From: a virus
Direction: 5' to 3' (one strand)
IMG/VR virus record: IMGVR_UViG_3300050821_008370
Coordinates: 1-41,110 of that record
DNA: 41,110 nucleotides
In this document: in pieces, positions 1 to 41,110 of the stretch
How the letters are laid out: every line of letters begins with the position of its first letter
Numbering within the stretch: position 1 is the stretch's first letter
Translations under genes and position numbers: made by a program
The notes under the pieces: generated by a model
What the model was told of the DNA's origin: nothing
The model's input: only the letters and a program-made list of their open reading frames with translations
The model's database searches: none

Positions 1-632
1 GGCATGCCCGGACGACCGCCAGGCAAACCCTGATCGGGACGAACCGGAGCGCCAGGCCCGGAGCCAGGCGGCCGATTGCCAGGCTGCGGCGGCTGACCCG
101 GGCGCGGCGGCTGCACCTCTGGATGCTCCGGAGCCTCGCCGCCGTCGTCAGGCCCCTCGACGCCGTAGTCCGGATCGACCGGCCGCTCGCCAATCTCGAT
201 CACCACGTAGCGATAGCCGACGCCCTCGATCGCCACCAAAGCCAGCGCGCGGCCCGGAGGAACATCGGGCGGCAACGGCGGCCACACGGTGCCCGGAGGC
301 GGATCGGGCGGAAGCGGCTCGACGCCGGGAACGTCCGGCAACCCCTGATCGGGATGCTCGGGATCGATCGGATGGATCGGCAGACCATGGTCCGGATGGA
401 GGTGCCCGCCCTCCGGAAGGCCCCAATCAGGATCGACCGGCAAGCCGCCGCCCGGAGGTTTGGGCCAGGTGTGCGGAGGACGACCGCCGCCCGGAAGGCC
501 TTGATCGGGACGCCCGGGACGCCCGCCGCCGGGACGGCCGGGACGGCCAGGACGCCCGCCGCCGGGAAGCCCCTGATCGGGATGCGCGGCGTCGTCGATC
601 GGCTGAATGTAGGCGTAAAATCCCTGACCCAT
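1..632 (-). CDS. Pro/Gly-rich PDQGLP-repeat protein (partial, runs off left edge)
   Basis: I do not recognise a function. The frame opens at an ATG (632-630) behind a strong GGAGG ribosome site six bases upstream and stays open to base 1, giving 210 codons with the C-terminus outside the window. The protein is built of degenerate repeats around HPDQGLPGGGRPGRP; PDQGLP occurs at least four times, with variants PDWGLP and PDHGLP. A short non-repetitive segment, ALALVAIEGVGYRYVVIEIGE, sits near residue 135, followed by Pro-rich sequence. Low-complexity proteins with PDN/PDQ-x-LP repeats are seen in other phage late regions, probably as virion or accessory proteins. It lies 18 bases downstream of the RHH gene, in the terminase operon. 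The real frame is the minus strand; the plus-strand open frame here is Arg-rich shadow. Confidence 0.8.
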   Translation of the reverse strand, partial: MGQGFYAYIQPIDDAAHPDQGLPGGGRPGRPGRPGGGRPGRPDQGLPGGGRPPHTWPKPPGGGLPVDPDWGLPEGGHLHPDHGLPIHPIDPEHPDQGLPDVPGVEPLPPDPPPGTVWPPLPPDVPPGRALALVAIEGVGYRYVVIEIGERPVDPDYGVEGPDDGGEAPEHPEVQPPRPGQPPQPGNRPPGSGPGAPVRPDQGLPGGRPGM

Positions 633-650
633 GCGCGTCCTCCAGTTTGG

Positions 651-998
651 TTAAGCGGCTTCCCGTTGATGACCCGTCTCCCGTGACGAGCGGGCGTCGC
701 ACGGCGTCAAATACGCGCCCCGCGTCTCGTCGATCAGCCGCCGCAGAATGTCGCTGACCGAAACGCCGTACCGCCGCGCCAAACCGTTCAGCCATTCCAA
801 CTGTTCCGGACTGACGCTCAGCGTCACTCGATCGGCGCGAATCCGAATCCCATGCGTGCTCATCTTCGTCACGCTAGCAGATTGGGGTTGAGCTAAACAA
901 GCCCTCGAATGCGACCCCGGACCCGCATCCGACAGCGCCCCCGCCATCAGCCCGTTGAGCGCAAGCCACACCCCCTCGAGGTTCTCAGACGAGCCCAC
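651..998 (-). CDS. Ribbon-helix-helix (CopG/Arc-like) DNA-binding protein
   Basis: Predicted small DNA-binding protein of 115 residues. Residues about 57-92 (RVTLSVSPEQLEWLNGLA, then RYGVSVSDILRRLIDET) have the pattern of an RHH fold: a short beta strand, helix, turn and second helix. The GTG start at 998 is chosen because a perfect AAGGAGG lies seven bases upstream. An internal ATG (MSTHGIRIR) has a much weaker site. The start overlaps the end of the large terminase by 14 bases, so the two are translationally coupled. RHH proteins usually bind operators as dimers. A role as a late-operon regulator or packaging cofactor is inference. The N-terminal 45 residues outside the RHH are unremarkable. 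Confidence 0.72.
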   Translation of the reverse strand: MGSSENLEGVWLALNGLMAGALSDAGPGSHSRACLAQPQSASVTKMSTHGIRIRADRVTLSVSPEQLEWLNGLARRYGVSVSDILRRLIDETRGAYLTPCDARSSRETGHQREAA

Positions 999-2316
999 GA
1001 ATTTTCCTCCTTAAGCGCCGGCCAAAGGACAGCGCGCTCGACAGCGCCGTCACATGCGGCAACCCCACCGCCACCGTCTTCAGCGCGTCCGCGCCATGGC
1101 TGTGATCGTCATGCACCGGCGTGCCAAACTTCGATTTCTTGTACCCCCGGAGCCGCGCCAGACCCCGCCGACAGCGCTCTTCGTCGAACCAGCTTATCCC
1201 CAGAATTCCGCGCACCGCGCTCACCCCGTCGGCGTCGCTCACCCGTTCCGCGGTCAAAATCGGCACCGGGGTCGCGTCCATCAGCCCGAAACGCCGGCTC
1301 TCGCCCGAAATCCATTCTCTGGCTTCCACGTCATGGGGCAGGATATGCGCCTTGAACGGCACCCCCCAAGCCTTCGCCTTTTGATCCAGAATATTCAGGT
1401 AATGCTCGCCCTTGTGCCCCCGATCCTCAATGTAATCGACGAAATGGATCGCCTTGCCCACCAACTGAAACACCCAAATGCAAGTAAAATCATGGATCCC
1501 AATGTCCCAGCCGGTGATTAGCGTGCCGCTGAGATTGACCGGAACACTGGTGATCCGATGCTGCGTGGCGAGTGAATTCAAGCTCTCGGTGTAATACGCG
1601 CCCTCGACCGGCGCGTCGAAAGCATTGAGCATTTCTCTGGCGTATTCGTCCGCCGGCATATCCCGCGTCAACTCGCGTTGCTCTTCGAAAGAGAGCGCGT
1701 CTTCTCCGGTGTCGGTGATCTTGATGTCGAACACATCCCAGGCCGGATCGTCTTCAGCCTTGAGCTTGACGGCGTGGAAATGGTCGTCGCCGTTGCTGGT
1801 GCCGGAAATGACCGCGAATCCGCGATAATCAGCCAAGGTTGGACGGACGACGGACGTCCAGGCCCGAGCGTTAAGGAGGGGATACTCGTCAAGCACCGCG
1901 CCATCGAGGTAAATGCCCCGGATCCGCTCATAAGCCTGCCCGCCGCCATACAGCCGGATCGTCGCCCCATGGGGGAAGATCACGGTGAGCTCGCCCTCGA
2001 GAAACCGCACCCCGGGATAGCCGCCAGCGTAATACTTGAGATAGGCCCAACATAAATCCTTCACCTGGTCGAAACTCGGCCCAACATACGCGTAACGCGG
2101 CGGCGGATGCCGTCTCGGATTGCTGAGAGCCGCCCGAATAAGCTGGTTGACGAGCGCCACCGTCTTACCCGCGCGTCGATGCGCAACCGCGAATATCCAC
2201 CGCTTTTGACTGGCGTGTAGAGGTCGAAAGTGAGGGCGCGGAATGTAGGGGATGATCGCGGGCTGAAGAACCGCTTCCGGCGCGTCGACGAGATCGATGT
2301 CCTCATCGCCGTTCAC
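985..2316 (-). CDS. terL: Terminase large subunit (packaging ATPase/nuclease)
   Basis: Motor that pumps DNA into the prohead through the portal and cuts the concatemer. It has 443 residues, normal for the family. Visible motifs: Walker A AHRRAGKT at 45-52; Walker B AVLDE at 140-144 after IYLDG; a coupling motif SGTSNG at 171-176; and RNase H-like nuclease acidic residues in GWDIG (269-273), PHD (327-329) and the C-terminal HDDHSHGADAL (402-411). The ATG overlaps the stop of the small subunit by four bases (ATGA), which fixes the start. The RHH gene follows with a 14-base overlap. The portal normally found next to it is not in the window. Confidence 0.95.
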   Translation of the reverse strand: MNGDEDIDLVDAPEAVLQPAIIPYIPRPHFRPLHASQKRWIFAVAHRRAGKTVALVNQLIRAALSNPRRHPPPRYAYVGPSFDQVKDLCWAYLKYYAGGYPGVRFLEGELTVIFPHGATIRLYGGGQAYERIRGIYLDGAVLDEYPLLNARAWTSVVRPTLADYRGFAVISGTSNGDDHFHAVKLKAEDDPAWDVFDIKITDTGEDALSFEEQRELTRDMPADEYAREMLNAFDAPVEGAYYTESLNSLATQHRITSVPVNLSGTLITGWDIGIHDFTCIWVFQLVGKAIHFVDYIEDRGHKGEHYLNILDQKAKAWGVPFKAHILPHDVEAREWISGESRRFGLMDATPVPILTAERVSDADGVSAVRGILGISWFDEERCRRGLARLRGYKKSKFGTPVHDDHSHGADALKTVAVGLPHVTALSSALSFGRRLRRKIRGLV

Positions 2317-2834
2317 GGTTTATCGTCAGGTGAAGGCGGTGAAGGGCTTTCCGGTTTCGAGGGTATAGAACTCGGATGCAGTTCGATCACGTTTCGTCCC
2401 ATCGCCGGCGGCCCAATGACCGTCCCATCCGCCCACTGAACCGGCGGAAGGTTGAGATTGATGACAGGGCCAGCAAGCGCGTTCGCCTGCGCCGTCTCGC
2501 CGGGGTCTGAGCTCGCCCAGCCCAACGGACGCGCGTTTTTGCTGTTGAGCACATACCGGATCGCCCAATCCACCCGCCGGTTGTCCTCGTCATCGAGGGC
2601 TTGGGCGAGCTTGGATCTCGCCTTGTCCGCCAGCCGCATGTCCATCTCCCGAACCACAGCCCGAGCGCGCGAGGAGCGCTCGATAAATTTTCGCAGGATC
2701 AGCGAGCCAACCTTGAGACGCTGCGAGGCGGCGGTGATGTCGCCCTCCGCCTCGACCAGCGCAGCGCAAACCTCGTCCGCGGTGAGCGGCATGTCGTCCG
2801 GACGCGTTGACCAGGGATAGGCCGGAAGGCTCAT
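2313..2834 (-). CDS. terS: Terminase small subunit
   Basis: DNA-recognition subunit of the packaging motor, 173 residues, inferred mainly from its position directly before the large subunit with an ATGA overlap. Residues about 18-50 (LTADEVCAALVEAEGDIT, then AASQRLKVGSLILRKFIER) fit the N-terminal helix-turn-helix of small terminases. A charged helical stretch (VVREMDMRLADKARSKLAQA) would be the oligomerisation core, and a Pro-rich disordered tail ends in PSKPESPSPPSPDDKP. A GAGGA ribosome site precedes the ATG. It is the first gene of the leftward operon, facing the 2835-3207 control region, where a recognition site for it could lie. Confidence 0.85.
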   Translation of the reverse strand: MSLPAYPWSTRPDDMPLTADEVCAALVEAEGDITAASQRLKVGSLILRKFIERSSRARAVVREMDMRLADKARSKLAQALDDEDNRRVDWAIRYVLNSKNARPLGWASSDPGETAQANALAGPVINLNLPPVQWADGTVIGPPAMGRNVIELHPSSIPSKPESPSPPSPDDKP

Positions 2835-2893
2835 GGATCCTCAATCGAGGCCTGATGACCCCAGCGTTGTAAGCCGTTTTCCCCCGTCAAGGA

Positions 2894-2926
2894 ACAATAC
2901 TGAACCGGTTCCATACAACGTATTGT
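2894..2926. promoter_or_regulatory. Nested palindromes upstream of terS (operator candidate)
   Basis: A 7-base inverted repeat, ACAATAC (2894-2900) and GTATTGT (2920-2926), encloses a perfect 8-base palindrome AACCGGTT (2903-2910). A smaller ATAC-AAC-GTAT dyad overlaps the right arm. The set lies 60-90 bases upstream of the terS start. Symmetry and position suggest a protein-binding site such as an operator or packaging signal; no function can be shown from sequence. Confidence 0.45.
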
Positions 2927-2943
2927 GCATGGGGATTAGTTTT

Positions 2944-2965
2944 GGGCGGGGCGGGGCGGGGAGGG
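2944..2965 (+). other. G-quadruplex motif
   Basis: Five G-runs of 3-4 bases (2944-46, 2948-51, 2953-56, 2958-61, 2963-65) are separated by single bases, the strictest form of the G4 consensus. The G-rich strand is the template strand of the leftward terminase operon. A further 7-G run is at 3000-3006, and the 2835-3207 intergenic region carries no convincing gene. Confidence 0.7.
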
Positions 2966-3113
2966 ACCGCGCCCGGGGCCCCAAAACAGAAAACCTCAAG
3001 GGGGGGCCTTCTGCATTTCCGCAATAGCGATTAAACCAAGGCAGATGTGTTGTAATTGCGCCTGCCAATAGCCCCTGCCCTAATGATAGTACTACATATA
3101 GTCGCACGATAAT

Positions 3114-3128
3114 GCATAGCTGCTATGC
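3114..3128. promoter_or_regulatory. 15-bp perfect palindrome (operator candidate)
   Basis: GCATAGC (3114-3120) and GCTATGC (3122-3128) are exact reverse complements around a single T. It sits between the diverging terminase and early operons, just upstream of the ACGCATGATA boxes, as expected for a repressor or activator site. Confidence 0.45.
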
Positions 3129-3135
3129 TAACATA

Positions 3136-3178
3136 ACGCATGATACGCACTTGATAAGACGCATGATAAGCTTATATC
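3136..3178 (+). promoter_or_regulatory. Early promoter region with two ACGCATGATA boxes
   Basis: ACGCATGATA occurs at 3136-3145 and 3159-3168, spaced 23 bases apart. A sigma70-like promoter can be drawn with TTGATA at 3151-3156, a 16-base spacer and TATATC at 3173-3178. It would start transcription just before the ribosome site of the 3208 gene. The unit TTGATA-(2)-ACGCATGATA recurs almost exactly at 5115-5131, so it is either a phage-specific promoter or an operator. Confidence 0.5.
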
Positions 3179-3207
3179 TCATTGGTAACACAGTGAGGTT
3201 TATGCTT

Positions 3208-3948
3208 ATGTCATCCGATCGTTTCTTCTCCGTCGATAGCCCCAAAGCCATCAAAGCGCAAGCGCTTGGCTGGCTCAACGCCATCAACTACATGGCTCCT
3301 GCGAGCACCGCTGGCGTTGGCAATCTTTGCCCCCATGCGTCGCCTGGATGCTTAGCGCTCTGTCTCGGCTGGTATAGCGGCCAGGCCGCTATGCTCAGCA
3401 ATGACAAGCTCGAGACTGGCAGCAATGCGACGCGCAACTCGCGCGTTCGCAAGGCGCGTTTGTTCATGCAGGAGCGCCAAGAGTTCATGCGACAAATGGT
3501 CAGAGGCATTGAAGCTTGCGTTCGCAAGGCCAATCGCCTTGACCTTGACCTTTGCGTGCGACCAAACGGCGCAACGGATATTTCGTGGGAAGGCGTGCGA
3601 TATAATGGTATGACCATATTCGAGACGTTTCCTACTGTTCAATTCGTTGACTATACTAAGAATTACAAACGAATGCTTAGGTTCTGCAACCATATGCTAC
3701 CCAAGAACTATCATCTTACGTTCAGTCGAAGTGAGACAAACGAGGCCGAATGCGCCGACGTGCTTCGCGCTGGCGGCAATGTCGCCGTTGTTTCGTCACG
3801 CGAAATGCCGGCTGAGTATTTGGGTTATCCGGTGATTGATGGCGACAAGTCGGACCTGCGTCATTTGGACCCCAAGGCTTGCGTGGTGTGGTTGACGCCC
3901 AAGGGGCGCAAGGCGAAGCGCGACGCGTCGGGGATGGTGCTGCGATGA
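3208..3948 (+). CDS. DUF7227 / gp88-like phage protein
   Basis: 246 residues. It resembles a widespread phage family (DUF7227, related to mycobacteriophage gp88) whose biochemical role is not known to me. Supporting segments are the Cys cluster CPHASPGCLALCLG (C-x6-C-x3-C), CVRPNGATDISWE, VQFVDYTKNYKR, YHLTFSRSETNE, YPVIDGDKSDLRHLDP and a basic C-terminal KGRKAKRDASG. The Cys pattern could bind a metal or Fe-S cluster; this is inference. The open frame extends upstream to 3112, but 3208 (MSSDRFFS) is preferred: GAGG at 3195-3198 is nine bases upstream and the promoter at 3151-3178 lies just before it. The ATG at 3202 is a less well-spaced alternative. First gene of the rightward early operon. 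Confidence 0.8.
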   Translation: MSSDRFFSVDSPKAIKAQALGWLNAINYMAPASTAGVGNLCPHASPGCLALCLGWYSGQAAMLSNDKLETGSNATRNSRVRKARLFMQERQEFMRQMVRGIEACVRKANRLDLDLCVRPNGATDISWEGVRYNGMTIFETFPTVQFVDYTKNYKRMLRFCNHMLPKNYHLTFSRSETNEAECADVLRAGGNVAVVSSREMPAEYLGYPVIDGDKSDLRHLDPKACVVWLTPKGRKAKRDASGMVLR

Positions 3949-4178
3949 GTGCGAAACTTTCGCCCGCTGAGCTTCAGGCTCTGAGCTATTGGAAGCTGCA
4001 CAATGGGCGGCATTGGAAGCTCGAGCTTATGAAGGCTTGGGGCAACCACGACTATGGTCGTTCGTTGCCGAGTGATCATCCGGCGTTGTTGCATGGTTTG
4101 CGCAATCGTTTGGGTCCGACTTGGCTGGCGCGGTTCAGTTTGGATCGAGCGATAAAGATCGGGCATTCGGGAGATTGA
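3945..4178 (+). CDS. Small early protein, unknown
   Basis: 77 residues, unrecognised. The ATG overlaps the stop of the DUF7227 gene (ATGA), which indicates translational coupling. The sequence is helical and basic, with several Trp (YWKLHNGRHWKLELMKAWGN) and no membrane segment. It is followed within 15 bases by a GC-rich hairpin that probably ends this short operon. Confidence 0.6.
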   Translation: MSAKLSPAELQALSYWKLHNGRHWKLELMKAWGNHDYGRSLPSDHPALLHGLRNRLGPTWLARFSLDRAIKIGHSGD

Positions 4179-4190
4179 CAGAACGGGCGA

Positions 4191-4214
4191 GCCGGCGCGA
4201 TCCTTCGCGCCGGC
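4191..4214 (+). terminator. Strong hairpin after the first early operon (terminator candidate)
   Basis: GCCGGCGCG (4191-4199) and CGCGCCGGC (4206-4214) form a perfect 9-bp stem with a 6-base loop, 13 bases after the stop at 4178. Only a weak T-tract (GTTTCG) follows, so termination may be partial or Rho-assisted. Confidence 0.6.
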
Positions 4215-4238
4215 GTTTCGAGGTTCTCCGCTCTTCAG

Positions 4239-4262
4239 GCTTAGCAAATAGTCATGCTAAGC
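4239..4262. repeat. Inverted repeat GCTTAGCA / TGCTAAGC
   Basis: Perfect 8-base arms at 4239-4246 and 4255-4262 around an 8-base loop. It lies at the GC-to-AT transition between the first hairpin and the T-rich region. It could be an operator or a second stem of a terminator array. Confidence 0.45.
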
Positions 4263-4294
4263 AACAATCGACATAAAATATAATTACCCTACGG

Positions 4295-4377
4295 GTTCCG
4301 CGCGAGAGATTTTCTTTTTTTTTTCACTGACATGGATTTTCATGTTAGCTTTTTTTGCGTTTTTTTTCGCGCGGAAC
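4295..4377. other. Long inverted repeat enclosing T-rich tract (origin or regulatory RNA candidate)
   Basis: GTTCCGCGCGA (4295-4305) and TCGCGCGGAAC (4367-4377) are exact 11-base arms 61 bases apart. The interior is T-rich on the plus strand, with T runs of about 10, 7 and 8 bases, and contains a small dyad ACATG-GATTTT-CATGT. The stretch 4263-4441 is strikingly AT-rich in a GC-rich genome and holds no gene. Strand asymmetry and easy melting fit a replication origin or a structured transcript. Confidence 0.45.
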
Positions 4378-4390
4378 ACGTTACCTTTTT

Positions 4391-4408
4391 ATATTATTCG
4401 TATAATAT
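4391..4408 (+). promoter_or_regulatory. Palindromic -10 region before the 4442 gene
   Basis: ATATTAT (4391-4397) and ATAATAT (4402-4408) are perfect 7-base arms, and a consensus TATAAT -10 box (4401-4406) lies across the centre. No good -35 hexamer is visible, so an activator or a phage-specific factor may be needed. The expected start point is about 30 bases before the ATG at 4442. Confidence 0.45.
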
Positions 4409-4441
4409 TGCTTGTCTCGACACTTTGAAAGATTCTGAAAT

Positions 4442-5080
4442 ATGGAAAACCCCCTCGCGGACATGCTAGAAGGTTTGGCTATTCCGGATTACGGAAAGCT
4501 TTCGTTCGAAGAACAATGCGCATATTACGTTGCACTTTTGCCTTATAAGCTCGCAACCACGGGCGCAACCATGCGCTTCCCACCCGCAGCGGTTGCACAG
4601 GCCGCTGGCGTGAGCCAATCGACCATTTCGCTGCTATCGGACGCCGGCCAGGTCCGAGGCGGTCAATTGCGCTATCCGCGCGTGGCCGCCGAATACGCCA
4701 AGCTCGGACACGAAACCTTTGTCCACAAATATCTGACCCCGATCATTCGCGAGCGGCTGGCGCAAGCGCTCGACGATTGGAAGCGCCGCAAGCGCAATCC
4801 CGACGTCAACGAACAAGGCTACAATCCGCGCGCCAATCGCTACGTCGGCCGCCACGAATGGCCGAAAACCTCAATCGAGCTTCACGCCATATTCTACATC
4901 GACCTAGCGCATGATCGCGGCGGCTACCTGTGGTTCAATCTGAAACCGCGTCAGGACTTGCCCGAAATCCCGCTCCACCAAGCGATCGGGCAAGGCGATC
5001 CCGAGCGGGCCAATCGCGGCTTCGCCACCAGCGAAGACGCCTATCGCTGGGTCAAGGCCTACCTGAGCCCCAAGCTCTAA
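4442..5080 (+). CDS. Putative DNA-binding protein with N-terminal HTH-like segment
   Basis: 212 residues, family not recognised. Residues about 40-75 (MRFPPAAVAQAAGVSQST, then ISLLSDAGQVRGGQLRYP) look like a helix-turn-helix with a short wing. The rest is mixed alpha/beta with a basic linker (DDWKRRKRNPDVNEQGYNPR) and aromatic strands (GGYLWFNLKP). It stands alone between two AT-rich control regions, which suits a regulator acting on both sides, for example at the ACGCATGATA boxes; that link is inference. The ribosome site is weak (GAAAG). Stop at 5080 is followed by the next promoter region. Confidence 0.6.
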   Translation: MENPLADMLEGLAIPDYGKLSFEEQCAYYVALLPYKLATTGATMRFPPAAVAQAAGVSQSTISLLSDAGQVRGGQLRYPRVAAEYAKLGHETFVHKYLTPIIRERLAQALDDWKRRKRNPDVNEQGYNPRANRYVGRHEWPKTSIELHAIFYIDLAHDRGGYLWFNLKPRQDLPEIPLHQAIGQGDPERANRGFATSEDAYRWVKAYLSPKL

Positions 5081-5103
5081 CGAAAAATATTCCATCATTG
5101 CGC

Positions 5104-5144
5104 TTGACGCGCGCTTGATAAACGCATGATAGCCACCATATAGT
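5104..5144 (+). promoter_or_regulatory. Promoter region with third ACGCATGATA box
   Basis: Two overlapping sigma70-like readings exist: TTGACG (5104-5109), 17 bases, TGATAG (5127-5132); or TTGATA (5115-5120), 18 bases, TATAGT (5139-5144). ACGCATGATA is at 5122-5131, preceded by TTGATA just as at 3151-3168. It drives the early operon beginning at 5259. Confidence 0.5.
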
Positions 5145-5218
5145 ATTCATCGAAACAACGACTTGGCTGCCAAATCGCCCAACGCTAGTGGGAAAGAGGG
5201 CCGCAACGCCAGGCAAAT

Positions 5219-5243
5219 TGAGGCTCAGGACGGGCGAGCCTCA
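5219..5243 (+). promoter_or_regulatory. Leader hairpin next to the ribosome site
   Basis: TGAGGCTC (5219-5226) and GAGCCTCA (5236-5243) form a perfect 8-bp stem with a 9-base loop, ending two or three bases before the GGAG of the 5259 gene. The untranslated leader would be about 110 bases. Position suggests control of ribosome access or mRNA stability. Confidence 0.5.
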
Positions 5244-5258
5244 TAGGAGCTAACGCGC

Positions 5259-5438
5259 ATGACATTCGACCAATGCAAGCTTTACGCGCAACGCCAAGCG
5301 AATTCGCAAGGCATCACGCTCGTTATCTGGAATCTTAATCGGTTCAATCCGCTCTACGTCGTACGCAACTATCGCGAAGGCGATGAAAACAAGCCTGGCT
5401 TTGTCCAGCGCTTTTATCCGGAGACTATCGTTCGATGA
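5259..5438 (+). CDS. Small early protein, unknown (59 aa)
   Basis: 59 residues, unrecognised. MTFDQCKLYAQRQAN begins after GGAG about ten bases upstream, and the stop overlaps the next ATG (ATGA). The middle has hydrophobic and aromatic strand-like sequence (ITLVIWNLNRFNPLYVV), and the protein ends RFYPETIVR. First gene of the second early operon. Confidence 0.6.
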   Translation: MTFDQCKLYAQRQANSQGITLVIWNLNRFNPLYVVRNYREGDENKPGFVQRFYPETIVR

Positions 5439-5680
5439 GCAATCCTGACCGCCTGCAGCGTGAGGCGCAAGAGCACGCTGAAACCCTGGTCGAAGACCGC
5501 GGCCTCTTCAATGCGCTCGCTTGGGCCATTCATTGCGCCAACCGCACGACCGACGGCTTTTGGTCGCGCGTCGTTCAAGCCATCGAAGCGATCCGCGATG
5601 AGGACCGCGACAACGAAAACGACGACGATCCGGCCGCCGATTACGGCGATTGGAAGTTTCACCAGGAGCACGATCAATGA
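5435..5680 (+). CDS. Small acidic early protein, unknown
   Basis: 81 residues. Helical N-terminal half, then a very acidic stretch (DEDRDNENDDDPAADYGD). Coupled by ATGA overlaps on both sides. An acidic DNA-mimic-like role is possible, but nothing shows it. Confidence 0.6.
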   Translation: MSNPDRLQREAQEHAETLVEDRGLFNALAWAIHCANRTTDGFWSRVVQAIEAIRDEDRDNENDDDPAADYGDWKFHQEHDQ

Positions 5681-5895
5681 CCGACACGCTTGAGATCCGC
5701 CGGTTCGAACATGGCTCAATCTGGTGGGGCGTGTTCGACGTGGCCAAGGGTACGTTCGTCGCCAGCTATCCGGATCAAATCCACGCTTACGCCTGGGCGG
5801 TTGGCTACCTCAATGAGCATATTCGCCATTTAAAAGCGGACGCAGAGCGCTTGACAGAGACAAACAACGCTCTAAATAAGCGCATGAGCGCATAA
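5677..5895 (+). CDS. Small early protein, unknown
   Basis: 72 residues from the ATG at 5677, which overlaps the previous stop. A compact aromatic N-terminal part (FEHGSIWWGVFDV) is followed by a helix that may be coiled coil (HLKADAERLTETNNALNKR). No recognised family. Confidence 0.6.
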   Translation: MTDTLEIRRFEHGSIWWGVFDVAKGTFVASYPDQIHAYAWAVGYLNEHIRHLKADAERLTETNNALNKRMSA

Positions 5896-5938
5896 CCCTC
5901 GCGCGCTCATGCTTCAATCCTTCGAAAGGCCAACGCTC

Positions 5939-6208
5939 ATGAACCGCCAAGTCAACCCCGATTGCTGCTACGAAGCTGAAGACGGCACCATGTACATGCT
6001 TGAGCCTGTTCACGGCACGCCCGAATGGCGCGTCGTGAAGGATGGGCGCGGGCATCGAACCTTCACCTCCCTCGCCGCCGCCAAGGGCTGGCTCGAGCAT
6101 GTCCTCGAGCATCCCGAAAGCGACCAGCCGCGCGTGATCGTCGCCGGCAACGTCAGCGCCGACTTCAAGGCCAAGCTCGCCGCCGCGCTCAATGGAGGCA
6201 AGCGGTGA
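5939..6208 (+). CDS. Small early protein, unknown
   Basis: 89 residues. The start at 5939 (MNRQVNPDC) is chosen because AAAGG lies nine bases upstream; an earlier in-frame ATG at 5909 lacks a ribosome site. It has a small beta-rich core (YMLEPVHGTPEWRVVKDG) followed by two helices. The stop overlaps the GTG start of the next gene. Confidence 0.6.
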   Translation: MNRQVNPDCCYEAEDGTMYMLEPVHGTPEWRVVKDGRGHRTFTSLAAAKGWLEHVLEHPESDQPRVIVAGNVSADFKAKLAAALNGGKR

Positions 6209-6522
6209 AAACCGAATTCATCGTCATGACCGCAGCTTCGAAAATGCCCTCGTCCTGCAAGGGGCGCTACGGCCGAGTCGCCGTGCTCGAGGTCGAAGCC
6301 GGGATCAAGCCAAAAATGATTTCGGAGCGCGCCCGCGGCGTTGTTCGCGTCGTCGCGCTCGAGGACAAATGCAACATCGGGGGGCTCGATTTGAAGCCGC
6401 CCTGCGCGACGCCGGTGCCCAATTCGAGAACCGCCTACGCCAATGCTTTGCGCGACGCTACGCGCTTGTGCGAGGCTCTTAATCGCGAAGCCAGAATGCA
6501 AGGGGAGGCGGAGAGCGCATGA
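6205..6522 (+). CDS. Small early protein, unknown (GTG start)
   Basis: 105 residues from GTG at 6205, which overlaps the previous TGA and has GGAGG six bases upstream. The N-terminal half is beta-rich (GRYGRVAVLEVEAG), with three Cys overall and a helical C-terminus (ALRDATRLCEALNREARM). No family recognised. Confidence 0.6.
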   Translation: MKTEFIVMTAASKMPSSCKGRYGRVAVLEVEAGIKPKMISERARGVVRVVALEDKCNIGGLDLKPPCATPVPNSRTAYANALRDATRLCEALNREARMQGEAESA

Positions 6523-6713
6523 CCGGCGACGAGATTGTGGTGACCATGAGCGAAGAGGACTTCGACACGCTGCGCGAAATGTGGATGTTCGCGCAGAACA
6601 CCTGCCGCGTGAAGGATCGCGACCGCTACCGGCTCGCCATCACCCGCATCTGCCACACCGCCAAGACGCTGTCGCTGAACTGGCTCGATAAGAAGCTGGA
6701 GGAGTTCGCATGA
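6519..6713 (+). CDS. Small helical early protein, unknown
   Basis: 64 residues with ATGA overlaps at both ends. Acidic start (MTGDEIVVTMSEEDFD), then charged amphipathic helices. No recognised domain. Confidence 0.6.
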   Translation: MTGDEIVVTMSEEDFDTLREMWMFAQNTCRVKDRDRYRLAITRICHTAKTLSLNWLDKKLEEFA

Positions 6714-7180
6714 CCATGACCATCGACGAGTTGATCCAAAGCGGCGTCGACCAGGCGAGGCATGTGCTCATTGGCGCGCCAGGGGCCGAGCTTCTGCCGG
6801 CGTTCGTGATCCAGTTCAAGGATCGCCCGCCCACCATTGTCGCGACGCCCTGGAGTGGCGACGACGAGAAACACGCCACCGTCGAAGCGATGCGCGCCAT
6901 GCTCAAAATCTATCGCGCGAGCGTTCATAGCTACATGTTTTGGTCTGAGGTGTGGCTCGCGCACGAAGACCCTAAGCATCCGATCGGGCTCGCGCCGCGC
7001 GACCGGCAGGACCGCAAAGAGGCGGTGTTCATCAACGCCTTCAATCATGAGGGCGGCAAAGTCTGCGTGCTTGAGATCGTGCGCGACGACAAAGGCGTGG
7101 TCCGCGATCTGGTCAAAAACAAGCACGGCGAAATAGATCAATTCAGCGGGCGACTTCACAACCTCTTGCAGGAGGATTGA
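6710..7180 (+). CDS. Early protein, unknown (156 aa)
   Basis: 156 residues, among the larger genes of this early block. Alpha/beta sequence with a conserved-looking core (YMFWSEVWLAHEDPKHP, then a basic RDRQDRK) and a final strand pair (VCVLEIVRDDKG). Phage early regions often carry proteins of this size and style; I cannot name the family. The start overlaps the previous stop. Confidence 0.6.
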   Translation: MTMTIDELIQSGVDQARHVLIGAPGAELLPAFVIQFKDRPPTIVATPWSGDDEKHATVEAMRAMLKIYRASVHSYMFWSEVWLAHEDPKHPIGLAPRDRQDRKEAVFINAFNHEGGKVCVLEIVRDDKGVVRDLVKNKHGEIDQFSGRLHNLLQED

Positions 7181-7182
7181 TC

Positions 7183-7353
7183 ATGCCCATCTCTGAGCAA
7201 GAACAAGCGCAGCTAGACGCTCTTCACGACCAAATGGTGGAGGAGAGCCTGCGCCGTGAATGTTGGAATTGCGACGCCAAGCGCATACAGGACGAGGCCA
7301 GCGAGTGGCAATGCCCTTATTGCGACGCGTGGAACGACTGTGAGGATGCATGA
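7183..7353 (+). CDS. Zinc-ribbon protein (56 aa)
   Basis: Two CxxC knuckles, CWNC and CPYC, about 17 residues apart, make a classical zinc ribbon in the C-terminal half; a further Cys is in NDCEDA. The N-terminus is an acidic helix. GGAGGA precedes the ATG at 7183. Such phage zinc ribbons may bind nucleic acid or host proteins; the target is unknown. The stop overlaps the next ATG. Confidence 0.7.
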   Translation: MPISEQEQAQLDALHDQMVEESLRRECWNCDAKRIQDEASEWQCPYCDAWNDCEDA

Positions 7354-7787
7354 CTTACTTGGACACGGATACGCTCGCCGGCATCAAATCGACGTCGCGC
7401 GACCGCAAGCTCTCGACCGGCGAACGCGTCGCCGTCTACGCGTTTGCGCTGAAGGGCGTGCCGATCAAAGTCATCGCGCGCACGTTCGCTGTCACGCCAA
7501 ACGCCATTCGCTATATCACCAACTATGAGCACACAGCCGCGCACGAAAACGCCAAACAGGCGTTTGAGCAATATGGCGAGGAGCGCGTTTGGGCAGAGAT
7601 CGTGACGGAAGCGCAGACCGCGTCGATCAACGAAGGCATGCGCAAATTGTTCGAAGGGAAAGACCTCAATGACCGCGGATATCGCCGGAACGCTCGCCGT
7701 AGCCCTCGTGCTCGACGAGCCGGAAGCTCTGATCAGTTACCTCAAGCAACAGACGATGGCGCGGATGGAAGCGGTCGCGCCGCTTGA
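7350..7787 (+). CDS. HTH-like protein, C-terminus overlaps next gene
   Basis: 145 residues as an open frame. Residues about 22-58 (LSTGERVAVYAFALKGVP, then IKVIARTFAVTPNAIRYI) look like a resolvase/sigma-type helix-turn-helix. The last 40 residues are Arg/Ser/Ala-rich and look like out-of-frame translation, because a normal gene begins at 7669 in the next frame. The true product may end as annotated, or be fused to the 7669 frame by a frameshift. Confidence 0.6.
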   Translation: MTYLDTDTLAGIKSTSRDRKLSTGERVAVYAFALKGVPIKVIARTFAVTPNAIRYITNYEHTAAHENAKQAFEQYGEERVWAEIVTEAQTASINEGMRKLFEGKDLNDRGYRRNARRSPRARRAGSSDQLPQATDDGADGSGRAA

Positions 7788-7884
7788 CGCCACGCTGGCC
7801 AAGAAATGGGCGCTCGTCTCGGATACCCTGGCTGAGCTTGAATTAAAGATGGGCGATGTCAAACGACCGCGAGACGCCGCCTGA
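7669..7884 (+). CDS. Small early protein, unknown (overlaps HTH gene)
   Basis: 71 residues, helical (MTADIAGTLAVALVLD), with GAAAG before the ATG. It overlaps the HTH frame by 119 bases, far more than any other pair here, and the codon pattern favours this frame in the overlap. It overlaps the next gene by 29 bases. Confidence 0.55.
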   Translation: MTADIAGTLAVALVLDEPEALISYLKQQTMARMEAVAPLDATLAKKWALVSDTLAELELKMGDVKRPRDAA

Positions 7885-8161
7885 GCTTGATGAGCACATC
7901 CTGGGCGTCCTCCAGGTTCAGCACAACGCCATGCAGCGCGGCGCGCTGACCGTCTGGACGATCTACGACAAGCCCAACGATTATCCGCACGGCACGATGG
8001 CGCGCCGGCACGAAGTCAACGGAGAGGGGCTCGTCTATCCGACGGACCACATGCTGTTTGGCGCGCTCGAGGAGCTTCGCGAGATCTTCGACGGCGCGGG
8101 CCTGGTCAAGATCGTGCGCGTGCGCCAGGATGATCCGAAAATCATCGAAAGCTGGGTATGA
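7856..8161 (+). CDS. Small early protein, unknown
   Basis: 101 residues, well-mixed composition (DEHILGVLQVQHNAMQRG, then LTVWTIYDKPNDYP). It may form a small alpha/beta fold. The start lies inside the previous gene and the stop overlaps the next ATG. Not recognised. Confidence 0.6.
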   Translation: MSNDRETPPELDEHILGVLQVQHNAMQRGALTVWTIYDKPNDYPHGTMARRHEVNGEGLVYPTDHMLFGALEELREIFDGAGLVKIVRVRQDDPKIIESWV

Positions 8162-8379
8162 AGCGCGGCCGCTCCGACTATCACGCCTACTATCATGCAC
8201 AGTGTCGCAAATGTGCGCCGCGCACGCTCGACTGGGATCATCAGGCCTACGAATCCGTCTTAGGTTTGTTGATGTTCGACTACCCCGAGAAGACCGAATC
8301 AGCGTGCGTCATCGCATTGGCCAACATGCAACTGTACGCGCCGCTCGTAGGCCCGCGCGAGGCGACGCACAAGCGCTAG
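8158..8379 (+). CDS. Small early protein, unknown
   Basis: 73 residues, the last gene before the primase leader. A CRKC pair near residue 16 plus nearby His residues might bind a metal, but no second CxxC is present. The C-terminal half is helical. Confidence 0.55.
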   Translation: MKRGRSDYHAYYHAQCRKCAPRTLDWDHQAYESVLGLLMFDYPEKTESACVIALANMQLYAPLVGPREATHKR

Positions 8380-8425
8380 CGGGTCAGTGGAAAACTTTTC
8401 GCAAGCTTGCTCGAGTCTGACGCTA

Positions 8426-8460
8426 GGGCGCATCCTGCACGCTCAAAACAGGATGCGCCC
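8426..8460 (+). terminator. Perfect 12-bp hairpin in the primase leader
   Basis: GGGCGCATCCTG (8426-8437) and CAGGATGCGCCC (8449-8460) pair completely around an 11-base loop. No T-tract follows, so it may be a Rho-assisted terminator, an attenuator or an mRNA-stabilising stem. It lies about 45 bases after the early operon and 57 before the primase start. Confidence 0.55.
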
Positions 8461-8517
8461 CGATCGACAACCCTCGCCCAATTCCCAACCAAGACGACAA
8501 TGGACCGAGGCTGGGCC

Positions 8518-11061
8518 ATGCCTAAACAGCCTAAGCCCGACGGCTCTGTCGTGCAACTCGTGCCCGACGTCGATTGGACGTTGGATTTGCCGGCCGATCA
8601 AAAGAAAACCGTCATGGATCAACGCGAGCTCACCGTGCTCGCGGCGCGTCAACTCATGGCTCCGGTTCACTATTGCTTGCCGCGCGCGGACAAGCCGCTG
8701 CCGCCCGATGAGGATGAGAAACTTCACCAGACCGACAACGATCTTCGCGTTTGGATTGACAACGACCGCAAGCAGAAACTGAACGCGCTCGCCTATCTGC
8801 AGAACGGCGTCGTCGAAGTCCGCTTCTTTGGTCCGGATCAATCGATCAATCAGTGTTTCTTCGCCGCCTGCGCCAGGCTGGGGATCGCGCCGCGCTATGC
8901 GTTCGGCCGCGCTTCGAAACCGATTGCGACATCGATCCTGTTCAAGCTCCGCGACGACGAGGCGAAGCGCCTCGACGAGGACTATTCCGGCTTCAAGCCC
9001 AAGGCGTTCACGCTCGAAGACACGCGCCGCGGCGTCGCCATCAATTACGCGCCTCCGATCAAGAAAGGCTCAAACGCGCATGTGGTCACCACAATCGCGC
9101 CAGGAAGCCTCCTGTGGCACGAGAACGGCGTCGACTATGATCTGATCACCTGGCGCGCGGAGAACGGCCAGGGGCCCGCCGCACGCTGGCGGACGGGGGC
9201 TGCGCCGGTCGAGTTCTTCCAGATCGTCCGCGCTGCAGCGTTCGCGTCGATTCTCAACATCATCAGCCAAAAAGCCTGGGAGGACTATTCGAAGCGGCGC
9301 GCGTTCTCCGAGCTCATGGCGCGCATCGTCCGCGACGGCCAGGCGATCAACGCCAATGTCGTATTCGCCAAAGCCTCGCGCGCGATCATCGCGGATCCCT
9401 CGCACGCTGAGCTTTTGCTCGAGCACATTTGCCAGCAACGCGGCAAGCCGGCGGATCGCGAGGAATGCCTGGAGATGTTCCAATTCGCCCGCAAACGTCT
9501 CGAGGCCGATCCCGCGCGCCTCGACGTCATGGGCTGGACGGGAATCGGCAATTTCTTTGGCGACGAAGCGCGCACGGCGCTGCGCGCGGTTCTCAATGTC
9601 GGCGCAGATTCAACCCTGCTTGAAGACTTCGCTGAGCGGTACCTGTTCCATTCGGGTCAAAGTCAGTTTGTAGACCGCCAAGCCTTCCGCGAAGGCCACG
9701 CGACATTCATCTTCTCCAAAGAGGGGCTGACGCTCCGCCATGCGCCTGATCTCATCCAGACCAAGAAAAAGCCGGTCGAAGCCTTCCCGATCTTCATCAA
9801 GTCGAAGCTTCGTCAGGATGTCACGGACGTTGAGATTTACCCCGATCATCCGCCTGGCTCGATTATCCGTGTATCGCGCGAAGGCGCGACCATTCCCGAC
9901 AACGACTATGCGCCCGAGCACAGCCGCTTAATCTTCAACGAGTGGCGCGGGCTTTACGTGAAGCCCGCCAAGACCATCGAGCGGGCTCTTGAGGCCGAAT
10001 GCATTGACAAGCTCGACCACATGCTCAGCCTGGTCGCACGGACCAAGCCGCGCGCCCAATGGATCAAGGCGCATTTCGGCTGGACGCTGTTGCATCCGGG
10101 TCGAAAACAACAGGTCGCACTGGTTTGCACCGGCGATCAGGGCACCGGCAAATCGTTCTTGTGTCAAACTTTCGCTCAAGCGGTGTTTGGCCGTTACGCC
10201 GACACAGCGAGCGTACGCGCTCTCAATGGGCAATTCTACATCGCCGGCTATGTCGGCAAGCTGTGGGTCAGCCACGACGAATTCATCTCCAATTTCGACA
10301 ATGCCGAGATCCTGAAGACGCTGATTCGCGGGACTCGAGTCTCAGGCGAGCTCAAAGGCCGGGACGCCGCCAGCTATACGATCTACGCACGCTTGGCGTT
10401 CACCTCAAATGAAGCGAACCCTGGCATATCACGCGGGCGTGACGATCGCGGGCTTTTCCAGGTCACCAGCATCTCCGCCGGCACCGAGGGCATTCTGCCT
10501 GGCGAATTCCAGGACCGCATGCGCAGAGAGGTCGGGCCGTTCTACGAAGCCTACGACGAATTTCTGAAGCGCGACGACGTGCGTCAGGCTTACGTCAAAC
10601 TTCTCATTGACTGCGCGCCGTCGAAGATATCAGATGTCGAGGACTTGACCTATTCTGCGATGCGGGACGCTGATGTGGCGCGCTCGCATCTGAGCGATAA
10701 GCAAGTCGTGGCCAAGACGATCCTGGAGAGCGGCGTGATCCACGGCGGCCACGACATCGCCATGCCGTTCCACGATCCGGATTTCTTCGCGCGCGTGAGC
10801 AACTTGAAGCGTGAGATGGGCGTGCGCCAGGTGACTTCGGACGAGGTTTTGAACGAGTATATCGAGGCGGGATTGATCGATCGGCCCGGGCCAGGCCAGC
10901 CCTATCTGTTTAAGTACAAGATCGGCGCGCTGCAGCGACTCTATGGCGATTATTTAGGCGTGCCGTTGCATTCGCAGTGGCCGCTCGAGCCCAACGACGA
11001 CATGCCCAACGACTGGCGCGAGGGCGATGCGATGGAGCCATGGAAAGGCCGCGGCAAATGA
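8518..11061 (+). CDS. DUF5906-type primase/SF3 helicase
   Basis: Replicative helicase, probably with primase-related sequence in its N-terminal half. The C-terminal third has an SF3 ATPase: Walker A GDQGTGKS at 539-546, Walker B KLWVSHDE ending at 588, motif C FTSNE at 628-632 and an Arg-rich RGRDDRG near 638-644. This resembles the DUF5906 helicases of phages and plasmids. I see no clear primase catalytic motif in residues 1-400. The open frame extends back to 8407, but 8518 (MPKQPKPDG) is chosen for its GAGG seven bases upstream, giving 847 residues. The stop overlaps the methyltransferase start. Confidence 0.85.
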   Translation: MPKQPKPDGSVVQLVPDVDWTLDLPADQKKTVMDQRELTVLAARQLMAPVHYCLPRADKPLPPDEDEKLHQTDNDLRVWIDNDRKQKLNALAYLQNGVVEVRFFGPDQSINQCFFAACARLGIAPRYAFGRASKPIATSILFKLRDDEAKRLDEDYSGFKPKAFTLEDTRRGVAINYAPPIKKGSNAHVVTTIAPGSLLWHENGVDYDLITWRAENGQGPAARWRTGAAPVEFFQIVRAAAFASILNIISQKAWEDYSKRRAFSELMARIVRDGQAINANVVFAKASRAIIADPSHAELLLEHICQQRGKPADREECLEMFQFARKRLEADPARLDVMGWTGIGNFFGDEARTALRAVLNVGADSTLLEDFAERYLFHSGQSQFVDRQAFREGHATFIFSKEGLTLRHAPDLIQTKKKPVEAFPIFIKSKLRQDVTDVEIYPDHPPGSIIRVSREGATIPDNDYAPEHSRLIFNEWRGLYVKPAKTIERALEAECIDKLDHMLSLVARTKPRAQWIKAHFGWTLLHPGRKQQVALVCTGDQGTGKSFLCQTFAQAVFGRYADTASVRALNGQFYIAGYVGKLWVSHDEFISNFDNAEILKTLIRGTRVSGELKGRDAASYTIYARLAFTSNEANPGISRGRDDRGLFQVTSISAGTEGILPGEFQDRMRREVGPFYEAYDEFLKRDDVRQAYVKLLIDCAPSKISDVEDLTYSAMRDADVARSHLSDKQVVAKTILESGVIHGGHDIAMPFHDPDFFARVSNLKREMGVRQVTSDEVLNEYIEAGLIDRPGPGQPYLFKYKIGALQRLYGDYLGVPLHSQWPLEPNDDMPNDWREGDAMEPWKGRGK

Positions 11062-11729
11062 AAGCCAAATCGCGACAGGGCGCGGTTAAGGGCAAGTTCA
11101 AGGACCGCGCCTACGATTTGCGTGAGACGCCGCCGGAAGCGACGCGGGCGCTGATCCGCACCGGAGCTCTCGACCGGTTTCGCGTGCTGTTCGAACCGTG
11201 CGCCGGCCGCGGCGCGATCTCGAGGGAGCTCAAGGCCGGCGGCTGGCGTGTGATCAGCCACGACCTGATTCATTACAAGGGCGCAGACGCTGACATTTAC
11301 CATGGAAACGACTTCTTTAAATCGATCCAGGCTCACTCTCTCCAGGCGATTGTGACCAATCCGCCTTACCGTTGGGCGGACGCCTTCATTCGCCACGGAC
11401 TCGAGCTTGGCCTGCCGGTCTATGTGCTCTTGCGGCTCATGGCGCTCGAGGGCGCGGGCCGCTCCGACATCATGCGCCATTTGCACCATGTCTTTATTGG
11501 CGTCGAACGACTGCCGATGATGCACAGACCTGGCTGGAAGGGTAAAAAGCTGAAGCAGGGCGCGATGCCGTTCGGCTGGTTTTGTTTCTTTCCGGAGAAA
11601 AATCGCGATGGACTGTTCACCGCGTCACGCATAAGCTGGCGGGAGGAGGACAAAAATGGGCTTGATGTCGACTCTAGCACTCCTAGCGATGATCCCGGTC
11701 GCGAAGCGGAGCCCCTCGAAATCGCCTAG
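11058..11729 (+). CDS. N6-adenine DNA methyltransferase
   Basis: SAM-dependent DNA methyltransferase, 223 residues. Motif I is FEPCAGRGAI at 45-54 and catalytic motif IV is TNPPY at 100-104, typical of adenine-N6 enzymes; motif order is I then IV. There is no obvious separate target-recognition domain, so specificity may be short or relaxed. Start ATG 11058 overlaps the primase stop (ATGA). Likely role: modifying phage DNA against host restriction, or marking for replication or packaging. No cognate endonuclease is present. The 3' end overlaps the next gene by 74 bases. Confidence 0.85.
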   Translation: MKAKSRQGAVKGKFKDRAYDLRETPPEATRALIRTGALDRFRVLFEPCAGRGAISRELKAGGWRVISHDLIHYKGADADIYHGNDFFKSIQAHSLQAIVTNPPYRWADAFIRHGLELGLPVYVLLRLMALEGAGRSDIMRHLHHVFIGVERLPMMHRPGWKGKKLKQGAMPFGWFCFFPEKNRDGLFTASRISWREEDKNGLDVDSSTPSDDPGREAEPLEIA

Positions 11730-12129
11730 CGGTGAGCTTGAGCGTCAATACAAAGAGAACGTCTCACTCATCGCCAAAGTCGCCAAGCTCGAAAGGCAAA
11801 TCGATAATCTCGAGCGCGAGCTCGACGCTGTCAGGCGCGCTTGGCGAGAAGCCGAGACATGGCGCAGAGAGCAACAAGCGGTCGTGCAGCAACCGCTGCA
11901 GGTTCATCAAATCACCGAGGACATGCGCCAGCGCATGGTGCTGCAAGCTCAGGCTCAGCAGCAAATCGCGCAGCAAAACCAGGGGCTCGCGCAGCAAAAC
12001 TTTTATGGCCAAGGGCTTAGTCAGCTTGGTCTGCTTGGTCAGCAAAGCGGCGCGCAAGCTTGGCCTGATTGGGCCGACGTCTGTATGTGCGTGCCAGGTC
12101 GAGGCGGCTTTCTTCGAGGAGACAACTGA
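11656..12129 (+). CDS. Coiled-coil, Gln-rich protein
   Basis: 157 residues starting inside the methyltransferase gene behind an excellent GGAGGAGG. A hydrophobic N-terminus (MGLMSTLALLAMIPVA) may be a membrane anchor. Residues about 30-75 form a strong heptad-like coiled coil (VAKLERQIDNLERELDAV). A Gln-rich stretch and a short Trp/Cys C-terminus follow. The function is not recognised; the layout recalls spanin-like or scaffold-like coiled coils but without their other marks. Confidence 0.65.
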   Translation: MGLMSTLALLAMIPVAKRSPSKSPSGELERQYKENVSLIAKVAKLERQIDNLERELDAVRRAWREAETWRREQQAVVQQPLQVHQITEDMRQRMVLQAQAQQQIAQQNQGLAQQNFYGQGLSQLGLLGQQSGAQAWPDWADVCMCVPGRGGFLRGDN

Positions 12130-12476
12130 TGTCCTATCAACTCTCAGACTTCACCGGTCAGGTCGGACTTCTCGCCTACAAGAACATGCGCGATCCCAAT
12201 TGGGCGGCTGAGCTCACCGTCATGGCGACGGCGCTCGGCAGCGACACGACCACGCACGACACAACGATGGAAACGGCGACGGGAATCCTACGGCCAGGAT
12301 GGGCTGGGAATACTTCGCTGCACAACGAACTGGCGCTTTTGATCAATCGCGGCAAAGGCGGCAATCTCGCCGTTGCCGACATGGCGGCTGCGATCAACGA
12401 AGTCGCCGGCGAAACCGATCCGGAGATCCCGCCGGTCGAGCCGCCGCCGGATGAAGGCCAGACGTTGCCGTCATGA
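12129..12476 (+). CDS. Unknown protein with Pro-rich tail
   Basis: 115 residues, with TGATG overlap to the previous gene and GAGGAG upstream. Small alpha-rich domain (RDPNWAAELTVMATALG), then an acidic Pro-rich tail (EIPPVEPPPDEGQ). Not recognised. Confidence 0.6.
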   Translation: MSYQLSDFTGQVGLLAYKNMRDPNWAAELTVMATALGSDTTTHDTTMETATGILRPGWAGNTSLHNELALLINRGKGGNLAVADMAAAINEVAGETDPEIPPVEPPPDEGQTLPS

Positions 12477-12562
12477 AAGTCGATCCGCTTTTCATCCTCG
12501 CGATGATGTTTCTGATCGCCTACGGCGGTCAGATCCTCCTCAACCTTTTCGGGCTAAAATGA
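12473..12562 (+). CDS. 29-residue single-pass membrane peptide
   Basis: MKVDPLFILAMMFLIAYGGQ, then ILLNLFGLK: almost all one hydrophobic helix. The ATG overlaps the previous stop and the TGA overlaps the next ATG, so it is embedded in a coupled chain, which supports it being real. Function unknown. Confidence 0.55.
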   Translation: MKVDPLFILAMMFLIAYGGQILLNLFGLK

Positions 12563-12768
12563 CGCTCGACCTGATCATCATCGGCATCGGCCTGGTCTGC
12601 GCGATTGAGTTGGGCGTGCTCATGGCGCGCGGCGAACGCTTGGCGAAAGTGCTCGAGATTCAAATGAAAGGCTTGGGCGAGACTTATCTGCAAGCGCTCG
12701 AGATCCTGACCATGGATGTCGACAAGCTCAAGGCCAAGGTTAAGGAGCTCGAAGACGAGGTGATGTGA
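12559..12768 (+). CDS. Membrane-anchored coiled-coil protein (69 aa)
   Basis: The N-terminal hydrophobic helix (LDLIIIGIGLVCAIELGVLM) is followed by a charged heptad helix ending LKAKVKELEDEVM. The ATG at 12559 overlaps the previous stop; the longer upstream open frame is a shadow. The topology resembles a very short inner-membrane spanin, but there is no neighbouring lipoprotein, so I leave it unnamed. Confidence 0.6.
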   Translation: MTLDLIIIGIGLVCAIELGVLMARGERLAKVLEIQMKGLGETYLQALEILTMDVDKLKAKVKELEDEVM

Positions 12769-12959
12769 TGCCAAAAATCTTGGACGCCGCGGTCAAGCGA
12801 ATCAAAGCCAAGGGGCACTCGACCTCGAGCGCTTACGCCATGGCGACGAGTACGCTGCAGAAAGCCGGCGAGCTCAAAAAGGGGCACAACAAGCCCACCA
12901 AATTGGGCGTCAAACGCGGTCAAATGACGCGGGCCCAGCGACACAAGCATCCGGTATGA
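12768..12959 (+). CDS. Small basic conserved phage protein (63 aa)
   Basis: Very basic protein with the pattern ILDAAVKRIKAKG, SAYAMATSTLQKAG, KLGVKRGQMTRAQRHKHP. I have seen this pattern in small proteins of many phages, of unknown role; a nucleic-acid or virion-associated role fits the charge. ATG 12768 overlaps the previous TGA. Confidence 0.65.
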   Translation: MPKILDAAVKRIKAKGHSTSSAYAMATSTLQKAGELKKGHNKPTKLGVKRGQMTRAQRHKHPV

Positions 12960-13234
12960 AACGGCTCGCTATTGTCCTAGCGACGACGTTGTTAGGTCAT
13001 CCAGCGCTTGCCAAATGCCACATTTTCAGCGTCTGGCATTATCCCAAGCCGCAGAAGTGTTTCACAGCGCTCGCGCCCAGACCTATTTCACATGAAACGG
13101 CAAAGCGCGAAGCCGGCTTCGCACCGGAACGAATCGAGATTATTTTGCCCGCAGTCGAATTTGTCCCGTGTCCAGAGGGCGACGAGCGATTTCAGGGCAT
13201 TGCGAAACTTCACGCTTTGATGGATGCTCGCTGA
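12956..13234 (+). CDS. Small exported protein with signal peptide
   Basis: 92 residues. The N-terminus is a textbook Sec signal: MKR, a hydrophobic core (LAIVLATTLLG), then ALA before KC, so cleavage is expected after residue 19. The mature part has three Cys and an aromatic CHIFSVWHYPKPQKC segment that could be disulfide-bonded in the periplasm. The Cys directly after ALA is not in a canonical lipobox. Possible superinfection or envelope role; inference only. Confidence 0.65.
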   Translation: MKRLAIVLATTLLGHPALAKCHIFSVWHYPKPQKCFTALAPRPISHETAKREAGFAPERIEIILPAVEFVPCPEGDERFQGIAKLHALMDAR

Positions 13235-13288
13235 ACCATGCATGAGTATGATGGTCCTCCAATCAATTGGAGAGATCGGAGAAATCCC

Positions 13289-13648
13289 ATGGCTCAACCT
13301 CCCCGACGCCCACCGCCGCAACCGCAACGCCGCGATCCGCCGCCCTTGCGCACCGAGGAAGACAACTTTCCGCCGCCAGCAGTCCAAGACAGAAGGGTCA
13401 TCGCCTCCGGAGGCGGACGTCTGCCGCTTGAGCCAGGCGTCGAAGGCGAGACGTATCCGCCGCCCGAGCCGGTGAAGACGATCGGTGACGAACAGCGCGA
13501 GCGCTCCGCTTACATCGAATCGATCGGCGTCGAAGCCTATAAGGCCGAGTACGACGACCGCCCTGCAGACGGCGGCCAGCCGCAAGTCGAAGGGGCCCAG
13601 TATCCCAGCGATTTCGGACCGCGGCGCGTTAACAGTCCGCAGCGATAA
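13289..13648 (+). CDS. Pro-rich disordered protein
   Basis: 119 residues from MAQPPRRPPPQP, chosen because GGAGA lies six bases upstream; an in-frame ATG at 13238 has no good site. The N-terminal part is Pro/Arg-rich, and the end is acidic and polar with a short ordered-looking piece (RSAYIESIGVEAYKAEY). It is probably unstructured. Unknown function; it may interact with the next, similarly Pro-rich gene product. Confidence 0.6.
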   Translation: MAQPPRRPPPQPQRRDPPPLRTEEDNFPPPAVQDRRVIASGGGRLPLEPGVEGETYPPPEPVKTIGDEQRERSAYIESIGVEAYKAEYDDRPADGGQPQVEGAQYPSDFGPRRVNSPQR

Positions 13649-13653
13649 CGGCC

Positions 13654-14595
13654 ATGGCGGTCTTTGCTCCTGGCGACACGCCGGATCCTGGCACCGGCGA
13701 CCAGAACGGCTTTATGGCGTGGCTCTCTGGCCTTCCAGGCCAGGCGCAAGCCTCGATCCTGCGCAGCATGAACTACGCCAATCCGGTGCAGCCGGCGGCG
13801 GCGGACACGCTGACCAACAACGGCAGTCCTCTCAACAATCCTTCGCCGGTGCCGCAGGCCTTGGCTGGCGGAGGTCCGCCGGTGCCCCCGGCTGTGCTTG
13901 GCGGAGGTCAGCCGCCCGCGCCGATGCCGCCAGACGCTCCGACGCCGCCGCTGCCGGCGAGCGGCGGGAGTTCGGGCGGCGGAGGCAATAGCCAATCGTA
14001 CAACGGACCTTCGATCCTGCCGCAAGCGCGCGGCGTGATGCCGGTCATGGGGCCGCCGCAGAGCCCGACGCCGTGGTTCCATGGTTCGAATACGCCCTAC
14101 GCGCCGAATCCCGCCATTGGCGCTCCGCCGCCGCCACGACCAGCCGTCTCGAACCCCGCCGTGGCGCGAGGTTCGAATAGGCCGGCGGGCGCGCGAATTC
14201 CCTCGACGGCGACCGCTTCTGTTCCGCCGGCCGGTTCGCCGTTCACGGTGATCAATCGGCCGAATATGGGCCCAGCCCCGATCTATGATCAGCAAGGAAA
14301 TCCCACCGGTCCCGTTTCTGGCGGCGCGCTGGCGCGTGGAGGCGGCCCGCCGCTGATGACGGCGCTCGACTTATCCAGACTCTTTGGCGGCGGCGGAGGC
14401 GGCGGACAAGCTGCGCCGGCGGCGGCAGCGAGGCCTGCAGCGACGATTCCAGCGAGCGCCACGGCGTCCGTTCCGCCTGACGTGACGGGCAACGCGCCGT
14501 GGAATTATGGGCCCTATCAGAAGAGCGTCGTTCGAACGCCAGGTCAGCCCTATGGGCCGATCTATCCTCGCGCCCCGGCGACCAGCAACTTTTAA
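13654..14595 (+). CDS. Pro/Gly/Ala-rich low-complexity protein (313 aa)
   Basis: Not recognised. A short ordered start (NGFMAWLSGLPGQAQASILR) is followed by long Pro/Gly/Ala-rich sequence. A repeat with core (I/S)P-(S/A)-(T/S)ATASVPP occurs twice, near residues 182-195 and 266-279. It resembles virion or accessory low-complexity proteins of the minus-strand block, yet lies in the rightward block between methyltransferase and SSB genes. Only a weak ribosome site is seen. Arg-rich antisense frames here are shadows. Confidence 0.65.
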   Translation: MAVFAPGDTPDPGTGDQNGFMAWLSGLPGQAQASILRSMNYANPVQPAAADTLTNNGSPLNNPSPVPQALAGGGPPVPPAVLGGGQPPAPMPPDAPTPPLPASGGSSGGGGNSQSYNGPSILPQARGVMPVMGPPQSPTPWFHGSNTPYAPNPAIGAPPPPRPAVSNPAVARGSNRPAGARIPSTATASVPPAGSPFTVINRPNMGPAPIYDQQGNPTGPVSGGALARGGGPPLMTALDLSRLFGGGGGGGQAAPAAAARPAATIPASATASVPPDVTGNAPWNYGPYQKSVVRTPGQPYGPIYPRAPATSNF

Positions 14596-14627
14596 TCACC
14601 ACTCAACAGCTTATCGTCCATTCATTG

Positions 14628-14655
14628 TTGACAAGCGCCTATCGAGCGTTATGTT
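14628..14655 (+). promoter_or_regulatory. Sigma70-type promoter before the SSB operon
   Basis: Consensus TTGACA (14628-14633), a 16-base spacer and TATGTT (14650-14655). It lies in the 117-base gap after the stop at 14595 and would start transcription near 14662, about 50 bases before the ATG at 14713. It is the best host-type promoter in the window. Confidence 0.7.
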
Positions 14656-14712
14656 GCGCTTTGCGACGCCGTGAAAGCCGGCGAAGCCCCGCAACATGGA
14701 GCAACGATAGCA

Positions 14713-15207
14713 ATGAAACCCGAGACTCAAGCCGCATGCGAAGCGGCGAAAAAGGCGCTTGAAACGGCCCGCGCCTCCCTCTTCGCAGAAGCCGAATCCG
14801 CCATCAGCGTCAACGAAGCCCCTGATCTCGTCAGGTTCTACGCCGACATGCGTGAAGAACTCGAATCAATGGCGTCGACGATCTCCGAGCTCAACAAGCT
14901 CGACAAAGATCTCTCCTACACGCGTGTGCCGGCGTGCTTCGATGCGCACGGAATCCAGAACATCCGAATCCCCGGCTATGGACTCGTCGGCCTCAACCGC
15001 CGTTGGTCGTGCTCAATCCTCGATAAGCCCAAGGGCTATAAATACCTGCGCGACAATGGACAGGGCGGCATGATCATCGAGACGGTCAACGCCTTGTCGC
15101 TTGGCGCATGGGCGCGTGAAGAAGTCGAGGACAAAGGCATTGAGCCTCCAGACGACGTCTTCAAGACGTCCGTCGCCCGCTATGTGTCGCTGACGAGGTC
15201 GAAATGA
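14713..15207 (+). CDS. Conserved protein next to the SSB gene, unknown
   Basis: 164 residues from the ATG at 14713 (a GTG at 14671 is possible but lies close to the promoter start point). The N-terminal half is helical, and the C-terminal half has an IPGYGLVGLNRRWS strand turn, YLRDNGQGGMIIETVNALSL and a final TSVARYVSLTRSK. Podophage replication blocks often carry such a protein just before an SSB-like gene; its function is not known to me. The stop overlaps the SSB-like start. Confidence 0.6.
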   Translation: MKPETQAACEAAKKALETARASLFAEAESAISVNEAPDLVRFYADMREELESMASTISELNKLDKDLSYTRVPACFDAHGIQNIRIPGYGLVGLNRRWSCSILDKPKGYKYLRDNGQGGMIIETVNALSLGAWAREEVEDKGIEPPDDVFKTSVARYVSLTRSK

Positions 15208-16154
15208 GCGCCCTCGCGAAGCCCCGCTACACGATCAGGGAAGGCAAGACAGTCATGGTCAACGATATCGCACCGGTCAGCAAAAACGCGCTGCCGGCGC
15301 ATCTGCAAGGGAAGCAAAAGGTGGAAAGCTGGGGCGAAATCGATCCGCGTCAGCGGATGCTGCCACGCATCAAGCTCCTCCAAGCATCGAACCCCGAATG
15401 CGTCGACTATCCCGGCGAAGCCCGCGCAGGTGAATTCTGGCACACGACGCTGACCGAATCGCTTGGGCCCGAGTTCATCGGCGTGCCCATTATGAGGAGG
15501 CAGACGTACAACCTTTGGGCTCCGCGCTCGCCTGGCGAGGACCGCGGCATCCTGGCCCGGGCGCGCGACTTCATCCACTGGGATCCGCCGGAAGGCGAGT
15601 TCCATGTGCGCTACCCGATGAACCCAAAGACCTACACTTGGAAGCTCGCGCGCACGGTGAAGGAGTCGGGCTTGGCGGAGTTTGGCTCGAGCCGCATCGA
15701 CGATCCCTCGAGTCCGCCGGCGGCGACGCTGACCTTCGAAGTGCTCTGGTTCCTGCCTGAGTGGAACACTTTGGCGCTGACCTTGAACACGCGATCGGGC
15801 GTGAAAGAGGCGCGCAAGCTGTTCGCGATGGTGGACGCGCGGCCGCTCAGTCCGTTCTTCCAGCGCTACAAGGTTGTCTCGTTTCAGAACCGCGGTCCCG
15901 GCGGCGAGGCCTATTTCGGCTACAAATATCGCGGCGACGGCTACACCGATCCGGCCCTTTCCGCGATCACCGAGCCGCTGTTCGACCAGTGGAAGAACGT
16001 CGCCTTCGCCACGGCGGACGAGGACGAGGACGTCGATGGGGAGGCGGCCGTGCGTCGCGCATCATCCCCCCGCGACGCAATGTCGGAACGTGGCGCTCGC
16101 CCAGTCGAGTCCAGAGGTGAGTCCGGCGTTGTCGACGACGATATCCCGTTCTAG
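15204..16154 (+). CDS. Single-stranded DNA-binding protein-like
   Basis: 316 residues. The tail ends VVDDDIPF, the acidic tip used by bacterial SSB to recruit replication and repair proteins, after a disordered acidic linker (ADEDEDVDGEA). The globular part is beta-rich (YTWKLARTVKES, ATLTFEVLWFLPEWNTLALTLNTRSG), compatible with a diverged OB fold. It is about twice the length of E. coli SSB. The assignment rests on the tip and position and is not proven. Start ATG 15204 overlaps the previous stop; an internal ATG at 15255 is an alternative. Confidence 0.65.
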   Translation: MSALAKPRYTIREGKTVMVNDIAPVSKNALPAHLQGKQKVESWGEIDPRQRMLPRIKLLQASNPECVDYPGEARAGEFWHTTLTESLGPEFIGVPIMRRQTYNLWAPRSPGEDRGILARARDFIHWDPPEGEFHVRYPMNPKTYTWKLARTVKESGLAEFGSSRIDDPSSPPAATLTFEVLWFLPEWNTLALTLNTRSGVKEARKLFAMVDARPLSPFFQRYKVVSFQNRGPGGEAYFGYKYRGDGYTDPALSAITEPLFDQWKNVAFATADEDEDVDGEAAVRRASSPRDAMSERGARPVESRGESGVVDDDIPF

Positions 16155-16156
16155 CC

Positions 16157-16336
16157 GTGGTGGAAACTCCCCCCGATCGTCCGACGCTGGCGCGCTTGGA
16201 AAAGCTAATCGCGCTCGCCAACGACAGTCGGGGGGAGCCGATGACGCGCAAAAACGCCAAACGCATTCTGGCGAAGTACGCCAAGTTTTACCCCAGGCTT
16301 TTGAAGAGAACCGATGATCCTCGCAAAGCTCGCTGA
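16157..16336 (+). CDS. Small basic protein (59 aa, GTG start)
   Basis: Begins at GTG 16157 or 16160, two or five bases after the SSB-like stop; no clear ribosome site, so it would depend on coupling. Basic and helical (MTRKNAKRILAKYAKFYP). It overlaps the next gene by 23 bases. Not recognised. Confidence 0.45.
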   Translation: MVETPPDRPTLARLEKLIALANDSRGEPMTRKNAKRILAKYAKFYPRLLKRTDDPRKAR

Positions 16337-16904
16337 TGATCGATTTCTTGGCTTGCTGCGCAAAGCGCCTTTGATTGCTTTCCAGCGGCTCGAGTTCGGC
16401 TATGCGGTCGCGGCTCCTGGCGAGGCCTACTACGCGCCTATGGGGCATCCTGGCGGCGGCAATCTATCGGATGAGTTCGCTCAACATCTCAAAGACGTCT
16501 GTCTTCATCGCTTGTCGAACCCACAGCTGCGCACGCTGCGCCCGACGTCGAAGCCGATCCCGAGCGCAGCGCTCGTCAAACATCTCCAAACTCTCGATCT
16601 CTTCAGCCCTGAGCCTATGAGCGCGTATCCAAAAGCCGCCGGCGATCATCCCGCGGTCGTCGACTCCGAGTGCCAGGTCGTCATCCAGGCGATCGAGGAG
16701 CACGAGCGGCCGGATCTCAAGGACGCGATGCTTCCAGGCAAGCGCGACGTAATGTCCGACGCGGTTAGCACTGTCATCGACCATGCCGAATCGGTGCGGG
16801 AACTCGTCGAGGTTGGCGACTGGAAGCCTTACGCCGTCCAGTTCCACCTTCTGCAAGCTTCGAGAGCGCTGCAGAGCGCGCTCGCGCTTCTGTTGAAGCC
16901 ATGA
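16314..16904 (+). CDS. Unknown protein (196 aa)
   Basis: Mixed alpha/beta, no recognised motif. N-terminal LADDRFLGLLRKAPLIAFQR; a middle Ser/Pro region; a C-terminal helical part (DVMSDAVSTVIDHAESVREL) that could oligomerise. The start lies inside the preceding small gene, and the stop overlaps the next ATG. Confidence 0.6.
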   Translation: MILAKLADDRFLGLLRKAPLIAFQRLEFGYAVAAPGEAYYAPMGHPGGGNLSDEFAQHLKDVCLHRLSNPQLRTLRPTSKPIPSAALVKHLQTLDLFSPEPMSAYPKAAGDHPAVVDSECQVVIQAIEEHERPDLKDAMLPGKRDVMSDAVSTVIDHAESVRELVEVGDWKPYAVQFHLLQASRALQSALALLLKP

Positions 16905-17065
16905 ACTGGGAGAACCTCGCCATCGCAGCGGTCGTCAGCATTTTGATGATCGCTTCGTATCTCTGGGGCTACCGAGACGGCGTCAAATACTGCGCGCGTC
17001 AAATGGAGCCCTTGGCGGAGATGGCCAAGGACATGGCTGACCGCCTCCGGGACGGGAAGCCATGA
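16901..17065 (+). CDS. Single-pass membrane protein (54 aa)
   Basis: MNWENLAIAAVVSILMIASY is a membrane helix, followed by a charged cytoplasmic or periplasmic helix. ATGA overlaps on both sides support translation. Unknown function. Confidence 0.6.
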   Translation: MNWENLAIAAVVSILMIASYLWGYRDGVKYCARQMEPLAEMAKDMADRLRDGKP

Positions 17066-17262
17066 AACTTGACGAGTTTCTCGCGCGCTGCATGGCGGCG
17101 CGCAAAATGCGCCTGGTCAAAGATCCGCACGGCATGAGACTGCCGGAAGAGCTCTGGATGCAAGCCATGCCCGACGCTCAATTCATCGTCGGCGCGCTGA
17201 TCGCGTTCGACCTCCACCAGACGATCGTCGAATTCTATAGCGAACAGGAGGAAGGGGAATGA
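17062..17262 (+). CDS. Small protein, unknown (66 aa)
   Basis: Helical, starts MKLDEFLARCMAARKMRLV and ends with an acidic EQEEGE. Coupled by four-base overlaps to both neighbours. Not recognised. Confidence 0.55.
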   Translation: MKLDEFLARCMAARKMRLVKDPHGMRLPEELWMQAMPDAQFIVGALIAFDLHQTIVEFYSEQEEGE

Positions 17263-17459
17263 ACGCAGAGGCGGAGATTCCGCTCGAAGAAACAAAAGCG
17301 CGCGTAGAGGGATTTGTCAGTTCTCTGACGAAATTGCTTCTGAAGCACGCCGACGAGCACAAGGTCGTGTTTCATCACCACGAGGTTCTTATCGCGCACG
17401 ACGAAAAGTCGGATCGCGTCCTTCTCACCTTCGCTCTTCTACCAAAGCGGCGCAGATGA
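17259..17459 (+). CDS. Small protein, unknown (66 aa)
   Basis: Helix then beta hairpin (KVVFHHHEVLIAHDEKSD, RVLLTFALLPKRRR) with a His cluster HHH. The GGAGGAAGG upstream of the ATG is strong. Not recognised. Confidence 0.55.
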   Translation: MNAEAEIPLEETKARVEGFVSSLTKLLLKHADEHKVVFHHHEVLIAHDEKSDRVLLTFALLPKRRR

Positions 17460-17959
17460 ACCGCATTGAGCGTGAACTCCTTCGAAAGCATCGCCCCTTG
17501 CTCGAGGAGTTCATGCGCCGCGCCATCGTGGCGCAGGAGGCCATCAACAAACTTCTGGAGGATGGGGAGGTGAACAACCTTGAAAGCACACTTAAGACTA
17601 AGCTTGTGGGAGATTTGCGTCGCCTTGGAGCATACGCCCGCCGGCACGAGGACAAACGCGCCGTTGGGCTCCTGGACATGGCAATCAAGCTACCCGGTCA
17701 CCCGCATTTGTTCGCTGAAGGCAAGCTCATCAAATATCAAGCTTTCGCGCCGACGCTTCGCCAATGGGAAGAAGGCAAGCGTTACATCGCGGCCGGCGGC
17801 CTCTGTTGCCTTATCGGCTGGGATCTAAAGACCAAAGCTATGTTCATCCACGACTGGGCGCAGATTGCTCATAAGAAAGATTCGTTTCCACCTGGCGGCA
17901 GCTTCAAGCCGCACGCCGAAACCCTGAGAGACTGGCTTGAATGGCGAATGACAAAGTGA
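17456..17959 (+). CDS. Unknown protein (167 aa)
   Basis: Helical N-terminal half rich in charged residues (IERELLRKHRPLLEEFMRRA), then a compact domain with GGLCCLIGWDLKTKAMF and FPPGGSFKPHAETLRDWLEW. No family recognised. The stop lies 19 bases inside the next gene. Confidence 0.55.
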   Translation: MNRIERELLRKHRPLLEEFMRRAIVAQEAINKLLEDGEVNNLESTLKTKLVGDLRRLGAYARRHEDKRAVGLLDMAIKLPGHPHLFAEGKLIKYQAFAPTLRQWEEGKRYIAAGGLCCLIGWDLKTKAMFIHDWAQIAHKKDSFPPGGSFKPHAETLRDWLEWRMTK

Positions 17960-18228
17960 ACCATCAGAACACCGGCGCGATCGCGCAAGCAATGAAATAT
18001 CAAGTTCGCACCGGCAACGGCTGGGACGAGCTCTCGCCGGCGGCGAAGGAGTCGATCGACCAGATTCTGAGCTCGATCGCCCGCACGGTTTCGAGCGGCC
18101 AGGGTACGCACTGGGACGGCATCATGGCTTACGCGGACGCCGCCAAGCCTGTGCCTCCGACGCAAGTCGATATCGAGCGCGACATGCGCGGCCTAGTCGA
18201 GAAAGTCGCCAGGACCGGCAATGCGTGA
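17941..18228 (+). CDS. Small early-type phage protein, unknown
   Basis: 95 residues. The middle (ELSPAAKESIDQILSSIA, then SGQGTHWDGIMAYADAA) resembles helical segments found in many small phage early proteins. Not assigned. It overlaps neighbours at both ends. Confidence 0.55.
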   Translation: MANDKVNHQNTGAIAQAMKYQVRTGNGWDELSPAAKESIDQILSSIARTVSSGQGTHWDGIMAYADAAKPVPPTQVDIERDMRGLVEKVARTGNA

Positions 18229-18586
18229 TCTGCACAACCTCGATCTCTTCCGCATTCGCGATTCCTTCGTGCTCGAGAGCTATGGCTCCTATGGCGACGG
18301 CGGCAACGGCGCGTTCATTATCCCGGTGCCTGGCCAGATAACCGCGCTCAAGGTCGTCGCCTCGAATGGCGAGGGCTGGGACCACATTTCCGTCTCCGTG
18401 AACGGCGAGCCGCGGACGCCCACCTGGGCGGAGATGGAGATCGCCAAGAAGGCGTTTCTTGGCGACGTCACGGCGATGCAGCTGCATCTGACCGCCAAGG
18501 ATCACATTAGCTGTCACCCATACACGCTGCACATCTGGCGGCCGCACAACCGCGATATCCCCCTCCCGCCCAAAATCATGGTGTGA
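18221..18586 (+). CDS. DUF7694-like phage protein
   Basis: 121 residues. Recognised by GSYGDGGNGAFIIP, VVASNGEGWDHISVS, TPTWAEMEIAKKAFLG, AMQLHLTAKDHISCHPYTLHIWRP and PLPPKIMV, a set of blocks found in a widespread phage domain (DUF7694) of unknown function. The full domain is present. It lies in a coupled operon just before the XRE-type regulator. Confidence 0.75.
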   Translation: MRDLHNLDLFRIRDSFVLESYGSYGDGGNGAFIIPVPGQITALKVVASNGEGWDHISVSVNGEPRTPTWAEMEIAKKAFLGDVTAMQLHLTAKDHISCHPYTLHIWRPHNRDIPLPPKIMV

Positions 18587-18588
18587 CG

Positions 18589-18927
18589 ATGGCAATTAAA
18601 GGCTTCACCTACAAATCCTACAATTTCGTCGAGAAAGACCCGATTATCGACGAGCTCAGGACGGTCGTTCAGGGCAGCGGCGCGACCTACAAGCAGATCC
18701 ACGAAGACAGCGGCGTTTCGACGCAGACGCTGGCGAACTGGTTCTCCGGGGAAACGCGCCGCCCGCAAGCCGCCTCGCTCAACGCCGTGGCGCGCGCGCT
18801 GGGCCACAAGCTGGGCTTCGTCCCGATCGAAACCGCCTCCGTCGTTCAACCCACGCCAGCGGTCGTCCCTAGCCGTTCTATGGGCCACGTCGTCCGCATG
18901 GCGAAGATCCGGAAGGCCGCGCGATGA
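18589..18927 (+). CDS. XRE-family HTH regulator
   Basis: 112 residues. Residues about 29-75 (ATYKQIHEDSGVSTQTLANW, FSGETRRPQAASLNAVARAL) are a classical Cro/CI-type helix-turn-helix; a basic tail follows. ATG 18589 is preferred over the GTG at 18583. It sits inside the replication operon and not at a divergent switch, so an accessory transcription regulator is more likely than a lysogeny repressor. Confidence 0.75.
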   Translation: MAIKGFTYKSYNFVEKDPIIDELRTVVQGSGATYKQIHEDSGVSTQTLANWFSGETRRPQAASLNAVARALGHKLGFVPIETASVVQPTPAVVPSRSMGHVVRMAKIRKAAR

Positions 18928-19223
18928 CGCCAGAGAAGGAAGCGTTTTGGCAAGGCGCGCTCAATATGTGCGCCGTGCTTGCTGTGTGCTTTTTCGCCGT
19001 CTGGGTTCTCTTATCGCCGTTGAGAAATCTCTGCCCAACGATAGCCGCGCCGGTCGCTGCGCCCGCGCCGGTCGAAACCACGGACGCACGCCAAGAACGC
19101 CTGGCCCACAAGCTCTGCGATAAGGAGGTTGAGATCCTTATGGAATCGCGCGACCTGGCGGATCTCATTCGCGCAGCAACGATCGTTCACCAGGTCAATT
19201 GCGGCATCGAGGCCCGCCTATGA
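18924..19223 (+). CDS. Single-pass membrane protein (99 aa)
   Basis: Short cytoplasmic start, membrane helix (ALNMCAVLAVCFFAVWVLL), an Ala/Pro-rich linker and a soluble helical domain with two Cys. Overlaps its neighbours by four bases. Unknown function. Confidence 0.6.
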   Translation: MTPEKEAFWQGALNMCAVLAVCFFAVWVLLSPLRNLCPTIAAPVAAPAPVETTDARQERLAHKLCDKEVEILMESRDLADLIRAATIVHQVNCGIEARL

Positions 19224-19630
19224 GCCAGGTCAAATTCAAGATCGGGTTCACAATCCCGTCCGACACGCTGATCGCCATGATCGCCAAATTCCTGCCGATC
19301 GAGGATCTCTCGGTCGAGGAAATCGTGCCCAAACCGACGCTCGCTGAGCGCTCGATCGCAATTCACAAACTTACTCAGCAAGCCATCGCCACGCACAAAT
19401 CCAAGCCCCAGATCAACAAGCGCGCGTCGCCAGGCCCGAATCTGAAGAAGGGCATCAACGGCATCGTCGTGACCGAGCTCTCGACCGGACCCAAGCGCGC
19501 GATCGACATGCAGCCCAAAGTCGTGGCCGCCGGCTTCTCGGCAAATTCCGTCACTTCGCGGCTCGAGGAATTGCGCAAATACGGCGTCATCGAGCGCATG
19601 GGCGACGGCAAATGGAAGCGGGTAGGCTGA
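19220..19630 (+). CDS. Winged-helix-like protein
   Basis: 136 residues from ATG 19220, which overlaps the previous stop; the extra N-terminal residues of the longer open frame are unlikely. The C-terminal 45 residues (VVAAGFSANSVTSRLEELRK, then YGVIERMGDGKWKRV) match a winged helix, with recognition helix and wing. The N-terminal half has a basic linker. Probably DNA-binding; target unknown. Confidence 0.6.
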   Translation: MSQVKFKIGFTIPSDTLIAMIAKFLPIEDLSVEEIVPKPTLAERSIAIHKLTQQAIATHKSKPQINKRASPGPNLKKGINGIVVTELSTGPKRAIDMQPKVVAAGFSANSVTSRLEELRKYGVIERMGDGKWKRVG

Positions 19631-19631
19631 G

Positions 19632-20063
19632 ATGGGCGTCCTCGAGGAGGTCAAGGAAGCCGCGCTCAGGACGAAAATGCGATGGCCGCGCGATACCGAC
19701 GCCGACAAAGCGCATCGCGCGATCGCCGCTTTCGAACTCGGCTTTATCCCGCTAATGCGCCTCTACAGCCGCGATAACGCGCTCTCGATCCTAGACCCGA
19801 ATCGGAAGATCAGGATCGGAAAGCGGGATCGGCCGACGACGTTCAACATCTCCGAGCGCCATATTCGGCGCGTCGAAACGATCCGCGAGAAGCGGCCGCT
19901 CGACGCCGCGAGACTCGAGAGCATCGCGATGAAAGGGACCATGTCGCTCGAACTGGTCGAGTACAACGTCAATCATCCGCCGACGGCGGACGCGCTCGAA
20001 GCTATGTGGCTCACCACGACGGACAAAGAGCGAAACGAGTTCTTGGCGAGAATCAGACGGTGA
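19632..20063 (+). CDS. Unknown protein (143 aa)
   Basis: Helical and basic (ADKAHRAIAAFELGFIPLMR; ISERHIRRVETIREKRPL), ending with a charged helix. Could bind nucleic acid. The stop overlaps the GTG start of the SNF2 helicase. Not recognised. Confidence 0.55.
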   Translation: MGVLEEVKEAALRTKMRWPRDTDADKAHRAIAAFELGFIPLMRLYSRDNALSILDPNRKIRIGKRDRPTTFNISERHIRRVETIREKRPLDAARLESIAMKGTMSLELVEYNVNHPPTADALEAMWLTTTDKERNEFLARIRR

Positions 20064-21484
20064 AGCTTGATCCGGTTCAGGAAGCGGCGCTGAGATTTGG
20101 GGAGGGCAAGCGCGGCGTCGGCTACTTCATGGAAATGGGGCTCGGTAAGACGCTTCTAACCTTGGTTGAGTTCGACCGCGCAGCGAGGAATCGAGTCGCT
20201 ACGCGTTTAGTGGTGATTGCGCCCAACTCGTTTAAACCTGGCTGGGTTGAGGAGATACTCAAGCACGGACTGGCCTTCCAGCCGTTCATCTATGTTTCGG
20301 GCTCGAAAGCCAACGATCACTGGTTCGCCACAACGAAATACGGCGCTCCGCCGATCCTGATCATCAATTACGAAGCCGTCCGGATGCCAGCCGTGCTTCT
20401 CAAGGTGATGGCTTGGATGCGGGTCAGGCCGACGATGCTGGCGATCGACGAGTCAATCCAGATCAAGACGCACGACAGTAAGCAAACCAGGTCGACGCTC
20501 AAACTCGCCCTCGAGGCGAAGATCGTCCGTTGCCTGAGCGGATTGCCACAGACGCAGGGGCCACATGACCTCTATCCCCAATTGCGCGCGATCGGGCTGT
20601 TCCAGGGCGTCAAGTTCTGGTCGTTTCGCAACGATTTCTGTCAGATGGGCGGCTGGGAAAACAAGCAAGTCGTAGGGGTTAAGAACGCCGACGTGCTCGC
20701 GCGGATCATGACTCCAGTCATCTTCCAGGCCAAAAAGGCCGATTGGCTTCCGGAGCTTCCGCGCAAAGACTTCACCATTCGCACTTACGAGATGAGTGGC
20801 GAACAAGCGGCCCAGTACAAGCAAATGAGGGATGAATTTCTTCTCGAGTTGGAGACTGAAATAGTCGCGGTCAACATCGCTGTTTCGAAATACGAGAAAT
20901 TGTCGCAGATCCAGTGCGGTTTTATCCTCAACGAAAATGGGGATCCGCGCGTTCTGGTCGAACCGGAAAAGAACCCGCGCCTGGCGGTTCTGCTCGATCT
21001 GCTTGCTCAGATCGAGGGCAAAGTGATCATCATCTACCGGCACCGCTACACCTTCGAGATTCTGTCGGCGGCGCTCAAGGCTCGAGGGATAGGTTTCACT
21101 TGTATCAAAGGGCAAATGAAACCCGACGAGACGACCGAGCAAAAGCTTTGGTTCAACGAAATCTCAGAATATCGAGCCATGCTCGGCCAGTGCGACGCGA
21201 TCAAATACGGCCACACGCTTCTCGGCGGGAAGGATGCGAGAGATCATTGCTCGACGATGATCTTTTTCGAGTCAAGTTACTCGCTTGATACGCGCACGCA
21301 GGACGAGGACCGGATCCACCGCCGCGGGCAGCGCGGCGAGAACGTGCTCTATATCGATCTATCCGGCTCGGACATCGATCGGCGCGTGGTCAGGGCGCTG
21401 CAGAAGAAAGAGGATCTTTACGAGGCCGTTTTCAGCAAATTAAAACTCGCTGCGCCCCTTGAAGACAGCGCAGTTACGCGCTAA
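20060..21484 (+). CDS. SNF2-type DEAD-like helicase/ATPase
   Basis: SF2 translocase, 474 residues from the GTG at 20060, which overlaps the previous TGA. Motifs: Walker A MEMGLGKT at 24-31; motif Ia-like VVIAPNSFKPGW; SNF2 motif II AIDESIQIK at 128-136 (DES in place of DEAH); C-terminal domain with VIIIYRHRYTFEIL and motif VI DRIHRRGQRGEN at 417-428. Phage SNF2 helicases are thought to remodel replication or recombination intermediates. It closes the replication block; the longer upstream frame is a shadow. Confidence 0.88.
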   Translation: MKLDPVQEAALRFGEGKRGVGYFMEMGLGKTLLTLVEFDRAARNRVATRLVVIAPNSFKPGWVEEILKHGLAFQPFIYVSGSKANDHWFATTKYGAPPILIINYEAVRMPAVLLKVMAWMRVRPTMLAIDESIQIKTHDSKQTRSTLKLALEAKIVRCLSGLPQTQGPHDLYPQLRAIGLFQGVKFWSFRNDFCQMGGWENKQVVGVKNADVLARIMTPVIFQAKKADWLPELPRKDFTIRTYEMSGEQAAQYKQMRDEFLLELETEIVAVNIAVSKYEKLSQIQCGFILNENGDPRVLVEPEKNPRLAVLLDLLAQIEGKVIIIYRHRYTFEILSAALKARGIGFTCIKGQMKPDETTEQKLWFNEISEYRAMLGQCDAIKYGHTLLGGKDARDHCSTMIFFESSYSLDTRTQDEDRIHRRGQRGENVLYIDLSGSDIDRRVVRALQKKEDLYEAVFSKLKLAAPLEDSAVTR

Positions 21485-21503
21485 ATAAGAGCACGAAAGG
21501 ACA

Positions 21504-21731
21504 ATGATCGTGCTACGTGAAATCCCCTTCTACCTCGTTGTGTTCGGCCCCTGGGTCTTGTTCTTCTTTGCTCTTGTGGCATGGGCAAGCTTCATCGATA
21601 AGCTGACTGCCAAGCCCAAGCCGCCGGCGCATGTCGATACGCCGGAAGAGGCGGAAGCGCGCAAGGCGGAGGCCTTTGCGATGCTCGCTCAGATCGAAAA
21701 AATGCGGCTGGAGAACGCTCACCACCACTGA
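21504..21731 (+). CDS. Single-pass membrane protein (75 aa), end of rightward operon
   Basis: The N-terminal membrane segment (FYLVVFGPWVLFFFALVAWA) is followed by a cytoplasmic charged helix (EEAEARKAEAFAMLAQIEKM) and a terminal HHH. GAAAGGA precedes the ATG. It is the last rightward gene, and its stop overlaps the end of the convergent minus-strand gene by 13 bases, with no terminator hairpin seen between them. Confidence 0.65.
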   Translation: MIVLREIPFYLVVFGPWVLFFFALVAWASFIDKLTAKPKPPAHVDTPEEAEARKAEAFAMLAQIEKMRLENAHHH

Positions 21732-22966
21732 GCGTCTCCAGCCTGGTCGGTCGGGCGATCGCCGCCGATCCAGCCCTGGCGAAGCGTATTCGCCCAGCCT
21801 GACGTGTCAGTCGTCGACGCATTCGGATACAGCGCCGGATAAGCCTGATCGAGAGCCTGGCCGACGTTGATGTTGCGATCGGCCGTATTGATCATCTGCG
21901 CTGGCTTGTTGACGAAATATTTCGAGGCGAACGGACCCGCGATTCCAAGCCCCGTCGAGGCGATCTCACTGCCGCCCAGATAGTGCCCTGCAGCCCAGCC
22001 CGTTACGCCGGTTGCGGCATGGGCGACGATGCCGGGGTCAGTCGGTTGAGCCAGCGCGCCCTGCAGCTTGGCAAGCGCCGGCTGCGCCGGATCATTTGCC
22101 GGTAAAGCGTTTTGCTGAGCCTGGACGCTGATGGGAAGAGTATCGTCGCCTGACGCGGCGCGCGTGCGCCAATTCCAGGCCTCGCTGCCGGTTCCTGGCT
22201 TGCCCGTAACGTAATCCGAAACTCGCTGCACCGCCGGCGCAGTCACATCGCCTAGTCCCTGCATGACTGTGCCGCCGGCCGCGCCCCAGCCAGCGTCCTT
22301 GGCGACTTTCAGAGCGTCGATGCCGTTAGGATCGCCCGCCTGGTGCCCAGCCGAGCTTAGCGCCGCCGCAGTGCCGCCTTCCACCGCCGCGGTGCCGTAG
22401 CGCCCTGCGTCAAGGAGCTCAGCGCCGCCGCGGATAAGCTTGCCTGGCGTCGCCACCATCTTCATCTCGCCGGTGCCGGGAATAGCGTAGGTCAGAGCGT
22501 TGACGATCGGCCCCATTGGCCCGAGCGCTGCTTGTGAATTAGCGGTGCGAGCACGGATGTCCTGAAGGTTTTGTCCGGTTATCTTCGCTTGCGCATAATC
22601 CGCGCCGCCAAATGAAACATCGTCGAGCGCTGCGTTGCCGTAATCTTGCGCCGTTGGAGAGTAGGTCTTGGTGACCCAGTCGCGCCAGGTCTGAGGCCGA
22701 TCGAGGTTCGCCGGTTGCGGATGGAAAACGTCGTAAGCCAAGCCTGACCAAGTGCCGTCGCCTCGCGAGTCGCCAGGCGTCGAGGCGGTTTGTTGGACTG
22801 GAGTCGAACCGTAATCCTTAAGTCCAGGGATTTTAGTTGGCGTGCCCTGCGCAGTCGTTGGCGGCACCTGACCGCCTTGTGATTTCGGATAGACGGTCTG
22901 CTTCGGCGGCGCATTATCGTCGTCGCCATAGTCGGTTAGGCCAGGGATCTTCGTCGCTTTAGGCAT
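21719..22966 (-). CDS. Virion-associated protein, ejection-protein candidate (415 aa)
   Basis: Not recognised by family. Last gene of the late operon. The N-terminus carries two copies of TKIPGL(T/K)DYG (about residues 5-14 and 44-53), possibly docking motifs. The centre is Gly/Ala-rich with hydrophobic stretches (ALGPMGPIVNALTYAIPG; ATGVTGWAAGHYLGG) and amphipathic helices, as in podovirus DNA-ejection proteins that insert in the envelope. Position after the lysozyme-like virion protein fits an internal or ejection protein; this is inference. Confidence 0.6.
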   Translation of the reverse strand: MPKATKIPGLTDYGDDDNAPPKQTVYPKSQGGQVPPTTAQGTPTKIPGLKDYGSTPVQQTASTPGDSRGDGTWSGLAYDVFHPQPANLDRPQTWRDWVTKTYSPTAQDYGNAALDDVSFGGADYAQAKITGQNLQDIRARTANSQAALGPMGPIVNALTYAIPGTGEMKMVATPGKLIRGGAELLDAGRYGTAAVEGGTAAALSSAGHQAGDPNGIDALKVAKDAGWGAAGGTVMQGLGDVTAPAVQRVSDYVTGKPGTGSEAWNWRTRAASGDDTLPISVQAQQNALPANDPAQPALAKLQGALAQPTDPGIVAHAATGVTGWAAGHYLGGSEIASTGLGIAGPFASKYFVNKPAQMINTADRNINVGQALDQAYPALYPNASTTDTSGWANTLRQGWIGGDRPTDQAGDAQWW

Positions 22967-22969
22967 GGA

Positions 22970-24583
22970 TCACCAACTCGATGGAGAGCTACTGCGCAGT
23001 TTCCGCGTGTCCAATCCGCGCTGTTGCCAATTGTCGAGCATCTCGTCTTTGAGATACGGCTTGTCCGCGAGAAGCGCTTTGCCGTCTGCGATTTCCGAGG
23101 CAGGGACAGGCTGCGCAGCCGGAAGGGCATCAGCGCCGCTGCCTTCTTTGTAGAGTTGACCGCCTTTTTTGAAAGCGTCATCCAGCCACGGCGCGTATTG
23201 CGGATCCATGTTTGTGACGTTGCCGGTGTTTCCGTAGTTCGCAGCGATTGCTTTCTTGGTCTTGGTCGTCGCGCTGTTGACCGCGCCGTGGATGTAGTCC
23301 TCATAGCTCTGGTTGAGATTCTGGGTCATCGTGATCGCGTCTTTGAGCGGTCCAACCTCTTGCTGGGTCACGCGTGTGCCGGTGCCAGCCATGCTGTGCA
23401 TAGCGGATTCCGTCGTCGCGCCGCCGATCCGCTTCAGAAGCGCGACGGCTTGCGCTTCCTCGTTGGTCAATCCGACATATTTCGCCAGAATTGTCGGAAC
23501 ATCGGTTGCACCTTTGTCTTCCAGCGCTAGCTGAGCAATGGCTGATTTGCCTGGCGTTGTGAGGATGCTCTTCAGTCCGGGCGATTGCTTCAGCGACGCC
23601 AAATCGCCCTGCAGCGTCATGGCGGTTTCGTTCTTGTCGACGAGCTCGTTCGACGCCGTCTGCCGATCGTCGGACTTCGCCTTCTCATCCGCGGTGTATT
23701 GCGTGAACGATTGGATACTGTTGGGCGTCCACGGCATGGCTGAATCGGGCTGGCCCTTATGCGCCAAGCGCCAGGCGTTCTGCGCTTCGATCATCGCGGC
23801 GTTCTGCGTGCCTCCAAGCTCACCGACGATGCCCGATTTGATATCGCTGACCGTCGAGCCGGCTGTTCCTCCTGGGCCGCCGCCAGGCATGTTGTTTAGC
23901 TGCGTGAGCGTCGCCATTCCCGGCGTCGGCGTGCCGAGCGCGGCGGCGATCTTTCCGGCCATGCCTGGATCCGCAAGAATGCCCGCTCTGAGCGCCGCTG
24001 GGTCCATGTGGAGTTGCGCGGCAAGAGCATTGAACTTCGCTTGTCCCACTGGCGAATTGTCGTTCGCCATCTGACCGATCGCGTTGGCGCGGTCCTGGCC
24101 CTGTTGCTGAGAGCCCAGGCTCATCTGCGTCGCCGCGATCTTGGTCGGATCCGGCATCGTCGTGTCGAACATCCCCGAAACCATCTGCCGATCGCGTGGC
24201 TGGGCGAACGCGGCGAAGCCCATCCCAAGCGCCTTGTTGAAGCCCTGAGCGCGCTCTTGGTATTGGGTTAAATTCATCATCAAAGCGCCGAGACTTTGCG
24301 GCGTCTTGGTCGAATTTGGCTCTTGATTGGGTTGCTGAACGCCGGTCGCGAGCGCCGCTCCCGTGGCTGCGTCTGTCGCATCTGGCGCAGCGGCGGCTCC
24401 TCCGCCAGGCGCAGCCGCTGCTGCAGGAGCCGCGGCGGCGGCCGGCAACGGATTGCCGTTGGCGTCGAGCCCCAGCGCGGCGCGGTTGCGCCGCTGATTT
24501 TCATTCGACCAATCCGCGATGTCCTGTTCCGGATTGTCGGTGTCGCCAGTGACGTACCTGGCCCAATCAAATGGTCCCGCCAT
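22970..24583 (-). CDS. Virion-associated protein, unknown (537 aa)
   Basis: Not recognised. The start MAGPFDWARYVTGDTD is followed by a long Ala/Pro linker (residues 45-80). Then come helical regions typical of internal virion proteins, with Gln-rich segments (NLTQYQERAQGFNKALG), LYKEGSGADALPAAQP and a C-terminal helix. Three base pairs separate it from the next gene. Together with the 415-residue protein it may form the ejectosome; no enzymatic motif is visible. Confidence 0.6.
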   Translation of the reverse strand: MAGPFDWARYVTGDTDNPEQDIADWSNENQRRNRAALGLDANGNPLPAAAAAPAAAAAPGGGAAAAPDATDAATGAALATGVQQPNQEPNSTKTPQSLGALMMNLTQYQERAQGFNKALGMGFAAFAQPRDRQMVSGMFDTTMPDPTKIAATQMSLGSQQQGQDRANAIGQMANDNSPVGQAKFNALAAQLHMDPAALRAGILADPGMAGKIAAALGTPTPGMATLTQLNNMPGGGPGGTAGSTVSDIKSGIVGELGGTQNAAMIEAQNAWRLAHKGQPDSAMPWTPNSIQSFTQYTADEKAKSDDRQTASNELVDKNETAMTLQGDLASLKQSPGLKSILTTPGKSAIAQLALEDKGATDVPTILAKYVGLTNEEAQAVALLKRIGGATTESAMHSMAGTGTRVTQQEVGPLKDAITMTQNLNQSYEDYIHGAVNSATTKTKKAIAANYGNTGNVTNMDPQYAPWLDDAFKKGGQLYKEGSGADALPAAQPVPASEIADGKALLADKPYLKDEMLDNWQQRGLDTRKLRSSSPSSW

Positions 24584-24899
24584 ATGCTGACGCCTTCAGT
24601 TTAATGTGGGGTTTCGGCTTGCGCGGCGGCGGGCCCTTAGACTTGAGCCGGATATGCGGTTTGCCGTGCGCCGGCCGCTTAGCGAGGGCGGCGAGCGGCC
24701 CGGGCACGTTGGGCGAGGGAGCCATCGGCTGCGGGCCCGCCATGCCGGGAGGCGGTCCTTGGCCCGCCAGGCCGGCTTGCCCGGGCGGTTGCGGGGCCCC
24801 GGCGAGGTTGTTGCCCTGGCCCTGAGCCAGTTGCATCCGCAGCTGGTCTTCGGGATCTTCGTCGACTTGCTCGGAGAGAATGTCAGCTGGGTTGGGCAT
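24567..24899 (-). CDS. Small Pro/Lys-rich protein (110 aa)
   Basis: Starts MPNPADILSEQVDEDPEDQL behind a strong GGGAGG; the longer upstream frame is a shadow. An acidic N-terminus is followed by Gly/Pro-rich sequence and a basic C-terminus with two similar PHI(R/K)LK motifs (KPHIRLKSK, KPHIKLKAS). Overlaps neighbours by 17 bases at each end. Function unknown. Confidence 0.6.
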   Translation of the reverse strand: MPNPADILSEQVDEDPEDQLRMQLAQGQGNNLAGAPQPPGQAGLAGQGPPPGMAGPQPMAPSPNVPGPLAALAKRPAHGKPHIRLKSKGPPPRKPKPHIKLKASAYGGTI

Positions 24900-25512
24900 T
24901 CTGGCCTCCCTGGAGTCCGGCGAAGAACCCTTGGTTGTTGTAGTTTCCGGCCCCTGTGGTTGGGGCTCCCTTGTTCTGCCAGTTCTGCAGGAATTGCTGC
25001 AGGACGCCCGAATTTGCCGAGGGCAGCGCGGATTGGGGCACCGTCGCGCCAGGCGTTTGAATCTGACCCGGGTTGGCGAGCGCGGCGAGGTAAGCCTGGC
25101 CCATATTGGGCGCGGACGTCGGGGCCGGCGCGGGCGTGGCGACAGACGGCGCAGCGCCTGGCGTGAAGGCGGGGTCCGTGCCGCCAAAGGCGGGGCCAGG
25201 CCCGCTGCCGCCCGGGTTCATGCCGTAAAATAGGCTGTTCGCCGCGCTAGGCGTCGCGGTCGCTGGCGACGAATTCAGCGTCGTCGAGGGCGGCATCGCC
25301 GGCTGCGCCGACTGCGCCGGCTGACCGGCTTGCTGTTGGGCCACGAACGCCTGGTAGCTGCCGATCGGATTGCCGTGCGCGTCCGTCGGCGTGCCGGCGT
25401 ATTGCGCCAAGCTGGGCAGTGGAACGCCCTGATAGGGGCTGTATTTATTCGCGAACTGGCTCGGATCGAACTGAAACGGGTAGGGATAGATGTTGGCGCT
25501 GTTGTCAGCCAT
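24883..25512 (-). CDS. Low-complexity virion protein candidate (209 aa)
   Basis: From MADNSANIYPYPFQ; the four-codon longer start is unlikely. Rich in Ala, Pro, Gln and Gly with a short aromatic start, lacking clear globular structure. Not recognised. It lies between the peptidoglycan hydrolase and the small Pro/Lys-rich gene, overlapping both. Confidence 0.55.
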   Translation of the reverse strand: MADNSANIYPYPFQFDPSQFANKYSPYQGVPLPSLAQYAGTPTDAHGNPIGSYQAFVAQQQAGQPAQSAQPAMPPSTTLNSSPATATPSAANSLFYGMNPGGSGPGPAFGGTDPAFTPGAAPSVATPAPAPTSAPNMGQAYLAALANPGQIQTPGATVPQSALPSANSGVLQQFLQNWQNKGAPTTGAGNYNNQGFFAGLQGGQNAQPS

Positions 25513-27046
25513 AGCCGTATCCAATGTTGGGGTCGACGCCGTAGCCTAGCCCTTGCGGCGGGGGCTGGACTGAGTTGAGAGACACGCCTGGCACCTGAGC
25601 GTACATGGGGCCGCGAAGGCCGGCAGCGGGCAGTTTTGGGGCTCCTGGAGGCGCATCCGTCCAAGTCAGCGGCTGCGAGGCGGCGTTGATCGTCGTGCCG
25701 TAGGTCTGTTGGACGTTGGCGAGGCCAGGCGAAACATTGCGCGCTCCGGGCGCGAAGCGTTGGTTGGAGAATTGCGCCGCGGCGGGCGAAGAGTCCTGCG
25801 GCGCTTCTGTCGCCGGCGTCGCCCCCTCTTTGAGAAGCCTTGCGTTCGAAGCGGAGAGAAGTTGCTCCATCGGTGATGGAGCGTTGGTCGGATTGCCCTG
25901 TGCGTCTGTCGGAGCGCCGGTCAGCTTCGACCACGCCTGGCCGGCCCAGGACTGATCCGCCGGCGCGGCCGCGGGAGCCGCTGCAGAAGGCGTCGTCGAC
26001 GGCGCGGCGTCGGGCCCAAAGCCAGTCGTGTTTCCGGTCCCGTGATTGGCGGTCTGCAGATCGTAGACTTGCTGCAGCGTCCGCGGCCCGTCTTTGCTGT
26101 TGAAGACGGTTGGATTCGCCGCTGCCTCTTTCGGGAAAAGATCCGCGGCGTTCGCGCCGGGATTCTTGCTCATCTGAGCGTAGAAATTCGACGCTCCGCC
26201 TGGTCCGAGAAAATGCGCCAGCGCGACGTTCTTGTCGGTGATCGGCACGCCAGCCTTCGTCAGCGCGTCGACGTTCTGGCTAGTCAAAGCCTTCATCGCC
26301 GCGGTTTGCTGATCGAGGCTCGCGTCCTGAATGTTTTCCGGCAGGTTGAGCTCCGGATTCGCGGAGCGAACGCTGGCGTAAGTCGACGGCGTGAACTGGT
26401 AATAGCCGCCCGCCGCACTCCAGCCGCCCGTGGCGTTGGGGATGTTCTGCCCGCCCGACTCATGCATCATCTGTGTGTGGTAATAGTCGTTGACCGGTGC
26501 GAGCGGGCCGGCGATCGAGACGTTCTGATAGTTGATCTTGGTGCCTGGCACGCCTGGGCCCGCATATTGCGTCCCGGAGGTCACCGGCGCGGCTGCGGCC
26601 CAGACCTTGTTCCAGTCGCCGCTCGCTCGCGCTGTTTTCAGGCTGTTGAGAAGATCCGGCGTTTGCTCGAGCGGCAGCGGCGGAAGCTGCCAATGATTGA
26701 ACTCCTTTGTATTGCTGACGCCGTAGGGATTGTGCAGCCCGTTCGCCGCGGCGATCGCCGCCCATTGCTTGGTGATCGGACCATTTGGGCCGTCGAGGCC
26801 GGAAATGTCCGAGGCGAGCCCATAACCATGCGAAGAATTGCCGCCGGCGTCATAAGACGAGCCGGTCGTCTTGTCGTCTCGGTAGCCCGACATCACGCCG
26901 AGATGCAGCCCTGCGGCGTTCGCCTGGCGAAGCGCGGCCGCCAAGCTCGAGGCGAACGCTGGATTCATATTCGACGTGTCGCCAGGTCGATCCGGATGCT
27001 GGGAAAGCCCGTTTAGGTAGGCGCGATCGTCGTCGACGCTAGCCAC
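25505..27046 (-). CDS. Virion peptidoglycan hydrolase: M15 peptidase + lytic transglycosylase
   Basis: 513 residues from a GTG start with GAGGGG upstream. Residues 25-125 form an M15-type peptidase: SxHxxGxAxD at 71-80 (His73, Asp80) and ExxHW at 115-119 (His118), the zinc and catalytic set. Residues 190-290 look like a soluble lytic transglycosylase: MMHESGG with catalytic Glu196, then GGYYQFTPSTY (213-223) and ALAHFLGPGGA. The last 200 residues are Ala/Pro-rich. It would cut both peptide and glycan strands during DNA entry. Its location among virion genes, away from the lysis cassette, supports an entry role. Confidence 0.85.
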   Translation of the reverse strand: MASVDDDRAYLNGLSQHPDRPGDTSNMNPAFASSLAAALRQANAAGLHLGVMSGYRDDKTTGSSYDAGGNSSHGYGLASDISGLDGPNGPITKQWAAIAAANGLHNPYGVSNTKEFNHWQLPPLPLEQTPDLLNSLKTARASGDWNKVWAAAAPVTSGTQYAGPGVPGTKINYQNVSIAGPLAPVNDYYHTQMMHESGGQNIPNATGGWSAAGGYYQFTPSTYASVRSANPELNLPENIQDASLDQQTAAMKALTSQNVDALTKAGVPITDKNVALAHFLGPGGASNFYAQMSKNPGANAADLFPKEAAANPTVFNSKDGPRTLQQVYDLQTANHGTGNTTGFGPDAAPSTTPSAAAPAAAPADQSWAGQAWSKLTGAPTDAQGNPTNAPSPMEQLLSASNARLLKEGATPATEAPQDSSPAAAQFSNQRFAPGARNVSPGLANVQQTYGTTINAASQPLTWTDAPPGAPKLPAAGLRGPMYAQVPGVSLNSVQPPPQGLGYGVDPNIGYGYG

Positions 27047-28310
27047 CGAGCGCCCCTCTGATCTGAGGCGGCCGCACGCGCCGGCGATGCTGGGTGCGCG
27101 AAACCGGCGTCAGCGTCCGCAGCGCGCCGGCCGAGCCCACCGGCGTCGCGCGCGAGAGCGCGCCGAGCACGGTTGGATGAACGTGAAGCACGCCGGTGTG
27201 CGGATGCTGCGCGACGGCTTGAGGCATGACCTTGGCGATGTCCTGCGCCATCGGTCCGCGGGTTTTCGGAGCGCCTTTCTTCTGGCCTTTCCAGTTGAAA
27301 TCGTAGAGCGGAATGCCGGTCGGTCCGTGGACGCCGACTTTCTTTAGATTCTTCTTCAGCCGGATGTCCGACGTCGGCGCTTTGTAGATGTTGCCGAGCG
27401 CGCCGATGCCCGCGCCGGCGAGCGCCGCCCAGTCGGTGGGCGTGTAGGTCTGGGTATCGCTCGCGCCTGTTGTCGATTGGCCGTAGGGCGTCATGCCGAG
27501 CGCGCTCTGCAGAACGCCGAGCTCCTGGGTCGGATAGCCCCAGGCTTGCTGGAATTTCTGCATCTGAGCGTTGATCTGATCCTGCGCCGTCGACATTTGC
27601 TGCGTGCCGGCGGTGTTCTGCATGGTGAAGGCGTTTTGGGCTTGCTGGCCCGCCGTCGCCGCCGTTGCGTTGAGGCCGCTCGAGGCAGCGATATCGGAAT
27701 TGATCTTCGCTTGCTGCGCCGCCTGGTTGGCGGTCTGCGCCGTCATGTTGTTGCCGATGTCGTACTGCGCGCCCTGCACCGCTTGAGCGTAGTTCGCCTG
27801 GTTGAGTTGCTCGGCCATCTGGGTTTCGCCAAGCGCGCCCTGAGCCTGGGCCACGCCTTGCTGAACGCCGAAACGCGAGCCGCCGAAAGCGCCTTGGTTG
27901 ACGGCGTTGCCGGAATTCGTGGCGAGCGTCTGCCCCAGCTGTTGCTGCATGATCGGCAGCGTCGCGTTAATCACATTTTGCGTATAGGGATTTTCGTATT
28001 GAGACAGGTTCGCGCCAGCGAGCGTCTGCGGCAGAATCGACGAGGGCGTCTGGCCGAGCGCGCCGGTAAAGCCGGCAGTCGCGGCGTTGATCTGAGGCAG
28101 ACCAGCGTTGCCCGCCGTCGCTGCAGTATTCCAGCTTTGCTGCAGTTGCTGGCTAACATTAGGGGTCATCTGCCCCTGGTATTGCTGCAGCGGAGTCGTG
28201 GCGATTTGCTGTGCGAGAGCGTAATTTTGTTGCGCGGCGTCGTTAATCCACGGAGGTAATTGCGTGGTTTGTTGCGTTTGCTGTTGCTGGGAGCCGGTCT
28301 GTCCGCCCAT
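27039..28310 (-). CDS. S74-chaperone-like virion protein (423 aa)
   Basis: Residues 1-300 are Gln/Asn/Ala/Thr-rich and probably fibrous or helical (for example NYALAQQIATTPLQQYQGQ). Residues about 315-375 match an S74 intramolecular chaperone: SDIRLKKNLKKVG, IPLYDFNWKGQ, RGPMAQDIAKVMPQAV. A basic tail ends with QHRRRVRPPQIRG. Such proteins are usually annotated as tail-fibre-domain proteins; here the Gln-rich body next to the lysozyme suggests an internal or tail protein. Its stop overlaps the hydrolase start. Confidence 0.75.
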   Translation of the reverse strand: MGGQTGSQQQQTQQTTQLPPWINDAAQQNYALAQQIATTPLQQYQGQMTPNVSQQLQQSWNTAATAGNAGLPQINAATAGFTGALGQTPSSILPQTLAGANLSQYENPYTQNVINATLPIMQQQLGQTLATNSGNAVNQGAFGGSRFGVQQGVAQAQGALGETQMAEQLNQANYAQAVQGAQYDIGNNMTAQTANQAAQQAKINSDIAASSGLNATAATAGQQAQNAFTMQNTAGTQQMSTAQDQINAQMQKFQQAWGYPTQELGVLQSALGMTPYGQSTTGASDTQTYTPTDWAALAGAGIGALGNIYKAPTSDIRLKKNLKKVGVHGPTGIPLYDFNWKGQKKGAPKTRGPMAQDIAKVMPQAVAQHPHTGVLHVHPTVLGALSRATPVGSAGALRTLTPVSRTQHRRRVRPPQIRGALGG

Positions 28311-28312
28311 GG

Positions 28313-28672
28313 CTACAGATCCTTATGGTAGAGATAGCTGGTCGTTTTGATCTTCCAGCCGTTACGATCGGCGTCGCGGGCCCAGCCACGCCTCCCGTAC
28401 GCGGCGACCAGGTCTACGTTCATTCTGTTGGCGAAAGCTAGAACCTCGCCGTGCAAGATCCGGCAATCCTTGAGATCGCCAATCGCCGCCACGATTTCCA
28501 GCAATCGTCTCCGCGGATAAACGGAGATCTGGGTCACGATCCACGAATTGTTGTGGACGAAGCTCTGCATCCGGCCGTCGCTGATTCGCTCGAGGATGTC
28601 GTTGAGCGCCCATAGGCCGCCTTGGATGTCGAGCGCGCGGGCGAGCTTGCGGTGATAGAAAGCCTCGTTCAT
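28313..28672 (-). CDS. Conserved small phage protein near the S74 genes (119 aa)
   Basis: Starts MNEAFYHRKLARALDIQGG, overlapping the previous stop. Segments ISDGRMQSFVHNNSWIVTQI, RRRLLEIVAAIGDLKDC and NRMNVDLVAAYGRRGWARD follow a pattern I know from small podophage proteins with a GNAT-like look (central sheet, RRGW turn). Catalysis is not shown. It sits between two S74 genes, so a chaperone or tail-assembly role is possible. Longer frames upstream are shadows. Confidence 0.65.
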   Translation of the reverse strand: MNEAFYHRKLARALDIQGGLWALNDILERISDGRMQSFVHNNSWIVTQISVYPRRRLLEIVAAIGDLKDCRILHGEVLAFANRMNVDLVAAYGRRGWARDADRNGWKIKTTSYLYHKDL

Positions 28673-29754
28673 CGGGCCGCCTCGAGCGCTTCGACGCGCG
28701 CCTGAAGCTCCTGCACGGTGCGTGTAAGCGCAGCGACGACCGCATTCATATTCGGAGCTTGAAGGAGTTCGTCGTCCTTCTTGCCCGTCGCCGCCGTCTC
28801 GAGGAGATCCTCCTGCAATTCGTGAGCGATGAGCCCCCACCGCTCGCGCGAATCGGCCTCGACCACAGGTCGGCCGCCGCTCTTCGCGTGAAACGATTTC
28901 TGCCGATAACTGACCGGACGCAGTTTCTTGACCTGGTTCCAGGTCGAGGCGAGCGGCTTGACGCCTTCCTTGATTCGATAGTCGCAGGTTGGGTTGGGGA
29001 GTTCCCTTGAAGTCCAAAAATTGTAGTAATTCGGACCATCGGACCAACCGCCACGGTAGAAATTACCGTTGGCGTTGAGGCCGACGTTGAGCCCAAAGGC
29101 GTCAGGAACGACGAAGCTGATGAAAGCGTCGTTGCCTGGCTGCGCTATCAAGTAATGCAGCCCGGGCCCATTCTGGGAAATCGCGCCAGAAACGTAGAAG
29201 TTCACTTGATCAGCGATCGCAGCGCTGAAACGCATATAGCCGTCCGCGTCGAGGTCGATCGATGCGCCAGTCTGGTCGTTGCGCAGCGAGATTGCGCCGC
29301 CCACCCAACCGACATAGCCTTGGCGCGCACTGTTCTCGTCGAAAAAACCGACAAAGGCGTTGCCGCCGGCCGCATCGTCCGCCGTGATGAAGATCGACCC
29401 CGGGACGCCCAGGAAGCCCGTAAGCGTCCCGCCTTCCATCGGCAAAAACTCGCCCGATCCGATCGGCACCGGCGCGCCCATCGTCCCTGAGCCGAGCGCC
29501 ATCGGAGCCAGGTACGCGACCCCTGCATTGTCGACCTCGAGCATGTAGACGTTCGGACTGCCGCCCTGCGTGTCGAAGCCGCGTAGCATGATCCCCGGCA
29601 GCGCCTCCTGGTTGCGCAGCGAATCCTGAAAGCCATGCCGGCACCAGAGCGCGAAGTTGCGCAGATATTGCGAGGTCTGCGTCGACAGCTTGGGATCGTT
29701 CGGAACGTCGGGCGGCGGCCGCGCCGAGCTCGACGTCTGAGTTTGCGCGACCAT
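28669..29754 (-). CDS. Tail fibre/spike with C-terminal S74 chaperone
   Basis: 361 residues. The N-terminal 60 residues would attach to the virion; the middle is beta-rich with repeated Gly turns (GYVGWVGGAISLRNDQTGAS). The C-terminus is a clear S74 peptidase/chaperone: CDYRIKEGVKPL, VKKLRPVSYRQK, WGLIAHELQEDLLE, MNAVVAALTRTVQELQARVE. S74 domains trimerise the fibre and then cut themselves off. Preceded by the 155-base gap with twin palindromes. Confidence 0.85.
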   Translation of the reverse strand: MVAQTQTSSSARPPPDVPNDPKLSTQTSQYLRNFALWCRHGFQDSLRNQEALPGIMLRGFDTQGGSPNVYMLEVDNAGVAYLAPMALGSGTMGAPVPIGSGEFLPMEGGTLTGFLGVPGSIFITADDAAGGNAFVGFFDENSARQGYVGWVGGAISLRNDQTGASIDLDADGYMRFSAAIADQVNFYVSGAISQNGPGLHYLIAQPGNDAFISFVVPDAFGLNVGLNANGNFYRGGWSDGPNYYNFWTSRELPNPTCDYRIKEGVKPLASTWNQVKKLRPVSYRQKSFHAKSGGRPVVEADSRERWGLIAHELQEDLLETAATGKKDDELLQAPNMNAVVAALTRTVQELQARVEALEAAR

Positions 29755-29817
29755 TAAAGGCCCCCCTCGTTAGGGCGAAAACAGCCGCTCGTCTCGAGGC
29801 AATTATTGGCTTTCATT

Positions 29818-29880
29818 CCGAGAGAATTCGTTCCATAATTCTCTCGGAGCGAAACGACACTCGCAATGCCGTTTCGCTCC
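29818..29880. promoter_or_regulatory. Two tandem perfect 11-bp inverted repeats
   Basis: First: CCGAGAGAATT (29818-29828) / AATTCTCTCGG (29837-29847), 8-base loop. Second: GGAGCGAAACG (29846-29856) / CGTTTCGCTCC (29870-29880), 13-base loop; the two share the bases GG. No T-tracts follow in either direction. They lie 30 bases before the plus-strand HTH gene and 64 bases upstream of the leftward fibre gene, so operators or an mRNA leader structure are both possible. Confidence 0.7.
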
Positions 29881-29909
29881 TGACCACAACGAGAATGGAG
29901 CTTCTCATC

Positions 29910-30644
29910 ATGGCTAAATCGAAACCCCCTCCACGAAACACGCCACGCTCTCCCATCGTGACAATCAACATTACGAGCGAGATCATCGGCGCGGCAATTC
30001 CTCGTGATTCCAAAAACTGTATGATTGCCGAAACTGTTAAAGCCACGGTCCCAAATGCGCGCGGCGTGCTCGTCGACACTTCGACGATCCGCTGGACTGA
30101 CCCCGATAAGGGGCTGCGCTACGTTTATTTGACGCCTGGCGTTGTAAGGGACGCGATCTTTAAATTCGATTTCGGCCGTAAGATTGAGCCGTTTTCTTTT
30201 GTTCTTCGTGGAGCCTGGGTGTCTTCCGCGCGCTGGCACGGGAAGGACAGGCGCATTTCGCTCGCGGGATGGCAAAAAACGAGAGAGCGTCTCAAGCAAA
30301 TTCGCTCGGAACGAAAACTCGATTGGGAAACAATCGCGAGGGAAATCGACATCTCTCCTGGCACACTGACCGCACGAATCAGCGGCGGCGATATGCCTAG
30401 CGGCGAAAATGCTGATAAAATTGAAGCTTGGGTTCTGAAGCAAACAGGAGAAGAACCCGCGCCACGCGTCAAATCGCTGGCTGATAAGGTTGGCGGTCCT
30501 GTCCGACTGAGAAGCCGAAATCAGAAGGGCTTTCAAGAACCTCAACTCATCGGCGGCCGCCCTCCAAGGACGCCCGCAAATATGATTACGCGGCAATACG
30601 GGATGCGTGCGTTCGATTGGAAGCGAGAGGAAGGGGAGCATTAG
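29910..30644 (+). CDS. HTH protein on opposite strand inside the late operon (moron candidate)
   Basis: 244 residues from ATG 29910 (GGAG nine bases upstream). Residues about 15-105 form one domain (VTINITSEIIGAAIPRDSKN ... IRWTDPDKGLRYVYLTPGVV, KIEPFSFVL) that I have seen, without known function, in other phage proteins. Residues about 125-175 are an HTH (ERLKQIRSERKLDWETIARE, IDISPGTLTARISGG). A basic tail follows. It is the only plus-strand gene in the late block, with its own leader and palindromes; its stop overlaps the end of the gp10-like gene by four bases. Likely an independently expressed accessory regulator. Confidence 0.75.
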   Translation: MAKSKPPPRNTPRSPIVTINITSEIIGAAIPRDSKNCMIAETVKATVPNARGVLVDTSTIRWTDPDKGLRYVYLTPGVVRDAIFKFDFGRKIEPFSFVLRGAWVSSARWHGKDRRISLAGWQKTRERLKQIRSERKLDWETIAREIDISPGTLTARISGGDMPSGENADKIEAWVLKQTGEEPAPRVKSLADKVGGPVRLRSRNQKGFQEPQLIGGRPPRTPANMITRQYGMRAFDWKREEGEH

Positions 30645-32302
30645 CGATCTCCCCGCGGGACAGCGTCAATCAGATGCTGTCCCACCGTCACCGGAAGAAC
30701 CGCGCCCGACGAAGCGACGCCGTTGACGATCTGACCAGGCGGGATAGCGAAATCGATGCGCAATCGAAGGTCGCGTCCGGTGACCCGCAGGTCGACATAG
30801 CCGTCGCTGCGCACCGGCGAAGGAACGGATTGGAGCTCAGGCGTGCCGAGGCTGCGACTGTTGCGGTAATACAGCGAATAGAGGACGTTGCTAACGTTGC
30901 CGCCGATGTCCGGAAGAAGCTGTTTGACCGTGGTCAGCGTGCTCCCGGCCGTAAAGCCCACCATGTAAGGCGAGGTGTTCGCGCCGTAGCCGAAAACATT
31001 GAGGTCGAACGTCTCGACCCAAGGCAGATCGCAGTCGTTGTACTGGTTGCCGTACTCATGCTCGTACGAGACGAGCCCATTGGCCATGATCGTGTGGCTG
31101 GTGTAGCTGGCGGTGATCCCGGCCGAGCGGGCGCATTGCGCCTGGCCCCACCAGCCCTCCTTATAGTTGTACACAACCGCGCGCGTATTATAACCGCTCG
31201 GATTGGTCTGCGGCCCCTGCGGGTAAAACCACCAAAACTCGTTGAAGTTGGCGACATGCACCGCGCACGCTTGCTCGCGGACGTTGAGAAGATCGATGTC
31301 GTCGTCGACCCAGGCGCGGACCATGCACTGGATCGGCAGAATCGAGGTGCCGTCGTACGAATAGGGGCCCTGTTGGCTGAACCAGAGCACCATGCTTGAG
31401 GTCGTCGCCAAGCTTTGCGGCGACCACGGCGTGCAATTATCCCCTAGCTCGGTGTAATTGTAGACGTAAGGCGTGCCAAGATAGCGGGAGGCATAGGCCT
31501 TCTTGCCGGTGAAGAAGAGCGTGCCAGTGCGCGAAGCGATGGCGCAGATGATCGGACTCGAGGGCTCGATGTCGATGAAGCCCGCTTGCGTCGTGACATC
31601 GGAATAATTCCAGTTGGTGTAGTCCTCTTGCTCGCACCAAGCGAAGCGGCGGAACGAACCGCCGTCGATGTCGCCGTTCTCGTCTAGCGTGCCATCGTTG
31701 TAAGAGCCGAAAATCTGGACAAAGCGCTCTGGCGTGACGACGAAGCAGCGCCCGTTCGGCACAACGGAGTTGGCGTCTTTCGGCGGCACCACCTGCGCCA
31801 CCGTGCCAGGCGGATCCGCCGGATTCCAATAGAGAAGCCGCGCATCGGCGGAGGTCATGGCGAGGAGAACCGCGCCGAAATTGCTCAAGCTGTAAGCATC
31901 GGGCACGCGGTCGATGGCGGCGTCGGAGCCGATCGAACGCGGCGTGCCATAGGTGCCGTCGTTGTAGAGCCCATCGCCATAGCCGCCTTCGCTCGGCGGC
32001 GTCGGCGGCATGATGCCGTCGACCGGCGTGATGTCGAGAAGCGCACCGCCAGTGTCGACGTAGAGGTTCGATTCGCACAGGTAGGCGACGTGATAATTCT
32101 GGGAAAGATCGTAGAATCCGTGGATCGCCTTGCAGCGTGAGGCGAAGGTGTAATTGTATTTCGCCTGGCCGCCAACGGGCGAAAGCTGGCCTTCGACCCA
32201 GCGCACCATGTTGGCGGCGGCATAATTGGTCGAGCTCATCTGCTTCGTCGCCGTCGCGACGACGCCAGGCGGAATGCTCAGCGGTTTAAATTGCGAGCTC
32301 AT
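30641..32302 (-). CDS. P22 gp10-like tail hub / DNA stabilisation protein
   Basis: 553 residues. The N-terminal IPPGVVATATKQMSSTNYAA, NMVRWVEGQLSPVGGQAKY and the repeated beta sequence (YHVAYLCESNLYVDTGG, LLAMTSADARLLYWNP, LFFTGKKAYASRYLG) are typical of the propeller-like tail hub of P22-type podoviruses, which plugs the portal channel and carries the tail needle or fibres. T7-type tubular tail B is a possible alternative. The start overlaps the tail-collar stop by four bases. Confidence 0.7.
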   Translation of the reverse strand: MSSQFKPLSIPPGVVATATKQMSSTNYAAANMVRWVEGQLSPVGGQAKYNYTFASRCKAIHGFYDLSQNYHVAYLCESNLYVDTGGALLDITPVDGIMPPTPPSEGGYGDGLYNDGTYGTPRSIGSDAAIDRVPDAYSLSNFGAVLLAMTSADARLLYWNPADPPGTVAQVVPPKDANSVVPNGRCFVVTPERFVQIFGSYNDGTLDENGDIDGGSFRRFAWCEQEDYTNWNYSDVTTQAGFIDIEPSSPIICAIASRTGTLFFTGKKAYASRYLGTPYVYNYTELGDNCTPWSPQSLATTSSMVLWFSQQGPYSYDGTSILPIQCMVRAWVDDDIDLLNVREQACAVHVANFNEFWWFYPQGPQTNPSGYNTRAVVYNYKEGWWGQAQCARSAGITASYTSHTIMANGLVSYEHEYGNQYNDCDLPWVETFDLNVFGYGANTSPYMVGFTAGSTLTTVKQLLPDIGGNVSNVLYSLYYRNSRSLGTPELQSVPSPVRSDGYVDLRVTGRDLRLRIDFAIPPGQIVNGVASSGAVLPVTVGQHLIDAVPRGDR

Positions 32303-33090
32303 TGATACCGAATGATGAAGTTGATTGCGAGGTAGGGCGGAATGTTGTTGTGCGGCGTCCCACTGCCCTGCACGTCGGTCGTCGTGATGCCAGTCAGGGC
32401 GGCGTAGACTCCGACGCCTGGCTGTTGCGTGTCGGTATTGCCGCCGAGGTTCCCGGCGGCGTCGGTATTGCCGCCGAGATCGCCAACCGTGCTCGTCGCC
32501 GCAGTCTCAGCCCCTGCATAGTAAAAAACAGGATTGGCATTCACCGGCGAGCCAATCCCGCTCACCCATTCGGTGTAAGTGTGCGCATGAGCGCCGGTAT
32601 GGATGGCGTGCGCGTGGCCCCCGGTCGCAATGGCGTGAGAATGGGCGTTCTGATAGGCGCTATGCGGATGACCGGGATCGGGAACGTTGTGTTCGTGCGC
32701 CGGCATTTCGCCATAGGCGAGCGTGTGGTTCGCCTCGCCGCCAACGGAGGCGAGCGGGAAACTCGCACCGGCTCCGATCGGGAAGATGTTCTGCGTCGGA
32801 GGCAGGTTAAAGTTCGGCCCTGAGCCGCCGTATTGATAGCCGATAACGGCGAACAGCGCGGCGTAAGTCGTGGTGGAGAGCGACGAGCCGTCGCAGATCA
32901 GCCAGTTTGTCGGCGGCGTGGCGGTGAACCAAAGCGCGCCCGAGCCGATCGGATTGATGCCTTGTTGGTTGGCGAAGACGAGGGCGTCAATGTCGTCCAT
33001 GTCGTCGTTGAGAAAGCCGCCCCAGGTCGTTGACGAGCCCTGGACTTGCGGCTTGACCCAGCCGTAGTTCTTGGTCGTGGTTTCAACCAT
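32299..33090 (-). CDS. Tail collar domain protein
   Basis: 263 residues. The collar domain covers about residues 48-115 (PIGSGALWFTATPPTNWLICDG, YAALFAVIGYQYGG, FNLPPTQNIFPIG). A His-rich HxH array follows (AHEHNVPDPGHPHSAY, HSHAIATGGHAHAIHTGAHAH), which in phage fibres binds metal ions along the trimer axis. It ends PYLAINFIIRYQ, the usual end of this family. Its start overlaps the stop of the 58-residue gene. Confidence 0.85.
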   Translation of the reverse strand: MVETTTKNYGWVKPQVQGSSTTWGGFLNDDMDDIDALVFANQQGINPIGSGALWFTATPPTNWLICDGSSLSTTTYAALFAVIGYQYGGSGPNFNLPPTQNIFPIGAGASFPLASVGGEANHTLAYGEMPAHEHNVPDPGHPHSAYQNAHSHAIATGGHAHAIHTGAHAHTYTEWVSGIGSPVNANPVFYYAGAETAATSTVGDLGGNTDAAGNLGGNTDTQQPGVGVYAALTGITTTDVQGSGTPHNNIPPYLAINFIIRYQ

Positions 33091-33259
33091 TGGGGGTCAC
33101 CGCAGGGTTGGGCTCGTTGCCCTCGTTGAGCCAACGTACGTATTCCTGACAATCGATGTTGTCGGAATCCATAGGGATGAACGCGCCGTCTTCGTCGCGT
33201 ACGATAATGTAATCGTGGATTTGATTGCGCATTGGATCCCAAATAAGCGTATAGGTCAT
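33083..33259 (-). CDS. Small fibre-associated protein (58 aa)
   Basis: MTYTLIWDPMRNQIHDYIIV, then FIPMDSDNIDCQEYVRWLNE. The pattern IPxDxxNxDxQEYxxWLxxGN is common in short phage proteins next to tail fibres (XkdW-like or fibre-assembly proteins). It lies between the collar gene and the first collagen-like fibre; its stop overlaps the collar start in ATGGTTGA. Confidence 0.75.
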   Translation of the reverse strand: MTYTLIWDPMRNQIHDYIIVRDEDGAFIPMDSDNIDCQEYVRWLNEGNEPNPAVTPNG

Positions 33260-33261
33260 GA

Positions 33262-34551
33262 TTAGAACTCCGCGCTGGCTCTATAAGTATATCCGTATAG
33301 TATGGCATCGGCTGCCGCTGTTGTTGCTTGCGCTGCCATAGTAAAATGATCAGGACCAGCATCATTTATAACCATCGCAGCATAATTAAGTGATGGCGCA
33401 ATACTCATATCCATGGTCGGAGTGGCGCGCATCCATGTGGAAAACTGGATTGGATTATAAGCAAATCCATTTGATGTTGCCCAATTGCTAACAGTACCGG
33501 TACCTGAACAATAATACCTCTGACAACACGCCAGTCTAGTCGGCAAGTCATCCGGCACGAACGGCGTTGCTACGCTGCCCGCTTCGAGCTTGACGCCAGT
33601 GAGCCCCCAAGTGGCGTTGTTGGTGCCGGTGACGTGAACCGCGCCCTGTGCGGCAAACGCCACTCCTCCAGCCGGTCCGGTCTGCCAAGCATTCATAATC
33701 GGAGTCTGAGCGCTTGAGCCGCTGCCAAGATCCCAGATGAGGGCTAGCCCGGGGCCATTTCCAGCCGGCCAAGCCGCCGCAGGACCGCTATCGCCAGGAA
33801 TGGTGAGAGTGATCTTTGTCCAAGTGTTCGCAGTCGGTAAGCTGTAAGTCGTGACGTAATAACGGAGGCTGGTGCCGCCTGACGCGGTTGGATTGCTACT
33901 CGAAAGAGCGAAGCTGAAATTTCCGATCAGGCTAGAGCGCGCCCAGAACGACACGGTGACCGACTGGTACCCCGGTGCGCCAAAGCCAAGATCAGCCACC
34001 GCGTCGGCTTCAATCGTATGCCCGACAAGAAGCTGCGCCGCAGCGGCGGACGTGTAGGCGCTTGTCGATTGAACGCCGAGGAAATAGGGAAATCCTGGCG
34101 CTTTGGTCGTGATCACGGCCAAGTTCTGGCCCATGTTGAACCGCGACGTCGCCTCAATATTCCCGCCATAAAAACGGTCAGGGCAGTAAATCCAGCCAGT
34201 CGCCAGAGCGGGAGTAGCCGCCCCAGCATTATGCTGGTCGAGGAGCATGTCGCCATTGTCGACGCGGTTCGGGTTGGATCCCGGTCCCGCCGGTCCCGCC
34301 GGTCCCGCTGGGCCCGTTCCTCCCGCTGGCCCTGTCGAACCTGCTGGGCCCTGTGCTCCCTGTGCTCCCTGTGCTCCCTGTGCTCCCTGTACTCCCTGTA
34401 CTCCCTGCGTTCCCGGCGGTCCTTGCGGACCTGTCGGGCCCGCGGGCCCTTCTGGTCCCGGAATTCCTGGCCCAGCCACCCACTTCACGCCGTCCCAGAT
34501 CCAACCCTGGAAGGCTTCGCCAACAGTGGGAGAGGCAGGAAAGTCGAGCAT
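33262..34551 (-). CDS. Collagen-like tail fibre 2
   Basis: 429 residues. The N-terminal [21 protein letters not shown] is a common fibre start. Gly-X-Y repeats cover residues about 28-92, including GAQ and GVQ runs. The C-terminal 330 residues form a beta-sandwich-like binding region ([53 protein letters not shown]) ending SAEF. It is a paralogue of the adjacent larger fibre. The last 280 bases are visibly more AT-rich than the rest. Likely adsorption to host surface sugars. Confidence 0.8.
34351..34404. repeat. Six tandem 9-bp repeats coding Gly-Ala/Val-Gln
   Basis: CTGTGCTCC four times, then CTGTACTCC twice, in frame with fibre 2 on the minus strand, coding GAQ and GVQ. Near-perfect DNA identity means copy number can change by slippage, altering shaft length. 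Confidence 0.85.
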
Positions 34552-34575
34552 GTCAGACTTGCGTAGTGGCCATGA

Positions 34576-36921
34576 TCAAAGCTCCGCGCTCATTGAAGCC
34601 ATCGCTTGGGCGTAAGCCAAGCCAACCGCCGTAGCCAAACATTGATTGACAACCATATTTGCTGTAACAGCGCCAACAGCGAGAGCAGAAGAATTTCCGT
34701 AAACGATGCCGGTATAAGCAACCGTAGGCACCGCTCGCATAACAACCGGAAACGGCATTGGAAAATAAAGATTATTACCAGCAGCACTGTACCCAGACAC
34801 TAACATAGCCTGGCCAATGGTCTGATAATACCTCTGGCAATCCGCCATAGACTTGGCCAACGACTGCCGATTGAACGGCGTTGCGACCGAGCCGATCTCC
34901 AGCTTGACGCCAGTGACGTAAAAGGTCGCGCCGTTGGTCCCAACAACGCTGACCGCGCCAGGCGCAGCGAGGGCGTAGGTCGAGCCCCACACACTGGCGG
35001 GGGCGCTGTACGTCCCAGTCCCAGCCCCCAGGCTAAAACCCAGCGTCGCGCCGATTCCACTGCCGGAAAGCGGCCATGCGCCAACCGTGTCACCCGGAAT
35101 CGTGACGCTGATCTTCGCCCAAGTGTTCGCGGTCGGAATCGAATAGGTGAATGGATAAGCACGCTGGATAGCGAGATTGCGGATCCCACCGCTGAACGTC
35201 CCAGTCAGGCTGGAATAGACCCAAAACGACAAGGTGACCGGCTGCGCGTTGGGTGTTCCCCAAGCGAAGTCGCTGATCATGTCGGCTTCGATGTTTTGGA
35301 GGAAGAGGAAGATATCGTTGTTCACAACGGCGTAAGCCGACGACGATGTGAACATCAAGGCATAAGGGAACCCCGGACAGGAGACGTTGGGACGCGTCCA
35401 CGTTCCTTTGCCAGCCTGTATCCCAGAGTATTGCCAGCGATCGATAGTATAACCGGCCGCCGTCCCACCCGCGCCGCTGGCGACGCCACGCTGATCGATC
35501 CGGCAGTCTCCGTTGATGAGCCTGTTGTCGCCAGAACCAGGCCCAACCGGCCCCTGTGGACCCGCTGGGCCGGCCGGTCCTGTTGCTCCTGGCGCGCCTT
35601 GCGTTCCAGGCGGCCCCTGCGATCCAGTCGAGCCTGGCGGGCCTGTTGCGCCAACCGGCCCCGCTGGCCCCTCCGGTCCCGCATTGTTGTTGCAAATTAC
35701 CCATTGGCTGGAATTAACGTCCGTAAACCAGACGTACATTTGCCCGCCAACCGAATCCCACCACAGATCGCCTACAGAGGCCCCTGAAGGCGGTGTGTCG
35801 GAAATGGTGACCGGAGGCCCGGAAGGTCCGCCGCCGCCTGTCTGGGCCGCCCAGGACAAGATCCCGGAGCCGTTCGTCGACAGAACGTCGCCGGGGTTGC
35901 CGCCGTAGATCGCCAGATTGTTTGGGCTAGCAAGAGCGAGGAGCCCGTTGACCGCCAGGCCGCCCGCAATGGTGACGCCCGAGCCATTGAAGGTCGTCGA
36001 GCCATCGGCGCGCGCGATCGTCAGCCAATTGCCGAGAAACCCGCCCGCAGTGGCATAAGCGGTGAGGGAGAAATTCGAGCCGGTATTGTTCAGCCCCTCG
36101 CTCGTTCCATCGCCCAGCATCAATTGCCAGCGCGTCAGCGTCGAAGTCTGCCCGAGAATGGCGCGCTGTTGACCATTCGGAGCGTTGAGCACCAAAGAGT
36201 TGGAGCCCTGAACGGTCAGAACCTGGTTGACCGTCAGGCTTCCCGTGACCGTGCCGCCCGCAATGGGCAGGTAAGGCCCGCCGGTGACCGGCGTAATCCA
36301 CGACAGATTGCCGTTGCCGTCCGTCGCCGGCACCTGGCCGAGCGAACCGCCGCCAAGCTGCAATTGCGCAACTGTGGGCACAGAACAGACAGCGTTCCCG
36401 GCGAACAACAACGCGCCGCTCGTCACCGCGCCGCCCGCGCTGAAGTTGGTAACCCCGGTGAAGGTGCCGCCGCTGGCCGGGACGACCAGATTCCAGGCCC
36501 CTTGAGTCCGCCCATAGGTCTGATTGTCGGGCGCGTCAGGAATGCCGCTCGGATAGCCCTCGAGGTACTCGAGAGTCACCGCCTCCATCGGTTCGACCGG
36601 ATCGCGCGAAAGGAGGACCGGATCGTTAAACGTGATCGAGCCATCGACGCCCGAGATCAGCATCGGCGTGCCGATCACGTTGCCTTTGCCGTCAAGATGA
36701 TTGACCGCGTAATTCGCCGGCGTCGCGCCATCGTTGAGGCTGACCTGCCAGTAAAGCGAACTGATCGTCGCCGGCACGCCGGTGATGGTGATCCCGCTAA
36801 CGCTGGCCGCGCCGCCAGGCGGCTCGCAGCCGCAGCCGTCCTGCCATTCGCCATTGGGCGGCAAACCAGGGGCCCAGTCGTTAGGAACCGTATCGCCGTT
36901 GGGATCGACCCACTGGTTCAT
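34576..36921 (-). CDS. Collagen-like tail fibre 1 (781 aa)
   Basis: The N-terminal 400 residues are a fibre body ([20 protein letters not shown]; repeated [13 protein letters not shown] and [11 protein letters not shown] turns). Gly-X-Y repeats follow at about residues 415-470, then the same C-terminal module as fibre 2: [54 protein letters not shown], ending SAEL. It starts one base into the adaptor stop. Probably the main receptor-binding fibre. Confidence 0.8.
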
Positions 36922-37547
36922 CAGCCGAAACTCCGGACACGCGATCGCGTGAGTCTCGAGCCGCTCGCCTTCGAGAGGTTTTGCTCAGTATTGAGCTTTT
37001 GGATCATGTCTTCGGTGAATTGCTTCGCGTTCGCCGCTTGCGCCTCTTCACCGATCGCGTGGAGGTAGGCGTGCATCATCGCCGCGGAGAGATAGAGGCT
37101 CGGATACTTGGTGTAGACCCAGGAATCGACGGTGTCGGAGAAGACCGGCACCTCGCCAAAATAGAAGATCTGGTACTGGATGCCCTCGACGTCGTCGGGG
37201 CAACCGCCAAAGAAGATCGTCCGCCCCTCGATCGTGTAATGATTGAGGGCCCATTTGTCGGGCAACTTCATAAATTCGTCGCGGCTCTTGTACCGGATCG
37301 GTTTCCAGCCGCCTGGCACCTGATCGCTCGCCATCTCGACCAGATCAAACTCGAGCCAATCGTCGGGAATCGTCGCGCAGCGCTCAGTCGAGGTGACGAT
37401 CGCGCTCTTGATCATCCGATTGTGGCGGAGCTCCTGGTTCATCTTTTGCTCAGCCATGCGCACGAACGAAGTAACGAGCGTCGGTGACCAGTCCTGCCGG
37501 TTCGCCCATTCCGCGATTTGGGTTGTGAAATCCGAGAAATCGGTCAT
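36921..37547 (-). CDS. Head-tail adaptor (SU10 type)
   Basis: 208 residues from MTDFSDFTTQIAEWANRQ, overlapping the previous stop by ATGA; upstream residues of the longer frame are unlikely. Helical start with MAEQKMNQELRHNRM, then a beta part with IPDDWLEFDLVEM, YTIEGRTIFFGGCPDD, YFGEVPVFSDTVDSWVYTKYPSLYL and a C-terminal helix. This is the pattern of the phage adaptor that sits under the portal in SU10-like podoviruses. Confidence 0.78.
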   Translation of the reverse strand: MTDFSDFTTQIAEWANRQDWSPTLVTSFVRMAEQKMNQELRHNRMIKSAIVTSTERCATIPDDWLEFDLVEMASDQVPGGWKPIRYKSRDEFMKLPDKWALNHYTIEGRTIFFGGCPDDVEGIQYQIFYFGEVPVFSDTVDSWVYTKYPSLYLSAAMMHAYLHAIGEEAQAANAKQFTEDMIQKLNTEQNLSKASGSRLTRSRVRSFG

Positions 37548-37726
37548 AGCCGGTCCGTCAGCCACAAGATGAGGACAATGATCAGAATGACCCCGACGAT
37601 GCCGATGCCTGGATTGCCGAAACCATAACCTGGCCGCCAAGGCGCGCCCTGGTAGAAATGCGGCCCGATTCCGCCCAGCAAAACGATGACGAGAATGACG
37701 ACGAGGATCAGACCAAGCGGGCTCAT
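37544..37726 (-). CDS. DUF3309-like small membrane protein
   Basis: 60 residues with two hydrophobic segments (LILVVILVIVLLGGIG and GIVGVILIIVLILWL) separated by a Pro/Gly/Tyr-rich turn. Resembles DUF3309. Next to the holin-like and endolysin genes, it may be a second holin or antiholin; this is inference. Confidence 0.7.
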   Translation of the reverse strand: MSPLGLILVVILVIVLLGGIGPHFYQGAPWRPGYGFGNPGIGIVGVILIIVLILWLTDRL

Positions 37727-38037
37727 TCAGGCGGTCCTCTCGGAGTTCGGCTGAGCCAGTAGGCGACGACCGCGCCGAAAGCGGCGACTAGGCCGCCGAT
37801 CGCTCCCGAGGTGATTTCGTCGGTTGGAACGGTGAAATAGACGCAGAACGTGACCAAGCTGATGAAGGCCAGGATCACCAAAATCGAAACGGTGAGCGTG
37901 CCGCCGGTCTTGTCGAACCGATTGGCCACGATGACCAGAACGATGGTCAGAACAACCGCGATGCTCAGCCCCATCGACGCCGGATAGTCCAACAGCTTCG
38001 GCGTTGGCGGCGGAATGACCAGATTGTTGTCGGCCAC
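37723..38037 (-). CDS. Putative holin
   Basis: 104 residues with three hydrophobic segments (MGLSIAVVLTIVLVIVAN; LTVSILVILAFISLVTFCVYF; SGAIGGLVAAFGAVVAYWL) and polar ends. Size, topology and position directly after the endolysin gene fit a class I holin that forms membrane lesions at lysis. No family signature is recognised. Confidence 0.65.
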   Translation of the reverse strand: MADNNLVIPPPTPKLLDYPASMGLSIAVVLTIVLVIVANRFDKTGGTLTVSILVILAFISLVTFCVYFTVPTDEITSGAIGGLVAAFGAVVAYWLSRTPRGPPE

Positions 38038-38679
38038 TCATCCCCTCGCCTTCCACTTCCGATAAGCTGCGTCCATCTTTCGGTCGTACTGGTTCTGAGC
38101 GTAGCCGGGACCGTTGTAGCCGCGCGCGAACTGGGCCCAGTTCTTGTTGCGCAGCGGCGTGTCGAGCCGATTGCCCTTGATGAACTTCACGAAGGCGTCG
38201 AGATGCGCCGGCGCTCCGGACCACATGGCGTCGACGAAGGCTTGCGAGTCGTCGAAGCCGCAGACGGCGTGGTTCTCACCGAGGATCTGAAAGGTGCCCC
38301 AGGAGCACGCCTTGTTGGCGGCGTCGGCGTTCAACCGACGTGCATCTTCGTAACGGTTATGTTGATTAGTCCCGGTAGCGCCGTAGAGCTTCGAATTCCA
38401 TCCCGACGAAGACAGCGCAACGCCATTGCGATCCTTCGCGGCGGCGTGCGCGCCCTTCGTGTGCTTGTGGAAGATGTGCGCTTCGTACAAGGCCGCGGGC
38501 CGCCCGTCTGGGAGGAAACCGGCACCCGCGGCCTCGACTTCGGCAACGGCGCGGATCGCCGCCACCTCAACGTTGAGCTCCTTCGCGGCGCGCTCGAAGT
38601 CCGCGTCGGCTAGCGTGGTCTGTTTCTCAGGCGCTTTCTCAGGCGCTTTCTCAGGCGGTTTCTCAGGCGCTTTCGCCAT
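38038..38679 (-). CDS. Endolysin (N-acetylmuramidase)
   Basis: 213 residues from MAKAPEKPPEK, with GGGGAGA upstream. After a repetitive Lys/Glu/Pro/Ala tail (4-19), the catalytic domain matches N-acetylmuramidase (DUF3380): AVAEVEAAGAGFLPDGRPAA with Glu47/Glu49, LYEAHIFHKHTKG with Glu66, CSWGTFQILG, and a C-terminal FARGYNGPGYAQNQYDRK. It would cut the glycan backbone at lysis. No signal peptide, so it depends on the holin. Confidence 0.85.
   Translation of the reverse strand: MAKAPEKPPEKAPEKAPEKQTTLADADFERAAKELNVEVAAIRAVAEVEAAGAGFLPDGRPAALYEAHIFHKHTKGAHAAAKDRNGVALSSSGWNSKLYGATGTNQHNRYEDARRLNADAANKACSWGTFQILGENHAVCGFDDSQAFVDAMWSGAPAHLDAFVKFIKGNRLDTPLRNKNWAQFARGYNGPGYAQNQYDRKMDAAYRKWKARG
38623..38670. 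repeat. Four tandem 12-bp repeats in the endolysin gene
   Basis: TTTCTCAGGCGC four times, the third copy ending GCGG, in frame, coding the (A/P)PEK linker at the endolysin N-terminus. Copy number may vary between isolates. Confidence 0.85.
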
Positions 38680-38975
38680 CAGACTCTCCCCTGCCAGACG
38701 CGCCACGGTGCCGCCTCGCTCGAGTTGAGCCAGCGGTCGAACCGCTCCGGATCATCGTAGATTTCGCGCTTGATCAGATCCTCGACGACGATTGCCGGCA
38801 GCGTCGCGATCTTCTTGTTCTCGGTCTTGCGCATCGTCTCGCGATCGCGCGCCACGCCGGCGAGGATCTCGTCGAGATATTGCGTCGCGTTAACGACGAG
38901 GCGGCCCTCAGACTCGTCGTAGATCGTCTCACGGACGATCCCGTCGCGGACCATGTAGAGCCGCCTCGTTTCCAT
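38679..38975 (-). CDS. Conserved protein downstream of the capsid gene (98 aa)
   Basis: METRRLYMVRDGIVRETIYD ... NATQYLDEILAGVARDRETM ... ATLPAIVVEDLIKREIYDD ... WRVWQGRV follows a family common between capsid and lysis or tail genes in podophages. Function unknown to me. Its last base overlaps the endolysin start. Confidence 0.7.
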   Translation of the reverse strand: METRRLYMVRDGIVRETIYDESEGRLVVNATQYLDEILAGVARDRETMRKTENKKIATLPAIVVEDLIKREIYDDPERFDRWLNSSEAAPWRVWQGRV

Positions 38976-38979
38976 CGTC

Positions 38980-40002
38980 TTACTGAGTTATACCGTTAAA
39001 TAGAATATGGGCGAGACTGTTCCTCATCTCTACGCCCCATTCCACGACGATCATGCGGCTCTCAGCGTCACCGATGCGAGCCATCAAGTATTGCCGGAAG
39101 CTGCGGAAGAAAGCGACCGCGGCATAGTCTGGATCGATCAACAGCCCAACGTCTGGCGCAACCCAGCGTGAAGGAATGCACTTCACACGACCAAAGTCCG
39201 TCGCAATAACGTCAACGGTAGAGACAACTTCCGTCTTGCCGACAAGCACTTGCGTAGTCGAACGGCCGACAAATGTTGAGACTGTACGCTTGGGCCCTGG
39301 CGGCACAACCCAAAGTGTCGGGCTCGCCCCATTCGTGTACGCTTGCTGCATGGCGTCGCCCAACATGTCTTCTGTCAGTTGGACCGCCGTCGGCACGGCG
39401 AACGGCAGGTAAGCAGTCGTCGGCAGACCCGTCACCGAGGTGCCAGGCGCGATCGAAGCGGCCGGCGCGTTGGTCTTGTCCGTGGCGCGGCCGAGCCAAT
39501 GCGCGAAGCCCTCGCTCACCCGCGCGACCGGCGTGGCGGCGTCGGTGCCGTCGACGCGCGCCTGGCGTGAGCACAGACCCACCTCGATGTCCGACTTCAA
39601 AACCTTCGAAGTCATGGCCATTTGGTGAGCCATCTCCGAGCCTTTGCCCGCGGCGTCACTTTCCTCCTGCGAGCCAGAAACCGTAGCGTCGCGCTCGGAA
39701 ATTTGCGTGACATTGTTTTGACGAATCGTCGGTTGTGCCGGCTGATTGACGAGTTGAAACCCTTCCACCTGGGCATTCGGAGCGCCAGGGCTTCCCGCTG
39801 TCGGTGCGCCAGGTATAGCCGGTTGTGCAACAGTAGGCAGGAACTCGGTTTGCCAGTCAAACAGCCGGTTCTTCACGTTACGTCTGCGTATAGCGGACAT
39901 AACTGGAGTATCGAAGGGATCTATATTGTATATAGCGTTGCTGAGATCTTCTCTATTACCTACCGCTTGGTAAGTAGTAAAGGCATTAGTGACCTTTGGC
40001 AT
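38980..40002 (-). CDS. Major capsid protein (SU10 type)
   Basis: 340 residues. SU10/HK97-fold pattern: VGNREDLSNAIYNIDPFDTPVMSAI, TVSGSQEESDAAGKGSEMAHQ (E-loop region), QLTEDMLGDAMQQAYTNG, then a beta-rich C-terminal half ending MRNSLAHILFNGITQ. It lies right after the scaffold gene, 16 bases apart. The 5' end is noticeably more AT-rich than the rest. Confidence 0.88.
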   Translation of the reverse strand: MPKVTNAFTTYQAVGNREDLSNAIYNIDPFDTPVMSAIRRRNVKNRLFDWQTEFLPTVAQPAIPGAPTAGSPGAPNAQVEGFQLVNQPAQPTIRQNNVTQISERDATVSGSQEESDAAGKGSEMAHQMAMTSKVLKSDIEVGLCSRQARVDGTDAATPVARVSEGFAHWLGRATDKTNAPAASIAPGTSVTGLPTTAYLPFAVPTAVQLTEDMLGDAMQQAYTNGASPTLWVVPPGPKRTVSTFVGRSTTQVLVGKTEVVSTVDVIATDFGRVKCIPSRWVAPDVGLLIDPDYAAVAFFRSFRQYLMARIGDAESRMIVVEWGVEMRNSLAHILFNGITQ

Positions 40003-40018
40003 AGGTTTATACTCCGGA

Positions 40019-41110
40019 TCATCTGAGAAGCCTCTGGAAATACGCTGTTGCGTCTTCCATCTTTCCTGTGCGGGCTAGTTGCCGCTGGGCTTCATCGATG
40101 TTCCGGCGTCCAGCATTCCCTATAGGCGTAGCGGAACCGGGTACCAATGACCTGCCTTTACCGGGGAGGACCGCTTGGGGTCTTACCGTCATCCCCTGGT
40201 CATAGAGCCACGCCTTGAGGAGCACGTTGAGCATCCTCTTGTCGTAGACTCCCGCCACCTCTGGTTCGGTGAATCCTTCGGCCAGCGCAGTCTTGCGCAT
40301 GCCGCCGATCACTTTCTGCAAAGACGGCTCATCCTTGATCAGTTTCGAATGATCTTGGACAAACTGTGTGAACTGATCGATCGCGTATTTCGCGCTCGCG
40401 CGATCGTGCTCTTCGCGCGCATTCTGCAGCGCCCAGGCGCGATTGCCGCGGATCTGATTGAGCTTGGCGAGGTAAGCTTGTTGCTCCTTCTGCCAACGCC
40501 GCGCGCGCAGCGGGTCTTTGGCGTATTCAGCGTCCCAATCCGGCTCCACCGGATTGAGCGCCTGGAGATCCTGATCGAGGTTGGTCAGTCCCTGGATGTA
40601 AATATCGCGCATCTGAGCGACGCGCGCGTTCTCCTGGTCGACCGCTTGCTTGTGCTCGTTGACCTTGTTCAGCCGCGAGTGGAACGTGGCGGTTCTGATA
40701 TAGCCGTCGCGAAGCTCGCCTAGCGATACGGTTTGCGGAGCGCCATCGACAGTGATTTCGAATTGGGCGTTTTCGAGGTCGGAATCGTCGTCGCCTTGTT
40801 CCCCTTCACCCGCTTCATCGCCGGCGGCGTCGGCTTCTTGCTGGCCTTCGACATCATCGGCTCTTGCGTGTCCATCGTCGGCGGGGGCATCACGGCGCTC
40901 CTCGCCCCGCCCTCGAAGACGTCGTTCGCCACTCTCCCCTTCACCTTCGGTGGGCGCTTGCCGAGATTGCCGAGCGTCGGCGCTCTCGCGGTGTGCCCTC
41001 TCGTCAAACCGGCCATCGGCTATCTCCCTCTCTCGAGCACGGAGGCGAGGATCGTCTCCCGCGTCGTTCGTGTCTCCCGTCTCCGGATCGCCTTCGATCG
41101 TCCGGATCTC
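40019..41110 (-). CDS. Scaffold protein, N-terminus outside window
   Basis: The minus-strand frame is open from the right edge to the stop at 40019-40021, 363 codons; the start lies beyond 41110. The first 120 residues are extremely acidic and disordered (EGEGESGERRLRGRGEERRD; VEGQQEADAAGDEAGEGEQG), then a typical scaffold motif ENAQFEITVDGAPQTVSLGEL, RDGYIRTATFHSRLNKVNEH, long helices and a basic C-terminus. An ATG at 40612 is internal, not the real start. Position before the capsid gene and composition agree with a scaffold guiding prohead assembly. Confidence 0.85.
   Translation of the reverse strand, partial: EIRTIEGDPETGDTNDAGDDPRLRAREREIADGRFDERAHRESADARQSRQAPTEGEGESGERRLRGRGEERRDAPADDGHARADDVEGQQEADAAGDEAGEGEQGDDDSDLENAQFEITVDGAPQTVSLGELRDGYIRTATFHSRLNKVNEHKQAVDQENARVAQMRDIYIQGLTNLDQDLQALNPVEPDWDAEYAKDPLRARRWQKEQQAYLAKLNQIRGNRAWALQNAREEHDRASAKYAIDQFTQFVQDHSKLIKDEPSLQKVIGGMRKTALAEGFTEPEVAGVYDKRMLNVLLKAWLYDQGMTVRPQAVLPGKGRSLVPGSATPIGNAGRRNIDEAQRQLARTGKMEDATAYFQRLLR

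Follow-up and report, generated by a model that had tools for sequence, protein, structure and literature searches.

The DNA analysed here, called the window throughout, is the full 41,110 nt of IMG/VR virus record IMGVR_UViG_3300050821_008370. In its left part, a GP88-family gene (3112-3948) is followed by a small ORF, a GC-rich hairpin and a large imperfect dyad (locus W) which ends at the start codon of a gene for a 212-amino-acid protein with a helix-turn-helix (HTH)-like N-terminal domain (Table 1). Within a block of mainly rightward genes, which also holds an 884-amino-acid replicase and an SNF2-type helicase (20006-21484), the latter is the gene that directly follows the dyad. Structural genes in the window are oriented leftward. 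The GP88 transcription unit upstream probably ends at the GC-rich hairpin, and positions 4178-4232 show 91% identity in records G003/G015. Repeated phage promoter look-alikes were seen at 3151-3168 (TTGATAAGACGCATGATA) and, in the related form TTGATAAACGCATGATA with TATAGT, at 5115-5144, the second copy being conserved in G003 (locus L023). Because the spacing differs by one base, the pattern search caught the copy at 3151 only.

Table 1. Features of the dyad region and of the two genes discussed with it (window coordinates).
Feature	Position	Strand	Remark
GC-rich hairpin GCCGGCGCGA-TCCT-TCGCGCCGGC, then GTTT	4191..4214	+	outside the dyad
Whole imperfect dyad, ~206 bp, centre near 4337	4234..4439	.	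strongest dyad of the window
Small hairpin GCTTAGCA / TGCTAAGC	4239..4262	+	within outer left arm
Left core arm GTTCCGCGCGA	4295..4305	+	overlaps shared core GCGCGAGA at 4300-4307
T10 run, left flank of T-rich apex	4315..4324	+	
Apical hairpin CTGACATGGATTTTCATGTTAG	4327..4348	+	apex alike in L019 and L023
T7 and T8 runs, right flank of T-rich apex	4350..4367	+	T7 at 4350-4356, T8 at 4360-4367
Right core arm TCGCGCGGAAC	4367..4377	+	
AT hairpin ATATTAT-TCGT-ATAATAT, includes TATAAT	4391..4408	+	not kept in relatives
Gene for 212-aa protein, HTH-like N-terminal domain	4442..5080	+	linked to the dyad in relatives
Gene for 884-aa replicase: primase-polymerase-like N-terminal part and SF3/D5-type helicase (DUF5906)	8407..11061	+	

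A preliminary description of this segment had reported T-runs of 10, 7 and 8 bases, exact 11-base arms, a small internal dyad and a palindromic TATAAT region, all in gene-free DNA. The T-runs were read directly from the letters, the two core arms are perfect reverse complements of each other, and the internal dyad and the palindromic region are both present. Between 4178 and 4442 there is no plus-strand ORF of at least 60 amino acids, no tRNA and no Rfam match at gathering score. The description is thus correct to the base yet understates the feature, as the 11-base arms are the mere core of the dyad listed in Table 1. The arms escaped a generic repeat finder but are shown by letters, fold and dyad alignment alike. 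The TATAAT within the AT hairpin is a possible -10 element.

The strength of the dyad was assessed against shuffled sequence. As an unnormalised dyad scan was swamped by GC-rich coding windows, a scan normalised by dinucleotide shuffles was adopted, in which 4201-4460 had the top dyad z of the window (5.1; rank 1 of 817 windows). The fold of 4178-4441 (264 nt), the kind of transcript folding proposed in the preliminary description, lay far beyond shuffles (z -5.6; none of 200 shuffles as stable). For the 270 bases before the HTH-like gene the dyad z was 3.5, a score matched by 5 of 2000 dinucleotide shuffles, and the element was not ranked in an initial scan of folding energy against GC. The signal from the window alone is therefore moderate, and it is the relatives that make the dyad convincing. 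An iteron-type origin, with several direct repeats, was not found: a single two-copy family of a 10-nt repeat was detected, located in the upstream hairpin. A second large dyad precedes GP88 both in the window (3001-3210; z 3.8) and at locus L094 (2789-2995; z 8.0), and the two share the left-arm sequence CGCAATAGCGATTA.

Searches of Pfam, PHROG and PDB yielded no confident sequence match for the HTH family. Comparison of the HTH model with VIA-align returned common HTH regulators at Z under 5, which is low and uninformative, and the sole BFVD match obtained with Foldseek was a protein of the cultured Ochrobactrum phage vB_OspP_OH (OH; MT028492). No phage record was matched by tblastn of the window's HTH protein, no bacterial genome was found with the HTH alignment as query, single-protein IMG/VR scans with distant HTH proteins each recovered the query alone, and a DNA search of phages with 3001-6000 gave no match. 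HTH homologs were nevertheless located in IMG/VR records G003/G015, G007, G008, G011, G016, G042 and the record of locus L077, further in G018, G024, G030, G032, G034, G039 and G041, and in OH, where the homology is structural with a weak tblastn match. A second, smaller and weak HTH-family match lies between the HTH gene and the replicase in G008 (9735-10046), G042 (15366-15632), G041 (44276-44623) and G003 (19226-19360). OH also encodes, within 13523-18696, adenylosuccinate synthetase, nucleotide pyrophosphohydrolase, 5'-nucleotidase and DNA polymerase I; the paper on OH places it in a loose group that includes phiVC8 and SH-Ab 15497, and OH may use 2-aminoadenine. No genes of this type were recognised among the window ORFs searched.

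Counting identical elements once (the L077 element is identical to that of G011), 14 distinct relatives carry HTH homologs. A clearly significant large dyad lies just upstream of the HTH gene in ten of them. The z values against 2000 dinucleotide shuffles were L019, 12.7; L103, 11.9; L023, 9.4; L022, 9.1; L062, 7.9; L078, 6.3; L060, 6.3; L021, 6.2; and L043, 5.3, and the OH dyad had a z of 8.6. Dyads at L020 and L064 were marginal, and at L051 and L069 the HTH gene is present with no significant dyad upstream (2000 dinucleotide shuffles). Among the clearly significant dyads, that of the window is the weakest by the z 3.5 test. In the normalised scan the dyad was the top of its genome or record at W, OH, L094, L103, L060 and L062. 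Across phages it measures about 170-250 bp; throughout the close group, about 105-122 bp separate its centre from the start codon downstream, and in OH, where it lies at about 1.6-1.9 kb, it ends about 165 bp before the HTH homolog p08. The dyad stays with the HTH gene even where this is located on the other side of GP88 (L060). These observations identify the segment as a real, conserved structural element. Other structured regions were seen in GP88 relatives without the HTH gene.

Shape and letters of the element have had different fates. Between phages, elements align at E 0.01 only in short pieces, namely an apex piece common to W, L019 and L023, a terminator-like hairpin and a small end piece; the symmetry has thus outlived the sequence. 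The remaining arm sequence is unrelated between phages, yet each arm pairs with its own partner, so that changes on both sides have kept step. An alignment of five elements with MAFFT was not usable for covariation. The persistence of the dyad despite near-total turnover of its letters suggests that a symmetric or folded shape matters. The paired arm changes could reflect selection on shape, and palindrome correction by template switching during replication could contribute to the pairing as well. Among the parts that are kept, several close relatives have the core GCGCGAGA, or a near variant of it, in one arm or in both, and the T-rich apex partly persists.

The arrangement of these cores bears on the main alternative to the origin proposed below, which we regard as a real possibility: a regulatory site at which the HTH protein would bind inverted GCGCGAGA-type sequences before its own gene and control the early operon, the dyad reflecting a symmetric nucleoprotein complex and not an origin. 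It would account for a dyad that abuts the start codon of the HTH-like gene and follows this gene across GP88 in L060, and for the spacing of about 60-75 bp that several relatives show between inverted core motifs; the HTH fold, too, resembles many regulators, at low Z. However, arm symmetry over 170-250 bp with letters unrelated between phages goes far beyond what an operator needs, and several relatives lack the exact core or have it in altered form. An origin and an HTH-bound control region may also both hold.

If the dyad instead acted as RNA, G-U pairs should be tolerated in its arms. Mismatches within the symmetric alignments of the arms comprised 50 G-T and 74 A-C, and the isolated single mismatches were 6 G-T, 8 A-C and 20 other; isolated mismatches with three pairs at their flanks were few. 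That G-T does not exceed A-C argues against a plus-strand RNA hairpin; the RNA controls 6S and 4.5S, just two sequences, lean towards G-T (9 to 5 pooled). In the close group the better-folding strand varies, with neither consistently ahead, whereas all six relatives of the distant group fold better on the minus strand. The folded segment forms a long imperfect rod with an internal loop, as do 6S RNA and similar rod-like RNAs, but unlike 6S RNA it has no Rfam match and no G-U bias in its arms. We read the symmetry as belonging to the DNA. The structured RNA of the preliminary description, here a leader, an attenuator or a small RNA whose transcript from one strand would span the dyad, is consequently unlikely in spite of the strong predicted fold, although a minus-strand RNA is conceivable in the distant group. 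The array of terminators likewise put forward there, here intrinsic ones separating the GP88 unit from the early operon, appears very improbable. One terminator-like match lies in the segment (the apical hairpin followed by CTTTTTTT) and the GC-rich hairpin is found just upstream; the latter, however, already fits the terminator role, and in L019 and L022 the apical hairpin lacks a following T-run while the dyad is still there. What the relatives keep is the dyad, not hairpin-plus-T-run units.

The gene content of these phages points to a particular type of replication protein. DUF5906 was present in all seven aligned replicase members scanned, and a profile of 14 members matches the NrS-1 helicase chain (E 5e-6). 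AlphaFold modelled the window's replicase with middling confidence (mean pLDDT 69). A fold match to full-length AsfvPrimPol was obtained with this model (E 4e-6); other fold matches included the NrS-1 C-terminal region, PriRep1 and the primpol domain of pRN1 (ORF904). The protein thus models as a PrimPol joined to an SF3 helicase. The replicase occurs in each of the HTH records that were checked, which are all but G007 and the record of L077; four complete GP88 phages with no HTH gene were also without the replicase. This co-occurrence is partly a product of the search, because most HTH records were reached via helicase, replicase or GP88 genes.

Several known systems resemble this arrangement in part. 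The herpes simplex origins oriL and oriS consist of a long palindrome in which inverted binding sites surround an AT-rich centre. The phage dyad is alike in architecture, the only aspect compared; its arm letters turn over, whereas the arms of oriL/oriS are conserved binding boxes. The Sulfolobus plasmid pRN1 requires for replication a 100-nt stem-loop of which the structure is conserved and the sequence is not, and a similar stem-loop origin has been proposed near the replicase of the Bordetella phages BIP-1/BPP-1 (PMC4234260, PMC3869888). Like pRN1, the present phages have a replicase that models, at middling confidence, as PrimPol and SF3 helicase, and a large stem-loop kept in shape and not in letters (10 of 14 relatives clear, two marginal, two without); moreover, the pRN1 operon encodes a small DNA-binding protein, orf56, in a setting reminiscent of that of the HTH-like gene. 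Unlike the pRN1 stem-loop, of about 100 nt and 3' of the replicase gene, the phage dyad spans about 170-250 bp and precedes the HTH-like gene, in the window 4 kb upstream of the replicase. As the pRN1 stem-loop still works when displaced (PMC4234260), this distance lowers membership of the pRN1 type and not the analogy. The tailed phage BPP-1 (AY029185), whose replicase is of related architecture, has a large dyad at 26509-26815 (score 168; z 9.3). This dyad covers the intergenic region between bbp27 and bbp28, and the end of the replicase gene is about 0.4 kb away. It differs from the present dyad in lying near the replicase end and not before an HTH gene, may not be the stem-loop drawn in PMC4234260, and would likewise be a putative origin.

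By analogy with pRN1, with its like replicase and shape-conserved stem-loop, we propose that the segment is a structural replication origin of the phage with the large DNA dyad as initiation site, a reading to which we assign a probability of about one half. The origin is the best supported of the three functions considered in the preliminary description, by architecture and analogy and not by skew. The extremum of cumulative GC skew expected there is not at 4.3 kb, the minimum falling at 19,557 and the maximum at 34,111; the detrended AT skew does have a minimum at 4,546, but the rightward gene block begins at this place and can explain it. Relatives devoid of both arms and T-tracts, named in the preliminary description as counting against its reading, are not the rule: most have the dyad and several a T-rich apex. 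The proposal is supported by the dyad itself, some 200 bp long, with its apex rich in T and its inverted cores of the GCGCGAGA type; by the recurrence of a dyad beside the same HTH-like gene in most relatives although the arm letters have turned over; by the lack of G-U bias; and by co-occurrence with the replicase that models as PrimPol and SF3 helicase. The following points count against it: (i) the dyad is tied to the HTH gene, 4 kb upstream of the replicase, while the pRN1 stem-loop follows the replicase gene; (ii) L051 and L069 lack a significant dyad, and those of L020 and L064 are marginal; (iii) sharing of the GCGCGAGA core points to a degree of sequence-specific binding, as in an operator; (iv) further large dyads in OH and L094 show that big dyads are not unique to one place; (v) no clearly significant dyad is weaker than that of the window, and the replicase model is of middling confidence. 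The additional dyad in OH is huge (707-1018; z 7.6) and overlaps the annotated small ORFs p02/p03.

At such an origin, the symmetric or extruded stem-loop would be the site of assembly of the replicase, probably with the HTH protein acting as a factor for its landing or loading. The AT-rich apex would then be opened by the SF3 helicase and primed by the primase part of the replicase; in addition, the dyad may be the site from which the HTH protein regulates its own operon. More tentatively, the phages may share a family of origins recognised by DNA shape, in which replicase and dedicated HTH protein read a symmetric or extruded 200-bp dyad whose arms are free to change together. If this is true, structure-defined origins paired with PrimPol/SF3 replicases would be distributed among environmental phages and include that of the cultured vB_OspP_OH, which allows direct testing, and they would provide a means to find origins in metagenomic phages without skew signals.

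Follow-up and report, generated by a model that had tools for sequence, protein, structure and literature searches.

A rightward gene in the leftward late region

The window analyzed here is the whole of a virus record of 41,110 bases, in which rightward early genes (primase-like, DNA methyltransferase and helicase) come first and are followed by leftward late genes, among them those for the capsid, T, S and fibers. Between T and S resides a single gene on the opposite strand, here called P. The original prediction of a 244-residue gene opposed to the leftward late genes is borne out, and no further rightward gene is evident from 21719 to 41110 in the list of open reading frames, a part of which was tested individually.

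29910-30644, plus strand: gene P, 244 aa, start ATG at 29910, stop TAG at 30644
30641-32302, minus strand: late gene T, virion structural protein, phrog_3287
28669-29754, minus strand: late gene S, tail fiber with an S74 chaperone domain

The differences between P and its counterpart in a related genome, L001, number 47, 39 and 118 at codon positions 1, 2 and 3, respectively, which shows that P is a real protein gene. There is an alternative in-frame ATG at 29895, inside a hairpin of the leader, but in a second relative, L002, it is not kept in frame.

Several other features of the window deserve mention. The N-terminal 90 residues of S match a gene of ~93 aa that many relatives carry, and S (28669-29754, minus strand) is here a fusion of that gene to an S74-type fiber region of ~270 residues. 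Collagen-like GPAGPTG repeats occur in the late genes at 33262-34551 and 34576-36921, both on the minus strand. A second XRE-type helix-turn-helix (HTH) gene, a candidate core regulator, lies in the early operon (18583-18927, plus strand), with copies 65-66% identical in L002 and in another genome, L069.

An insertion at the overlap of T and S

With T as the query, 57 loci were found, and the T/S gap could be counted in the 47 relatives for which both the T end and the S start are placeable. Of these, 40 have a gap of ~0 nt and seven one of 146-469 nt, compared with 890 nt in the window, and in most of the 47 the T stop overlaps the S start as TAATG or TGATG. The insert is thus flanked, as that of a phage moron would be, by genes that abut or overlap in the great majority of relatives (40 of 47), and P occupies this site in none of them. 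Since seven relatives hold other small inserts here, the T/S junction is a modest insertion spot. Where their open reading frames are readable, those inserts contain small genes in the same direction as T, and of all the inserts found only that of the window has an opposed gene. The insert of the sister phage L007 (11644-11793) is a different small gene of 49 codons, cysteine-rich and zinc-ribbon-like.

29757-30638, plus strand: acquired cassette, comprising the leader and gene P, between S and T, as delimited by the T/S gap comparison
29752-29756: left repeat copy CATTA (TAATG on the minus strand), containing the S start codon
30639-30643: right repeat copy CATTA (TAATG on the minus strand), containing the T stop codon and a displaced start

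In the leftward reading, T ends with GATCGC TAATG and S begins with TAATG GTCGCG, and the borders look like one TAATG doubled around an 882-bp insert, forming a 5-bp direct repeat. The right copy also provides the last codon of P and most of its stop. The TAATG is partly explained by the need for a T stop and an S start; for the two extra letters on each side, we estimate the frequency of a chance match at about 1 in 250. The doubling may represent a target-site duplication or a microhomology join. The 882-bp insert contains no mobility gene, and the window has no tRNA that could have served as an insertion site.

The former S start and its Shine-Dalgarno sequence remain at the end of T (GGGGAGATCGCTAATG), and from this displaced start a frame of 295 codons runs without a stop through the P gene and leader and ends in the TAATG of S.

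29754-30641, minus strand: antisense open frame of 295 codons that begins at the displaced S start and runs to the S start, between the two TAATG copies, with no family match

Conceivably, the reversed insert leaves translation of the late mRNA undisturbed: the chain from T to S would be restored through a decoy antisense frame and the downstream late genes thereby spared polarity, a reading that we regard as improbable. The chance that the coding part would be open is 0.12 by the codon usage of the window and 0.003 by that of relatives of P; for the leader part it is 0.075, and for the right phase 1/3. As the genome contains many long antisense frames, of up to 379 codons, and the test is a post hoc one, the frame is a lead rather than a result. 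If the reading is true, a cassette selected to be open on both strands would represent a novel means by which a gene can persist in an operon that runs against it. That the 295-codon frame is instead the real gene and P its shadow is almost certainly wrong: its openness across the whole insert and its start and end at the two TAATG copies would fit, but P has 34 aligned family members and a divergence dominated by third positions, and the antisense frame matches no family and is interrupted by 4-9 stops in the other P carriers. We rejected it on this conservation pattern.

P moves among phages

A profile of P was run over the 47 records of relatives and was positive in two, L001 and L002, which are themselves P hits; the other 45, including L007, gave no match. 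The sister phage L007 lacks P despite being 99% identical to the window in the capsid, 92% in T and 91% in the helicase, and among the T-encoding relatives searched only L002 has P, at another location. The proposed check of related phages for this segment thus finds it missing from the sister phage and nearly all relatives, and P as a fixed core gene is rejected. Named phage records contained nothing that matched P or the late region at the protein or DNA level, nor anything that matched two relatives of P, and no relative of P was found in GTDB genome contigs.

Three carriers besides the window are known: L001, L002 and L069. In each, P is the last gene of the rightward early operon, preceded by the helicase and one more gene and followed directly by the convergent late genes; a strong terminator-like hairpin stands upstream of it. 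The rightward gene that precedes the P leader (L001 6962-7711, L002 7071-7745, L069 5870-6553) looks PEP-CTERM-like, with a signal peptide and a C-terminal VPEPSTWA motif.

The histories of P and the helicase differ. Between the window and L001, P is 73% and the helicase 57% identical; between L001 and L002 the values are 49% and 73%, and between L002 and L069 they are 31% and 86%, so that the two trees disagree. The GC content of P is 0.47-0.545 across the four genomes, against 0.59-0.60 for the three carrier loci and mostly 0.58-0.64 for the genes of the window. In the window, GC and GC3 are 0.545 and 0.557 for P, 0.62 and 0.757 for S, and 0.61 and 0.787 for T. The conflicting trees and the low GC indicate transfer of P and its leader among these phages. 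As in phage morons, the base composition is unlike that of the neighbors and the gene is absent from close relatives; the idea of a moron-like cassette is supported by its absence from the sister, its lower GC, its foreignness to the site and its own leader. At L002 7808-8000 and L069 6630-6837, leader and terminator are nearly common to both genomes before P proteins that are 31% identical, and the leader may be an exchange point for P alleles.

Domains and family of the P protein

P is composed of an N-terminal domain, an HTH region and a tail that carries a conserved motif.

29958-30227, plus strand: N-terminal domain (residues 17-106), phrog_19191-like, alpha/beta fold
30261-30446, plus strand: HTH region (residues 118-179), Pfam HTH_3, model helices 118-135, 139-146, 150-158 and 165-179
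30549-30617, plus strand: C-terminal family motif IGGRPP...RQYGMRAF, from alignments

The predicted HTH is confirmed by a Pfam HTH_3 match at residues 128-172 (E 5e-6, better than the curated cut-off), with which the modeled helices agree. The accompanying domain had been called unnamed, which is correct for Pfam and NCBIfam but not for PHROG, where it matches most of the length of phrog_19191, a family of unknown function with 91 positions (positions 3-84 or 3-85, E 5e-4 and 1.9e-6). The match to phrog_19191 spans 80-odd residues, and P differs from that family in having the HTH linker and the C-terminal tail motif as well. The structure modeling that had been suggested was run from an alignment of twelve sequences and gave a mean pLDDT of 75, with ~90 over both domains and a disordered tail. 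Searches of the PDB with both the sequence and the fold gave nothing beyond weak HTH matches (E above 0.1), and the N-terminal domain matched no solved structure; among viral structure models, P matches uncharacterized Gordonia phage proteins.

Further scans recovered many more family relatives, mostly from larger or unrelated phages. The alignment of 34 members has eight invariant columns (C37, D56, R61, R70, P76, D87, R228 and G231 in P numbering), and the tail GGxxPP...RRxFGxR is common to all of them. Genes adjoining family members encode an exonuclease, a RecT-like protein, primase, DNA polymerase, a UvsX-like recombinase, thymidylate synthase or terminase; the P family is a widespread phage family, often beside replication, recombination or terminase genes. 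With no solved structure to compare, the task of the N-terminal domain is a guess from these neighbors: it probably does the main work of P, an early function related to DNA metabolism or host takeover. By Pfam, the window P alone among family members has an HTH; the P proteins of L001 and L002 align across it, that of L002 also matches phage regulators, and that of L069 seems to keep a degenerate HTH. This distribution, as read from the alignments, makes it most likely that the HTH is a recent addition in the linker within the lineage of these four P proteins.

Repeats and hairpins in the leader

29818-29847: inverted repeat 1, perfect 11-bp arms with an 8-nt spacer (CCGAGAGAATT-8-AATTCTCTCGG)
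29846-29880: inverted repeat 2, perfect 11-bp arms with a 13-nt spacer (GGAGCGAAACG-13-CGTTTCGCTCC), with paired changes in L001, L002 and L069
29891-29906, plus strand: small conserved hairpin GAGAA...TTCTC, with a Shine-Dalgarno-like GGAG (29897-29900) in its loop

Twin contiguous palindromes had been described here. They are indeed perfect and both of 11 bp, but instead of simply adjoining they share 2 bp. Such repeats occurred 0.4 times per shuffle in 100 dinucleotide shuffles of the window, four times at most, and never as an adjacent pair.

The leader of the window aligns with that of L001 over 99 nt, and those of L002 and L069 align over 255 nt. The GAGAA/TTCTC stem is invariant in all four leaders. 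In the common 3′ part, the pairing of the second stem is kept, with changes on both sides in five pairs; the covariation score is reached by 1 of 500 shuffles, and the signal is destroyed when the partner is shifted, the sample being the four known leaders, two of them close. No one-sided G-U changes were seen in this stem among the four. Compared with shuffles, the predicted fold has a z of -3.1 in the window, -3.9 in L001 and -1.4 in L002, the last little better than chance, and in the predicted L001 fold the Shine-Dalgarno sequence pairs with the third repeated segment. In addition, the half-sites recur as sequence repeats (GGANCGAAAC in the window and L001, TCTCACGAAAA in L002 and L069), which fits DNA operators. 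Rfam gave no match in the window, and the single further match of a leader-signature scan, in L066, proved unrelated and coding.

Upstream of the leader in L001, L002 and L069 is a strong hairpin followed by a T-rich stretch, and this terminator-like element suggests that P has its own promoter. Neither a sigma-70-like promoter in the P leader nor a convincing rightward terminator after P, such as a moron might have, was found in the window, so the P transcript may run on antisense to T.

A proposed self-contained cassette and its alternatives

The account that we judge somewhat likelier to be right than wrong is that P and its leader are a horizontally acquired, moron-like accessory cassette that expresses itself and represses itself through the palindromes, with the N-terminal domain doing the main work. 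It builds on the empty site, the 5-bp border repeat, the other location in carriers, the discordant trees, the low GC and the paired changes in the stems. P would descend from a phage family, defined by the N-terminal domain and conserved tail, that is often found among early genes; an XRE-type HTH would have been gained in the linker within the P lineage of the window, and the cassette would have been inserted reversed at the translational overlap of T and S. Given the terminators before the leader elsewhere, P is probably expressed from its own leader, apart from late transcription, either early or constitutively. A P dimer could bind the palindromes, whose repeats adjoin an HTH gene, and repress its own transcription; perhaps it also binds mRNA near its own Shine-Dalgarno sequence. 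Autoregulation by the palindromes is plausible. Against this account stand the failure to find a sigma-70-like promoter in the leader or a convincing rightward terminator after P, the restriction of the Pfam HTH match to the P of the window, and the small set of four leaders, two of them close.

It is also possible, if on balance improbable, that the palindromes act as RNA, as 5′ leader hairpins that control the translation of P or the stability of its mRNA, with the HTH not the reader. The Shine-Dalgarno sequence would then lie in the loop of a third hairpin, and the repeated segments would pair in mutually exclusive ways. The stems kept by paired changes, the invariant hairpin around the ribosome site and the folds of the window and L001 are consistent with this, as is the sequestered Shine-Dalgarno of the L001 prediction. 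It is also favored by L002 and L069, where nearly the same leader precedes P proteins whose differences include the HTH; P may therefore not read the palindromes, and a P-specific operator is weakened in that pair. However, a palindromic DNA operator would show paired changes too, and these changes are compatible with an operator for autoregulation as well as with an RNA hairpin; the missing one-sided G-U changes, the near-chance L002 fold and the Rfam result likewise argue against RNA. Quite unlikely, in our estimate, is a dual counter-defence gene whose N-terminal domain inhibits a host defence while its HTH represses its own promoter via the repeats. A mobile cassette between virion genes, an HTH fused to an uncharacterized domain and inverted repeats near the start would suit such a gene, and AcrIF24 is a precedent for the fusion (PMC9638941), but defence-linked models match the HTH part alone, and weakly (RmrA, E 0.007; PDC-M64C in L002, E 0.008), and other family members lack an HTH and often lie near replication, recombination or terminase genes.

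The original prediction had also proposed a late-operon repressor, or a two-way switch in which P, bound to the palindromes, governs its own gene as well as leftward S or the late operon. This now seems very improbable. Position and geometry, with the palindromes between two divergent starts, are what speak for it, but a repressor would be expected to be conserved with the operon that it controls, and P is absent from nearly all relatives that have the same late operon; the carriers other than the window keep P at the end of the early operon. Operators would be expected at the late promoters, yet in a scan of the whole window, rather than of mapped late promoters, no second full palindrome was found and half-sites occurred at chance level. 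Control of S from the palindromes fares no better: no sigma-70-like leftward promoter was found near S, and in relatives S overlaps T, which leaves no room for a separate S promoter, the two presumably being read from one transcript. Nothing was found that links the leader stems to the late genes, and P is not a fixed late-operon regulator.

Relation to known systems and implications

The self-contained cassette resembles phage morons in being an extra gene between genes that are adjacent in relatives, in its absence from close relatives, in its different base composition and in having its own leader. One example of such accessory genes between virion genes is pid, a late-region moron of P22 (PMC3573128). 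P differs from morons in opposing the operon, in having no rightward terminator that could be found and in belonging to a family that elsewhere occupies early or replication neighborhoods. With AcrIF24 and Aca-type autorepressors it shares an HTH fused to another domain and an inverted repeat upstream (PMC9638941). The HTH DNA-binding domain expected of Aca proteins is present in P, by Pfam HTH_3 and the modeled helices. AcrIF24 recognizes 8-bp half-sites with a 1-bp spacer (PMC9638941), whereas the repeats of P are twin, longer and separated by spacers of 8-13 nt; unlike in Acr-Aca pairs, the cassette in the window has no partner acr gene or second gene, and the likeness is one of architecture, with no sequence relation claimed.

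Control by Aca2 involves the binding of both DNA and RNA. Like P, Aca2 is an HTH protein, with inverted repeats near the ribosome-binding site; by analogy, those of P are possible DNA sites or RNA hairpins. The likeness claimed is one of layout, and binding by P is putative.

At this locus, the entry of an opposed gene into a translationally coupled late operon can be cleanly compared before and after, the ~40 relatives with an empty site serving as controls. The locus also serves to delineate a phage family, widespread and of unknown function, marked by the N-terminal domain and the GGxxPP/RRxFGxR tail, one lineage of which gained an HTH, and it provides a small leader in which control by a DNA operator and by an RNA hairpin could be separated by simple reporters.
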